From positions 1-45,123 of the IMG/VR virus record IMGVR_UViG_3300024518_001557: a stretch of 45,123 bases of DNA; one strand, 5' to 3'. The notes beneath the pieces are model-generated. The model ran no database searches. It was not told the origin of the DNA and saw only the letters and a program-made list of their open reading frames with translations. This stretch comes from a virus. The position numbers were made by a program, and so were the translations under genes. Below are positions 1 through 45,123 of the stretch, one piece after another; the stretch's first letter is position 1, and the number at the start of each line of letters is the position of its first letter.

Positions 1-2
1 TG

Positions 3-47
3 GAGCCGGAAATCACTAAAGAAAATCTGGAAGAACCAGCATTTTAA
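3..47 (+). CDS. C-terminal end of an upstream gene (partial)
   Basis: One frame is open from the window edge and ends at TAA at 45-47. It gives a short acidic tail (EPEITKENLEEPAF). The next gene starts two bases later, as in the rest of this compact rightward operon, so this is probably the tail of a real protein whose body lies outside the window. Fourteen residues are too few to identify a family. Confidence 0.45.
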   Translation, partial: EPEITKENLEEPAF

Positions 48-48
48 T

Positions 49-150
49 ATGAAGACCGCCCTATTTTTCGTGTTTGTACTGTTCGACCTTTTGCTATTTG
101 CGGTCGGCGTGAAGTGGTATAGAGGTAGGAAAAAAAATGAAGATAACTAA
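49..150 (+). CDS. Small single-pass membrane peptide (33 aa)
   Basis: This short frame starts with ATG at 49 and ends with TAA at 148-150. Residues 2-21 are strongly hydrophobic (Leu/Phe/Val) and are followed by a basic tail with RGRKK. That is the pattern of a one-helix inner-membrane peptide with its C-terminus in the cytoplasm. It overlaps the start of the downstream nuclease gene by 14 bases, which suggests translational coupling. The Shine-Dalgarno sequence is weak. Function is unknown; small membrane peptides are common among early phage genes. A chance ORF cannot be excluded, but the position and composition favour a real gene. Confidence 0.45.
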   Translation: MKTALFFVFVLFDLLLFAVGVKWYRGRKKNEDN

Positions 151-1096
151 TAAATCCCTGCTGCCACAAGCGATGGTACACGCCGTCACCCATGATCGTT
201 ATGATCCGGGTGACGGTGATATATCCTGCACTGGCCTGATAGGCCCAGCGCAAATCCGCAGGCTCAATGAGGTACACGGTGGAGAAACAACCGAAGACGC
301 GAGTGACCGTATCTGGTCGCTCATGGGTTCAGCCGTGCATTACATCATCGAGAACGCCACCAGTGACATGAAAGAAAAAGGTCTGTGGCACAAGGACTCG
401 ATATCCGAGCGGCGGTTCTATGCTGAAATGGATGGCAAGAAAATCTCCGGGCAGATCGACATATTTGAGACTGATGACCATGGCATGGCTGAACTGAGCG
501 ACTTCAAGTTGACCTCAGTATGGTCGGTCAAGGATGCCCTGACTAAAGACGGCAAGGCCGACTGGGATGCCCAGTTGAATATCCAGCGCTGGCTCATGCA
601 CATGAATGGTATTGATGTAAAGAACCTGTTCATCGTCGCCATGGCCCGTGACTGGAATAAGTCGGGCAGTATGCGTGATCCAGACTACCCACCGAAGGTA
701 GCCAAGATAGAAATCCCGATGTGGACACTCCAGAAAACCGAAGGTTACATCCAGTCACGCCTCAATGCGCACTTCGGGAAGCACATACCACAGTGTACAC
801 CGGACGAATGTTGGGAAAAGCCAACAATGTATGCCTTAAAGAAGAAAGGCCGTCAGAGCGCTCTCAGGGTGCTTCCTGACGAAAAGCTTATTATGCCCTA
901 TGCCGCCGATAAAGGGGTGGCTACACAAGACCCGGATGATGGGCACTGGGAACTAAAGAAAGATCACTACATTGAAGTTAGACTGGGTGAGCGTAACCGC
1001 TGCCTTGGCTACTGCGAAGTAGCTCCGTTCTGTGAGCAGTACAAGGACTGGAAAAAACATGTAGAGAGTCAGCAGGTATCTGAACAGGAGAGTTAA
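137..1096 (+). CDS. PD-(D/E)XK (RecB/Cas4-like) nuclease
   Basis: This 319-residue protein has the ordered core motifs of a RecB-type PD-(D/E)XK nuclease. GSAVHYIIE (H68) is motif I, GQIDIF (D108) is motif II, ELSDFKLTS (D122, K124) carries the catalytic D-x-K, and QLNIQRWLM (Q146) is the downstream motif. Near the C-terminus C289-x3-C293-x5-C299, with C220 and C225 upstream, resembles the iron-sulfur-binding cysteine set of Cas4/AddB-type nucleases; cluster binding is inferred. Such phage enzymes usually process DNA ends for recombination or replication. The start is the ATG at 137, preceded by AGGTAGGA. It sits in the rightward early operon directly before two small genes, one of them related to exonuclease X C-termini. 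Specificity (exonuclease or endonuclease) cannot be read from sequence. Confidence 0.85.
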   Translation: MKITNKSLLPQAMVHAVTHDRYDPGDGDISCTGLIGPAQIRRLNEVHGGETTEDASDRIWSLMGSAVHYIIENATSDMKEKGLWHKDSISERRFYAEMDGKKISGQIDIFETDDHGMAELSDFKLTSVWSVKDALTKDGKADWDAQLNIQRWLMHMNGIDVKNLFIVAMARDWNKSGSMRDPDYPPKVAKIEIPMWTLQKTEGYIQSRLNAHFGKHIPQCTPDECWEKPTMYALKKKGRQSALRVLPDEKLIMPYAADKGVATQDPDDGHWELKKDHYIEVRLGERNRCLGYCEVAPFCEQYKDWKKHVESQQVSEQES

Positions 1097-1097
1097 T

Positions 1098-1310
1098 ATG
1101 ACAAGTGGAGCCGATGTTTATAAATTGAGTCCTGCCTTGCATGACACCATGTTTATCAAACATAGTGACGGCAAGGGCTGGTACGTGACAGCAGTGCATG
1201 GTGGATGGATATATCGCTGGTACTCTGACATTCACCCCCAGACCGGACACTCGGTATTCGTGCCCTACCCGGTATCTCCGTTTGATAGTGAACCCGATGT
1301 CGTTGATTGA
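1098..1310 (+). CDS. Hypothetical protein, 70 aa
   Basis: The ATG at 1098 follows the nuclease stop by one base, and AGGAG at about 1087 serves as ribosome binding site. The protein is rich in aromatic residues (GWYVTAVHGGWIYRWYS) and has no membrane segment. No family is recognised. It overlaps the start of the next gene by 14 bases, so the three genes are probably co-translated and part of the same DNA-metabolism cluster. Confidence 0.65.
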   Translation: MTSGADVYKLSPALHDTMFIKHSDGKGWYVTAVHGGWIYRWYSDIHPQTGHSVFVPYPVSPFDSEPDVVD

Positions 1311-1506
1311 TACCGATGAATACACCTTCGGGTTTGGCAAATACAAGGGCCAGTTCTACGGTGATGTCCTAGATATCGACCCGTGGTATATCAAGTGGTG
1401 CAATGAAAGCATCGAGTGGTTTAATCTTCCAGACAACGAAGCAGACTACGTTGAATCCATGTGTGCAATCAGTGATCGCCCCAGTGACCCACTCGACTAC
1501 ACCTAA
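1297..1506 (+). CDS. Small protein resembling the exonuclease X C-terminal domain
   Basis: The start is taken as the ATG at 1297 rather than an upstream in-frame ATG at 1198, because this start gives a short overlap with the preceding gene and a sequence beginning right at the conserved region. The 69-residue product contains FGFGKYKGQFYGDVLDIDPWYIKW. It matches the F-G-K-Y-K-G...DP-x-Y-I-x-W pattern of the ExoX-like C-terminal/DUF3820 family, often found attached to DEDD exonucleases or as a free small protein. The exonuclease domain itself is absent, so it is not expected to be catalytic. It may be an accessory DNA-binding partner of the nuclease two genes upstream; that is inference. It ends tail-to-tail with the giant gene, overlapping by 4 bp. 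Confidence 0.7.
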   Translation: MSLIDTDEYTFGFGKYKGQFYGDVLDIDPWYIKWCNESIEWFNLPDNEADYVESMCAISDRPSDPLDYT

Positions 1507-4500
1507 CGCATCAGCTCCTTAGCTTCTTCCTCAAGGCGTTTCAACGAACCAAGGTACCGGCCCTTCTGCTGCATGTACTCCGCTTTACTGATCTTGCGCT
1601 GCCAGTGATCCTTCTCCAGAAAGTTTAGCCGGTGACGAATGGCCTGCACGGTGCGCTCGATATTCATCGCCTTCAGTGCCATGCCGTACTTAACATCATG
1701 TGGTGCCATCTTAATACCGAATGAAGATGCCAGAGCGGGCATTATCTCATACTGTCGGCCTAACCTGTCACGGCCACCAGTAGTTGCGATCCCAATCTTA
1801 TCCCAGTAGTACGAATAAGGTATCCATGGTGCTGACGGCCCGTATGCTTTCCACATCCAGTCCATGGTCTTCTCAGTTCCGGTTACCCAGTCGTCGGCCA
1901 GTGGATCGACAATCTCTTCACCGAAGAACCCGGTCTTGTTCAATGTGAACTCAAAAACCATTGCTATCGGCCCTGTAGGCATCACAGAGGCTGGTATAAT
2001 TGGCAGGGCAGCGTGATATTGCTCCCGATCAAATACATCACCCACCGGTATTAGACGCCTCACGTCCCAGAATGTCGGGTTATTACGCTTGTCGTTCCAG
2101 CCCATACGGATTAGCCGTGGTGCCCCAATCCATGTGTGGCCTGACACTTCATCGCGTAGTGATTTGCGCTCCCTGTCTTCATCACCCCCGGACAGCGCGT
2201 AACCAAGTGCGTTCATGCCGTAGGCAATGGTAAAGTACTTCGCCATCTTCCATGGGCGCTGCATAATAGACTTGGCTACAATCGGCACAGCCCGGTAGGT
2301 GTATGAAATAAATGGCAGAACAGTAGCCTTCGCTGCATTGATCCATGGCGCACTGATATCGTAGTTCAGGAACTGGTCACGGGCCGACATACCAGCCTCG
2401 ATTGCATCCATACCCTGATTTCTACGCCGGATATATGTTGCCATTCTGAAAACTTCATCTTCGTGCTGGTAGTAGTTCAGCATCTTCTGATCGAGTGCCC
2501 GCAGTCCAACCTTGCGGCCCTTGATATCGACACCTTGCCACAGACCATCCAGCAGCTTCATCATGAAAGCGAACTGCTTGTTGAATGGTAGCTTTTCCAT
2601 GCTCAGCATCATTTCTTCCAAGCCAACTGGCTTCGTGTCAGTTGCCAAGTGGATTTCATCAATCAACTTGTCCAGCACTTCGTTCTTCAGTTCCATTTCA
2701 GCGTAGCTGGCACCAAATGTGCCATTGGCCTTGGCTTCTTTGAAGATGTCACCCTTCGCCCGCATTTCCTTGATTGCCTGATACAGATCGGAGAAACGCA
2801 CATCGGCCATATCCATCAAGACCATGTTCGACATGATGTTGTTGAAGTGAACCACCGGGTTGCGTGCAGTTTTGTTCAGCTTGAACGTGGTCATGATCGT
2901 CTTCCAAATACTGGCCTGCTGCATCTGGTTAACCTGATTCAAGTCTTGGTATATCTCGGCCCTGACTACCCGGCCTGCCAGCGCACCATAGACTTTCGCC
3001 TGTGACTTTTTAATGCCGGTAGCTGGCACCCGAACCCATTCAGCCCCGGTCACCACACCGCCACGTTGTGTAGCTGCCTGAGCATCCATAATCAGACCAT
3101 CCAGTTGTGCCTGCTTTTCTTCGGCCTTCGGCATTGTCCATGCTTCGTTCTCAGCAATTTTCGAAAAGAACTCACCGTTAGCCAAGTCATGCGCCAGTAG
3201 CGCGAAGGTCTTACCCACGGTGTACCGGGCATCGACTATCTCACCCATTTCCTCACGCTCGGTCTTGGTGAAGTCGCGCCACAACTTGACCCGGCCTTTG
3301 CCCTGACCCCGGACTACAAATTCTTCGGATGTATATCCTTCCTGATCGAGTGGTGATAGGGAATAGTAGGTGCGTAATGATTTCTGACCATTGGCTGACA
3401 TCTGCCTGATCTGGTAGATAGTCATGCCGTCTTCAATCTCTTCCAGCCCAAGGTCTTCCTTTAATTTATCCGGCTTCAGGAAGAGAGACTTGCCCCGTTC
3501 CATAGTTTCTTCGCCGGATATACGGTGACGCTTGCCAGTGATGCTGTCGGCCCATTTCTGTAGTCCACTGCGATTCTGTTCGTACTGCTGGTAGACCCGG
3601 TGCAGGTACATGCCTTTGTTACGGTCGTATGATTCCTGTGAGATTAACCCGTATCCAACTGCTTCCTGTCCCAGCACTTCAACCCGTTTGCGTATCGGTT
3701 CGGTCACAGAATCCCACGCTTCATCACGCGGTGCTTCATTGGTCAGAATTTCGTGAATGTTCTTGGCATCCGCATCGGTCACGCCCAGAGATTCCATGAC
3801 CGCGATAATGTCCCTGACCTCATCGATCAGCATGGCTTTTTTCGAGGCAACCGATGCCTTCAGCAGTTTGAACTCCTTGGACAGACCATACTGGTCGATC
3901 AACCCTTTCGCCATGTGCTGCATGGCAGGGTGTGCCCACTTCATATTGTTATCGTAGAAGTTCAGCGCCCCTCGCAGGGTTGCCGACGATGTAAGCCTGA
4001 TCAGCTTCGGTACTTGTGTCGTTTCTGCAACACGCCACAGCGCTCTGAACACGGCATCTACCGGCTGACCATCCCTGATACCATCCATGACAGTATCTTC
4101 TGGTACCGATGATTCAGCCGTGGCTGTATTGGACTGGATCGAGAACAGGGTGTTGCCCTGTTGCGATGGGTAGATTGCATCGAACCCACCGGACTCGACA
4201 ACCTGTCGTGCAGAGGCAAGTATATTTGATACATCAACAGCGCTCAGGGTTAGTGGGAATCCAAGCTGTCGCATCAGTTTCCTGAACAGGGCCACTAACC
4301 GGTTCATGATGGTTAGGTTGGTTCCTTTTTCAGCAATATGAGCCAGCACTTCTTCGGCTATTTCATGCTTGCCTTCGACCGTGCTGATATCCACGTTATA
4401 TTCTTTCGCCAGCCGCTTCATATCAGCCGGGTACAGTGACGCCACCTGATTCAGTAATGGCTTGAGATCATTACCCATGAGCTTACGCAAGCCGTAGTGC

Positions 4501-7500
4501 CCTACCGCTTCGTGCAGGTAGACAGTCATGGCTTGATGTGGGTTGTCCAAACCATCCGCGACAATATAAATATTGCCTTCATGGAACACGCCCTTGATCA
4601 GGCCGTTCAGGTCTTGGTACAGAATCTTTTTCCGCACCGCTTCCGGCAACTCACTCTCGGACTGGACTACTTTGATCGTGCGCTGTAAGCGGAATGGCAT
4701 TTCGCCCAGTGCGCGTTTGGCCTGAGCTGCGGTAACCTTTTTCTCGGCCCGACCAACAGAGAACGCGGTACCATCCTTGGTCTTACTTTTACCAGCTATC
4801 GGTTCGCCAAATACTTCATCGGCCTTGCCGCTGATAAAGTCACCTTCGAACAGGAATGGCACCCCGATAATATCCGAACCATCATGCGAGGTATCACCTG
4901 ACTTGCCCTTCATGGATGTGTATCTGGTGATCTTGCCGAGATTAAATCCACTTGGCAGACCTTTCACAAAAAAGCCCTGCTTCTTCGCCCCGGTACTCTT
5001 GGTGTGGTAGACACCGCGGTGGGCTGTAATGCCATTTTCGTAGGTGTATACGCTGACATCCTGAACCTTGATAGCGTCACCAGCCTTAACTGCCGACTGT
5101 GGTATAGGCAAGGTCATGTAGTTAGCCAACAGGTGCTTGTCACCATTCAGAACGATAACGCGGGTACGCCGCATGATCTGGCCCAGCACTTCACGGGCAT
5201 CTGCAAAATCAACTGTGATATCAGCACGATCTTCACCATGAGACTGGTGAACATTCAGTGCCTTTAAAATATTCTGTAGCTTCGGGTCAGTAGTGAGTTT
5301 ATCGACACCCTCTTCACGGAACGTAACCCTGACCTTGCCCCGGTCATGGGGGTCACTGGTGATCCGCACGTTGCCACTACGACTCTGGAACCCGCGCATA
5401 GCACTGAACTCACCACCGGGGTTGTCAGTAAAGAAATTCATAATGACATCGGACGATGGTATCTCGGCATTGCCCTTGTAAGCGTTTTCAATACCCGTGT
5501 CCACTATGTGGTCAGGTATCTTGATACCCAGCATCCTCCGGCCCATGTAGTCGGTGAATTGAATGTACTGTCCACGGACTCCATCTTCCAGCTCAGCCTG
5601 ACCTACCAGTGGATTACCCAGAACCACCCACACGTCTTTAGTGTTGGCCCGCTGGGCCAGTGTTTCCTGATAGCGCTTGTACACTTCTTCCTTGCCGGTG
5701 AAGATCAGCTTTTTACGGGCCGCTGCCAGCGCTTCATCGTCGGTGATAACCTTGGGTTTATCTTTATCCTTGGATTGATCGGACTTCTGTTTAGATTTCC
5801 TGATTAACTCGTCAGCTTCTTTCCGTATGGCTGCGGTTTCGTAGTCAGTGTTGTCGGCATCCTGATCATGTACTGGGGTCAATTTCCAACCACTTACCTG
5901 TGATAGTGCGGCTCTCCATGAACCACGGGCATCACCCGGCCCCGGTGCGTTAAATACCACACGGGTTGCCACGTCACTCAGCGCCCATGGATCAGTAGAG
6001 TTACCAACCCGTTCCATTTCTGCCATGGTGAGCTGCATCTTCAAGTCCTGTTCACCGTACTTCAGTTCGACATTATAAACATTCCCGGTTTTCAGCATGT
6101 CAGTCAGCTCTTCAAAATTGTGCTTATTGACAGCCTGCTTACCCACTCGGTTTGCAGCAGCAACCAGCTCATCGAATCGGGTTTGGGTACCCTTCTTCAG
6201 CAGTGGTCTGACGATAACCTTACGCCTTTCAATATTTTCCAGCAGCACTCGTAGGCGGGCCTCGTTGCTACCAACCTTGTCAGCATTAATGCCTACCGCA
6301 CTTTCAACATACAGATCGTTCAGTTGTCGCTTGATCATTTGCAGATCGTTGGTTTCTGTACCAGACTCCAGCTCAATCGCAGCAATGTCTGCCAGAACCT
6401 TGTCCTGCTCATCCAATATTCTCTGCTTGACCGCTTCAACTTTTTCAGCAATCGGATCGACGTTAGTAGGCTTAACGGCTGAGATAATTTCCTGTACAGA
6501 CATTGGGTTGAACTCGATGTTCGCCAAAATTCTGACCAGCCATGCACCCGCATTAAAGCCCTTGCCAAAACTCTTGTCATTCGGATCGCCGCGTGGCTCA
6601 GCCAGTGTGATCTCTTCACGATAGTCGGCCTTGTAATCGAAGAATTGCTGCTCTAACTCGTACAAGCCTGCCGCCTTCAGGTTGTTGACATATTCGGTGT
6701 AATCTTCGGTAATCGTGTCAAAAAACTCTTGTTGTGCGTCAAAACTAAACAGGCCGATTTTACCGCTTACCCAGTAGGCAAGACCGCGCTCATGATTCTC
6801 TTTCGACTTCGGTATTTTGTTATCTACCCAGCCGAACAGTTCTCCGAACTCAGGATGAACCGCCAGCCACAGTTTAACAACATCGTCACCGTACATATTC
6901 AGGAAATCCACCACGTCGATCTGAGCCGAGCCTTCCTTGCTGGATGATGTCTGGGCGTTCAGTGACTCCATGTTCTGACGTAGCACGTTAATCTTACGCA
7001 CGTCTGCCGGGATCGCTGACCCGACTATCGTGTAAGTAGGTAGTCGCTTCTCACCGGTATCAGGATCGACTGCCATACCGGTACGGAATATCCGACCCAG
7101 CATTTGCTGGAATACGTTGATGTCGCCTGCCGGTTCAATGATGGTCATATGGCGACTACGCTGGTCACCAAACTTCTCACTGGAGTGCATACTGATACCA
7201 GTTGAACCTGACTGATTAATCACCAAACCATCAACATCAGACGGCAACACTTCACCACCCTTGCTTCGCTTATTACCATTGAACCCGTCAACGACATCCA
7301 GTTTTAGAAATGGTGGAATCCGTTTCAGGATTGGATTATCAGGATCGCTGTAATCGATTCCCACACCACCCTTGTGACGCCCGGTAATTTCCTGAATGTT
7401 AATGCTACGCATAATGCCCGGATGCGTCTTAGCCCTTTCCTCTGCTTTCTGTCGGATGTAATCAACAGGCGACAGTGGAAGGTCAATCGCGCTCAGGTCT

Positions 7501-10500
7501 TTTTTTGCCTTCGCAATTAATTCATCCAGCGTATTGTTGTACTCAACATCCTCACCCTTGGTATTTTCAGAAATCAAATCCAGTGTATCCCTGCCGAGAC
7601 TGCCACGAATTTTGTCAACCTCCTTATCACCCAGTGAAATGGTGGCGCGGTATGACTTGTTAACCCAGAACTCAAGCAGTGATGCCCAGTTCAGGTCTTT
7701 CATACTGTCGCCTTCTTTCTTGCCGTTGGTGTGAATGAACTCTTCAATCATCGCCATGTTGGTTTTATCCAATCCGATAAGCGGTTTCCGACCATTGGCA
7801 ATGTCGTTCAGGATTTCATCAACCGCGATGTCAGCCTTGGCTGCGGTCAGCAGCATGTCACGCAGGTTATGGATACTGTTACCAACCGGGGTGATTACAA
7901 CATTGGGTGGTGGGCCAGCGTCAGGGTTTTGAGCAAAAGCCAGCATGGCATCTTCGATTCGCTTGTAATCGGCCTGACTGATTGATCCATTATCAGCCAT
8001 GATGCCCGCCGCGATCATGGAAGGATATGTGCTGTTAAGTAAAGCTAGGCCATTGAGCGTTTTACCGACTTCTTTAACGATCTCCGCGTTCAATGGAATC
8101 AGTTTACGGACAATTTCGTTAATCTTATTGGTCGCATCCCTGTCACGTTTCGAGTTGGCGGTATCAGGGTCAGCAAGGTCAACCACGATCTCGACACCTT
8201 CGTAGGAAATCTCACGCCGGAACAACTGGCCGTTGCGGGTAATGGCTCGGGACATGACTTCCTGCAACTGGGTACCGCCAGCTTCCAGAGCGCCCACCAG
8301 TTCCCTCATGCCATCCATCGCATCAACCAGATCGGTATTGAAATAGAATCCCAAGTTACCGGCACGTTTCGCGAAGGTGGCTGACATATACACAGTGTTA
8401 TCAGCAGCCCGGATCATGCTGGTAAAGAACTCGTTAAGGTTCTGATTGGTGCGCTTCGCTGATGGTGGCTTATAACCAGCCGCCTTGTGTGACTCATCCA
8501 GTATCAGGACAGCATTACCATTAGCTACCAGCTCACGCATGGCATCACGCCGACCACCTTTTTCCGAGTTCATCTGGTCATAAGTGGTGAACATGGCATT
8601 GTAGCCCTTGGGCAACGTGCCGTTCTTAATCAGGTGTGCGGTGTTTCTTTTGGCAGCATCATCGGTCTGGTAATGCAGGTAGGTTTCCTCACCTTCCTTG
8701 CTACCCCTTTCCTTGATGCCTTCTTTGCCATTGGTAATCATCGGCACCACATTGTTGGTACCGGCATCAACCATATCGTAATACATATCAGTGTACAGGC
8801 CGGGGTCTGCCGTTACGAATATAGGCACCTTACCTTGAGCAATAACCCACCGAATAATACTGCCGCCTTGACGGCCCTTACCTACACCAGTCTGGTCGGC
8901 AATAATGACCGACCGGCCCCGCTCTTTCATCTGGTATATGGATGCTGCAACCGCTTCCATCTGAAGCGACATCAACCCTTCACGCATTTCAGCTTCAGTG
9001 TCGTACCCTAACTCTATCCGAACATAATCGACCAGAGAATGGATACCGTTTTCGGGGTCTAATACGGACAACTCCAAGTCCCTGACAGCCTGTTCCATAT
9101 ACTCGGCCATCGCGGTTGGAACCTGATAACCAAGTTCATTTTCATTCTGGTCAATGATTGGAACTTTAGGGGTCTGGGCTTCTTCGCTTACGTTTCCAGA
9201 TACTGGAGCAGAGGTAACACTTCGTAGACCCTTTTGCTCGTATAGCCACTGAGCTTGTTCTTCGACAGTAAGCTTCTTAAACCACTCAATTCCGGCAGTA
9301 TCCAAAGGAGTTCCTCTTCGTCCTCCACTTGGTACTTGTCCATCAGTTCCTGTTTCCCCGGCTCCAGCTCCAGTGCCTTCAGTAGTTTCGTCATCAGGAG
9401 TTCCTGATATATCCGATCCGTCATCGGGGGGCGTGGTTTCCCCACCGTCATCAGTTCCTTCTGTTCCTTCGTCAGCCCCGGTATCCGGGGTGTCCAAGTA
9501 GTCTGTATAGTTGATGTCGCCATTTCGCATGTCCTTTAAAAATTGAAGTAAGTAGGGCAGCATTTGCTTTTTCTGCTCCCCTTTAAACTGTTGCCCTAAA
9601 CCACGAATCGCATCAGTCGCCCCTTGACCACGTTCCTTTGATTTGGCATATATTCTTGACAGTACCGGTACCAACATTTCGTACTTCTGGGCGTTGATCG
9701 AAGGGTTACGTTCCTCAACTGTCTTTACCGAAAAACGGATATTGCCCGTACCCGGCGCACTGAAGATGTCGATAATGCTCTCGATATCGCTTTCATCCAC
9801 ACCAAGGGTTTCCGCAATAGCCTTGACATCGGCTGGTGGCGGTGCCTCGGTAGGTGCATTGGTTGGCCGTGGATTTCTGACACCACCGGCACCGGTACGC
9901 GGGCCGTTATCATTCGGTGGTTTGGGTGTGATAGGCTTCTCTTCTTCTTCATCACCCTCGGTCAGCAGGTCTTCGATTTCCTTATCGGTCAATCCGGTGA
10001 GATCACCCTTCTCCATTTCAGCTTCCTGCCATGCTGTACGGTCTTCAATCGCCTGTGCGATAACTTCATCCAAGCGCCCCAAGTAGTCAGCCTTGATTTC
10101 TTCAAACACGAAATGTGAGAAAAATTCAGGCCAGTCCCGGTCACCAATATTGGGAAAGTCCAGTGAACCATCAGGCTGTACTTCGACGTTATTGAAGATC
10201 AGTTGATACAAGGCTCTGAACTGTTGCCTCTCGTCACCCTCTGGGTAGATCGTACCAAGGTACCCAGTGCCAGCAGTTGCCACACCTTCACCTGACTTAC
10301 TGCTTTGCAGGAAGGGATTAAAGCCACCATCAGCAGCGATTGTATCCAGCAACCATGCTTCGCCAGCTCGGGCAAATAACTCCACTCCGCTCGACCAGTA
10401 ATTACCGCCTTTCTTGTCGTCAATTTTCTTGGCGTTTTTATAGAACCGGGTTCTTTCCGTATACCTGTACTTGTACTCAACAGCACGCTCAATATCATCC

Positions 10501-13500
10501 TTGAGCTGATTGACCAGTTGTTCGTCAGACCAGTCAGCATCCGCATTGGACTCGATAAACTGCTGTATTAACTGAGTGACTTTTTGATGGATCGCTTCGA
10601 TATTAACCGTTTCGATCAGATTTTCGTAGGTGGCAGATTCGACCAGTTGCAGGTTGCTACCGAAGTTGTGCATCCACTCATGCCCCAGTGAGCCATCACC
10701 GTTATTACGGTTGAAGTGCATGACCCGAACCCGATCAAGAGTGGACTTTGGATTCTTGAGAACCTTTTTCAGCTTGGTGCGTAGCGATTCAATCTTCTCG
10801 CTTTCGGAGTACATGACATTGTTATTGTCGAGAATTTCCTTGATCGCTTCCGATGTCAGTTCGTCTTCGCTCATCGCGATAGCCGGGTAGTTCGGACTGA
10901 AGAACGCAGCACCAGTACCCTTGCCGTGTCCGAGCGCACCGATACTCAGATAGATGTTATGGCCGACAACTTCCAGTGGGACGCCGAGAATGTAAGCCAG
11001 ATCAGCGTAGGCGTCATACGCCATGTTCCGATATAGTTGCGACTCAGTAATCTGTCCGGCTGGTGAGCTGGTCTTTACATGACCACCAACAGTGACGCCC
11101 AAAAAGCTGAAGGTTTTTTGCAGCTCTTCAGTGGATACGTTTTTGCCCTTGCGGTGATCCGGCATACCCGTTCTTTGCTCGTACAGGTCTTCCAGTTTTT
11201 CAGGAACATGCGGTGGATGATCACCGTAGTCAGACTCTAAAACATTTTCATCGGCGGTATGCTTCGTGTGCATGTAATGCAGGCCGTGATACTCGGTAAG
11301 CGCCTTCGGGAACAGGCCCGTAAAGGTCGCATAGAACGCACCAGTGGACAGCCCTGTATCCTCATCAACCTCGGGCTTGCGATCCATAATCCGATCCATG
11401 CGAGGGGTATCCCTGAACCACTCCATGTACTCTTCTTCGGACATTGGGATCAGTGTTTCCAGCAATCCTTCGTGTCGGAGTGTGTTGCTTATTTCATGTC
11501 GAGCCATTGCCGAGTGCAATTCCTTGACAGTCTTCGCTCCATCAACCAGACCCTGTATCCCGGCCATCATATCCATGTAGATTTCAGCGTAAGCCTCCAA
11601 GTCCTCGCGAGTCTGGACATTCATGTTCCGGTCTGCACTGAACTCTACCAGTGGCGTACCTTCGATAATTTTCATCAGGGCAGCGCGGGGTGATATGTCA
11701 TTATCTCGCCAGCCTTTAATGTATGGCTCCAGCCAGTCAGTGAAGCTTGGGATTTTCTTCATATACTCTTGATACAGACGCTTGGTGCCGGGTGTGGTTT
11801 CGGAATAAGACGCCGAATTAACATAGCCCGCTTTTGCGGTAGCTGCGATCAACTGGTTCAGATATTTTTTAGCTTCGGTAGGTCGCTCAGTGTTACGCCA
11901 CATTTCATGCGGTCTACGCAGCGTGGTACCGGTAGTGCCGGGGTCTTCATCTACGGTACGACCAACAACCTTGGCCGCTGACGTAATGATCCGGCTACGC
12001 TTGGTACTCGGGAAAGCCGACACATAGAACTTGTCGTCGGCTGCATCGAACTTGACCAAGAACCGCTTCTTACCCTTACCCATCAACCAACCATCTTCAG
12101 CCTGCTTAACCAGCTCGACTGTCAGGTCATTCATGGGTGCGCCGGACAGGTTAGTACCGCCCAGTAAAATCTTGTCGCCTTCGGCTAAGCTCTCGAAAGC
12201 TGTCCGAATAGCTTCCACATCAGTTTCGCCCTCTGGAGTTTCTTCCACAGGCTTATCCACAGGTTCTCCACCGCCGGGTACAGTTTTATCCTGCTCCAAC
12301 TTGGCCTGCTTAAAAAGCCGATCCACTTCATTGACATTGAACTTGTGAGTAGTTTTCCCATCGGGTTCTAAAACGTAACCGGGGTCTATGGTTATAGACG
12401 AAGGCATACTGCCGTCTTCCGGTGGTGCCTCATAAAGCCTGACTGTTATCAGATTGCCTTCTTTATCAAACTTCAGTACTGCCTTGTCGAATCCATCTTC
12501 CTCATCGATAAACCTGACATTCGGGATAGTGATGCGGGTGCCGCCGGTCTTTTCACCGACTTGCTGTGTGCCGGTCAATCCACCTTCACTACTCCATGGT
12601 TGCTCACCTTCCGCAACCGGAGTCTCAGGTACTGGCTCTTCAGCAGGCGGGGTTGGTGGAGTTGGTGGAGGTTTCGGCCCTACCGGTTCAGTTGGTGGTT
12701 CCGCTGGGGGAGTGCCGCCGCCTTCTTCACCACCTTCTTCACCACCTTCAGGGGTTTCAGGGGTGGGAGTTGGTGTTGCGTCAGAACGTAATTTCCTGCC
12801 AATATCGGCATAAGCTGTTTGGTCGCTTTCTGGTAGGGCATTAAAATCCTCAAGGGTAAAGTCTCCGGTTTCAATAGCCGCTTCAATAGCCTCACGGTGC
12901 TGTGCCCGATCATAGAACTCACCAGCAGCATCTTCAGCCTTCATTTGAAAGTCAGCGAGTTGAAGTGCGGTTGCTATCCCCGGTGCTGTTGAGTAAGGCT
13001 CTAATAGAAATTCATTCAGCTTCGCCCGCGCCTCGTTTTCTTCGGCGCTACTCATTTCACCAATAGGCGTATTGATAAGGTTGCTGGCGAATACAACTGC
13101 CTCGCGCAACTTCTCCCGGCTCTTCGCTGTCTTAAATCCGAGCATCTTGCCTAACGCATTAAGCTCCGTTCTTGGCAGGTTCAGGATTTCATCGACATCG
13201 ACGGTATCTGCTTTGGTGGCGGTAGCCATAGCGGCAATAGCGCCAGCAGCAGCAGGTGGCTCAGGAGTGTATGAGCCTTGCTCTTTCCCTGCCCTGAACG
13301 CTTCGAAGTTAGCCTTGTGAGCAGGCACGTCTGCTTCAGCCGCTGGTGGCAGCTCAACTGGTGGCTCTTCAACCGGTGGTGTCTCAGGCGGTATCTCGAC
13401 CGGCGGGGTCACAGGTGGCTCTGTAACAGGCTCTGCTGGGGGTTCACCCGGTGGAACAGGCTCAACTGGTGTCTCGGGTGGTGTCTCAGTGGGTGGCTCT

Positions 13501-15029
13501 ACACCCCCTGCTGGTGGTGTTGGCCCGACCTCACCCCCACCTGTAGTTTCGGGTGGTGGGCCGGTATCGCCCGGTACAGGCTCAACTGGAGCCTCTGGGG
13601 GTATCTCACCGCCAGCTTCTTCTTCAGCCCGCTTCCGTTCTTCCTCTTCATACGCGGCAAGATTTTCATCAGTCAACTCGATGAACGGGTCTTCTTCGCC
13701 TCCGATGGGTTGAGTCAGGTCAACGTCTTTGAACTCAGGCTTGCCACGCGAAATGATTCCGGCCAGTGCTTCGGCGCGTTCAAGCGGGTCTTGGATTTTG
13801 AGGGCTTCGTTAGCTTCGGCTTCATTGACTCGCAAGGCTTGATCGATCAGCGCCATTTCGTTGTCTTCAAGCGCTTCCTTGGTGCCCTGCTGTTTAGCCG
13901 CCTGATGAGCAGCAACAACTGACAGGGGCGATGCACCAAATGCCACACCCATGCCTTCCCTGAAAGCAGCATCGGGTACGCCTTCGTACAGGTTCCGGGT
14001 CTTGTCGATCAAATCCTTGTAGACCTTGTTCTGCACATACTGCTCGGTACCACCTTGAGCAGCCTCAGTTGGTATCTCGACGCCTTCCAAGATACCGAAA
14101 TTCTTCAGTGTTGACGTGGACAGCCGACCACTAATTGCCTTATCCACGTACCGACCGGCAACAGACCCGAGCATGAATGATGGTATGGCTATCGTCTTGG
14201 CACCTTCGATACCAGCCTCGCGAGACAGCTTGGTTCGTGCCATGTTATGGGCGGCATTGTGATCCAGCCCATAGTTATCGATCATATCGTAGTAGATGGT
14301 ACGAAATGCTTCCGACTGGTTCAGTACTTCGGCTGGCGCACGCATGACCTCTTCTTCGATAGCCTTACCGACCGAACCTGACACCATCGCCATTTCAGCC
14401 GTACCGTATGCACCTACGCCCAGTGCGGCGTCATATTTTGTAGCAAGGTCAGTGACCTGATTGCGGGCCATCCGTAACGCTTCAGCGTCCTTAATGCCCT
14501 TGCCCTTCTTGACTATTTCATCGGCACGCTTTCGTATGGTTCTGGTGGTATATGCCTTCAGACCCCCCTTCGCAACCTGCTTAAAGATACCGCCACCGAG
14601 TATCATGGCGGCTATCGAACCCAGCCCTGAACCAGCTAGTTCGGTGTAGGAATACAGGTCACCCCACGCATCACCAAACTCGCCAGTGTCTTTTATAAAT
14701 TGCTTACCTTCCAGCTCAGCGACAGCCTTTGGTTTCCACCGATCAATGTTAGCGGCGATCTCACTCAGGGCTTTATCGGTGTCTTTAAGGATGTCAGCAT
14801 CGAAGACATAATCGAGTGTTTTGGCATCGGAAGCGAAGCCGGAAACGAAGGATGATCCCATGGAAGCGAACAGGCTTCTGGCTAAGCCAGCACCTATCCA
14901 TGAAGGCTCACCACCACGGGACTGTATGCCACCCGAAACCTTGCGGAGCCGGTCAGCGTGGCGCTGTTCGGGTGTCTTAAATCGGTTGGGTATCCCGTAA
15001 GCCGGGGTGCCGTATGGGTCTTGTGCCAT
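1503..15029 (-). CDS. Giant polyvalent virion-type protein: metallopeptidase-like + strawberry-notch helicase + metallopeptidase-like
   Basis: This gene encodes 4508 residues in one uninterrupted frame, starting at an ATG preceded by GAGG. Visible order: residues 1-400 are Gly/Ala-rich and partly hydrophobic, like internal virion proteins. About 470-570 and 750-807 are Pro/Glu/Thr linkers, with a SAP-like helix pair (about 609-649) between them. About 1300-1560 resembles a polyvalent-protein-associated peptidase domain with HEWMH (1450-1454) and ELFARAGEAW near 1550. An acidic linker (about 1844-1907) precedes a superfamily 2 helicase of strawberry-notch type: GVGKGR with K2051, DESH 2178-2181, SAT near 2215 and GRIFRTG 2645-2651. 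HEAVGH at 3506-3511 is a second zinc-peptidase motif. The C-terminal 900 residues resemble large polyvalent-associated domains, with hydrophobic helices near 4237-4280 and a helical end. No NPPY/DPPY methyltransferase motif was seen. It is the last gene of the late operon, after two ejection-type genes, so packaging and injection are plausible but inferred. Confidence 0.9.
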   Translation of the reverse strand: MAQDPYGTPAYGIPNRFKTPEQRHADRLRKVSGGIQSRGGEPSWIGAGLARSLFASMGSSFVSGFASDAKTLDYVFDADILKDTDKALSEIAANIDRWKPKAVAELEGKQFIKDTGEFGDAWGDLYSYTELAGSGLGSIAAMILGGGIFKQVAKGGLKAYTTRTIRKRADEIVKKGKGIKDAEALRMARNQVTDLATKYDAALGVGAYGTAEMAMVSGSVGKAIEEEVMRAPAEVLNQSEAFRTIYYDMIDNYGLDHNAAHNMARTKLSREAGIEGAKTIAIPSFMLGSVAGRYVDKAISGRLSTSTLKNFGILEGVEIPTEAAQGGTEQYVQNKVYKDLIDKTRNLYEGVPDAAFREGMGVAFGASPLSVVAAHQAAKQQGTKEALEDNEMALIDQALRVNEAEANEALKIQDPLERAEALAGIISRGKPEFKDVDLTQPIGGEEDPFIELTDENLAAYEEEERKRAEEEAGGEIPPEAPVEPVPGDTGPPPETTGGGEVGPTPPAGGVEPPTETPPETPVEPVPPGEPPAEPVTEPPVTPPVEIPPETPPVEEPPVELPPAAEADVPAHKANFEAFRAGKEQGSYTPEPPAAAGAIAAMATATKADTVDVDEILNLPRTELNALGKMLGFKTAKSREKLREAVVFASNLINTPIGEMSSAEENEARAKLNEFLLEPYSTAPGIATALQLADFQMKAEDAAGEFYDRAQHREAIEAAIETGDFTLEDFNALPESDQTAYADIGRKLRSDATPTPTPETPEGGEEGGEEGGGTPPAEPPTEPVGPKPPPTPPTPPAEEPVPETPVAEGEQPWSSEGGLTGTQQVGEKTGGTRITIPNVRFIDEEDGFDKAVLKFDKEGNLITVRLYEAPPEDGSMPSSITIDPGYVLEPDGKTTHKFNVNEVDRLFKQAKLEQDKTVPGGGEPVDKPVEETPEGETDVEAIRTAFESLAEGDKILLGGTNLSGAPMNDLTVELVKQAEDGWLMGKGKKRFLVKFDAADDKFYVSAFPSTKRSRIITSAAKVVGRTVDEDPGTTGTTLRRPHEMWRNTERPTEAKKYLNQLIAATAKAGYVNSASYSETTPGTKRLYQEYMKKIPSFTDWLEPYIKGWRDNDISPRAALMKIIEGTPLVEFSADRNMNVQTREDLEAYAEIYMDMMAGIQGLVDGAKTVKELHSAMARHEISNTLRHEGLLETLIPMSEEEYMEWFRDTPRMDRIMDRKPEVDEDTGLSTGAFYATFTGLFPKALTEYHGLHYMHTKHTADENVLESDYGDHPPHVPEKLEDLYEQRTGMPDHRKGKNVSTEELQKTFSFLGVTVGGHVKTSSPAGQITESQLYRNMAYDAYADLAYILGVPLEVVGHNIYLSIGALGHGKGTGAAFFSPNYPAIAMSEDELTSEAIKEILDNNNVMYSESEKIESLRTKLKKVLKNPKSTLDRVRVMHFNRNNGDGSLGHEWMHNFGSNLQLVESATYENLIETVNIEAIHQKVTQLIQQFIESNADADWSDEQLVNQLKDDIERAVEYKYRYTERTRFYKNAKKIDDKKGGNYWSSGVELFARAGEAWLLDTIAADGGFNPFLQSSKSGEGVATAGTGYLGTIYPEGDERQQFRALYQLIFNNVEVQPDGSLDFPNIGDRDWPEFFSHFVFEEIKADYLGRLDEVIAQAIEDRTAWQEAEMEKGDLTGLTDKEIEDLLTEGDEEEEKPITPKPPNDNGPRTGAGGVRNPRPTNAPTEAPPPADVKAIAETLGVDESDIESIIDIFSAPGTGNIRFSVKTVEERNPSINAQKYEMLVPVLSRIYAKSKERGQGATDAIRGLGQQFKGEQKKQMLPYLLQFLKDMRNGDINYTDYLDTPDTGADEGTEGTDDGGETTPPDDGSDISGTPDDETTEGTGAGAGETGTDGQVPSGGRRGTPLDTAGIEWFKKLTVEEQAQWLYEQKGLRSVTSAPVSGNVSEEAQTPKVPIIDQNENELGYQVPTAMAEYMEQAVRDLELSVLDPENGIHSLVDYVRIELGYDTEAEMREGLMSLQMEAVAASIYQMKERGRSVIIADQTGVGKGRQGGSIIRWVIAQGKVPIFVTADPGLYTDMYYDMVDAGTNNVVPMITNGKEGIKERGSKEGEETYLHYQTDDAAKRNTAHLIKNGTLPKGYNAMFTTYDQMNSEKGGRRDAMRELVANGNAVLILDESHKAAGYKPPSAKRTNQNLNEFFTSMIRAADNTVYMSATFAKRAGNLGFYFNTDLVDAMDGMRELVGALEAGGTQLQEVMSRAITRNGQLFRREISYEGVEIVVDLADPDTANSKRDRDATNKINEIVRKLIPLNAEIVKEVGKTLNGLALLNSTYPSMIAAGIMADNGSISQADYKRIEDAMLAFAQNPDAGPPPNVVITPVGNSIHNLRDMLLTAAKADIAVDEILNDIANGRKPLIGLDKTNMAMIEEFIHTNGKKEGDSMKDLNWASLLEFWVNKSYRATISLGDKEVDKIRGSLGRDTLDLISENTKGEDVEYNNTLDELIAKAKKDLSAIDLPLSPVDYIRQKAEERAKTHPGIMRSINIQEITGRHKGGVGIDYSDPDNPILKRIPPFLKLDVVDGFNGNKRSKGGEVLPSDVDGLVINQSGSTGISMHSSEKFGDQRSRHMTIIEPAGDINVFQQMLGRIFRTGMAVDPDTGEKRLPTYTIVGSAIPADVRKINVLRQNMESLNAQTSSSKEGSAQIDVVDFLNMYGDDVVKLWLAVHPEFGELFGWVDNKIPKSKENHERGLAYWVSGKIGLFSFDAQQEFFDTITEDYTEYVNNLKAAGLYELEQQFFDYKADYREEITLAEPRGDPNDKSFGKGFNAGAWLVRILANIEFNPMSVQEIISAVKPTNVDPIAEKVEAVKQRILDEQDKVLADIAAIELESGTETNDLQMIKRQLNDLYVESAVGINADKVGSNEARLRVLLENIERRKVIVRPLLKKGTQTRFDELVAAANRVGKQAVNKHNFEELTDMLKTGNVYNVELKYGEQDLKMQLTMAEMERVGNSTDPWALSDVATRVVFNAPGPGDARGSWRAALSQVSGWKLTPVHDQDADNTDYETAAIRKEADELIRKSKQKSDQSKDKDKPKVITDDEALAAARKKLIFTGKEEVYKRYQETLAQRANTKDVWVVLGNPLVGQAELEDGVRGQYIQFTDYMGRRMLGIKIPDHIVDTGIENAYKGNAEIPSSDVIMNFFTDNPGGEFSAMRGFQSRSGNVRITSDPHDRGKVRVTFREEGVDKLTTDPKLQNILKALNVHQSHGEDRADITVDFADAREVLGQIMRRTRVIVLNGDKHLLANYMTLPIPQSAVKAGDAIKVQDVSVYTYENGITAHRGVYHTKSTGAKKQGFFVKGLPSGFNLGKITRYTSMKGKSGDTSHDGSDIIGVPFLFEGDFISGKADEVFGEPIAGKSKTKDGTAFSVGRAEKKVTAAQAKRALGEMPFRLQRTIKVVQSESELPEAVRKKILYQDLNGLIKGVFHEGNIYIVADGLDNPHQAMTVYLHEAVGHYGLRKLMGNDLKPLLNQVASLYPADMKRLAKEYNVDISTVEGKHEIAEEVLAHIAEKGTNLTIMNRLVALFRKLMRQLGFPLTLSAVDVSNILASARQVVESGGFDAIYPSQQGNTLFSIQSNTATAESSVPEDTVMDGIRDGQPVDAVFRALWRVAETTQVPKLIRLTSSATLRGALNFYDNNMKWAHPAMQHMAKGLIDQYGLSKEFKLLKASVASKKAMLIDEVRDIIAVMESLGVTDADAKNIHEILTNEAPRDEAWDSVTEPIRKRVEVLGQEAVGYGLISQESYDRNKGMYLHRVYQQYEQNRSGLQKWADSITGKRHRISGEETMERGKSLFLKPDKLKEDLGLEEIEDGMTIYQIRQMSANGQKSLRTYYSLSPLDQEGYTSEEFVVRGQGKGRVKLWRDFTKTEREEMGEIVDARYTVGKTFALLAHDLANGEFFSKIAENEAWTMPKAEEKQAQLDGLIMDAQAATQRGGVVTGAEWVRVPATGIKKSQAKVYGALAGRVVRAEIYQDLNQVNQMQQASIWKTIMTTFKLNKTARNPVVHFNNIMSNMVLMDMADVRFSDLYQAIKEMRAKGDIFKEAKANGTFGASYAEMELKNEVLDKLIDEIHLATDTKPVGLEEMMLSMEKLPFNKQFAFMMKLLDGLWQGVDIKGRKVGLRALDQKMLNYYQHEDEVFRMATYIRRRNQGMDAIEAGMSARDQFLNYDISAPWINAAKATVLPFISYTYRAVPIVAKSIMQRPWKMAKYFTIAYGMNALGYALSGGDEDRERKSLRDEVSGHTWIGAPRLIRMGWNDKRNNPTFWDVRRLIPVGDVFDREQYHAALPIIPASVMPTGPIAMVFEFTLNKTGFFGEEIVDPLADDWVTGTEKTMDWMWKAYGPSAPWIPYSYYWDKIGIATTGGRDRLGRQYEIMPALASSFGIKMAPHDVKYGMALKAMNIERTVQAIRHRLNFLEKDHWQRKISKAEYMQQKGRYLGSLKRLEEEAKELMR

Positions 15030-15063
15030 TTCTGCCTCGTCGCGTGAGGTAAATGATAATTAC

Positions 15064-16746
15064 TTAAACTCGCTGTTTAACACCGCCGCTCACTTTAGCT
15101 CTCATTGTTGGTGATAGCTTTCGCAAAGCCTGCTGAAACACTTTCTTAGGCAAGAATTTATTGCCCCATTCATTCAGCCATTTCACTTTCTCAGTTTCAC
15201 TGAACTTCTGGTAAGGGCCATTGTATGCCTTCTCCGAAGCGGCGGCTAATTTTCTTTTGGCTTTTTGATTTATTTTTGGTGGCCCGCCTGTCCCTTTAGG
15301 TAAAGGATCGGCAAATGCACTACCCGGTTTACCCATGTTCAGGATTATATTACCAACATACTGACTAATGTTCATCGGGTTGTCAGCGGTTGGTCTAGGT
15401 AAAAGCTCTCGCTCAGCCAGTCCCGCACCATCGACTGCATCGGGTAGCGGCTCTTCAGTAGCGGCTGGTCGTGGTTCGGTTATGCCGCCGGGAGTACGCC
15501 CACCACTGGGGCTTCTTTCCCGTAAGCCTACCTTGCTGACTTGTGGTTCGTCGTCAGCACCGCCAGTCTTGGGCTTCTCACGGGCCTTCACTTCCCCGGT
15601 TTGTTTATTCATCACGGCAAAGCGGGAATACACTTCCGACTCCAGTGCCTTGAGGTCGGACTGGGCCTGTTCGAACATCAGGTGCTTCATCAATGATTCG
15701 TATTCAGGGTCACCCTCATCAGGACGGCCATTTGGAAACTGGTTTGGATCATCGAAGTTTTCATCACCCATTGCAGCGATTATTTCAGCCGCACGCTTGC
15801 GGCGAGTCTCAGGGTTAGTGTCCATCACCTTTTCAGCAATGTTCCCAATTTCCTGAGCCACTTCTGCCGGGGTGATCTTACTGACATCGTAGCCGTAAGC
15901 CCTGCCGATCCGACCAGTCATGGCCCGGACAGCCTGAGCTAACTGCTTGTCTCCTTCTTCACCAAAGTCAATAACGCCATTGGGGAATATCCGACCGTAG
16001 GTAGCTTGGATTTCAGTCTTTGAATTTTTGATCCACTTGTCACCAAGGTCATTCAAATCCTTGGTAGCATCTTTATCCAGCTCGTGCATTTTCGCAGCCA
16101 GATCAGCCTTTTCCTTCAGTTCATTAAGCAGCATGGTCTGAAGGAACTCAGGGCTGGACTGTTCCTGCAAATGCTGGGTAACTGCCCGTCGATTCGCGAA
16201 CTCCATTATTTCGCCGCTTTTAAACTCGACAACCCATCCATCGCCCTTTTTGGTAACAGGGCCGATGTCGTTTGCTACATTGTCATCGGTATTGAACGCT
16301 TCCTTCAGTTGCTCCATGGTCATGTTGCCAGTGTTCCATGCCTCACTCCATCCCTGAAACTTGCGCCGAGCTGTTGCGGCCTTCTGATCCAGCTTGGCCT
16401 GATCCAACTTCATACCGGATGTCTCCAGTTGCTGGGTCAGCAATTTACCTTGATTGACTACTGCCGTTGTACGGGCATCGATATTGGTCTGATCCAGAAA
16501 CTCTTTTGATTCCTGCTCACCAACCTTACCCTGTCGTCTGGCATCTTCCAACGCTAAAGTCGTAGCCTCTTCCTGCATAGGTCGTCGGCTAAGACCGTAT
16601 TCATATGTTTCAGTCTCACGCCGCTGACGTTCAGCTTCGGTAATGCGGGCCGCTTCCCGGTCGGACTCAGCCTCGATATCGCGCTGACGACCCCGGAAAG
16701 AGTCATACGCCTCATTTAAACCTTGGTACAGACCATATTGCGCCAT
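15064..16746 (-). CDS. Putative internal virion / DNA ejection protein, 560 aa
   Basis: The product is highly charged and largely helical. A strongly coiled-coil N-terminus (residues about 15-130, rich in Arg, Glu and Gln) is followed by a mixed region and a Pro/Gly-rich basic tail. It has no signal peptide or transmembrane helix. The start ATG at 16746 has AGGAG eight bases upstream. It lies between another ejection-type gene and the giant polyvalent gene at the end of the late operon, the place where podoviruses encode internal core proteins expelled into the host during DNA entry. The assignment rests on composition and position, not on a recognised domain. Confidence 0.6.
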   Translation of the reverse strand: MAQYGLYQGLNEAYDSFRGRQRDIEAESDREAARITEAERQRRETETYEYGLSRRPMQEEATTLALEDARRQGKVGEQESKEFLDQTNIDARTTAVVNQGKLLTQQLETSGMKLDQAKLDQKAATARRKFQGWSEAWNTGNMTMEQLKEAFNTDDNVANDIGPVTKKGDGWVVEFKSGEIMEFANRRAVTQHLQEQSSPEFLQTMLLNELKEKADLAAKMHELDKDATKDLNDLGDKWIKNSKTEIQATYGRIFPNGVIDFGEEGDKQLAQAVRAMTGRIGRAYGYDVSKITPAEVAQEIGNIAEKVMDTNPETRRKRAAEIIAAMGDENFDDPNQFPNGRPDEGDPEYESLMKHLMFEQAQSDLKALESEVYSRFAVMNKQTGEVKAREKPKTGGADDEPQVSKVGLRERSPSGGRTPGGITEPRPAATEEPLPDAVDGAGLAERELLPRPTADNPMNISQYVGNIILNMGKPGSAFADPLPKGTGGPPKINQKAKRKLAAASEKAYNGPYQKFSETEKVKWLNEWGNKFLPKKVFQQALRKLSPTMRAKVSGGVKQRV

Positions 16747-16768
16747 GATGCTCTCCTAGTCAGGCAAA

Positions 16769-17521
16769 TCAATAATCGAAATAGTTTTCATCGCCAGCCA
16801 TACTTCCGGTGAATGTGCCGCTTGTATCAAGACCCGGTTGAGTTGGGCGAGGATTGGCGTATCTCAGAGCGTCAGCTCCGAACTTGCCTGCCAGACTAAA
16901 TGCTCCGGCTGCATTGGCACCAGCAGCATCTGACTGACCGCCCAGTACACCAGAAGCCCCGCTAACGCCAAGCTGTTGAAGCTGGGTAGTTGGGGTGACG
17001 TTTCTCATGTTGCCCATACCCATTGCTGCAATACGGCGCGACCAGTCCTTGTCATCTTCAACAATCCGTGATCGAGCGCGACCACCAACCTTGGCTAATG
17101 CTTCTTGGTTAAACCCTCTTCGGGAATTTTCCGCGCTCCGGCCAGAGTACGGGTTGACTCCAAAGGAACGCTGTTTGCGCTCTGCACTCTCGCGTGCCAC
17201 ACCAAATGTCTGGGCTACATCGGCATCAGATCGTGAAGCAGCACCGGCATAGTCCGGCCCCTTTTGCGCCAACTCTGCAATGCCTTCCTGTATGGGATCG
17301 AATAAACCACGTTCACGTTCTCGACGGGAAATAACATCCTGTCGGTCTTCGTAACTATACTCGTTTTGACGCTCGACTTGCGCCCTGTTGAATTGATCTC
17401 GTTCTCGTTCAATGGCAAGCTGCTGAGCTGATAAAGCCCCTGATTTGTCAGAGGCTTTCTTACCGGCTGATATTCCCAGCAAGCCAACCCCGGCTGATAT
17501 TCCTGTGGCCCATGATGGCAT
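16769..17521 (-). CDS. Putative internal virion protein (T7 gp14-like position), 250 aa
   Basis: The N-terminus is short and hydrophobic, Gly/Ala-rich (WATGISAGVGLLGISAGKKA), followed by a long charged helix (about residues 30-75) and a Gly/Ala/Ser-rich C-terminal half. This build is common to small ejection proteins such as T7 gp14 and P22-type pilot proteins, which are inserted into the outer membrane on infection. Sequence similarity to a specific family is not claimed. The gene starts with ATG at 17521 sharing a base with the stop of the preceding gene (TAATG), so the two are translationally coupled. It is followed by a larger coiled-coil virion-type protein. Confidence 0.55.
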   Translation of the reverse strand: MPSWATGISAGVGLLGISAGKKASDKSGALSAQQLAIERERDQFNRAQVERQNEYSYEDRQDVISRRERERGLFDPIQEGIAELAQKGPDYAGAASRSDADVAQTFGVARESAERKQRSFGVNPYSGRSAENSRRGFNQEALAKVGGRARSRIVEDDKDWSRRIAAMGMGNMRNVTPTTQLQQLGVSGASGVLGGQSDAAGANAAGAFSLAGKFGADALRYANPRPTQPGLDTSGTFTGSMAGDENYFDY

Positions 17522-17976
17522 TATAAATCCTCCAGATATTCTTTCAGAGTTTCACTTTGGGCTTTAAGGCGAATTGCCTCACCCACCTTAACCGACCACT
17601 CATACCCACCACATATTTCAGCGGCTTGATGGACTAACGACACAATAGAACATCTGAGGGTATATGCAATGTCTTTTCTATCCCCGGCTTCTAGTTTGTT
17701 GGCTGCGAACCATTCCTGAATTGCAACGGCCATTACCGGGTGTATCTCCACTTGGTGTCGCTGGTAGTACTTGTTTCTTGGAATTTCGATCATAGCCAGC
17801 CAGAACGCATGGTTGATGTGGTCGTCGGTTCTGGGCACGTCTTTATCGATCAGGTCATCCCACACATGGCACGTCAGGAAAAACATTTCAAGGAAGTCAG
17901 CAGCATCTTCATTACCCCTGCACGCCCACTTGAACCAGTCGTGGTCAGTGTGTAGTACTGCTTCCTCACTAATCAT
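17521..17976 (-). CDS. Hypothetical protein with DDLID motif, 151 aa
   Basis: A mostly alpha-helical soluble protein rich in Trp, His and Cys. Residues about 33-45 contain HVWDDLIDKD, and conserved-looking helices follow (EIPRNKYYQRHQVEIHPVM). The acidic DDxxD pattern is superficially like metal-binding motifs of isoprenoid synthases, but no second such motif is present and enzymatic function is not claimed. It is coupled to both neighbours by 4-base or TAATG overlaps, between tail-fibre-type and ejection-type genes, so a virion-assembly or structural role is likelier. No family is recognised with confidence. Confidence 0.7.
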   Translation of the reverse strand: MISEEAVLHTDHDWFKWACRGNEDAADFLEMFFLTCHVWDDLIDKDVPRTDDHINHAFWLAMIEIPRNKYYQRHQVEIHPVMAVAIQEWFAANKLEAGDRKDIAYTLRCSIVSLVHQAAEICGGYEWSVKVGEAIRLKAQSETLKEYLEDL

Positions 17977-18209
17977 CTGTTTTTAAACGCTTGACGCGCT
18001 GCCTTTCTTGATGGGGTGTGTAGCCCGGACGCCACATCCTTGACTATTTGAGGCTCGTTAGTTAAATCATCATCCAAGTCCACTACATGCCGGTGGAAAG
18101 ACTTTGAAATTTCCACACCATCTTCCATGATGCGTGTTATTTCTCTCACCTGTATGACTCCATTCTCTAAGAACTCGCCATCATGTGTTACTACTTTTTC
18201 TATTGCCAT
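17973..18209 (-). CDS. Hypothetical small virion-associated protein, 78 aa
   Basis: The protein opens with MAIEKVVTHDGEF, continues with a beta-rich stretch (VIQVREITRIMEDGVEISKSFHRHVVD) and ends in a basic helix. Short proteins of this build, with an SFHRHVV-type segment, occur near tail-fibre genes in several phages and look structural. It starts with ATG at 18209 behind a weak purine-rich site. It overlaps the following gene by 4 bases and follows the fibre gene by 12 bases. Function is unknown. Confidence 0.65.
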   Translation of the reverse strand: MAIEKVVTHDGEFLENGVIQVREITRIMEDGVEISKSFHRHVVDLDDDLTNEPQIVKDVASGLHTPSRKAARQAFKNR

Positions 18210-18221
18210 GTTATATTCTCG

Positions 18222-19583
18222 TTATGCTATTTCGTATGTACCTGAACCAAAAATTTTGCTGTCGCTGTTAAAGTTTGTTTCATTGACTTGCGTTGTTGCC
18301 AGTGTGTTCGAATCATTCAGATCATATTTATCCTGACCTGACCTTGCTAAGCCGCCGAGCCTGTTAGCCACTAAGGACATACCTGAGTATTGACCTATAG
18401 TACAAGCAAACAGGGTATTATTTGCTACATTGAGAAAGGGAAGGTTATCTATCTCAGCTTGACCAGTGGAGCTTCCCAAGTTACTCAGCTCTATTCGGAA
18501 CCAAACAGTGCATAGATTTCCTACTCTTTGGTAGTGACCATCCCTTATAAGGAACGTCATTAATGCTTGCGCGTTGTTAAATTTAAGCTCGGGTTGAAAG
18601 GTGCCTTCCTCATAATCACCTAGGGTAGTATCCCCTAAGTTGATGCCAGCAGTATTCAGGGTAGTACCACTGAAAGTCAACCCTGTATCACCTTCTATGG
18701 TGCCGTCACCAGTCCATACACCTAACTGATTATTGACCGGTGTACCGACCTTAGTAACATTACCCGCACCACCTGCCGGGGCTTGGAAGGTAGGCGCTAC
18801 CCCTACTCCATTACTGGTCAGTACATGAGTGGCCGTTCCCACCGGCACTGTAGCAGCAACTCCCACTGCATCCCAAGTGATAAGCTCACCATCAATACCA
18901 TCTGCCAGCATCGCAATGTCCACAGCTTTAGCGGCTATGGTTAGGGCCGTGCCTCCTGTTACGTCACCCGTGTGTACTGCATTTGTTACCTTAGCCGTGT
19001 TAAGGGCTACAGCAGCCGCATCTGTATATGAAATCTTGGCAGTATTGAGAGCTACTGCCGCAATAGTTCCATAGGCGGCATCGCCTTCAGCCGGGGTGAG
19101 GAAAAGGGTATCCATAAACGTAGATATTTGTGTAGCGGTAATTTCAGACAGAACCCCACCATCATTGATGATGAATGTGTCTGCGCCAATTAGCGCTCCG
19201 GCTGCTGGCTGAGCCGTGATAGCAGTGATATCAAGGGCTAACGCTGCCGCCCCGGTTACCTGCCCGGTATGGGTAGCGTTAGTAACTTTAGCAGTATTAG
19301 CCGATACATCACCAATACTACCGTAAGCTGCATTACCTTCAGCCGGAGTAAGGAAAAAACCATCATAGTCGGCTTGCAGGGCTACCACCGCTCCAGTCCT
19401 GCCAAACACACTATCTACCTCTACCCTATAGAGCAGGGATGTCCATGCGGTCACACCGTCACCGATCTTGATCCGGCGCGTATCGGTTTCCAGACACCAC
19501 TCACCGTCAGCCGGAGTCGGGTTAGTAGAAGTCCACAAAGCTGCGGTGTCTCGGCGCATCTGTAATTGGATGATTTTAGCCAT
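18222..19583 (-). CDS. Tail fibre / receptor-binding protein with Mtd_N-like head, 453 aa
   Basis: The first 50 residues (IQLQMRRDTAALW...NPTPADGEW.LETDTRRIKIGDGVTAW) fit the N-terminal domain seen in Bordetella phage Mtd and many tail-fibre proteins, which attaches the fibre to the tail. Two internal repeats follow. Each contains FLTPAEG(N/D)AAYG and a KVTNA(T/V)HTG(Q/D)VTG unit, typical of trimeric fibre shafts. The C-terminal 130 residues (YEEGTFQPELKF...GHYQRVGNLCTVWFRIEL...DNLPF) resemble a jelly-roll receptor-binding tip found in many phages. A 34-residue segment with VWTGDGTIEG is shared with the 851-aa fibre gene at 30955-33510. The ATG at 19583 overlaps the previous stop (TGATG). Confidence 0.8.
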   Translation of the reverse strand: MAKIIQLQMRRDTAALWTSTNPTPADGEWCLETDTRRIKIGDGVTAWTSLLYRVEVDSVFGRTGAVVALQADYDGFFLTPAEGNAAYGSIGDVSANTAKVTNATHTGQVTGAAALALDITAITAQPAAGALIGADTFIINDGGVLSEITATQISTFMDTLFLTPAEGDAAYGTIAAVALNTAKISYTDAAAVALNTAKVTNAVHTGDVTGGTALTIAAKAVDIAMLADGIDGELITWDAVGVAATVPVGTATHVLTSNGVGVAPTFQAPAGGAGNVTKVGTPVNNQLGVWTGDGTIEGDTGLTFSGTTLNTAGINLGDTTLGDYEEGTFQPELKFNNAQALMTFLIRDGHYQRVGNLCTVWFRIELSNLGSSTGQAEIDNLPFLNVANNTLFACTIGQYSGMSLVANRLGGLARSGQDKYDLNDSNTLATTQVNETNFNSDSKIFGSGTYEIA

Positions 19584-21328
19584 CAGCTTATTCCGTTAGT
19601 TGATCTGCATATCTGCCCATTCGCCGCACCCGCGATGAACACACCGTCTATGCTATCCCAATGAACACACTGAACATCTGTAAGAGGGTTAAACCCATTG
19701 TTAACTAGAGTCCAACTATCAACAGTAGCTATATCTGCATCTGCTATGTAGCCAATCTTGCCGTCGGCTGCTACGGCTACAGCCCTATCATGGAGACTAG
19801 AATAAGCAAAGCCATTAAGTTGACTTGCTCCAAAAGTAACATCATCGACTCCAACTATGCTGCCTGTTATATTCCCAGTTGAAAGACCTATTATGTAACG
19901 ATCATTGATCCCGGAATAAATAAGACAAGCTGAAACAGTGCCTCCTTGCGTTGTGAGGATAATAGAAGCAAAGGCGGTATCAGCGGGTTGATCGAGCCTA
20001 TATAGATCATCTTGAAACCCTATTACGCAACCTTGATCTACTCCTGCGAGAACATTTTGTGGCGTAAATCCGGATACTCGGGTGTGAAGGTTCGCAGCTG
20101 CCCCGGCACCAACTAATGTCCAAGTAGCACCATCAGTATCACTTCTGGCGGTATGGTCGAGAGCGCCTGTCTGAGCGTTAAATATTATTACCCATTCATC
20201 CGTTGGACTGTGGTGCATAATTCCATAAACATGACCTGTGCCTGTTGTTACCAGCCCCATTATGTTGCCTCCTGCCGTCCAAGTGGTTCCATTAGTAGAC
20301 CGAAGATTAGTGCCAGCATTACCAACTGCTATAAATATTTCAGCAATCTCGTTATAATCTACTTGCAGTAGATGCTCTGTGGTGGAGGTGGTTCGTATTG
20401 TCCACGTAACACCAGCGTCTGTTGATGTTGCCAGCTTTCCCCCGTCCCCCACAGCCACTATATAAAAGGTAGCCCCGATTAACCCCGATGTAATCCAGTT
20501 AATACCCGTTCCCCCAAAGGGATCAGTAGCTATTGGACTCCACCCGGCTTCTCCCGTCATCATGCACACGGTATATGCCACGTTGGCTAATGTCGCGCCA
20601 CCTTCCATCGTTAAATCAATTCTGGTGTTGGAAGTGAATGTGCTGGTAGTGATTTCACCAAATATATCAACACCACCTATTGAAAACCTTATTCGTCTTC
20701 CAACTGAAAACAGGTTTACTACATTGACTCCAAGGATATCGAATGTGTCTGTATCCACAAATGTGAATGTGTATCCGGGGCAATACTCCGAGCTTGCGCC
20801 CGCAGGCGAAGCTGTAATCGTAATCTGATTTGCTACCGGCTCAGTAACAGTAAACCCAACAAAGTTGAGCAGAGTTGCCGCAATACTGAGCGATACCCCG
20901 GTATCCTGTACGACTAGATCGCTACCACCACCCAAGACACCGTATGGCCCTTCAGTTGAAGGTGGGAAGGTTTCAGCGGCGTCACCCCCGTCAATACATA
21001 CTACGTTTGGCAGGTTAATAATGGTGGGCATGGTAATTGGATCAGTACCATCGGCCAGTGTTGTAGGCCCGCCCACAATATCGCCAGAAAGAATAAAGTC
21101 GAACTGGGATGTCGGGGGGATAACGACAATAGGTTGCTCAACCGTGGACTCGGTTAACGTACCAAAATCGATCAAATCCTGATAAGTGGCCCAGCGTTGA
21201 TTGACTTCAAATTTACCCTGCCGGATATCGATAATCCGCTTGAGGGGTTCCAGTATCGTATAGATGTCATGTTCGGTTAAGTGAACCGGGACATCTGGTA
21301 TAGATGGTATCCGAATGTCTCCAGCCAC
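19583..21328 (-). CDS. Tail protein with BNR/Asp-box beta-propeller-like C-terminus, 581 aa
   Basis: The start codon is GTG at 21328, with GGTGGA as ribosome binding site. The N-terminal part is beta-rich and fibre-like. From about residue 280 the sequence has Asp-box-type repeats (STDAGVTW, STNGTTW, RSDTDGATW) spaced about 45-70 residues apart. They are separated by strands such as FYIVAVGDGGKL and FIAVGNAGTN, the signature of sialidase/YCF48-like beta-propellers. No catalytic arginine triad can be assigned, so binding of a surface sugar or a structural role is more likely than sialidase activity. It sits between the nozzle-type gene and a fibre gene and is probably part of the adsorption apparatus. 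Confidence 0.7.
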   Translation of the reverse strand: MAGDIRIPSIPDVPVHLTEHDIYTILEPLKRIIDIRQGKFEVNQRWATYQDLIDFGTLTESTVEQPIVVIPPTSQFDFILSGDIVGGPTTLADGTDPITMPTIINLPNVVCIDGGDAAETFPPSTEGPYGVLGGGSDLVVQDTGVSLSIAATLLNFVGFTVTEPVANQITITASPAGASSEYCPGYTFTFVDTDTFDILGVNVVNLFSVGRRIRFSIGGVDIFGEITTSTFTSNTRIDLTMEGGATLANVAYTVCMMTGEAGWSPIATDPFGGTGINWITSGLIGATFYIVAVGDGGKLATSTDAGVTWTIRTTSTTEHLLQVDYNEIAEIFIAVGNAGTNLRSTNGTTWTAGGNIMGLVTTGTGHVYGIMHHSPTDEWVIIFNAQTGALDHTARSDTDGATWTLVGAGAAANLHTRVSGFTPQNVLAGVDQGCVIGFQDDLYRLDQPADTAFASIILTTQGGTVSACLIYSGINDRYIIGLSTGNITGSIVGVDDVTFGASQLNGFAYSSLHDRAVAVAADGKIGYIADADIATVDSWTLVNNGFNPLTDVQCVHWDSIDGVFIAGAANGQICRSTNGIS

Positions 21329-21330
21329 AA

Positions 21331-23157
21331 CTAATCCACCAATTCAGTGATCGATGACGCGACTGTTATCTGGTTAACATCTGTAAAGGTTTCGATCTCA
21401 ACTTCGTACTGGCGAAACTGACCGCCACTGGGGAAACGAAATGGTGTAGCATCGACACTGGTTGCGGTACCGATCAAGGTACCATCACCATACAATTTAA
21501 TGACCACGTTCTGGGTCATTGGCACTGAAGGCGGGGTTATCAAAACACTGGCATTAACTGCAAATTCATTAACCTGATTGCCATTCAATTCACCACGGAC
21601 AGACGAACCTAACAATACCCCATTGGCCGTAATAATATTTGCGATCAGGGTATTCAATGCCGCCAGCTCAGAGTTGGTTAGCAGCTCACCGTACTGGGCC
21701 AGAATCTTGCCACTGGTAATAGTTGCCAATGATCCAAGTGAAAATGTCTTCGACTTCCACTGATAAGCCAGTCGTTGCCCAGCCGCGTTAAACTCACTGA
21801 TCACATTAATATTCAAGTCACTGGTTTCACTGATGTATAACCGATCATTCTCTGGATCGGTGTATACCGCATCAACATCAATATTGAAGTCACTGGCGGA
21901 TATTTCATTGTTGGCTGTTTCGATAACCAACCCGGCATCATCAGTGAAGGCAATATACCGGGTATCCCAGTAACTTGCCCGCATCTGAGAGGGGTTTCGT
22001 TCCTGCCAAGTATCCCTGTCATACAGTGGCTCAGTCAGTAATGAGCTACCGCCATAACCAATCGAGTACAGTCCATCCGGGGTTGGGTAAATTACCCGGC
22101 CCTTCAGGGACACAATGCCCTGTTTGCTGACACACGCCTGATGATCAGGAAGAACTGTCATCGTCATAGTCGATGGATGGTTGCCCACCAACAACAAGGG
22201 TCTGTCCAAGGTCGTCACGACAACGGTATTGCCGAACAGGCCACCCCCCACAATCGTATCGAAAGTCGCCAGCCGGTATTTGATGGGCCATGCGTGAGGC
22301 TGGTATGGTTCGCTGAATAGAATCTCAAATAAAGTGAACGCGACCATGATGCCGTTGCCCGCATCAATCAAGCCAAATATATTAGCAGGCGGTAAATCAA
22401 AATCAGTTGACCCGACAACTTCACCCAGCAATGCGTCAATTACATTGTCTGTGTAAGTAGACGAAGGAGAGATTTCATCAACGAACCGGTAAGCTGTCTG
22501 GTTAACACCGACACTGGATCGATAAATTCGAACAAACTGTATTGTATTGCGGGTAGTCCCTGCACCCGGATAAGTAATCTCCAAGGCTGATAAATCAACA
22601 TTGCCGTCACTGTGATCAACATTAATAATAGCCGATGCCGGACTGAGGGCGCTTTCCTCTCCCCAGACAGACACAAAGGTGTACACATACAGCGAGGGAA
22701 TCACAGTGGTGCCAGCACCAGAGCTGCCAAGCGCAACCGTAGGGGCTGCTGTAGGGGCTGGTATGCCGACTAAAATACTGTTCTCGGGGAAGATATTCGA
22801 TCCACCGTTATCGACGCCTGTGAGATTGTCAGCGGCATTATCAGACGCTTGTAGCGTGCCGCTCTCGGTGTAGTAGATTCTGGAAGTCGTATCGTTGGCT
22901 ATGGGCGCTTTAACAACATCGACATCAGTTGTCCATGTCAGGAATAAATCAGTGCCTGTCCCTTTATACAGGTAGATGGTTTCCAGCTTCGGAGTCGTAA
23001 GGGCTGGGATAACATTCAGCACCTGACCACGCCATGACTGTAGCGCAAGCGAGGTCAGTTTCAGGTTCTCGGCAACCTGTCCCTGCTGACCGCCCAGCAG
23101 CCTTGAATCAATCCTCGGGGCGATTCCCTGAAATTCGGATATCTGTATTCTAGCCAT
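21331..23157 (-). CDS. Tail tubular protein B / nozzle-like protein, 608 aa
   Basis: The start is placed at the ATG at 23157 (MARIQISEFQGIAPRIDSRLL). This is the usual N-terminal pattern for podovirus nozzle proteins, which open with a short strand and a '-G-APR-' segment followed by Q-x-A-x-N. An upstream in-frame start four codons earlier is less likely. The body is beta-rich with conserved-looking stretches (YVYTFVSVWGEESALSPAS, YPTPDGLYSIGYGG, ASYWDTRYIAF) that match the T7 gp12-like family. It should form the distal tube of the short tail. The stop of the preceding gene overlaps the start by 8 bases. Confidence 0.75.
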   Translation of the reverse strand: MARIQISEFQGIAPRIDSRLLGGQQGQVAENLKLTSLALQSWRGQVLNVIPALTTPKLETIYLYKGTGTDLFLTWTTDVDVVKAPIANDTTSRIYYTESGTLQASDNAADNLTGVDNGGSNIFPENSILVGIPAPTAAPTVALGSSGAGTTVIPSLYVYTFVSVWGEESALSPASAIINVDHSDGNVDLSALEITYPGAGTTRNTIQFVRIYRSSVGVNQTAYRFVDEISPSSTYTDNVIDALLGEVVGSTDFDLPPANIFGLIDAGNGIMVAFTLFEILFSEPYQPHAWPIKYRLATFDTIVGGGLFGNTVVVTTLDRPLLLVGNHPSTMTMTVLPDHQACVSKQGIVSLKGRVIYPTPDGLYSIGYGGSSLLTEPLYDRDTWQERNPSQMRASYWDTRYIAFTDDAGLVIETANNEISASDFNIDVDAVYTDPENDRLYISETSDLNINVISEFNAAGQRLAYQWKSKTFSLGSLATITSGKILAQYGELLTNSELAALNTLIANIITANGVLLGSSVRGELNGNQVNEFAVNASVLITPPSVPMTQNVVIKLYGDGTLIGTATSVDATPFRFPSGGQFRQYEVEIETFTDVNQITVASSITELVD

Positions 23158-23830
23158 TATTAGTTGCAAATACTGTCAGCTTCGGCGCTGCGCATTGCCC
23201 GTCCTCATTTAAGTTTTCCCTGATATTAGTTAACCGCTTATGCCACTCGGCAAGCTGCTCATCTGAAATCTCACCAAACCCTGAAGCGCTTTCCTCAAAT
23301 GCAATGAGTGCATCAGTGTCTTCACCCATGTTAATCAGGCTTTGCTGGTTGGCCGATAACACATCCTGCCTGCTCAACCGCTCTGTAAAATGCCGCCTTT
23401 CTCCAGCCTCAAACTGTTCGCGGGTAAATTTAGGTAGCGCCTTGAAATGCTTGTATAAAACATTGAGTTCAGTAATAGCATCATTGATCAACTTCTTACT
23501 GTATGCCATTTCGCCTTTAGTTTTCTCGCGCTTAGCGTCTTCACGGCGTAGGTCATACTGGTTTAATCTTCCAGCCTCAATCTTGGCATTAATTTCATCC
23601 AAATCAATTTGATAGTTCGCCATAGAAAACTTTGCTTCCTGTAATGCCTGAATCCTATTTGACATACGCAATCCAATAGTCCGATATGCACGCTCAGGGG
23701 TGATAGACCCAGCGATTACAAACTTTTCAGTTTGATAGGCCGAATTTTCAAAGGGTATATCGAAGAAGGCATCGTTGACTTCATCCAGTATCGAATCAAC
23801 CTGCTCTATTGTTTTTAGTTCTGAGGCCAT
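23150..23830 (-). CDS. Hypothetical structural protein, 226 aa
   Basis: A largely alpha-helical, charged protein with long coiled-coil-prone stretches (about residues 60-150, rich in Glu, Lys, Arg, Leu), no membrane segment and no recognised domain. It begins with ATG at 23830 within the end of the preceding propeller gene and overlaps the nozzle gene by 8 bases. Its place among tail genes suggests a virion or assembly-chaperone role, which is inference from context alone. Confidence 0.7.
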   Translation of the reverse strand: MASELKTIEQVDSILDEVNDAFFDIPFENSAYQTEKFVIAGSITPERAYRTIGLRMSNRIQALQEAKFSMANYQIDLDEINAKIEAGRLNQYDLRREDAKREKTKGEMAYSKKLINDAITELNVLYKHFKALPKFTREQFEAGERRHFTERLSRQDVLSANQQSLINMGEDTDALIAFEESASGFGEISDEQLAEWHKRLTNIRENLNEDGQCAAPKLTVFATNNG

Positions 23831-24795
23831 TGTTGAATCCCTCCCATTTCCGCTGCGTTACCTTCTGGTAAAGATGCTGCGGGGTTTTCCGAAGTGTCGG
23901 TGGCGAAAACAAGCCCATCTATATCTGTATACCAGAAAGGGGATATTCCGTTGAACCCACCACCAAAGTATCCTTTGAGCTTACCAGACACCCCGGTAAG
24001 TTGTCTCTTCACCCTTGACAAGACAAGTGATGGCGAAAAGGCCAAATCTGTAGCAAAAGCTATGCCGGAGTAACTATTATAATAAACTGTGCCGGGATTG
24101 TTAAACGTGTTCGAACCACCAGCCCAGTACCCCTTAACTTCGCTGCAAACTCCCCCCGGCCCTACATTAATTTTATTTAAAATTGCCGTTGGATTGAATG
24201 ATGTCTCTGTGTCAAACCGTATTCCGTCAATTTCAGTTGACGCCACACTGGTGAATCCTCCAGCAAAGTATCCATGAGTGCCACTGTTAACACCACCTGC
24301 AAGAACCGCTCTCGCGGAGGCCAAAGTCGCTGTAGGGTTTACCGTTAGATCGGTATCATATCGTATGCCGTCAATGGTGTTGCTGCGGGCGACAAAACTG
24401 AAATTACCACCGCCCCAATATCCTTTCTGGGTTTGAAAGCTACTAACTCCACCTAGCTCCCTTCTTGCGCCACCAGCAAGCCCTGCCGCTGGATTAAATG
24501 CTGCAAGGGTTTCGAAGATCATACCGTCAATCGCATCGACTGGGACATCGAAAGACGTGGCAACAGAACCACCTCCACAATACCCCTTTACTCCAGAGCT
24601 GTTTCCTGCCAGATCACTTCTAAACACTGATAAAAGCGCAGCCGGGTTTATGGATGTCTCGCTTACATAATCAATGCCTTGGAAACCGGTTCGTACAACG
24701 AAACCATTGAACCCACCGGCCCACCAACCCTTCTGAATTACTGGTACTGGTGCCTTACCGGCTACGAGAACACGCTGTGAAAACTGGGGTGACAT
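23815..24795 (-). CDS. Six-repeat Kelch-like beta-propeller tail protein, 326 aa
   Basis: The start chosen is the ATG at 24795, which shares a base with the preceding stop (TAATG); a longer reading from 24834 would overlap the previous gene. The protein is made almost entirely of six repeats of about 45-55 residues. Each opens with (K/H)GY(W/F/C)xGG(F/G/S), then IDG(I/L/M)xF(A/D)T, and ends with a xNPxAxL turn. This periodicity is that of Kelch-type propellers (one blade per repeat), so a six-bladed propeller is likely. It lies between two other beta-rich tail genes and may bind a receptor or decorate the tail. No catalytic residues are evident. Confidence 0.75.
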   Translation of the reverse strand: MSPQFSQRVLVAGKAPVPVIQKGWWAGGFNGFVVRTGFQGIDYVSETSINPAALLSVFRSDLAGNSSGVKGYCGGGSVATSFDVPVDAIDGMIFETLAAFNPAAGLAGGARRELGGVSSFQTQKGYWGGGNFSFVARSNTIDGIRYDTDLTVNPTATLASARAVLAGGVNSGTHGYFAGGFTSVASTEIDGIRFDTETSFNPTAILNKINVGPGGVCSEVKGYWAGGSNTFNNPGTVYYNSYSGIAFATDLAFSPSLVLSRVKRQLTGVSGKLKGYFGGGFNGISPFWYTDIDGLVFATDTSENPAASLPEGNAAEMGGIQQWPQN

Positions 24796-25736
24796 TATAC
24801 TGCGAAGTTCAGCCCACCCGAGAAGCCGAGCCAAGTACTCCCGCCATCGCGAGTGAGGAACAATACTACATCTTTACCAGCAGTCCATTCTGGCTCGGTG
24901 CCTGAGTCTATCCACTCTATAGTGGGAGTCCAAAGGGGAGGGAAGTTCGCGGCATTTTGTAACTCCATCGTAAAACTGGTCACACGCCCTGAAGCGGCAG
25001 GATTGGTAAAGTTGAAAGTCGGTATACTGGTTAAAGGCCCGGTGCCGTGAAAATAAGTCGCTGCCGCTGTATCCAGTGCAATGCTTCCACCAAGCCCATA
25101 GGTATCAGCATCTTCGCTGTATCCTGCGTTCAGGACTAATTCGGCATTTGCGACAAGATTGGCATTTGCAGTAATAATACCCGTTGCATCCAGAGTGCCC
25201 GTCATCACTACATCACCACTGGAAATATCAAGGGTAAACCGGTTAGCATTGCCGCTATTCCCATCACGAAACGCGATGATACCGTCATTGTTTAGATCGA
25301 AGTTCCACTGGGTAGCATCAAAATAAACCTCGGCGTCTATACCGGTACCGAAGTTGAGTTGGATATTGTCATTGAACGTCAGGTCACCAAGCGACTTGAT
25401 CGCGGCAACTGCTTTCAGAACCGCGTCAACATTCTGAGAAAACTCGGCCAGTGTGTCCCTAGTTAATCGCAGCCCCACGTTGTCAGCGGAAAGATAAGCA
25501 TTGGCAATCGTCCCTTCCTGCCCGCGCACAATAGTGAACACGTCACCAGCCCTTGAGGTAACATCTACGATCTCGATGTTATTCGAAGCATCACTCAAAG
25601 TAGCCCGGAAAGTGTCTCCACCGCTTGGGTTAGGAAACAGGGCACCATCACCGGATTGAACCGTCAGGGATGTTGCAACAGCCGAAATTCCTGCAACAAG
25701 TGTTGATTCCGCATTATTTTCAAACAGGAATGTCAT
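24795..25736 (-). CDS. Tail fibre-type protein, 313 aa
   Basis: The N-terminal 100 residues (FENNAESTLVAGISA...TSLTVQSGDGALFP, then FTIVRGQEGTIANAY) match the attachment module common to many phage fibres, in which a TSLTV-x(n)-G-x-LFP strand pair is followed by a V-x-R-G-Q-E-G-T motif. The rest is beta-rich with Gly/Asn/Asp turns (NFDLNNDGIIAFRDGNSGNA) and ends in a compact C-terminal domain. The ATG at 25736 overlaps the preceding stop (TAATG). It is likely a virion appendage or baseplate-associated fibre. The host receptor cannot be predicted. Confidence 0.7.
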   Translation of the reverse strand: MTFLFENNAESTLVAGISAVATSLTVQSGDGALFPNPSGGDTFRATLSDASNNIEIVDVTSRAGDVFTIVRGQEGTIANAYLSADNVGLRLTRDTLAEFSQNVDAVLKAVAAIKSLGDLTFNDNIQLNFGTGIDAEVYFDATQWNFDLNNDGIIAFRDGNSGNANRFTLDISSGDVVMTGTLDATGIITANANLVANAELVLNAGYSEDADTYGLGGSIALDTAAATYFHGTGPLTSIPTFNFTNPAASGRVTSFTMELQNAANFPPLWTPTIEWIDSGTEPEWTAGKDVVLFLTRDGGSTWLGFSGGLNFAV

Positions 25737-26410
25737 TAGTAGTATCTCCGGGTACGGTAATTGCCAAACCCAAATGGTGACAAACCCGTGCTGGAATTAA
25801 CTGTATTGGCCTTAACGTCACGGGTACGTGCTTCCATCCAGCCATTAATAAACTCACCACGGTGGAACTTGACCATATTTGGCGCACTCCACGCCCTGCC
25901 ATTCATTACCTGTAGCCGCGCTATTGCGCCATGGGCTATCGGTTCCAGCCAGTCATTGAACAGGAAGTCCGGCCCATCTAATGCTGCCTTGGTAGGCTTC
26001 AACACCGCCCAAAGCTGGTAGTTGTAAACCAGATCAGGGGTCGGTAGCAACGTAATGGTCTGCGGGGTATTTTGCAGGAAGTACCGGGGGTGATCGCTTT
26101 CCTGCTGCTCCCGAAACCGGTCATAGTGGTTCCATGGAATAGCTGGAAGTGGCCGGTGACTTGCGCCCTGTCCGGCAGTCACTTCCTGAATCTTGTGCAG
26201 GGCTATCATTTCCGAACCAGCCGGTACCACAATCGTGTACTCAGACTGGTCGGCAATAGAATCAAGGTCAGCCAGCCGTAGCCGGTAGACTCTGGACTGG
26301 TTACAGAACTCGATAGCTGATAAACGTATTGCGTTCTCGGCCTGTGAGATAGGGCACCCGGCAACATCCGGCATGACCACATGCAAATAATCTTCCCAAT
26401 TAACCGCCAC
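25736..26410 (-). CDS. Head-to-tail adaptor / short-tail completion protein, 224 aa
   Basis: The start chosen is the GTG at 26410, seven bases after AGGAG; an ATG upstream at 26452 would add 14 Arg-rich residues inside the previous gene. The product begins MAVNWEDYLHVVMPDVAGCPISQAENAIRLSAIEFC. This is the N-terminal pattern of a widespread podovirus tail-adaptor family in which a short helix is followed by '-P-x-V-x-G-C-P'. A strand-rich middle and a C-terminal helical segment follow. It lies between the preceding adaptor gene and the fibre genes, fitting a connector (T7 gp11-like) role, inferred from family pattern and order. Confidence 0.65.
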   Translation of the reverse strand: MAVNWEDYLHVVMPDVAGCPISQAENAIRLSAIEFCNQSRVYRLRLADLDSIADQSEYTIVVPAGSEMIALHKIQEVTAGQGASHRPLPAIPWNHYDRFREQQESDHPRYFLQNTPQTITLLPTPDLVYNYQLWAVLKPTKAALDGPDFLFNDWLEPIAHGAIARLQVMNGRAWSAPNMVKFHRGEFINGWMEARTRDVKANTVNSSTGLSPFGFGNYRTRRYY

Positions 26411-27062
26411 TTGCGTTCTCCTGTGTCTCCACGCTTGGGGTAAACAGGACATCGCGTTGGAACTTCTGACCCATCATTTGATAGAAGGATGACTCATGTA
26501 TCGCCGCCCTGTTCTGACTGGTACGCGAATCAAATTCAATGGCATACGCCCTGTACATGCACCACTGAACAATGTGGCTTTTGTAGATATCGCGCAGATC
26601 GAGCGTATCGCCGGGAGCGGCTATTGCGGTTGGCACAATCGATATCTTAACCTCAAGGTAGCCTGTGCCATCCGAAGGTGGATCGACGTAAAAAGTGCGC
26701 GGTGCGCGGTCGTCGTAGGTGAAATTCTTTACAGCCACTGCCTGTACAGCAGCAGTGTAATTGAATGAAAACAGGTCAAGTGCTTCTTCCGTACAGGCAA
26801 GCACTTGACGACCCGCTGTCAGGCCATCAGTTCCCATGTTCCGCGTTACATCAAGCAGCCTGATGGAATTTGCCGGTGCCGACTGTAAGGCACCAGCAAC
26901 CATCTGCATGACGGTGGTTTGTGAGTTGGCATCCGGCCTGATCGATACAATCATCTGCTGTGCAGAATCAATGTAATCAAACAGCGCTGCTTCGTCCCAA
27001 GTTACCTGTCCTACATCGTTTAGCTGTTTGTTAACTTCGGAGATAATGTCCGAGGCTAACAT
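26400..27062 (-). CDS. Phage adaptor protein (DUF6682-like), 220 aa
   Basis: The protein opens MLASDIISEVNKQLNDVGQVTWDEAALFDYIDSAQQMIVSIRPDA, a pattern typical of the DUF6682 adaptor family of short-tailed phages. A helix pair is followed by W-x-x-x-x-L-x-x-Y-I-x-x-AQ. The middle is beta-rich (RTFYVDPPSDGTGYLEVKISIVP), and the C-terminal helix contains DIYKSHIVQWCMYRAYAIEFDS. It probably sits between portal and tail in the virion. The ATG at 27062 shares a base with the preceding stop (TGATG), and the stop region provides the Shine-Dalgarno site for the next gene. Confidence 0.7.
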   Translation of the reverse strand: MLASDIISEVNKQLNDVGQVTWDEAALFDYIDSAQQMIVSIRPDANSQTTVMQMVAGALQSAPANSIRLLDVTRNMGTDGLTAGRQVLACTEEALDLFSFNYTAAVQAVAVKNFTYDDRAPRTFYVDPPSDGTGYLEVKISIVPTAIAAPGDTLDLRDIYKSHIVQWCMYRAYAIEFDSRTSQNRAAIHESSFYQMMGQKFQRDVLFTPSVETQENASGG

Positions 27063-27310
27063 CAGGTTTCCTTAACCGCCTTTTTCTTTTTCGGTTTCGC
27101 CGTATCCGCTTTCTTGGCCTGCCGTGCAGTACCTTTTTCCTTAGCCTTTTCGATTACATCGGGGGTGCTTGCTGGTGCTGGTTTATCCAAACGGATATAC
27201 CTGCATGAGTCGCGGAACTCATATTGAACATCAGCAGTAACTAAGATTTCATTGCCGGAATGACGATCTAACACATAAAACGACTCACCCGCTGGGCTTC
27301 TTAAACTCAT
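27062..27310 (-). CDS. Small protein with Lys-rich tail, 82 aa
   Basis: The N-terminal half is beta-prone (SFYVLDRHSGNEILVTADVQYEFRDSCRYIRL). The C-terminal half is a Lys/Ala-rich tail with KKKK, probably disordered and nucleic-acid binding. The ATG at 27310 has GGAGAG upstream. It is the first gene after the coat-gene terminator and is coupled to the adaptor gene. A head-completion or decoration role is possible from position, but the sequence does not show it. Confidence 0.65.
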   Translation of the reverse strand: MSLRSPAGESFYVLDRHSGNEILVTADVQYEFRDSCRYIRLDKPAPASTPDVIEKAKEKGTARQAKKADTAKPKKKKAVKET

Positions 27311-27326
27311 GTCACTCTCCAGTAGT

Positions 27327-27358
27327 AAAAAAACCCCGACCGTAAAGCTAGGCCGGGG
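27327..27358 (-). terminator. Rho-independent terminator after the coat gene
   Basis: On the minus strand the stem CCCCGGCC / GGTCGGGG (8 bp with one G-T pair; plus-strand arms 27351-27358 and 27334-27341) has a 9-base loop and is followed by seven Ts. It lies 9 bases after the coat stop codon. Partial termination here would give high coat expression relative to downstream tail genes, a common arrangement. Confidence 0.85.
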
Positions 27359-27366
27359 CCATCATT

Positions 27367-28335
27367 TTACACTTTTTTGACAACACCTGTTGTCAGGTAA
27401 GCGCCCTGAATTACCTTGTAGCCGTACACGTTCAAGCCACGAATTAACTGGCCGAAAGTGTCCGGGTTAGGCAAAGTTTCCATCTTGGTCATTTGCGCGG
27501 CAAATGTCAGGCCAGCGTTGTGACCCCCAATAGGCTTATACAGAGTTGCCGTACCCTCGGTGATGCCGACGATGTTGTTCGACAGATAGATGTAAAACCG
27601 GTCTATCATGCCAACCAAACCGTTACGGGCAATCGACGTGCTGTCACCTGCCAGCGATGCGTCTTTCAGATCAGACTTCTTGATCCGTCCGATCATCCAT
27701 GCGGGCATAACCAGCCAGCGGCCAGTCTCAGGGACGTTCTGCTCATCCAGAACAGTACCCATGTCGATGATGTAATCGAGGATATTGGTGGCATCAACCA
27801 AAACGGCATTGGAACCATTGGTGCCAGTAGCGCCCAGATCGATATCGCCGGAGATTGCACCAGCAGTTTGGCCTTTATTGGCCGCAACAACATCGGTGAT
27901 GATGTTGGTCAGAACATCAAGGTCAACCGCGATTTTCATCTGTTCCGAAGCGTCCTCGGCCCAGTCGTCCATCAGGTTGATATCGGCCTGCATCGCATCC
28001 ACGTCATCGAGAGTGAACGCAAAGTACTTGCCTTTGTTGATGTCGAGCGAGGTGTTAGCCTGCTCAGGGGTTTCGTAAGAAAGCGCTTGACCGATCTGGT
28101 AGTTGTTGATCAGCAATGTTGGGGTGTTACGAATGATAACTGTATCACCGTAATCGCTGATTTCACCTTCGTAGTCGGTGTTCGCAATAGCCCCGAAAAC
28201 GGTCGCCGTGTAGAATTTCTCTACCAGCTTGCCTGACCATACTTCAGGGATAAACTTGGATGTGGAATCGGACGCCAGCGATGGATACGCTGCGGCGTTC
28301 TGCCAGTCCGATGCCGATCTTGTAATACCAGCCAT
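27367..28335 (-). CDS. Major capsid (coat) protein, 322 aa
   Basis: The length, position right after a scaffold gene and the N-terminal pattern (FIPEVWSGKLVEKFYTATVFGAIANTDYEGEI..YGDTVIIRN) fit HK97-fold coat proteins of short-tailed phages. The N-arm and E-loop region is followed by DxxKGKYFAFTLDDVDAMQAD, WLVMPAWMIGRI and a C-terminal strand-rich part. It builds the icosahedral head. A strong terminator directly follows. The ATG at 28335 has AGGAG about 9 bases upstream. No delta-domain or protease motif for processing was seen, so it is probably a scaffold-dependent unprocessed coat. Confidence 0.9.
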   Translation of the reverse strand: MAGITRSASDWQNAAAYPSLASDSTSKFIPEVWSGKLVEKFYTATVFGAIANTDYEGEISDYGDTVIIRNTPTLLINNYQIGQALSYETPEQANTSLDINKGKYFAFTLDDVDAMQADINLMDDWAEDASEQMKIAVDLDVLTNIITDVVAANKGQTAGAISGDIDLGATGTNGSNAVLVDATNILDYIIDMGTVLDEQNVPETGRWLVMPAWMIGRIKKSDLKDASLAGDSTSIARNGLVGMIDRFYIYLSNNIVGITEGTATLYKPIGGHNAGLTFAAQMTKMETLPNPDTFGQLIRGLNVYGYKVIQGAYLTTGVVKKV

Positions 28336-28368
28336 GATTGACTCCTATTCGCAGGAGCCACAAGTAGG

Positions 28369-29214
28369 TTACCGCACACGGCCCTCACTTGTCGCTCGGA
28401 AGATTTTCATTTCGATCTGGCGTTTGAGTTCATCCTGACCCTTATACTTACCGAGCTTGCAATCGTCGTAAAACTGCGTGACTGCCTGCTTGGAAAGGAT
28501 CACATTAGCATCCCCCTCACCACCATCCGGTAACACATTGGATGTTGTTGTGGTGTCTGGGTAATGACTCACATCACCTGACCTACCTTTCCAAGAGATA
28601 AAGAAACTTGCGACAGTTTTAGCATCGAACTTTTTTTGAGCATCGGACAAAAAGACCTGCCTTTGTCTGCCTGTCAGCGGCATTTCTTCGGCTAACCAAG
28701 CATGGAAGTTCTCATCTTCGTTGACATCTTCCCAGCCCGGTACAGTTTTGTTCAGGTAGTCGTAAAAATCGTCTTCCCTACTTCTGACCTGTGACTGAGT
28801 AATGTCATCAAATTTGCCCTGCAACTCCTTCAATTCGCTTGCAACAGTTGAGGTACCTGCTGATTTCGCTTCGGCTACCCTTGTCACCATATCCAAGAAA
28901 TCCTGACCATACTCTTCAATTTCAGCTTCAGTGAAGACAGGTGCCTGCGCCGCAGGCGTTTCAGGTATTTCCGGTTTGGATTCAAGTGCTTCAACCCGAG
29001 CCAGTAAATCCTCTTTGTCGTTGCGCAATTCAGTGACGGTTTTGTCATGGGCCTTTTTCATCCCCTTAAACCGCTTTTCCCAATCCACCTGATCAGAGGC
29101 TGGAGCTGGATCATCACCGTCAGGTACCGCCGCTACGGGTGGGTTACCTGCGATTTGGTTCTGAAGTGCTAATGCTTTATCTGCCTGTTCCTGTACCGCC
29201 TTGGGTAATGCCAT
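28369..29214 (-). CDS. Scaffolding protein, 281 aa
   Basis: The protein is charged, helical and unstructured-looking. An N-terminal helix (ALPKAVQEQADKALALQNQIA) leads to a Pro/Asp-rich linker, a coiled coil (about residues 45-85) and further acidic helices. The C-terminus is basic (GKYKGQDELKRQIEMKIFRATSEGRVR), which in scaffolds contacts the coat. It lies directly upstream of the coat gene, 33 bases away. The start is the ATG at 29214, with TTGGAG six bases before it; the earlier in-frame TTG lies inside that ribosome binding site. Confidence 0.85.
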   Translation of the reverse strand: MALPKAVQEQADKALALQNQIAGNPPVAAVPDGDDPAPASDQVDWEKRFKGMKKAHDKTVTELRNDKEDLLARVEALESKPEIPETPAAQAPVFTEAEIEEYGQDFLDMVTRVAEAKSAGTSTVASELKELQGKFDDITQSQVRSREDDFYDYLNKTVPGWEDVNEDENFHAWLAEEMPLTGRQRQVFLSDAQKKFDAKTVASFFISWKGRSGDVSHYPDTTTTSNVLPDGGEGDANVILSKQAVTQFYDDCKLGKYKGQDELKRQIEMKIFRATSEGRVR

Positions 29215-29251
29215 CAGTTGCTCCAATAATGGTCGGCTTGGCCGGATTATG

Positions 29252-29269
29252 AAAATCCCCCTGCGGGGA
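29252..29269 (-). terminator. Weak stem-loop with T-run before the scaffold gene
   Basis: In the 99-base gap (29227-29325) the minus strand has TCCCC-GCAG-GGGGA followed by TTTTC. The 5-bp stem is short, so termination would be partial at best. It may also act as an mRNA processing or stabilising structure at the 5' side of the scaffold-coat transcript. Nothing else is evident in this gap. Confidence 0.4.
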
Positions 29270-29325
29270 GGTTACGCCAAACTCTCAAGATGTGGTCGTA
29301 TTACGGACACCCATTGAGTGATCGG

Positions 29326-29544
29326 CTACAAGCGCTTTGAGTCCTCGGCTACCTTCAGGATTTCGTTCAAGTCCTGAGACTGCCCTTGGCACCAACGCAC
29401 CATGTATTCTTCTTTCGCCGTACTGCCGTCTTCACGGGTTCTGGCTAAACAATCTGCTAACCATAGCAAGATCATTTTAAAATTCTGATTGCCCTTTAAA
29501 TTGGCAAATGCCAGCAATGTTTTCTCATCGGGTCTATAAATCAT
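29326..29544 (-). CDS. Hypothetical protein, 72 aa
   Basis: A small helical protein beginning MIYRPDEKTLLAFANLKGNQNFKMILLWLADCLA, with YMVRWCQGQSQDLNEIL towards its end. Similar short proteins sit near capsid genes in several podovirus-like genomes, but no function is known to me. The ATG at 29544 lies 11 bases inside the end of the preceding gene, so it is translationally coupled. The next gene downstream is the scaffold, after a gap with a weak stem-loop. Confidence 0.7.
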   Translation of the reverse strand: MIYRPDEKTLLAFANLKGNQNFKMILLWLADCLARTREDGSTAKEEYMVRWCQGQSQDLNEILKVAEDSKRL

Positions 29545-29998
29545 CAGTCGCGATCAGAATGGCAATAATCTCATCATCGTCATTGAACACCGATTCCTTG
29601 ATTTTTTCAACCTTTTTTCGCTCTTTCAGCACTCTATTAAACAGCTCTCTGCGGGCTTTTCGTTCACTTATACCCAGTTTTTCCACAGCCTGCTTGATTG
29701 CAGCCTCTACTCCCGGTGCCGCGTCAATAAATTCAGTTGGTGTCTGATATGGTTTGAGGTTGTAAGTTTGGTCTTCAATTTCCAACTCAACGTCTTCCAC
29801 TTCCCGGTCGGCGTCTTGAGGCAGATACATGGTCTGCGTAATTGGCTTAACAATATCATCGAATAACTCACTGATTGGTACTAGCCGCTGGAACTGGCTA
29901 CCACCAAAATCAATAACCTGAAATCTTACACCAAGCCCATCGGTTGCTAAGAATCCAGTAGTCTTACCCAGACCATCAGTAGCAAGCAGCATTGGCAT
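29534..29998 (-). CDS. Hypothetical protein, 154 aa
   Basis: The N-terminus has a repeated LATDGLGKTTGF / LATDGLGVRFQ unit. The middle is acidic (DADREVEDVELEIEDQTY) and the C-terminal half is a charged helix (ISERKARRELFNRVLKERKKVEKIKE). Start ATG shares a base with the preceding stop (TAATG). It belongs to a group of small genes between the large fibre gene and the scaffold. No recognised domain; a virion or assembly role is inferred from location only. Confidence 0.65.
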   Translation of the reverse strand: MPMLLATDGLGKTTGFLATDGLGVRFQVIDFGGSQFQRLVPISELFDDIVKPITQTMYLPQDADREVEDVELEIEDQTYNLKPYQTPTEFIDAAPGVEAAIKQAVEKLGISERKARRELFNRVLKERKKVEKIKESVFNDDDEIIAILIATDDL

Positions 29999-30423
29999 TA
30001 CGACATCCTGTCTTTTCGATCTACACCCGTGCTGATAGCACTGTAGGGGATGGTGCCCGCAATGTCTTCGAAGATATCGCCCTCGACCAGTATGGTCGCA
30101 TCATCAACCTCTTCGAACAAAGTGTGCTTCCCGGTCGATGGGTTGGTATGCCGCTTGTTCAGTATTAACTGTTTGATGTAATTTTCCATCACGTCTTCGG
30201 TGGCGAATATCGGAACAGCTTCACCCGTATCCCAGAGTATCGACCGACAGCCTGCCGCCAGTACAATATCAACCCCGTAAACTCCACCGCCTAATTCGTA
30301 CACGCCTGTAGTCGTGCGGGCAACCAGTGACGCACCAGCAGCACCTACTTGCTCATACCCGACAGTTGCGATCCCGGTCTTGCTGGAACCGAAACTGGCG
30401 AAATAGGAAGTGAAGTTCGACAT
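29998..30423 (-). CDS. Hypothetical beta-rich structural protein, 141 aa
   Basis: The N-terminal half (TSYFASFGSSKTGIATVGYEQVGAAGASLVARTTTGVYELGGGVYGVDIVLAAGCRSILWDTG) is a compact beta-rich segment. It matches a pattern common in tail-associated phage proteins: a T-G-V-x-E-L-G-x-G-x-Y followed by R-x-I-x-W-D-T-G-E. The C-terminal half is mixed, with HTNPSTGKHTLFEEVDDATILVEGDIFED. The ATG at 30423 is near the previous gene's stop. It is probably structural. Confidence 0.65.
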   Translation of the reverse strand: MSNFTSYFASFGSSKTGIATVGYEQVGAAGASLVARTTTGVYELGGGVYGVDIVLAAGCRSILWDTGEAVPIFATEDVMENYIKQLILNKRHTNPSTGKHTLFEEVDDATILVEGDIFEDIAGTIPYSAISTGVDRKDRMS

Positions 30424-30426
30424 GGT

Positions 30427-30693
30427 TTACTCCGACCTGTTAGTCACCGGGAAGTTGCCGTACTGCACAGTCTTAACTGCCACCAATAGTGGATCAGCCA
30501 CCTTGTGCGGAACATGGTCACGCAAGGCATCGATAAGCCCCTGCATAATCTGTTCAGGCACAACAGCGGCCCTGATCATCTGTGGTTGTGGCGCTTTCGC
30601 GTTGGTATCGGCTATCGCTTGCTTAACCGCTTCGTTCGGAACACTATCTGCTGGCTGTGGTGCCGCGTTTATTTTTCTTGCCTTGTCGTTCAT
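30427..30693 (-). CDS. Hypothetical protein, 88 aa
   Basis: A small protein with a Pro/Ala-rich, probably disordered N-terminal half (NAAPQPADSVPNEAVKQAIADTNAKAPQPQ), followed by two helices (EQIMQGLIDALRDHVPHKVADPLLVAVKTV). ATG start at 30693 behind a GAGGA site. It is separated by 34 bases from the preceding small gene. No family recognised. Confidence 0.6.
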   Translation of the reverse strand: MNDKARKINAAPQPADSVPNEAVKQAIADTNAKAPQPQMIRAAVVPEQIMQGLIDALRDHVPHKVADPLLVAVKTVQYGNFPVTNRSE

Positions 30694-30727
30694 ATTTTCC
30701 TCACTTGTTATGTTGGTGGGTCTGGTA

Positions 30728-30955
30728 TCAGGTCAAATCGAGCGGCACGATTCCGCTTTCATGTGCCTGCTGTGCTTCGATTCGTTCTTGGCGGCGTACA
30801 GATTGACGCAGCTCATCAACAAGAAACGCCTTAATGTCATCTGCTGTCGCCTGACGAGGGTCTTTGTTCGCGTCAAGTGGTCGCAGGATGCTGGTGAAAG
30901 CATTGCTGATACGCTGGGCTTGTGCTTGGGTGAAGTTAATTGTAATTGATGGCAT
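30728..30955 (-). CDS. Small conserved-type phage protein, 75 aa
   Basis: The protein reads MPSITINFTQAQAQRISNAF...ADDIKAFLVDELRQSVRRQERIEAQQA. This is an N-terminal strand, a helix with 'QAQAxRI', and a basic amphipathic C-terminal helix. Short proteins of this plan occur beside tail-fibre genes in many phages, with no established role. The ATG at 30955 overlaps the fibre stop (TAATG). Confidence 0.65.
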   Translation of the reverse strand: MPSITINFTQAQAQRISNAFTSILRPLDANKDPRQATADDIKAFLVDELRQSVRRQERIEAQQAHESGIVPLDLT

Positions 30956-33510
30956 TAGATTTCAAACTCCGTGACTGTAATTGAGGACGTTAAGACTCCA
31001 CCGTATTTCCTGCCAGCTGAAGTACCGTTCAAGGTAACTGTTCCGGCAGTAGTGGCTCCAATTCTAACTCTAAAGGTGGTCGAAGATATTGTACCCGCGG
31101 CCATCTCAAAACTGAACGATATGTTAGTCAGCCTGTTTGATGCCGACTGGTAGTGAGCAGCGACCGCCAAAGCATCAGCGGTAGAATCCTGAAACAAGGC
31201 GGCGACGAATGTAACTGGAAATGCTTGGTGTGCCAAATTTACAACAACCTCAATTCTCAATCGGTGGGCTGTGTTCCTCGGCGTAATGGCTACCGTCATT
31301 ACCTCAAAGCCCTCGGTGATCTGAGGAATCGTATCATCATCAGGTATTGTGGTCGTTCCATTAATGTTGATGGTTTCCACATCATCAACAATCTGAATTA
31401 TCTTGTTGTTTAGAACCTGATCCGTACCAGCATCATCTGTGAATATAAGATTATTCGGAGCATCATTACGCAGCCATACGTGACCATTGCCAGCAGCCGG
31501 TGTTCCAGTATGATCGGCAGCCTCGGTAAACAAAATGTCATTTGCGAAAGATGCGACCTGATTGGCAGCAACCGAAAGCCCAAGAGTCTTGAGCCCTGTC
31601 CCTGTATACAGATTCCAGATACCACCAGCTTCGTCCCATTCCTGCCAAATCTCACCATCACTTTGAAGAAGCATATCTCCGGGGTTGGTGGCCATGACCC
31701 CACCGTAAAGCCAGATCGCTGCGCCGTTGTCTCCTGTCGATCCGCCAGATATAATGAGAAGCCCCGTATCCGTCTTTCGCCTGATGCCGAAACTGTTTGC
31801 ATCGTTCTGGCCGATGGATAGCGTGGTATCCGCTATCTCCATGACCTCAGTAGTAGCATTGTCGTCAATGCCGAGTGACGTAAACGTGCCTTGAACTACT
31901 GCATCCCCCCGTACCAGTAGTGAGTCAAGTCGTGCGCCCATCTGCGTCCAAGCAGTCGGTATGCCATTGACCGTTCTCCGTACCCACATTTCCGCACCGT
32001 TGGTGATCGTGCGGGGCATTGCCATTTCAATGTTGTAATCGCCCGGATCAAATCCTTTACCGAACAAACCCATCGCAACCTTTTGTCGGAACCAATGTAA
32101 TGTTCCTGAACTGGCCGTGGGTGGGCCATTAGTCGAGCCTCGAACAAACGTCCAGCCCCAAAAATCAGGCTCGGCATTGAAGTCGGTTTCAGTACTCCAA
32201 TCCTGAAACTGTCCGAAGTTACCTGTCGGGCCGGGATTGAACTCTGCAAATGCCGAAAGTTCCCAAGTGACTGTACCTTGAAAGTGAATGTCAGCAGTAG
32301 TAACCACATCTCCATTGAATGTCCACGCCCCTGCGATAGATTCAACGGCAGACTTGTCAACAAGGTTCTGTTGAAGGATGCCTCCAATGTTTGTCGCGCT
32401 CACATTACCGTTAACCTGAACCCCGGTGTTGGTCGTGAATAACTTGAACACTCCGTTGTAATAGATATAGGTGTTGCTTCCGCTGAACGCTTGAATGAAC
32501 CACTGGTTCAACGCCATATCAAAGAAGCCACCACGCGCTGCGACATCGTGATAGAGCATACCGAACGCGCCTTGACCGGCAGCATCGCCAATGGAATACC
32601 CAACAAGACCACCGGCTGTTGCATTGTCCGATTGGCCGTTGACCATTACCGACCCGTACTGCCCTTGCAACGGAAGGAACTTGCCAGTGGTATCACCAGT
32701 CAGGTAAATTTCTGGGGCATCGAGCCGCACCACATTTGCTTGCAGATCAACCTCAACTGCATTGAGAATGTGAAAGTCACCGAGCGCAGTCAGGTCGAAA
32801 GTGACAGCACTTATGTCATAGAGAATTGAGTCAGCAACATTCAGAGTACGCTGAATGGTGATGATGTGGGCGGATGTAGTAAAGGCATCATCCCAAAGGG
32901 CCAAGTTCATAGCTTGGGCGTTGACCTGCCATGTCCAAGAAGTGTTGTTGGCAGTAACCCCTGTCTCTACAAGCGTCAGAGCAGGGAAAACAGACTCGAT
33001 AATGACCCCACCGAACCCATCCATGCGAAAGGTATTCGTGCCTTCTATCGTTCCGTCACCAGTCCAGATACCGATCTGATCGTCAACGGGAATACCAACC
33101 TTGAAGACGTTGCCGGGGGCACTACCCACCCCTGAACTGGCGACAATGGCAACCTGAGTATTCTGACTTGGTTCACCACCGCTTCCCTCAAGGACACTGG
33201 CGATCTGGAAGGTGCGGTAAACACCGTTGTCAACATTGGTGCCAAGCTCGATCAAGACATACTTGTCGGCATCGGTACGATCCTGAATATAGGCCGTCGA
33301 ACCTTCAGTCATCAGCAGTGCCATAAAGGTGGCTACATCGACACCATCATCGTTAGTTTCGTGTAGGTAAAATTCGGTCGCTAATGAAATGTCGGCATTA
33401 TTAAATCGCAACTGCCCGGACGCTGGTGGTGCAACTATCTCAGTACGATATCGCCAAACACCTAGCCCGGTAAATGAGGCAGCGGCTTCTGGAACTGCGT
33501 AGGCTGTCAA
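30955..33510 (-). CDS. Large tail fibre / tailspike-type protein, 851 aa
   Basis: The start appears to be TTG at 33510, supported by CCGGAG six bases upstream; the next in-frame ATG would remove more than 60 residues. The N-terminal 110 residues form a compact beta-rich head. A segment of about 34 residues with IGIWTGDGTIEG is shared with the fibre gene at 18222-19583. The middle is rich in parallel-beta-like repeats. Around residues 430-530 a typical fibre unit appears, with WTFVRGSTNGPPTASSGTLHWF and GAEMWVRRTVNGIPTAWTQMGA. The C-terminus has a jelly-roll-like end (GFEVMTVAITPRNTAHRLRIEVVVN). It is likely the main host-recognition fibre. It is encoded far from the other fibre genes, next to the lysis cassette. 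Confidence 0.75.
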   Translation of the reverse strand: MTAYAVPEAAASFTGLGVWRYRTEIVAPPASGQLRFNNADISLATEFYLHETNDDGVDVATFMALLMTEGSTAYIQDRTDADKYVLIELGTNVDNGVYRTFQIASVLEGSGGEPSQNTQVAIVASSGVGSAPGNVFKVGIPVDDQIGIWTGDGTIEGTNTFRMDGFGGVIIESVFPALTLVETGVTANNTSWTWQVNAQAMNLALWDDAFTTSAHIITIQRTLNVADSILYDISAVTFDLTALGDFHILNAVEVDLQANVVRLDAPEIYLTGDTTGKFLPLQGQYGSVMVNGQSDNATAGGLVGYSIGDAAGQGAFGMLYHDVAARGGFFDMALNQWFIQAFSGSNTYIYYNGVFKLFTTNTGVQVNGNVSATNIGGILQQNLVDKSAVESIAGAWTFNGDVVTTADIHFQGTVTWELSAFAEFNPGPTGNFGQFQDWSTETDFNAEPDFWGWTFVRGSTNGPPTASSGTLHWFRQKVAMGLFGKGFDPGDYNIEMAMPRTITNGAEMWVRRTVNGIPTAWTQMGARLDSLLVRGDAVVQGTFTSLGIDDNATTEVMEIADTTLSIGQNDANSFGIRRKTDTGLLIISGGSTGDNGAAIWLYGGVMATNPGDMLLQSDGEIWQEWDEAGGIWNLYTGTGLKTLGLSVAANQVASFANDILFTEAADHTGTPAAGNGHVWLRNDAPNNLIFTDDAGTDQVLNNKIIQIVDDVETININGTTTIPDDDTIPQITEGFEVMTVAITPRNTAHRLRIEVVVNLAHQAFPVTFVAALFQDSTADALAVAAHYQSASNRLTNISFSFEMAAGTISSTTFRVRIGATTAGTVTLNGTSAGRKYGGVLTSSITVTEFEI

Positions 33511-33956
33511 TGCAGGCTCCGGTGATTCGGGGGAAGTATATCTATTATTTCAGCGCGGATTGCCTCTCTGGTCGCCCCAGAAAGCCCACCAGTGGACGCA
33601 ACCGATGGATGAACATGATCAACAAGCGCGTACTCGGGGTGCGTGTGCGGGGGCAGGGGGTGCGTGTGGCCCTTTAAAGCGTAGGCGCTCAGGTCGGTTT
33701 CAGGCACCGATTGGTTACCAACTGGTGTCTCAACAGCATCGATCAGGCCGACAGCAACCGCTGCATCGCGAATCGGCTTGGTATCGGTGACCTGTCCAAC
33801 AACCAGCGAACCACCGGTAGTGACGATTAAACCCCAGACCAGCATGGCAACTTTCTTGGTAGCCATGACGATCTCGATCCATTTCTTGGTCTTATCCCAG
33901 CGTGACAGGACTACAGTTTCAGCGTCCTCGGTGTAATCTTTAGCGGGTTCATCCAT
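33507..33956 (-). CDS. Membrane protein with His-x-His repeats, 149 aa
   Basis: A cytoplasmic-looking charged N-terminus (about 30 residues) is followed by a hydrophobic segment (VAMLVWGLIVTTGGSLVVG, residues about 37-55). The outer part has the repeat GHTHPLPPHTHPEYALVDHVHP (three HxHP units), a fibre-type HxH pattern that often binds metal in phage fibre tips. The stop overlaps the TTG start of the large fibre by 4 bases, and its ATG lies directly at the stop of the preceding gene. Holin or fibre-associated roles are both possible; sequence does not decide. Confidence 0.65.
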   Translation of the reverse strand: MDEPAKDYTEDAETVVLSRWDKTKKWIEIVMATKKVAMLVWGLIVTTGGSLVVGQVTDTKPIRDAAVAVGLIDAVETPVGNQSVPETDLSAYALKGHTHPLPPHTHPEYALVDHVHPSVASTGGLSGATREAIRAEIIDILPPNHRSLH

Positions 33957-34394
33957 CTAATCGAATGTCCAATTTACTCCAATACTGTAAGTCGGCTTGG
34001 TATCAGTCGCAGTAGTCGCCTTGACACCGAGCATAACGGGCTTACCCTTGAACTCGATGCTATTGCAGTACCCGACAGCAAAGCCGTTGTGCCCTTCACT
34101 GTTGCCCATGCCGACACCCATTTGGTGCTTGCGCGAACTGGTGGTGCAGTGGATCGCGTCAGCAGCCATGTTTGCTGCCATATAGGAATGGAACTCGTTG
34201 CCTTCCACCCCGGTAATATTCGTGACATTGGTGGTAGTTACAGCCGGGGGTGTATAGCCACTGGCTTCAGCTTCACCAAAAAAGGACTGGATGATTCCCG
34301 CCAGTATGGCAATAACAACAACAGCCAGCAAGATTTCTCTCTTGGTCAGGTTTTTCAGTTTATCCACAATCATTTCTTTAGTTATTTTGCTCAT
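33957..34394 (-). CDS. Membrane-anchored protein with YadA-like C-terminus, 145 aa
   Basis: The start chosen is the ATG at 34394, eight bases after GAGGA; a GTG seven codons earlier is possible. One transmembrane helix (EILLAVVVIAILAGIIQSFF, residues about 23-42) follows a basic N-terminus, then a linker and a C-terminal domain: HQMGVGMGNSEGHNGFAVGYCNSIEFKGKPVMLGVKA...YSIGVNWTFD. That domain is similar in pattern to the last strands of YadA-type outer-membrane anchors (alternating G-V/L-G and terminal aromatic). Two cysteines are present. It overlaps the spanin-like gene by 17 bases. An envelope role in lysis or exclusion is a guess. Confidence 0.6.
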   Translation of the reverse strand: MSKITKEMIVDKLKNLTKREILLAVVVIAILAGIIQSFFGEAEASGYTPPAVTTTNVTNITGVEGNEFHSYMAANMAADAIHCTTSSRKHQMGVGMGNSEGHNGFAVGYCNSIEFKGKPVMLGVKATTATDTKPTYSIGVNWTFD

Positions 34395-34638
34395 CTTGTA
34401 AGTCCTCAAGGTCACCGTAAAGTTGATCTAATAGCCACAGGTCTTTCGCGGTGGCCGTACCGTTTTGCTTGTCATACTCCAATGACCTGATCTGGGCTTT
34501 TACATCCCGAATATCTGACTTCAGTTGCCCACCAACCGTGATGAACTCATGTCTCGCCCAGTAGTCAAGACCAAACCCGGCAGGAACTGCCACACTGGAA
34601 ATGGCACCGTACACCAGCACGATGTTCATGTAGTTCAT
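34378..34638 (-). CDS. Small membrane protein, spanin-like (i-spanin type), 86 aa
   Basis: An N-terminal hydrophobic helix (MNIVLVYGAISSVAVPAGFGL) is followed by a charged coiled coil (QLKSDIRDVKAQIRSLEYDKQNG...LWLLDQLYGDLEDLQDEQNN). This is the layout of inner-membrane spanins or small holin-associated proteins. It is embedded in a row of membrane proteins next to a DUF5675-type gene, so a lysis function is reasonable but not proven. It overlaps the preceding gene by 4 bases (ATGA). Confidence 0.6.
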   Translation of the reverse strand: MNYMNIVLVYGAISSVAVPAGFGLDYWARHEFITVGGQLKSDIRDVKAQIRSLEYDKQNGTATAKDLWLLDQLYGDLEDLQDEQNN

Positions 34639-35051
34639 TCGCCCGAACCGACAGCCTTCCCAAATTCTACAGGGGATGATGCGCCATATATCGCACGTTC
34701 ATTCGCCTTGATGCGTTCCCACTGGGCGGCGTTCAGTCCTACCACCCGGATATCATGGTCTTGTTGCCATGCACGTTGTGAAATAATCTCAGCTTCCATG
34801 CGGTTGAGGTCGCGCACGTAGCCCGACCCCCACATGCCGCCAATGGCAACCACGACTACGATCAACAGTGCAGCCGCTGAAATATAGTTTGCCGTGGCAG
34901 GGGTTGCCTGCCGTTCTACTACATGGATCAGCCGATCAACAGCAATCGCCAACCCTTCAACCTTGCTTTCAAGGCTGGCAGTGTGGGCGATGTTCTGGCG
35001 TATATCCTGCTCAATTGCGATACGCCAGTCTTTGTGGTTTTCGTCAGCCAC
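34635..35051 (-). CDS. Single-TM coiled-coil membrane protein (candidate holin/lysis protein), 138 aa
   Basis: Residues 1-48 form a charged amphipathic helix (IRQNIAHTASLESKVEGLAIAVDRLIHVVE). A transmembrane segment follows (ISAAALLIVVVVAIGGMWGSGYV, about 57-79), then a second charged helix. The plan is like XhlA/hemolysin-type phage lysis accessory proteins and like some i-spanins. It is followed with a 4-base overlap by another small membrane protein. Start ATG at 35051, three bases after the preceding stop. Confidence 0.6.
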   Translation of the reverse strand: MADENHKDWRIAIEQDIRQNIAHTASLESKVEGLAIAVDRLIHVVERQATPATANYISAAALLIVVVVAIGGMWGSGYVRDLNRMEAEIISQRAWQQDHDIRVVGLNAAQWERIKANERAIYGASSPVEFGKAVGSGE

Positions 35052-35053
35052 TA

Positions 35054-35605
35054 CTATTTACCAATCATACCCTTGATAGCAGCCACAGCTTTTTCACCGC
35101 GACTGGCAAACCACCACGCTACTGCTGTGACAGTCAAAAATATTAGTGAATGTACAACGTAAACATACAGTTCTTGTGCCATCAAGGGGTCAAGCTTTTC
35201 CAGACCGCCGATAATCGTTCCAAGCTGGTCATAGATATCCCAGCTAAAGTACAACAGCACACCGGTCAGTACCGGGCGAACCGCTGTCTTGACACCATCG
35301 ATCCACGGGTTTCCACTCGGCTTGCTTGCAGCCTTCATTGACTCAACAAAGGCATCGGCATCCTTGATGTCTACCGCAATAGCGCCTTCGGCCTGAGCCT
35401 GTTCAATTTGTTTATCAACCATCAGTACAGCCTGTTCGTTCTCCATTTGCTGTAACTGAATATCGATCTGTGCCATTTCCTCGGCATGTCGGTTCTCTTC
35501 CTTGACCAGCTTGCGCTGCTCGACTTTCTGCCAGATACCACCAATCAAACCCGTAATGGCCCCGAGGCCACTCGATGTCATCAAACCCAAAATACCTTCA
35601 AGCAT
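35054..35605 (-). CDS. Putative holin-type membrane protein, 183 aa
   Basis: The N-terminus is Gly-rich and hydrophobic (LGLMTSSGLGAITGLIGGIW). A long charged coiled coil (residues about 25-85) follows. A C-terminal region with the motif NPWIDGVKTAVRPVLTGVLLYFSWDIYDQL precedes a strong transmembrane segment (YVYVVHSLIFLTVTAVAWWF). Proteins with the 'W-x-D-x-V-x-x-x-VRPV-L' segment and two C-terminal helices are frequent in phage lysis regions, often labelled holin. Direct evidence of pore function is lacking. Start ATG behind AGGAGAG. It overlaps the lysin-like gene by 8 bases. Confidence 0.6.
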   Translation of the reverse strand: MLEGILGLMTSSGLGAITGLIGGIWQKVEQRKLVKEENRHAEEMAQIDIQLQQMENEQAVLMVDKQIEQAQAEGAIAVDIKDADAFVESMKAASKPSGNPWIDGVKTAVRPVLTGVLLYFSWDIYDQLGTIIGGLEKLDPLMAQELYVYVVHSLIFLTVTAVAWWFASRGEKAVAAIKGMIGK

Positions 35606-36017
35606 TATGCTCTCCTATAATTTCAAGGTTGAACTCATTCTGCCCGAGCAGGTTCAGCAATCGCCGCATCGCCGTTCTACTGCCCAGCACAGCAGGCTGT
35701 CCAGCCAAGGTGCCTTTCGAATTACCGAGAATCAGGCAACCCTTGGTATGTCGCACCAGATTACCGTTATGCACCAGTATCCCGGTTCGCTGATCGACAG
35801 GCTTTAAATGCCAGACCCTGCGATACTTACCGGATGCAGACCGGGGTAAATAAACGGCCCTGTATTTCCCCGAAGGGATACAGGACACATTGCGCTGGTT
35901 ATCCAACCACGGTCGCTCGATGGTGTGAAAGGTTTCCCCTCCAATCACCAAAGTACCAAAAGTATGGCCCGGATAATACGTCCGGGTCAGATACCCATTA
36001 GGCGACAGCGGTACCAT
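35598..36017 (-). CDS. DUF5675-type protein, candidate endolysin
   Basis: The core motifs fit the DUF5675 family: GTLVIGGETFHTIERPWLDNQRNVSCIPSGKYRAVYLPRS, then RTGILVHNGNLVRHTKGCLILG. The H-N-G-N and T-x-G-C pattern is typical. The family is found in phage lysis regions and is suspected to act on peptidoglycan, but its activity is not established to my knowledge. The start is uncertain. An ATG at 36017 gives a 20-base overlap with the preceding gene and 139 residues; ATGs at 36044 and 36083 would add 9 or 22 residues. The holin-like gene follows directly. Confidence 0.7.
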   Translation of the reverse strand: MVPLSPNGYLTRTYYPGHTFGTLVIGGETFHTIERPWLDNQRNVSCIPSGKYRAVYLPRSASGKYRRVWHLKPVDQRTGILVHNGNLVRHTKGCLILGNSKGTLAGQPAVLGSRTAMRRLLNLLGQNEFNLEIIGEHNA

Positions 36018-36213
36018 CGTCAGTTGCGATCCAGTTTGTACCATCACTCCAGCAAAGCGCCTGCGGAGTCGCGTCACTGACAATGATCATTTGACCAGTG
36101 TACAAAGTCGCGTCAGGGACAGTTGCCAGCGTGTATGTGGGTATAACCGGGGCACCCGGCTTGCCGGTAGGGCTAACCAGTTCGCGTACATTTAAGTTTT
36201 CGTAACGTGCCAT
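35998..36213 (-). CDS. Small fibre-tip-like protein, 71 aa
   Basis: The protein reads MARYENLNVRELVSPTGKPG..., then ATVPDATLYTGQMIIVSDATPQALCWSDGTNWIATDDG. This is the short beta module seen at the C-terminal ends of many tail fibres (G-Q-x-I-x-V-x-D..A.....W-S-D-G-T-N-W). Here it is a free small protein between portal and lysis genes. Start ATG with GGAG seven bases upstream. It may be a head-decoration or fibre-accessory protein. The module is common; the role is unknown. Confidence 0.65.
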   Translation of the reverse strand: MARYENLNVRELVSPTGKPGAPVIPTYTLATVPDATLYTGQMIIVSDATPQALCWSDGTNWIATDDGTAVA

Positions 36214-36248
36214 TTCTATTCTCCTACTTACTGCATTACAAAATTGGA

Positions 36249-38642
36249 TCAGGCTGGCTCTTCAACCGACTCGATCCCGCTCATCATCTTATCCTTGTCA
36301 CGATTAATTTTAATCGTTTTCTTGACCTTTCCCGAAGTGTTATCAATGACCACATTAAGAACCATCGGCTCTTTAGATTCCTTCGCTACTGGTGCCTCGG
36401 TAGACTCAGGCTCTGAAGCCTTTGCCTCGATTTCCTTATCCTTCAATTCCAGTAACCGCTCATGTTTTATCAGGTCGGTTTCGGAATTGATTTCGTTCCG
36501 TTCAATGATGCGTGCTGTCTCTTCGTGCATCATACGGATTTTCTGGGCTTCGTCACGGGCCTGATTATCCATTTGCGCCTGTTTCTTCGCCTCGATCTTA
36601 GCCATTTCGATTTCTTTATTCATGATCATCTTGTTAGCTTCCAGCTCAGCAGTGGCCTGATCAGCTTCAGACTTGATTGCCAAGCGCTGGCTCTCACCTT
36701 GCTGCTTGACCTGTTCCAGTGCCATGGCAGCTTCAGCCTTGATCTGTTCTGGATCAGGCGGTGGATTCTCGGCAGCTTGTTTCTGGCGCTCAAGTATGAC
36801 CTCGCGAGTCGGCACAATGCCTTCAAGATCGAAGTCCTTCGCGGTAGCCCGGAGAATATCGGCCCTGCCCTCAACACCGATGATCTGCATATCAATTTCA
36901 TTATTGGTGATGGCAAGAAACTCGTTACGCCGGGACTGAGCCATATCTTTCAGCAGTAGCGCGTTAGCCCCGCGTGCGACGATCTTCGCATCGCCCTGTA
37001 TGGACTTGTCATTGGTCGTGATCATATTGTAGTAGTACATCATTTCGATTGCAGGACTGGTTACCCCGAAATCAAAGGTACCAATCGCGGCCTTGATGCC
37101 TTTCGCGGCTGAGTTCATCAGCATGGACAGGCCGGATGCAGTACTACCCGCACCACTTACCTTGTCGTTGCCGTGGCTGTAACGCGGGATACTGGTCGCA
37201 TCGTCGGCTTTTTGCTCAAACCGGTCATAGACGGTCAGCAATTCATTCGCATTGGAGTCAGGCTGGAAAAATTGCAGGGCTGAGCCACCGCCCATTTCAC
37301 TACCCTTGGTCTGCCAGACCTTCCATGGGTAGATTTCAAGTGCGTTCTCCAGCGGGGAAAGGCGCTCGTAGTTCACTTCCAGCATAGGGCCGGACGCCAT
37401 ACCCATGTTGTTGACCAGTGCGCGGGCGGTCGCGTTACAGAACTCCTGAATATCATTCATCAGGTATCTGATCGAGTTACCCCAGAACGCACCCGGTATC
37501 GGGTCATAACAAGCCTTGTGGTAAGGTCGGCGTGCCAGTGGATCGTTATTCAGGGTTGCCCGGATAATGTAGCGTCCAATCAGGATCGCATCGATCTGGT
37601 ACTCGGCTTCGGTGTCTTCAACTTCGATACCCCACTCCAGCAGGTCTGACCCCTGTACCGGCCCCCAGTAATGAAGTCCGTCGATCAGTCCGTTCTTGCC
37701 GTCACGCCACCAGTGGAAGTGGTTCTCGTTTTCGTTACGCTCGGTATCGTTCCACAGCCATTGGCGCAGACCGGTCTTGTACTCAACCAGAACATTCCTG
37801 ATTTCTTCATCTTTGTAGCCGGGTACACCGATCATGTTGTACAGCTCACCGCGCTCGAAGCGTATATGCTCGATCAGGTGGCCGTCATTAACATTGTTCG
37901 CTTCAGGGCTTGGATAAATATCAAACGGGCTGACACGAATGAACTCTGGCTGCAATTCCTTGGTGATTTTGGGCTTCATGGAGCCGAAATTCTGCTTCCA
38001 CTTCAGGGTCGTGCGATTTTTCAGAAACGGGCCTTTCAGGATGCAGGCACTAAACGTACAAAAATCATCGATCAGTTCATTCATGGTACCGGCGAACTTG
38101 CTCTCAGCAAGCTGGTCGGTAATCTTGCGCTCCATTTTCTGGGCCGATAGCTTGGCCTGCTCATTCATTTCAAGCGCCAGATATTCCTGCAACTGTAAAA
38201 ATTCCAGCTCGCCGCCGCCAGCAGCCTCTACCCGCTCGGATACCAGCTTGACCGCCCATGGTGGTAGTTCGGGCAGGGGTGTTGGCTCGATACCCCACGC
38301 CTTGCCATCTTCAGGCAGGGCAATATCCTTGATCCAGTTAGCTGCGGCCCGCTGCTTGGTAGCCGTGATGAACATGTAGATTTCACTGCCGCCCTGATTC
38401 CGAATAGCCTGTAATTTTACCGGGTGATACTCACCGTTACGCGCACGAAGGTCTTCAAGCAATCCTTCCTCGATGCGTAGTTTTGCATTGCGGTTAATTT
38501 CCCAGTGGTGCTGGATGTGTCGCGTAAGCTGCGATTGTGTCAGCTCTTCCAGCTCTTCGGGTAGTTCGTTGTCGAGCGGTAGATCAGCACCGGGGATGAC
38601 CCGAACCAGCCCAAAGGATTGTCTTGCGGATGATTGAGCCAT
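36249..38642 (-). CDS. Portal protein, 797 aa
   Basis: Length and order (after TerL, before structural genes) fit a podovirus portal. A typical long helical N-terminal region is followed by the central clip/wing part: PYHKACYDPIPGAFWGNSIRYLMNDIQEFCNATARALVNNMGMASGP. Next come FDFGVTSPAIEMMYYYNMITTNDKSI and an aromatic/acidic stretch, DMAQSRRNEFLAITNNEIDMQIIG. The last 200 residues are a long coiled coil rich in Glu/Lys/Ala (barrel-type extension), ending in a basic segment. It forms the 12-mer at the packaging vertex. ATG at 38642 with TAGGA seven bases upstream. Confidence 0.85.
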   Translation of the reverse strand: MAQSSARQSFGLVRVIPGADLPLDNELPEELEELTQSQLTRHIQHHWEINRNAKLRIEEGLLEDLRARNGEYHPVKLQAIRNQGGSEIYMFITATKQRAAANWIKDIALPEDGKAWGIEPTPLPELPPWAVKLVSERVEAAGGGELEFLQLQEYLALEMNEQAKLSAQKMERKITDQLAESKFAGTMNELIDDFCTFSACILKGPFLKNRTTLKWKQNFGSMKPKITKELQPEFIRVSPFDIYPSPEANNVNDGHLIEHIRFERGELYNMIGVPGYKDEEIRNVLVEYKTGLRQWLWNDTERNENENHFHWWRDGKNGLIDGLHYWGPVQGSDLLEWGIEVEDTEAEYQIDAILIGRYIIRATLNNDPLARRPYHKACYDPIPGAFWGNSIRYLMNDIQEFCNATARALVNNMGMASGPMLEVNYERLSPLENALEIYPWKVWQTKGSEMGGGSALQFFQPDSNANELLTVYDRFEQKADDATSIPRYSHGNDKVSGAGSTASGLSMLMNSAAKGIKAAIGTFDFGVTSPAIEMMYYYNMITTNDKSIQGDAKIVARGANALLLKDMAQSRRNEFLAITNNEIDMQIIGVEGRADILRATAKDFDLEGIVPTREVILERQKQAAENPPPDPEQIKAEAAMALEQVKQQGESQRLAIKSEADQATAELEANKMIMNKEIEMAKIEAKKQAQMDNQARDEAQKIRMMHEETARIIERNEINSETDLIKHERLLELKDKEIEAKASEPESTEAPVAKESKEPMVLNVVIDNTSGKVKKTIKINRDKDKMMSGIESVEEPA

Positions 38643-38643
38643 G

Positions 38644-38940
38644 TTAGTGTCCTACTACGATTCGTCGTTGATTGAAGGCGTGTTCTTCCATCGCCTCGTT
38701 GATCGCGCTGATATCATCAAACAAGGTATCAAGGTAGTGCTTGTCGGCCAGCATTTTCATGACATCGATATCAACCTGTATTTCCTGCTCATTGAAGCAG
38801 GTGATAATAATAAGTATGTGCCCCTCGGACTTTCGCCCCTCCTTGCCTTTGAGCGCCCTGACAGACAGGACAAGGCCGGACAGCTTCGACTTGATGCCGT
38901 CGATCACGGGCTGCACATTAACATCAACCATGCGAACCAT
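38644..38940 (-). CDS. Hypothetical protein between terminase and portal, 98 aa
   Basis: The start chosen is the ATG at 38940, which shares a base with the TerL stop (TAATG); a longer frame upstream would lie inside TerL. The product is alpha/beta-like (MVDVNVQPVIDGIKSKLSGLVLSV..., HILIIITCFNEQEIQVDIDVMKMLADKHYLDTLFDDISAINEAME). No domain recognised. Its position between TerL and portal suggests a packaging or head-related accessory role. Confidence 0.65.
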   Translation of the reverse strand: MVRMVDVNVQPVIDGIKSKLSGLVLSVRALKGKEGRKSEGHILIIITCFNEQEIQVDIDVMKMLADKHYLDTLFDDISAINEAMEEHAFNQRRIVVGH

Positions 38941-40391
38941 TATGTCCACCCGGCGGCAGTTACCCGTCTTGCAGGCCGGGGTTGTGCCTTGACGATATGC
39001 AGGCCATGCCGCAGTCGCGCACACAGGTATTGCAGCGCATCATGCGGGTGCGAGAACTTGTTCTTGGCGGGCTGCTCCTTAAAGCGTTCCTCACCGACCA
39101 CCTGTACCCGCTCATACTTGTAACCACCATTGAACCCTTTACGCAGGTTCCGGCAACTGGGATCGATTATAAAGCTCGGCTGACCCTCGCGATCCATCCC
39201 CTTCATATAGTATCGTACCCCGTCGAGCCGTGCGATGACTTCATTGGATTCATCCGGGGCCGACACGGTAGTGATCCCTTCCTGTGCGAGAATGTCCATA
39301 CAGGAATTAGCCTCGGTCTGGGTTCGCTGCTTACCAGCCGGGTCGCCCACCGATACCATCTGCATACCGCTGTACTTGTTGGTCAGGTCTGGTTTGACGA
39401 TATCTCGGGCAAATTCTCGGATACCCATGTCTTCAGTACACCATTCTTGGACAATTCTAAGTTGACCGTGGGGGGATAATTGGCCCGCAATACAGGATGG
39501 CGTAAGTCCGTAATCCCAACCGATATATAAGGGCACGCCTTTATATAGTTCAAGCGGTTCTTTCGAGCAATGGATGTCATCGTTGTACTCCCCGTAAACC
39601 GGTTTGCCATCATGAATAGACCCATACAGGCCCAGAATATAAACTGAAATCCAGTCTTTATCCTTACCAAATACCTGTCGTAGCCAGTACTCAAAACCCA
39701 GTGGCTGGTTGATTACGTTCTCAGCTTCGGGGTTTGGTACATACCTGCCATCTTCTTTTTCGATCAGGGCCGGTGGCTGGTGAAAAAAATCATAGCCCTG
39801 TGGTAGCTTCTCTTCAGCCAGACTGTAATACCAGTGATCGTCGTCCGGCGGATTCGTGTCCATAATGATTCCTGACCACGTAGGCCCGCCGTTTCGCTTG
39901 GCCGGGTATCTGCCGACACGTCCTGTAGCACCGTCCAAGATTTGTTTCGGTATTTCGCGTACTTCATTCAACCATGCTCCGGTCAGTTCCAGTGACAGTA
40001 GTTTCTTCACGTCACCGGGTTTGTCAAGGGCCAGAAACATGATCTCCATTTCAACTATGGTTCCGTCAGGTAAAGGGACTGTCAGGTAGCCGGTGATCGG
40101 CGGTGCCCAGTTGATTCGACAGATTTCACTCGGAAACCAGTCTTCAAAGGTCTTGATGGTGGTTGATTTTAATTCGGGGTAGGTGTTTCTGATTGCAGCC
40201 CATCTGGACTTGCGAATAAACCGGTTACCGTACTGGTGTGGTTCCTGTGCCACCGACTTGGCATACATTTCAATCGTGCAGGCTACGGATTTCCCAGAGC
40301 CGATTGGCCCCATGATACCGCGCACGAAGTTATCGCTTGCGTGAAATTTGGAAGCTGTTGGCTCCGCCTTGTAATCAATTTGAACCGACAC
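38940..40391 (-). CDS. terL: Terminase large subunit (ATPase-nuclease), 483 aa
   Basis: The ATPase motifs are clear. Walker A is GPIGSGKS (residues 28-35, K34) and a Walker B-like strand is LTGAWLNEV (E143). The coupling/motor segment SGIIMDTNPPDDDHWYY spans about residues 173-189. The nuclease domain carries acidic residues D293 (IGWDYGLTPS), D350 (SVGDPAG) and D451 (FSHPHDALQYL), the usual RNase H-like triad. This enzyme cuts concatemers and pumps DNA into the prohead. The start codon is GTG at 40391 with GGGGGAG nine bases upstream, overlapping TerS by 17 bases. Length is normal for the Terminase_6/GpA-like group. Confidence 0.95.
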   Translation of the reverse strand: MSVQIDYKAEPTASKFHASDNFVRGIMGPIGSGKSVACTIEMYAKSVAQEPHQYGNRFIRKSRWAAIRNTYPELKSTTIKTFEDWFPSEICRINWAPPITGYLTVPLPDGTIVEMEIMFLALDKPGDVKKLLSLELTGAWLNEVREIPKQILDGATGRVGRYPAKRNGGPTWSGIIMDTNPPDDDHWYYSLAEEKLPQGYDFFHQPPALIEKEDGRYVPNPEAENVINQPLGFEYWLRQVFGKDKDWISVYILGLYGSIHDGKPVYGEYNDDIHCSKEPLELYKGVPLYIGWDYGLTPSCIAGQLSPHGQLRIVQEWCTEDMGIREFARDIVKPDLTNKYSGMQMVSVGDPAGKQRTQTEANSCMDILAQEGITTVSAPDESNEVIARLDGVRYYMKGMDREGQPSFIIDPSCRNLRKGFNGGYKYERVQVVGEERFKEQPAKNKFSHPHDALQYLCARLRHGLHIVKAQPRPARRVTAAGWT

Positions 40392-40893
40392 GCTTGAACT
40401 CCCCCTCGATAACTGGTTTGTCGTTGCCGAGATCGATATTCATCACCACGTTCATTGCCGCCGCATCCACTTTCTCGGAGAACATCTTCATATGCTTGCC
40501 GATCAGTTCAAGGGCGCGGGTAGCGCCCGAAGCGTCGAATTTTGCGTATACGGGTACCGCCTCTTTATCACCTTCATCATTATCGCGTTCCCACTTCCAG
40601 ACAGGTTCCGCTTCCATGCAACGGTCATGGATATCCCGCAGCCGTGCAATCACCCAGTCCTGATCCATTTCCATGCGTTTCTCACGCGCTTCCATCAGGG
40701 TGAATATGTAGGCACGTACTTCGGTCTTCTCCAGAAGGCGGCTGGCCTGAATCGTGGCACTTGCTTTCTTGATATCCGGGTTCAGTTTCCAGTAGGCCGC
40801 TGTTGCGTCCATTTTTGGATCAGACACCAGAAAATGACAGAAGTTATGCTGGGCTGGTGGTAGCCCGCTCTTGGTTGCGACAACAAGTTTCAT
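40375..40893 (-). CDS. terS: Terminase small subunit, 172 aa
   Basis: The N-terminal part fits a helix-turn-helix DNA-recognition region (FLVSDPKMDATAAYWKLNPDIKKASATIQASRLLEKTEVRAYI), the pattern of terminase small subunits that bind the pac/cos site. A helical oligomerisation segment follows, with a beta-prone C-terminus (AAMNVVMNIDLGNDKPVIEGEFKRV). It lies immediately upstream of, and overlaps, the large subunit. The ATG at 40893 shares a base with the preceding stop (TGATG). Confidence 0.85.
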   Translation of the reverse strand: MKLVVATKSGLPPAQHNFCHFLVSDPKMDATAAYWKLNPDIKKASATIQASRLLEKTEVRAYIFTLMEAREKRMEMDQDWVIARLRDIHDRCMEAEPVWKWERDNDEGDKEAVPVYAKFDASGATRALELIGKHMKMFSEKVDAAAMNVVMNIDLGNDKPVIEGEFKRVGSN

Positions 40894-41111
40894 CAATAGC
40901 TACCTGCTCCGTTTCCTACACCCCCGACACTGCCACCCGTGGAACCGGGGGTGTCGGATACACGGTTGTTCCGGCCTAATCGCTTGGATGACATCAGTTT
41001 TCGGGAGTTCACGCTACGCCCGTTCACGGTCTTCATCGAGCGATGACCGATATACCCCTGACCCGAAGGCTCACCATGCGTGGGTGAATTAGAGTATAAA
41101 GTCGCGCTCAC
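40893..41111 (-). CDS. Hypothetical basic Gly/Ser-rich protein, 72 aa
   Basis: Starts at GTG (41111) with GGGAG six bases upstream and a GTGA overlap with the preceding stop. The middle is basic (RSMKTVNGRSVNSRKLMSSKRLGRNNR) and the C-terminus is Gly-rich. It is likely disordered and possibly DNA-binding. No family recognised. Confidence 0.6.
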   Translation of the reverse strand: MSATLYSNSPTHGEPSGQGYIGHRSMKTVNGRSVNSRKLMSSKRLGRNNRVSDTPGSTGGSVGGVGNGAGSY

Positions 41112-41317
41112 TTGGCGCTCCCGGTTTGCCGGATACCCCCACCTAACTGCTGGTCTGACATCAGAACGGCTTTCGAGTCATCCTGCTTCATGCGGGTCTT
41201 GAAATAAGGCATCACCTTGGCTTGCAGGAGCTTCTTGATCCCGCCTGCTCCACCCCAGCGTCTGGAATAGGTTTTACCACCGAACTCCGGTGTCTTCGTA
41301 GGTACATTGGAACTCAT
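41108..41317 (-). CDS. Hypothetical protein, 69 aa
   Basis: A small basic protein (KTYSRRWGGAGGIKKLLQAKVMPYFKTRMKQDDSKAVLMSDQQLGGGIRQ) with one likely helix and Gly-rich ends. Start ATG at 41317 with GGGAG five bases upstream. It is part of the series of five small genes that opens the late operon; its role there is unknown. Confidence 0.6.
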   Translation of the reverse strand: MSSNVPTKTPEFGGKTYSRRWGGAGGIKKLLQAKVMPYFKTRMKQDDSKAVLMSDQQLGGGIRQTGSAK

Positions 41318-41318
41318 A

Positions 41319-41654
41319 TCAACTCCCGGCCTTTTTCTTGGCCTTGGCTTTCTTAGCCTGTAAGTCGGCCCGAATCTTTTCAGCTTGGGCGCGTGTTAAG
41401 GTGTCCTGTGAGGGTCTGAGCAACGGGTTGGAACCAGCCTTGTACAACGGCTTGTTTGATGTCTTCGCAGGGGTAGCAGGGGCTGTTTGTTTCTTCACAC
41501 TCGTAGCCGCTACCTTGTCGCGGTTCTTCAGCTTGTCAACCAGTGTCCCTTTATCCGGGGTGAAGAAATCCTTGACCGCTGTTTTGGCACTGTCGTAGGC
41601 ATCCGTAACAGTATCCACAATCCCTACCCGTTTAGGACTTTTTGCTTTTGCCAT
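41319..41654 (-). CDS. Hypothetical Lys/Ala-rich protein, 111 aa
   Basis: The start chosen is the ATG at 41654 with GGAG seven bases upstream; an earlier start at 41687 would read into the preceding gene. The protein has a helical N-terminus (GIVDTVTDAYDSAKTAVKDFF), a Pro/Thr/Lys linker and a Lys/Ala-rich helix with RADLQAKKAKAKKKAGS at the end. It resembles a small DNA-binding or histone-like tail protein in composition only. Confidence 0.55.
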   Translation of the reverse strand: MAKAKSPKRVGIVDTVTDAYDSAKTAVKDFFTPDKGTLVDKLKNRDKVAATSVKKQTAPATPAKTSNKPLYKAGSNPLLRPSQDTLTRAQAEKIRADLQAKKAKAKKKAGS

Positions 41655-41757
41655 ACGCCTGCTCCAGTTTCTTCGCAAAGGCAACACGGCGGCTCTTCCG
41701 AGCTACCGCATTGTTCCTCGCTGCACGTTGAACAAGCTTTCGCTTGCGGCCGTCCAT
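41632..41757 (-). CDS. Very basic small protein, 41 aa
   Basis: A short frame that starts with ATG at 41757, four bases after the stop of the first late gene, and ends with TAA at 41632-41634. The product (MDGRKRKLVQRAARNNAVARKSRR...YGKSKKS) has about 14 Arg/Lys in 41 residues, a nucleic-acid-binding composition. It overlaps the next gene start by 23 bases. The ribosome binding site is weak. Evidence is its position and basic coding pattern. Confidence 0.5.
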   Translation of the reverse strand: MDGRKRKLVQRAARNNAVARKSRRVAFAKKLEQAYGKSKKS

Positions 41758-41760
41758 CCC

Positions 41761-41922
41761 CTACTTCTTATGGGTTTGGAACTGCGTAGCAGACTTGGGC
41801 GATTTACCGCCTTTGGTCGCAGGGCCGTAAGCCTTCATCGGAGAAGTCTTCGTACCGATCTTGGCGTTGCCGTGACTACCGGAAGTTTTGTGACCTGAGC
41901 CACTATTTCTTTTACCGTACAT
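41761..41922 (-). CDS. First gene of the late operon: small basic Gly/Ser/Lys-rich protein, 53 aa
   Basis: ATG at 41922 has AAGAGG eight bases upstream and reads MYGKRNSGSGHKTSGSHGNAKIG, then SPMKAYGPATKGGKS, ending HKK. It is disordered-looking, lacks acidic residues and has a high Lys/Gly content. As the first gene after the leftward promoter it may be strongly expressed. Function is unknown; it may bind DNA or RNA (inference). Confidence 0.6.
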   Translation of the reverse strand: MYGKRNSGSGHKTSGSHGNAKIGTKTSPMKAYGPATKGGKSPKSATQFQTHKK

Positions 41923-41973
41923 ATCATCATCCTCTTGTATCGACCCGAAGGCCCATGTGATTCATAATACTTC

Positions 41974-41989
41974 AGGGCGGTATTGCCCT
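41974..41989 (-). promoter_or_regulatory. 5' stem-loop at the start of the leftward late mRNA
   Basis: AGGGC-N6-GCCCT on the minus strand lies exactly where transcription from the predicted promoter would begin (about 41989). A stem-loop at the 5' end of a transcript commonly slows decay. There is no T-run, so it is not a terminator. Confidence 0.45.
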
Positions 41990-42023
41990 TACCGGATTAT
42001 ATACACAGGTTATCAACATGCAA
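41989..42023 (-). promoter_or_regulatory. Leftward sigma70-like promoter of the late operon
   Basis: On the minus strand TTGCAT (plus 42018-42023) is followed after 16 bases by a perfect TATAAT (plus 41996-42001). Start would be near 41989, about 67 bases before the first late ATG. The -35 matches 4 of 6 positions, so activator help is plausible; a dyad lies 11 bp upstream. Confidence 0.6.
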
Positions 42024-42033
42024 GTAAAGCTGA

Positions 42034-42053
42034 TTGTCACCGGGTAGTGACAA
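42034..42053. promoter_or_regulatory. Operator-like dyad, copy 1 (TTGTCAC-N6-GTGACAA)
   Basis: A perfect 7-bp inverted repeat with a 6-bp spacer, 11 bp upstream of the leftward -35. A second copy with the same TGTCAC-N6-GTGACA core lies at 42114-42131. Two copies of one dyad beside a promoter point to a dimeric regulator binding site. The regulator is not identified. Confidence 0.6.
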
Positions 42054-42064
42054 AAGAATCCAAG

Positions 42065-42080
42065 TATAGGAAAAAACTAT
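42065..42080. repeat. A-tract dyad repeat, copy 1
   Basis: TATAGGAAAAAACTAT, found again exactly at 42162-42177. The ends form the short inverted repeat TATAG/CTATA around an A6 tract. The bases just upstream are also similar in the two copies (ACAAA..GAATTC-like). Confidence 0.8.
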
Positions 42081-42113
42081 ATCAGGGCACCCTACTATAG
42101 ATCACCCCAATAA

Positions 42114-42131
42114 TGTCACCATCCAGTGACA
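42114..42131. promoter_or_regulatory. Operator-like dyad, copy 2 (TGTCAC-N6-GTGACA)
   Basis: A 6-bp perfect inverted repeat with 6-bp spacer, same core as copy 1. The centres are 79 bp apart, about seven and a half helical turns. Confidence 0.6.
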
Positions 42132-42161
42132 AAGGGTAATACCAATAACAAAGGATTCTAC

Positions 42162-42177
42162 TATAGGAAAAAACTAT
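42162..42177. repeat. A-tract dyad repeat, copy 2
   Basis: Exact second copy of TATAGGAAAAAACTAT, 97 bp after the first and in the same orientation. Confidence 0.8.
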
Positions 42178-42197
42178 GTGAGAATTTGGAAAACCCC

Positions 42198-42229
42198 AAA
42201 AAAATGTGTTACCTTGGTCAAGGAACACA
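42198..42229 (-). terminator. Leftward rho-independent terminator in the control region
   Basis: On the minus strand TGTGTTCCTT-GACC-AAGG(t)AACACA forms a stem of about 10 bp with one bulged base and is followed by seven Ts. It would end transcripts coming leftward from 42230-42900, although no leftward gene is visible there. It also shields the late promoter from upstream read-through. Confidence 0.7.
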
Positions 42230-42245
42230 CGGGGGAAACCAATAA

Positions 42246-42285
42246 GAATACTCCTGTAGTCTTTCAGGGGAATACCCCAGTAGTC
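42246..42285. repeat. Pair of 16-bp direct repeats (GAATAC-type)
   Basis: GAATACTCCTGTAGTC at 42246-42261 and GAATACCCCAGTAGTC at 42270-42285 match in 14 of 16 positions with a 24-bp period. GGGGAATACCCC is a further palindrome within. These are possible protein-binding iterons. Confidence 0.55.
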
Positions 42286-42431
42286 ATCCCGGTTCACCCT
42301 AACTTCGCTTCACAGCGCTTCACAAAACCATGCCATGAGCAGTAGGCTCAGCCATAGGCAGTATGACTAGCACCTTCAAGGGATCGCTAAAGCGCTTACC
42401 AGCAAAAAATTATAAGTAGCCTAGCGTGCAT

Positions 42432-42455
42432 GGGGAGAGGGTATTATAGCTCCCC
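42432..42455. other. Stem-loop GGGGAG-N12-CTCCCC
   Basis: A 6-bp GC-rich stem with a 12-base loop and no T-run on either side, so not a standard terminator. It may be part of a structured RNA or an origin. Confidence 0.35.
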
Positions 42456-42537
42456 CCGCGCTGGGACTGGATTTCAGGCGGGTGGGGTCGGGCAAATGAT
42501 TCCGGTTCCATCTTCGTTTATTCCCGTGTGGTTCCAT

Positions 42538-42651
42538 CGGTCTGCCGGTCTGGTTGCCGTGCCGCTCTCGGTCTGCCCGTGTTCATCATCGGTCTGCTCG
42601 TCAACTGATCCGCAATCACTCTTCCAGTCTGCCGGGTATGCTGGTCTGCTC
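42538..42651. repeat. GGTCTGC iteron-like repeat cluster
   Basis: The core GGTCTGC recurs at 42539, 42570, 42591 and 42643, with one-mismatch copies at 42547 (GGTCTGG) and 42626 (AGTCTGC). All are in the same orientation within 114 bp. GGTTCCATC also occurs twice just upstream (42504 and 42530). Same-strand short repeats in a gene-free region fit iterons of a replication or packaging site. Confidence 0.55.
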
Positions 42652-42845
42652 TATATAGGGAATACAGGCTTATTGCTGGATTAGCTTCGGACTGCTCTCA
42701 TTTCGGCTTCGTGTACGCTCTTCTAAGCCACGATCTCATACAGAGGCATACATTGGTATGCCTGATAAAAGGATCGCTTAGGATGGATCGGTACATGGTA
42801 AGTCCTTGTTTATAAAGGCTTTGTATAATTAGTGTAATGATTAAC

Positions 42846-42873
42846 TTGACAAGTGTAGCATATGGTTTATACT
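42846..42873 (+). promoter_or_regulatory. Strong rightward sigma70 promoter of the early operon
   Basis: A perfect TTGACA (42846-42851), 16-base spacer and TATACT (42868-42873; 5 of 6). Start would be near 42880, leaving a leader of about 90 bases before the first ATG at 42972. Host RNA polymerase should use it without phage factors. Confidence 0.8.
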
Positions 42874-42876
42874 TGT
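42849..42876. promoter_or_regulatory. Dyad operator overlapping the early promoter
   Basis: ACAAGTGTA at 42849-42857 and TATACTTGT at 42868-42876 are inverted repeats (8 of 9 positions; ACAAGT/ACTTGT perfect) straddling the -35 to -10 interval. A protein bound here would block polymerase, so the early promoter is probably repressible. Confidence 0.55.
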
Positions 42877-42971
42877 AGGAAGTCAGGCAGTGCATGGAAG
42901 GCACACCATCCCCACCGGAACACTTGACTACTAGCGAATAGAGAACGCTGGGTTAATTAGGAGCTAAACGA

Positions 42972-43070
42972 ATGACTACACTCAAATACATTGCCCTACT
43001 TTTTATCGGGTACACTGGCACTCAGTTATATATGTTCATCGACTCTATCCTTGTTCGGTTCGGAGGGTAA
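42972..43070 (+). CDS. Small membrane peptide, 32 aa
   Basis: ATG at 42972 with GGAG eight bases upstream and TAA at 43068-43070. The product (MTTLKYIALLFIGYTGTQLYMFIDSILVRFGG) is mostly one hydrophobic helix. It is the first gene after the early promoter, and its end supplies the GGAGGG ribosome binding site for the next gene. Function unknown; small early membrane peptides often act on host processes. Confidence 0.6.
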   Translation: MTTLKYIALLFIGYTGTQLYMFIDSILVRFGG

Positions 43071-43075
43071 ACGAC

Positions 43076-43417
43076 ATGAGCATAATCAATTCCAACAAGT
43101 CCTGCATCATTGACGACCGACCTACTACCAAGTCAATTACCCTGACATTCCATTCCGATAGCGGTCACGGGTGGCTGGCTGTACCTGTAGACATGCTGCG
43201 TGAGTTACACGTCGATCAGGACATCAGCATCTATTCTTACCTGCAAGCTGGCTATGCATACCTTGAAGAGGACTGCGATCTTTCCACCTTTATGATTGCT
43301 GCCAAGCATCACGGCTACCATGTCAACTTTGTTGATAGTCACGTCGATGGTGATAGCTTTGTTCGCTCACTTCCCCGCTATATCAATCATCCCGACGACT
43401 GCACAGGGGGCTTCTAA
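43076..43417 (+). CDS. Conserved-type early phage protein, 113 aa
   Basis: Soluble alpha/beta protein with the segment HSDSGHGWLAVPVDMLRELHVDQDISIYSYLQAGYAYLEEDCD, then AKHHGYHVNFVDSHVDGDSFVRSLPRY. The pattern GHGWL-x-V...I-S-x-Y-S-Y...YLEEDCD is one I recognise from small early proteins of many phages, with no known function. ATG at 43076 after GGAGGG. The next gene overlaps by one base (TAATG). Confidence 0.75.
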   Translation: MSIINSNKSCIIDDRPTTKSITLTFHSDSGHGWLAVPVDMLRELHVDQDISIYSYLQAGYAYLEEDCDLSTFMIAAKHHGYHVNFVDSHVDGDSFVRSLPRYINHPDDCTGGF

Positions 43418-43608
43418 TGAACGCCTTCCTTGGTCTTCCCCGATGTTCAGCCGCTGGTTACGTTACTTGGCGCGGCAAATGGATACATGGCCCTGACAGC
43501 ATCGACTGGCAGTGGATACGCGCCCTGCTATTCCTTGCCATCATTTCTTACCCGTGGGCGATTATGACTACCATCCTTGTTGCTGGCATTGCCCAACTGT
43601 TTCACTAA
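43417..43608 (+). CDS. Small membrane protein, 63 aa
   Basis: Residues about 30-60 form one long hydrophobic segment (WIRALLFLAIISYPWAIMTTILVAGIAQLF) that could span the membrane once, or twice around the central Pro. The N-terminal 28 residues are polar. ATG shares a base with the preceding stop (TAATG). No family recognised. Confidence 0.6.
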   Translation: MNAFLGLPRCSAAGYVTWRGKWIHGPDSIDWQWIRALLFLAIISYPWAIMTTILVAGIAQLFH

Positions 43609-43623
43609 TAGGAGCTACCTACC

Positions 43624-43809
43624 ATGAACCACTTCAACATCTTCACGCCTGACATGCACGCCGATATTCTCGACGCCGATAAACTCCGCTGGTATCACGC
43701 TGACACTTACACTGGCCCGCGTGACATTCAGGCTTACACCTTTGGTCAGGCTTTACGCCTGCTTGAAGATGCTGGCTGTGATGTACTCAATATCTGCGAG
43801 GACTGCTAA
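43624..43809 (+). CDS. Hypothetical early protein, 61 aa
   Basis: A small acidic soluble protein (MNHFNIFTPDMHADILDADKLRWYHADTYTGPRDIQAYTFGQALRLL) ending in the Cys-containing tail CDVLNICEDC. ATG at 43624 has AGGAG about 9 bases upstream. No domain recognised. Confidence 0.65.
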   Translation: MNHFNIFTPDMHADILDADKLRWYHADTYTGPRDIQAYTFGQALRLLEDAGCDVLNICEDC

Positions 43810-43810
43810 G

Positions 43811-44269
43811 ATGAATAGCAGTGAAATGCTGATCCATGAGCTGGCGATAGTCTCACAGCTACGCCACCACAACTACATGCCGCCACTACCTGCAATGATG
43901 GCCCAGTGTGCCGTAGCTGACTACCAGATCAATAACGTGTTGGAGAGCGCGAAGACCTGCTGGTCAATGGTGCGTGATGATGCCGAAGACTATCGAACCA
44001 TGCGCCTGTTAACCCTGATCAAGTCAGTGCGATTCAAGCGCAATGGTCACTGGGTTATGTGGGTATATCAATGGGGCCGTGATTGTGATCAGTGCGAGTG
44101 TGATCGCATGTACACGATACCTGCCAACCTGCTGGCCTTCAATGAAGCTGAAGACACTATGTATGACGACGCGGAAGGGTCGTGCAGCATGTGGATCGCA
44201 AGCGAGGCAGACCATGCCAGCTTTGAACCTACATTTAGAGACAGGAGGGCAGAGCAATATGGCTACTAA
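43811..44269 (+). CDS. Hypothetical early protein, 152 aa
   Basis: The start chosen is the ATG at 43811, one base after the preceding stop and 9 bases after AGG; an upstream in-frame ATG would overlap the preceding gene by 89 bases. The protein is helical at the N-terminus and has a middle Cys cluster (CDQCECD) with several Trp/Tyr, followed by an acidic stretch. The CxxCxC could bind a metal; this is a guess. Overlaps the next gene by 11 bases. Confidence 0.65.
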   Translation: MNSSEMLIHELAIVSQLRHHNYMPPLPAMMAQCAVADYQINNVLESAKTCWSMVRDDAEDYRTMRLLTLIKSVRFKRNGHWVMWVYQWGRDCDQCECDRMYTIPANLLAFNEAEDTMYDDAEGSCSMWIASEADHASFEPTFRDRRAEQYGY

Positions 44270-44585
44270 ATCACAACCTATCGACTACGCGGGCGATGCT
44301 GCTTTTCTGGGTATCAGTGAAGAGCGCTACCGCAAGGGCCGCCGTTCACTGGCTGGTGTACTTGCACGCTGGAAGCGCCCTGACGTACCGAAAAAGTTCC
44401 ATTGCATCGACGGGCCGTATGCTGGCGCTGACATCTACCTGACCACATCCAGTACTGGTGTGATCCGCCTTGCCGAGTGGCATGGTGTCTACAAGCGCAC
44501 TCATCAGAACAACTGCCCAGTAAGCAGTGGATACTTTTACGAGAAAACCACCTACAACCTTCAATGGGAGCCTATCAATGCCTGA
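44259..44585 (+). CDS. Hypothetical early protein, 108 aa
   Basis: ATG at 44259 follows GGAGG by 10 bases; longer frames upstream lie inside the previous gene. The protein reads ...AAFLGISEERYRKGRRSLAGVLARWKRPDVPKKFHCIDGPYAGADIYLTTSSTG, basic at the N-terminus and beta-prone after. No family recognised. Overlaps the last gene of the window by 8 bases. Confidence 0.65.
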   Translation: MATKSQPIDYAGDAAFLGISEERYRKGRRSLAGVLARWKRPDVPKKFHCIDGPYAGADIYLTTSSTGVIRLAEWHGVYKRTHQNNCPVSSGYFYEKTTYNLQWEPINA

Positions 44586-45123
44586 ACAAGCGCCGACATC
44601 AACCGAGCAACCCGAGCTGTATCGTGAGTTAGACGACAACTATCCCACGATTACCCAAGACCAGTGGAACGATGCTAAAACCTACCTGAATGAAACAGGG
44701 CGCTGGCCTGATGGTCACGGCTGGGACTACCTGATAATGGATACCATCCTTGGGGTCGAGTACTGGCTACCCAACGATGAATCATGGTTTGAGATCATGG
44801 CAGTAGACCACGCCAATAAGCTGGCAGTCGGTACGGGCTTTCCTGAAATGGATGACCTGAGCTACCCTGACAGTGAGTACGCCTTCACCGAGTGCCATGG
44901 CATATTGGTACCGAAGTTTGTGGCTGACCGGACTGCTATCGTTGACCGCTACAAAGCTTACAGCACCGATGACCTGACCGAAGCCGAAGAGCATTGCAGC
45001 CAGCACCTTGGCGAAACTGAATCGCAGCATCAAAGCGAGACTGCCGCCTTTGGCGATAGCTGGCCCGGTGCCTGTCTTCAGATCAACGACATACGGGCAG
45101 AGCTTGCCTGTATCCGCGAAGTA
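44578..45123 (+). CDS. Hypothetical early protein, truncated by the window end (182 codons seen)
   Basis: The ATG at 44578 opens a frame that stays open to the last base of the window. The visible part (ELYRELDDNYPTITQDQWNDAKTYLNETGRWPDGHGWDYLIMDTILG...) is acidic and soluble, with several His/Glu-rich helices near its end. The stop lies beyond the window. The 8-base overlap with the preceding gene supports co-translation. No family recognised. Confidence 0.65.
   Translation, partial: MPEQAPTSTEQPELYRELDDNYPTITQDQWNDAKTYLNETGRWPDGHGWDYLIMDTILGVEYWLPNDESWFEIMAVDHANKLAVGTGFPEMDDLSYPDSEYAFTECHGILVPKFVADRTAIVDRYKAYSTDDLTEAEEHCSQHLGETESQHQSETAAFGDSWPGACLQINDIRAELACIREV

What the first reader, a model, noticed from the sequence alone, without database searches (positions are those of the whole stretch)
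1503..15029. A 4508-residue phage protein that joins a strawberry-notch helicase to two metallopeptidase-like domains
A single frame covers 30% of the window. Helicase motifs are clear: GVGKGR (K2051), DESH (2178-2181), SAT, and GRIFRTG at 2645-2651, the strawberry-notch type C-terminal motif. HExxH-like motifs lie on both sides (HEWMH 1450-1454; HEAVGH 3506-3511). Giant phage proteins of this kind are described as 'polyvalent proteins' (Iyer and colleagues) and are proposed to be injected with DNA to counter host defence; P1 DarB is the best-known helicase-bearing example. This combination, encoded as the last gene of a virion operon, may be an undescribed injected counter-defence or genome-entry machine.
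Basis: partly seen in the sequence, partly recalled or inferred. Interest (0 to 1): 0.9.

Follow-up and report, generated by a model that had tools for sequence, protein, structure and literature searches.

The report
Giant phage polyvalent protein lacking methylase
This is one of the known giant multi-enzyme proteins that some phages are thought to inject with their DNA; it is unusual only in having lost the DNA methylase that almost always sits beside its helicase.

Summary
The minus-strand frame 15029-1503 encodes 4508 residues with an intact strawberry-notch-type SF2 helicase and two zincin signatures, one on each side. The combination is not undescribed: it fits the "polyvalent protein" class (Iyer 2017), and L002 and L007 carry the same helicase plus both zincin types. 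A comparable podovirus giant (JC1 gp69, 4515 aa, last gene of its virion module) was found in virions by mass spectrometry (PMC9144972). What is new is a loss. Of 78 distinct related ORFs of at least 2500 aa with this helicase, 77 also carry an adenine methylase; the window is the sole exception. Its sister L001 also lacks it, and a helicase tree places the pair among methylase-bearing relatives. The helicase, second zincin and C-terminal module remain conserved (50-70% identity), so this looks like a functional variant, not decay. P1 DarB is a poor model: its helicase does not match this family's profile. Best reading: a virion-packaged, ejected protein, possibly self-processed, whose helicase acts on incoming DNA without methylating it. 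Packaging, ejection and activity are inferred. A methylase elsewhere in the genome cannot be excluded, because the contig may be incomplete.

The parts
1503..15029 (-). 4508-aa giant gene
   Evidence: single open frame with ATG and ribosome-binding-site-like GAGG
13710..15029 (-). N-terminal region, residues 1-440; function unknown, contains the only hydrophobic stretch above threshold (131-149)
   Evidence: 53% identical to L001; hydropathy
13320..13709 (-). Pro/Glu-rich low-complexity linker, residues 441-570
   Evidence: composition; no match in L001
10167..11246 (-). CLCA_X/LPD1 zincin-like region, residues 1262-1621; HEWMH 1450-1454, conserved Glu 1550 and 1557
   Evidence: NCBIfam CLCA_X, Pfam LPD1, family alignment
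9330..9752 (-). small conserved segment between zincin and helicase, in the interval where relatives also have the methylase; residues 1760-1900
   Evidence: 33% identical to L001; no methylase match in the window's six frames
6897..9122 (-). strawberry-notch-type SF2 helicase, residues 1970-2711
   Evidence: Pfam AAA_34 and Helicase_C_4; family profile E 2e-196; 50% identical to L001
8871..8888 (-). Walker A GVGKGR, residues 2048-2053
   Evidence: invariant in alignment
8487..8498 (-). Walker B DESH, residues 2178-2181
7077..7097 (-). motif VI GRIFRTG, residues 2645-2651
   Evidence: QMLGRIFR also in L001
4206..4676 (-). second zincin, residues 3452-3608; HEAVGH 3506-3511, Glu 3560 conserved
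   Evidence: family profile of 39 sequences with His/Glu/His and a downstream Glu near-invariant; weak model with zincin-like element order
1548..3947 (-). C-terminal module, residues 3695-4494, the most conserved part, distant LPD38 relative
   Evidence: 69-70% identical to L001; hhalign to LPD38 95.5%, E 1.5e-8 over 124 columns; viral structure hits to large polyvalent proteins
15064..16746 (-). 560-aa gene just upstream; presumed virion/ejection protein
   Evidence: synteny; 29% identical counterpart upstream of the giant gene in L001
16769..17521 (-). 250-aa virion structural protein
   Evidence: phrog_8003 4.8e-13
21331..23169 (-). internal virion protein family
   Evidence: phrog_511 2.9e-117
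27367..28335 (-). major capsid protein
   Evidence: phrog_267 8.3e-54
36249..38642 (-). portal / head-tail adaptor
   Evidence: phrog_332 3e-51
38940..40391 (-). terminase large subunit
   Evidence: phrog_2 3.1e-21; 45% to podovirus terminases

Best explanation
A phage-type polyvalent protein that is packaged in the virion and ejected with the DNA. The conserved C-terminal module (LPD38-like) and possibly the N-terminal region dock it in the particle. One or both zincin domains may cut the chain into working pieces. The strawberry-notch SF2 motor translocates along the incoming dsDNA, protecting it or helping it enter, without the methylation partner that nearly all relatives have; the methylase was lost in this lineage. 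Shown: domain content, gene position, conservation, methylase absence from this open frame and contig. Inferred: packaging, ejection, cleavage, motor activity and purpose.
For: Domain profiles. Last gene of a virion operon with terminase, portal, capsid and internal virion protein. 77 of 78 distinct related ORFs of at least 2500 aa carry methylase plus helicase; the window is the exception, and L001 lacks it too. The tree nests the pair among methylase-bearing rows (23-row set, SH-aLRT 99; nearest L002/L007, support 87). Helicase 50%, second zincin 51% and C-terminal module 69-70% identical to L001 with catalytic motifs intact, against unalignable linkers. The C-terminal module matches LPD38 distantly and viral 'large polyvalent' proteins. 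Precedent: JC1 gp69, 4515 aa, last gene of the virion module, 51 unique peptides in purified virions (PMC9144972). Polyvalent framework: PMC5512222.
Against: No direct evidence that this protein is in virions. JC1 gp69 was not compared by sequence here. Structure models were weak (pLDDT 57 and 52) with no PDB match. The contig may be incomplete, so a methylase could be supplied in trans. N4 virion RNA polymerase is packaged uncleaved despite its zincin domain (PMC5512222).
Confidence: 0.6

Rival explanations
1. A conventional anti-restriction protein: the methylase that works with the helicase is encoded as a separate gene elsewhere in this phage, outside the sequenced contig.
For: A separate-frame methylase near the helicase is seen in L104 and L111; the window has open ends and no terminal repeats.
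Against: No methylase match in any frame of the 45-kb window, nor in the 18.6 kb held of L001.
Confidence: 0.2
2. The helicase mainly drives or completes genome entry: an injected motor that reels DNA into the cell, comparable in role to RNA-polymerase-driven entry in T7 or N4-like phages.
For: An intact SF2 motor without methylase at the end of a virion operon; a second methylase-less set of about 1025-aa stand-alone helicases lies downstream of baseplate/tail genes.
Against: No evidence of direction, anchoring or membrane association; hydropathy shows only one marginal hydrophobic stretch.
Confidence: 0.12
3. The helicase is a relic: after methylase loss it is only a structural spacer in the giant chain.
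For: The methylase is gone and the Helicase_C_4 score is below the Pfam cut-off.
Against: All catalytic motifs are kept in both window and L001, with 50% identity across the domain while linkers are unalignable.
Confidence: 0.08

Closest known systems
Polyvalent proteins of phages (Iyer et al. 2017, PMC5512222)
   Same: giant multidomain protein, zincin metallopeptidases of HEXXH and HEXXXH form, SWI2/SNF2-like ATPase of strawberry-notch type, LPD1, LPD38-like module, late-gene position
   Different: helicase without the adenine methylase; the paper describes that methylase as nearly always fused to an SF2 helicase
Bcep22-like podovirus DarB-like protein, JC1 gp69 (4515 aa, PMC9144972)
   Same: near-identical size, last gene of a podovirus virion module, detected in virions there
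   Different: described there as DarB-like antirestriction; sequence not compared here
L002 (5279 aa) and L007 (4910 aa frame), IMG/VR
   Same: same helicase family, CLCA_X/LPD1 region and second zincin
   Different: both have the methylase; L002 also has SLT, GGDEF, InPase and a clear LPD38
Bacteroides phage BS-TP4 gp3 (5391 aa)
   Same: helicase, second zincin, LPD38
   Different: adds InPase, ddrB-ParB and methylase; no CLCA_X
Phage P1 DarB (2255 aa)
   Same: large SF2-helicase protein of the virion, antirestriction
   Different: family profiles of the helicase and methylase give no match; no zincin motif

Membership tests
Phage polyvalent protein | several unrelated enzymatic domains in one chain | tested here: met
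   helicase plus two zincin-type regions
Phage polyvalent protein | encoded with portal/terminase late genes | tested here: met
Phage polyvalent protein | phage-type LPD domains | tested here: met
   LPD1; distant LPD38
Phage polyvalent protein | packaged and transferred with DNA | not testable with these tools
   precedent only, JC1 gp69
Strawberry-notch-type SF2 helicase | AAA_34 first domain with motifs I, II, III | tested here: met
Strawberry-notch-type SF2 helicase | Helicase_C_4 second domain | tested here: inconclusive
   26.8 bits against a 30.5 cut-off in the window, but 69-86 bits in L002 and BS-TP4, which align with it
DarB-type methylase-helicase dyad | adenine methylase upstream of the helicase | tested here: not met
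   no match in six frames of the window; 77 of 78 comparable ORFs have it
DarB-type methylase-helicase dyad | sequence similarity to P1 DarB | tested here: not met
Zincin metallopeptidase, residue 3506 domain | HEXXXH plus downstream Glu ligand | tested here: met
   near-invariant in 39 sequences; fold not confirmed in PDB
Zincin metallopeptidase, residue 1450 domain | HEXXH plus downstream Glu in zincin fold | tested here: inconclusive
   HExxH and Glu conserved; weak model, no PDB match

The most novel reading that the evidence does not exclude
A lineage of phages has turned the methylase-helicase anti-restriction dyad into a helicase-only injected machine that protects or imports DNA by motor action alone, without modifying it.
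Probability: 0.25. Interest if true: 0.65.

Novelty: new variant of a known kind. Interest (0 to 1): 0.4.

Why it matters
The methylase and helicase of these giant proteins have been assumed to act as a unit. A lineage that dropped the methylase but kept the motor intact separates the two roles and makes the contribution of the helicase to phage entry or defence evasion directly testable. The survey also shows that giants of roughly 2800-6200 residues with this helicase are common, so size and domain mixture alone are not remarkable.

Tried and rejected
P1 DarB as a close homologue: rejected, no profile match. Frameshift or misassembly as the cause of methylase absence: unlikely, since L001 at about 50% identity shows the same arrangement. 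AlphaFold models of residues 1040-1650 and 3400-4508: low confidence, no PDB matches; only the viral-structure search gave family-level matches. Direct profile comparison of the two zincin types found no relation. phmmer against solved structures: none. A protein scan of viral contigs with the C-terminal region found nothing. The Bcep22 record was not held under the accession tried, so JC1/Bcep22 could not be compared by sequence.

Full report
Observation. The 4508-residue frame is real, on the minus strand from 15029 to 1503, with a plausible start. Every motif quoted is at the stated residue. The window is itself an entire IMG/VR record of 45,123 bases, possibly a genome fragment, with no terminal repeat found.

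Anatomy. Profiles give AAA_34 at 2016-2281, Helicase_C_4 at 2602-2719, LPD1 at 1537-1615 and CLCA_X starting at 1286. The HEWMH motif lies inside the CLCA_X/LPD1 region; two Glu residues downstream (1550, 1557, in VELFARAGE) are invariant among the family sequences that cover them and are candidates for the third zinc ligand. I infer that LPD1 is the distal half of one zincin, but the model was too weak to test it. The second zincin has HEAVGH and a conserved Glu 3560, near-invariant in 39 sequences; its model shows the expected order of strands, motif helix and Glu helix at moderate confidence. The last 800 residues form the most conserved module (69-70% to L001), distantly related to LPD38 and structurally matched to viral proteins named as large polyvalent proteins or helicases. 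Low-complexity linkers separate the blocks.

Context. Upstream lie genes for terminase subunits, portal, scaffold-like protein, capsid, head-tail proteins, an internal virion protein and fibres, all on the same strand. The terminase is closest to podoviruses such as Cronobacter phage Ss1, Vibrio phage VA-RY-3 and BcepC6B; the internal virion protein resembles those of PBC5, POI1126 and PEp14. PBC5 carries genes annotated DarB-like, and Pseudoalteromonas phage Y3 has a 3421-aa giant at the equivalent place with ParB, methylase, CLCA_X and second-zincin matches but no match to this helicase. The slot at the end of the virion operon is therefore a known place for modular giants.

Relatives. The helicase alignment found 161 viral relatives, of which the best 80 were kept, and 30 in bacterial and archaeal genomes. 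Among fetched loci, 78 distinct ORFs of at least 2500 aa carry the helicase and 77 also carry an upstream adenine methylase; the exception is the window. L001, its closest relative, also lacks it. The tree puts the pair inside a strongly supported set with methylase-bearing rows, so loss is the simplest history; the immediate neighbours (L002, L007) have support 87, which is not decisive. A further set of stand-alone helicases of about 1025 aa also lacks the methylase in the DNA held, downstream of baseplate and tail-spike genes. Limits: the survey was selected by helicase similarity and capped, and contigs may be partial.

Mechanism. By analogy with published work, such proteins travel in the virion: JC1 gp69 (4515 aa, end of virion module) was detected in purified particles (PMC9144972). 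Iyer et al. propose that zincins process the chain and that methylase plus ATPase protect incoming DNA (PMC5512222). Here the methylase is gone while the motor is kept intact, so the most likely role is motor action on incoming DNA without modification: displacing proteins, blocking restriction enzymes, or aiding entry. I put 0.6 on a packaged, ejected polyvalent protein with an active motor, and less on any specific purpose.

Novelty. The class is known and the domain mixture occurs elsewhere; the methylase-less giant is a new variant as far as this survey and the held literature show. A library search for strawberry notch with bacteriophage returned only the 2017 paper.

Noticed in passing
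L017 9836-12913 and similar loci L016-L039: Stand-alone helicases of about 1025 aa of the same family lie downstream of baseplate and tail-spike genes, without a methylase in the DNA held.
   Followed up: partly
L117 24147-37521 (Pseudoalteromonas phage Y3): A 3421-aa protein with methylase, CLCA_X and second-zincin matches but no match to this helicase: the reverse pattern. It is followed by an ART gene.
   Followed up: partly
L116 8950-24698 (Sinorhizobium phage PBC5): The DarB-like gene is annotated as two frames with a 1.6-kb gap, suggesting an interrupted gene or sequencing error.
   Followed up: no
L005 (Acinetobacter phage MD-2021a record): The record labelled a phage carries a TraY-like conjugation protein and an IS4 transposase, and looks more like a conjugative element.
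   Followed up: no
window 30955-33510, minus strand: 851-aa fibre- or spike-like protein whose C-terminus weakly matches the Pgp3 C-terminal domain (Chlam_vir, 23.9 bits, below cut-off).
   Followed up: no
window 137-1096, plus strand: Exonuclease gene opposite the late operon (phrog_2139, 5.9e-39; weaker CRISPR/Cas-associated exonuclease match).
   Followed up: no
window 35598-36083, minus strand: DUF5675 protein within the virion operon (3.7e-23).
   Followed up: no
L004 26961-34898 (BS-TP4): A second giant gene of about 2645 aa of unknown function in the same phage.
   Followed up: no
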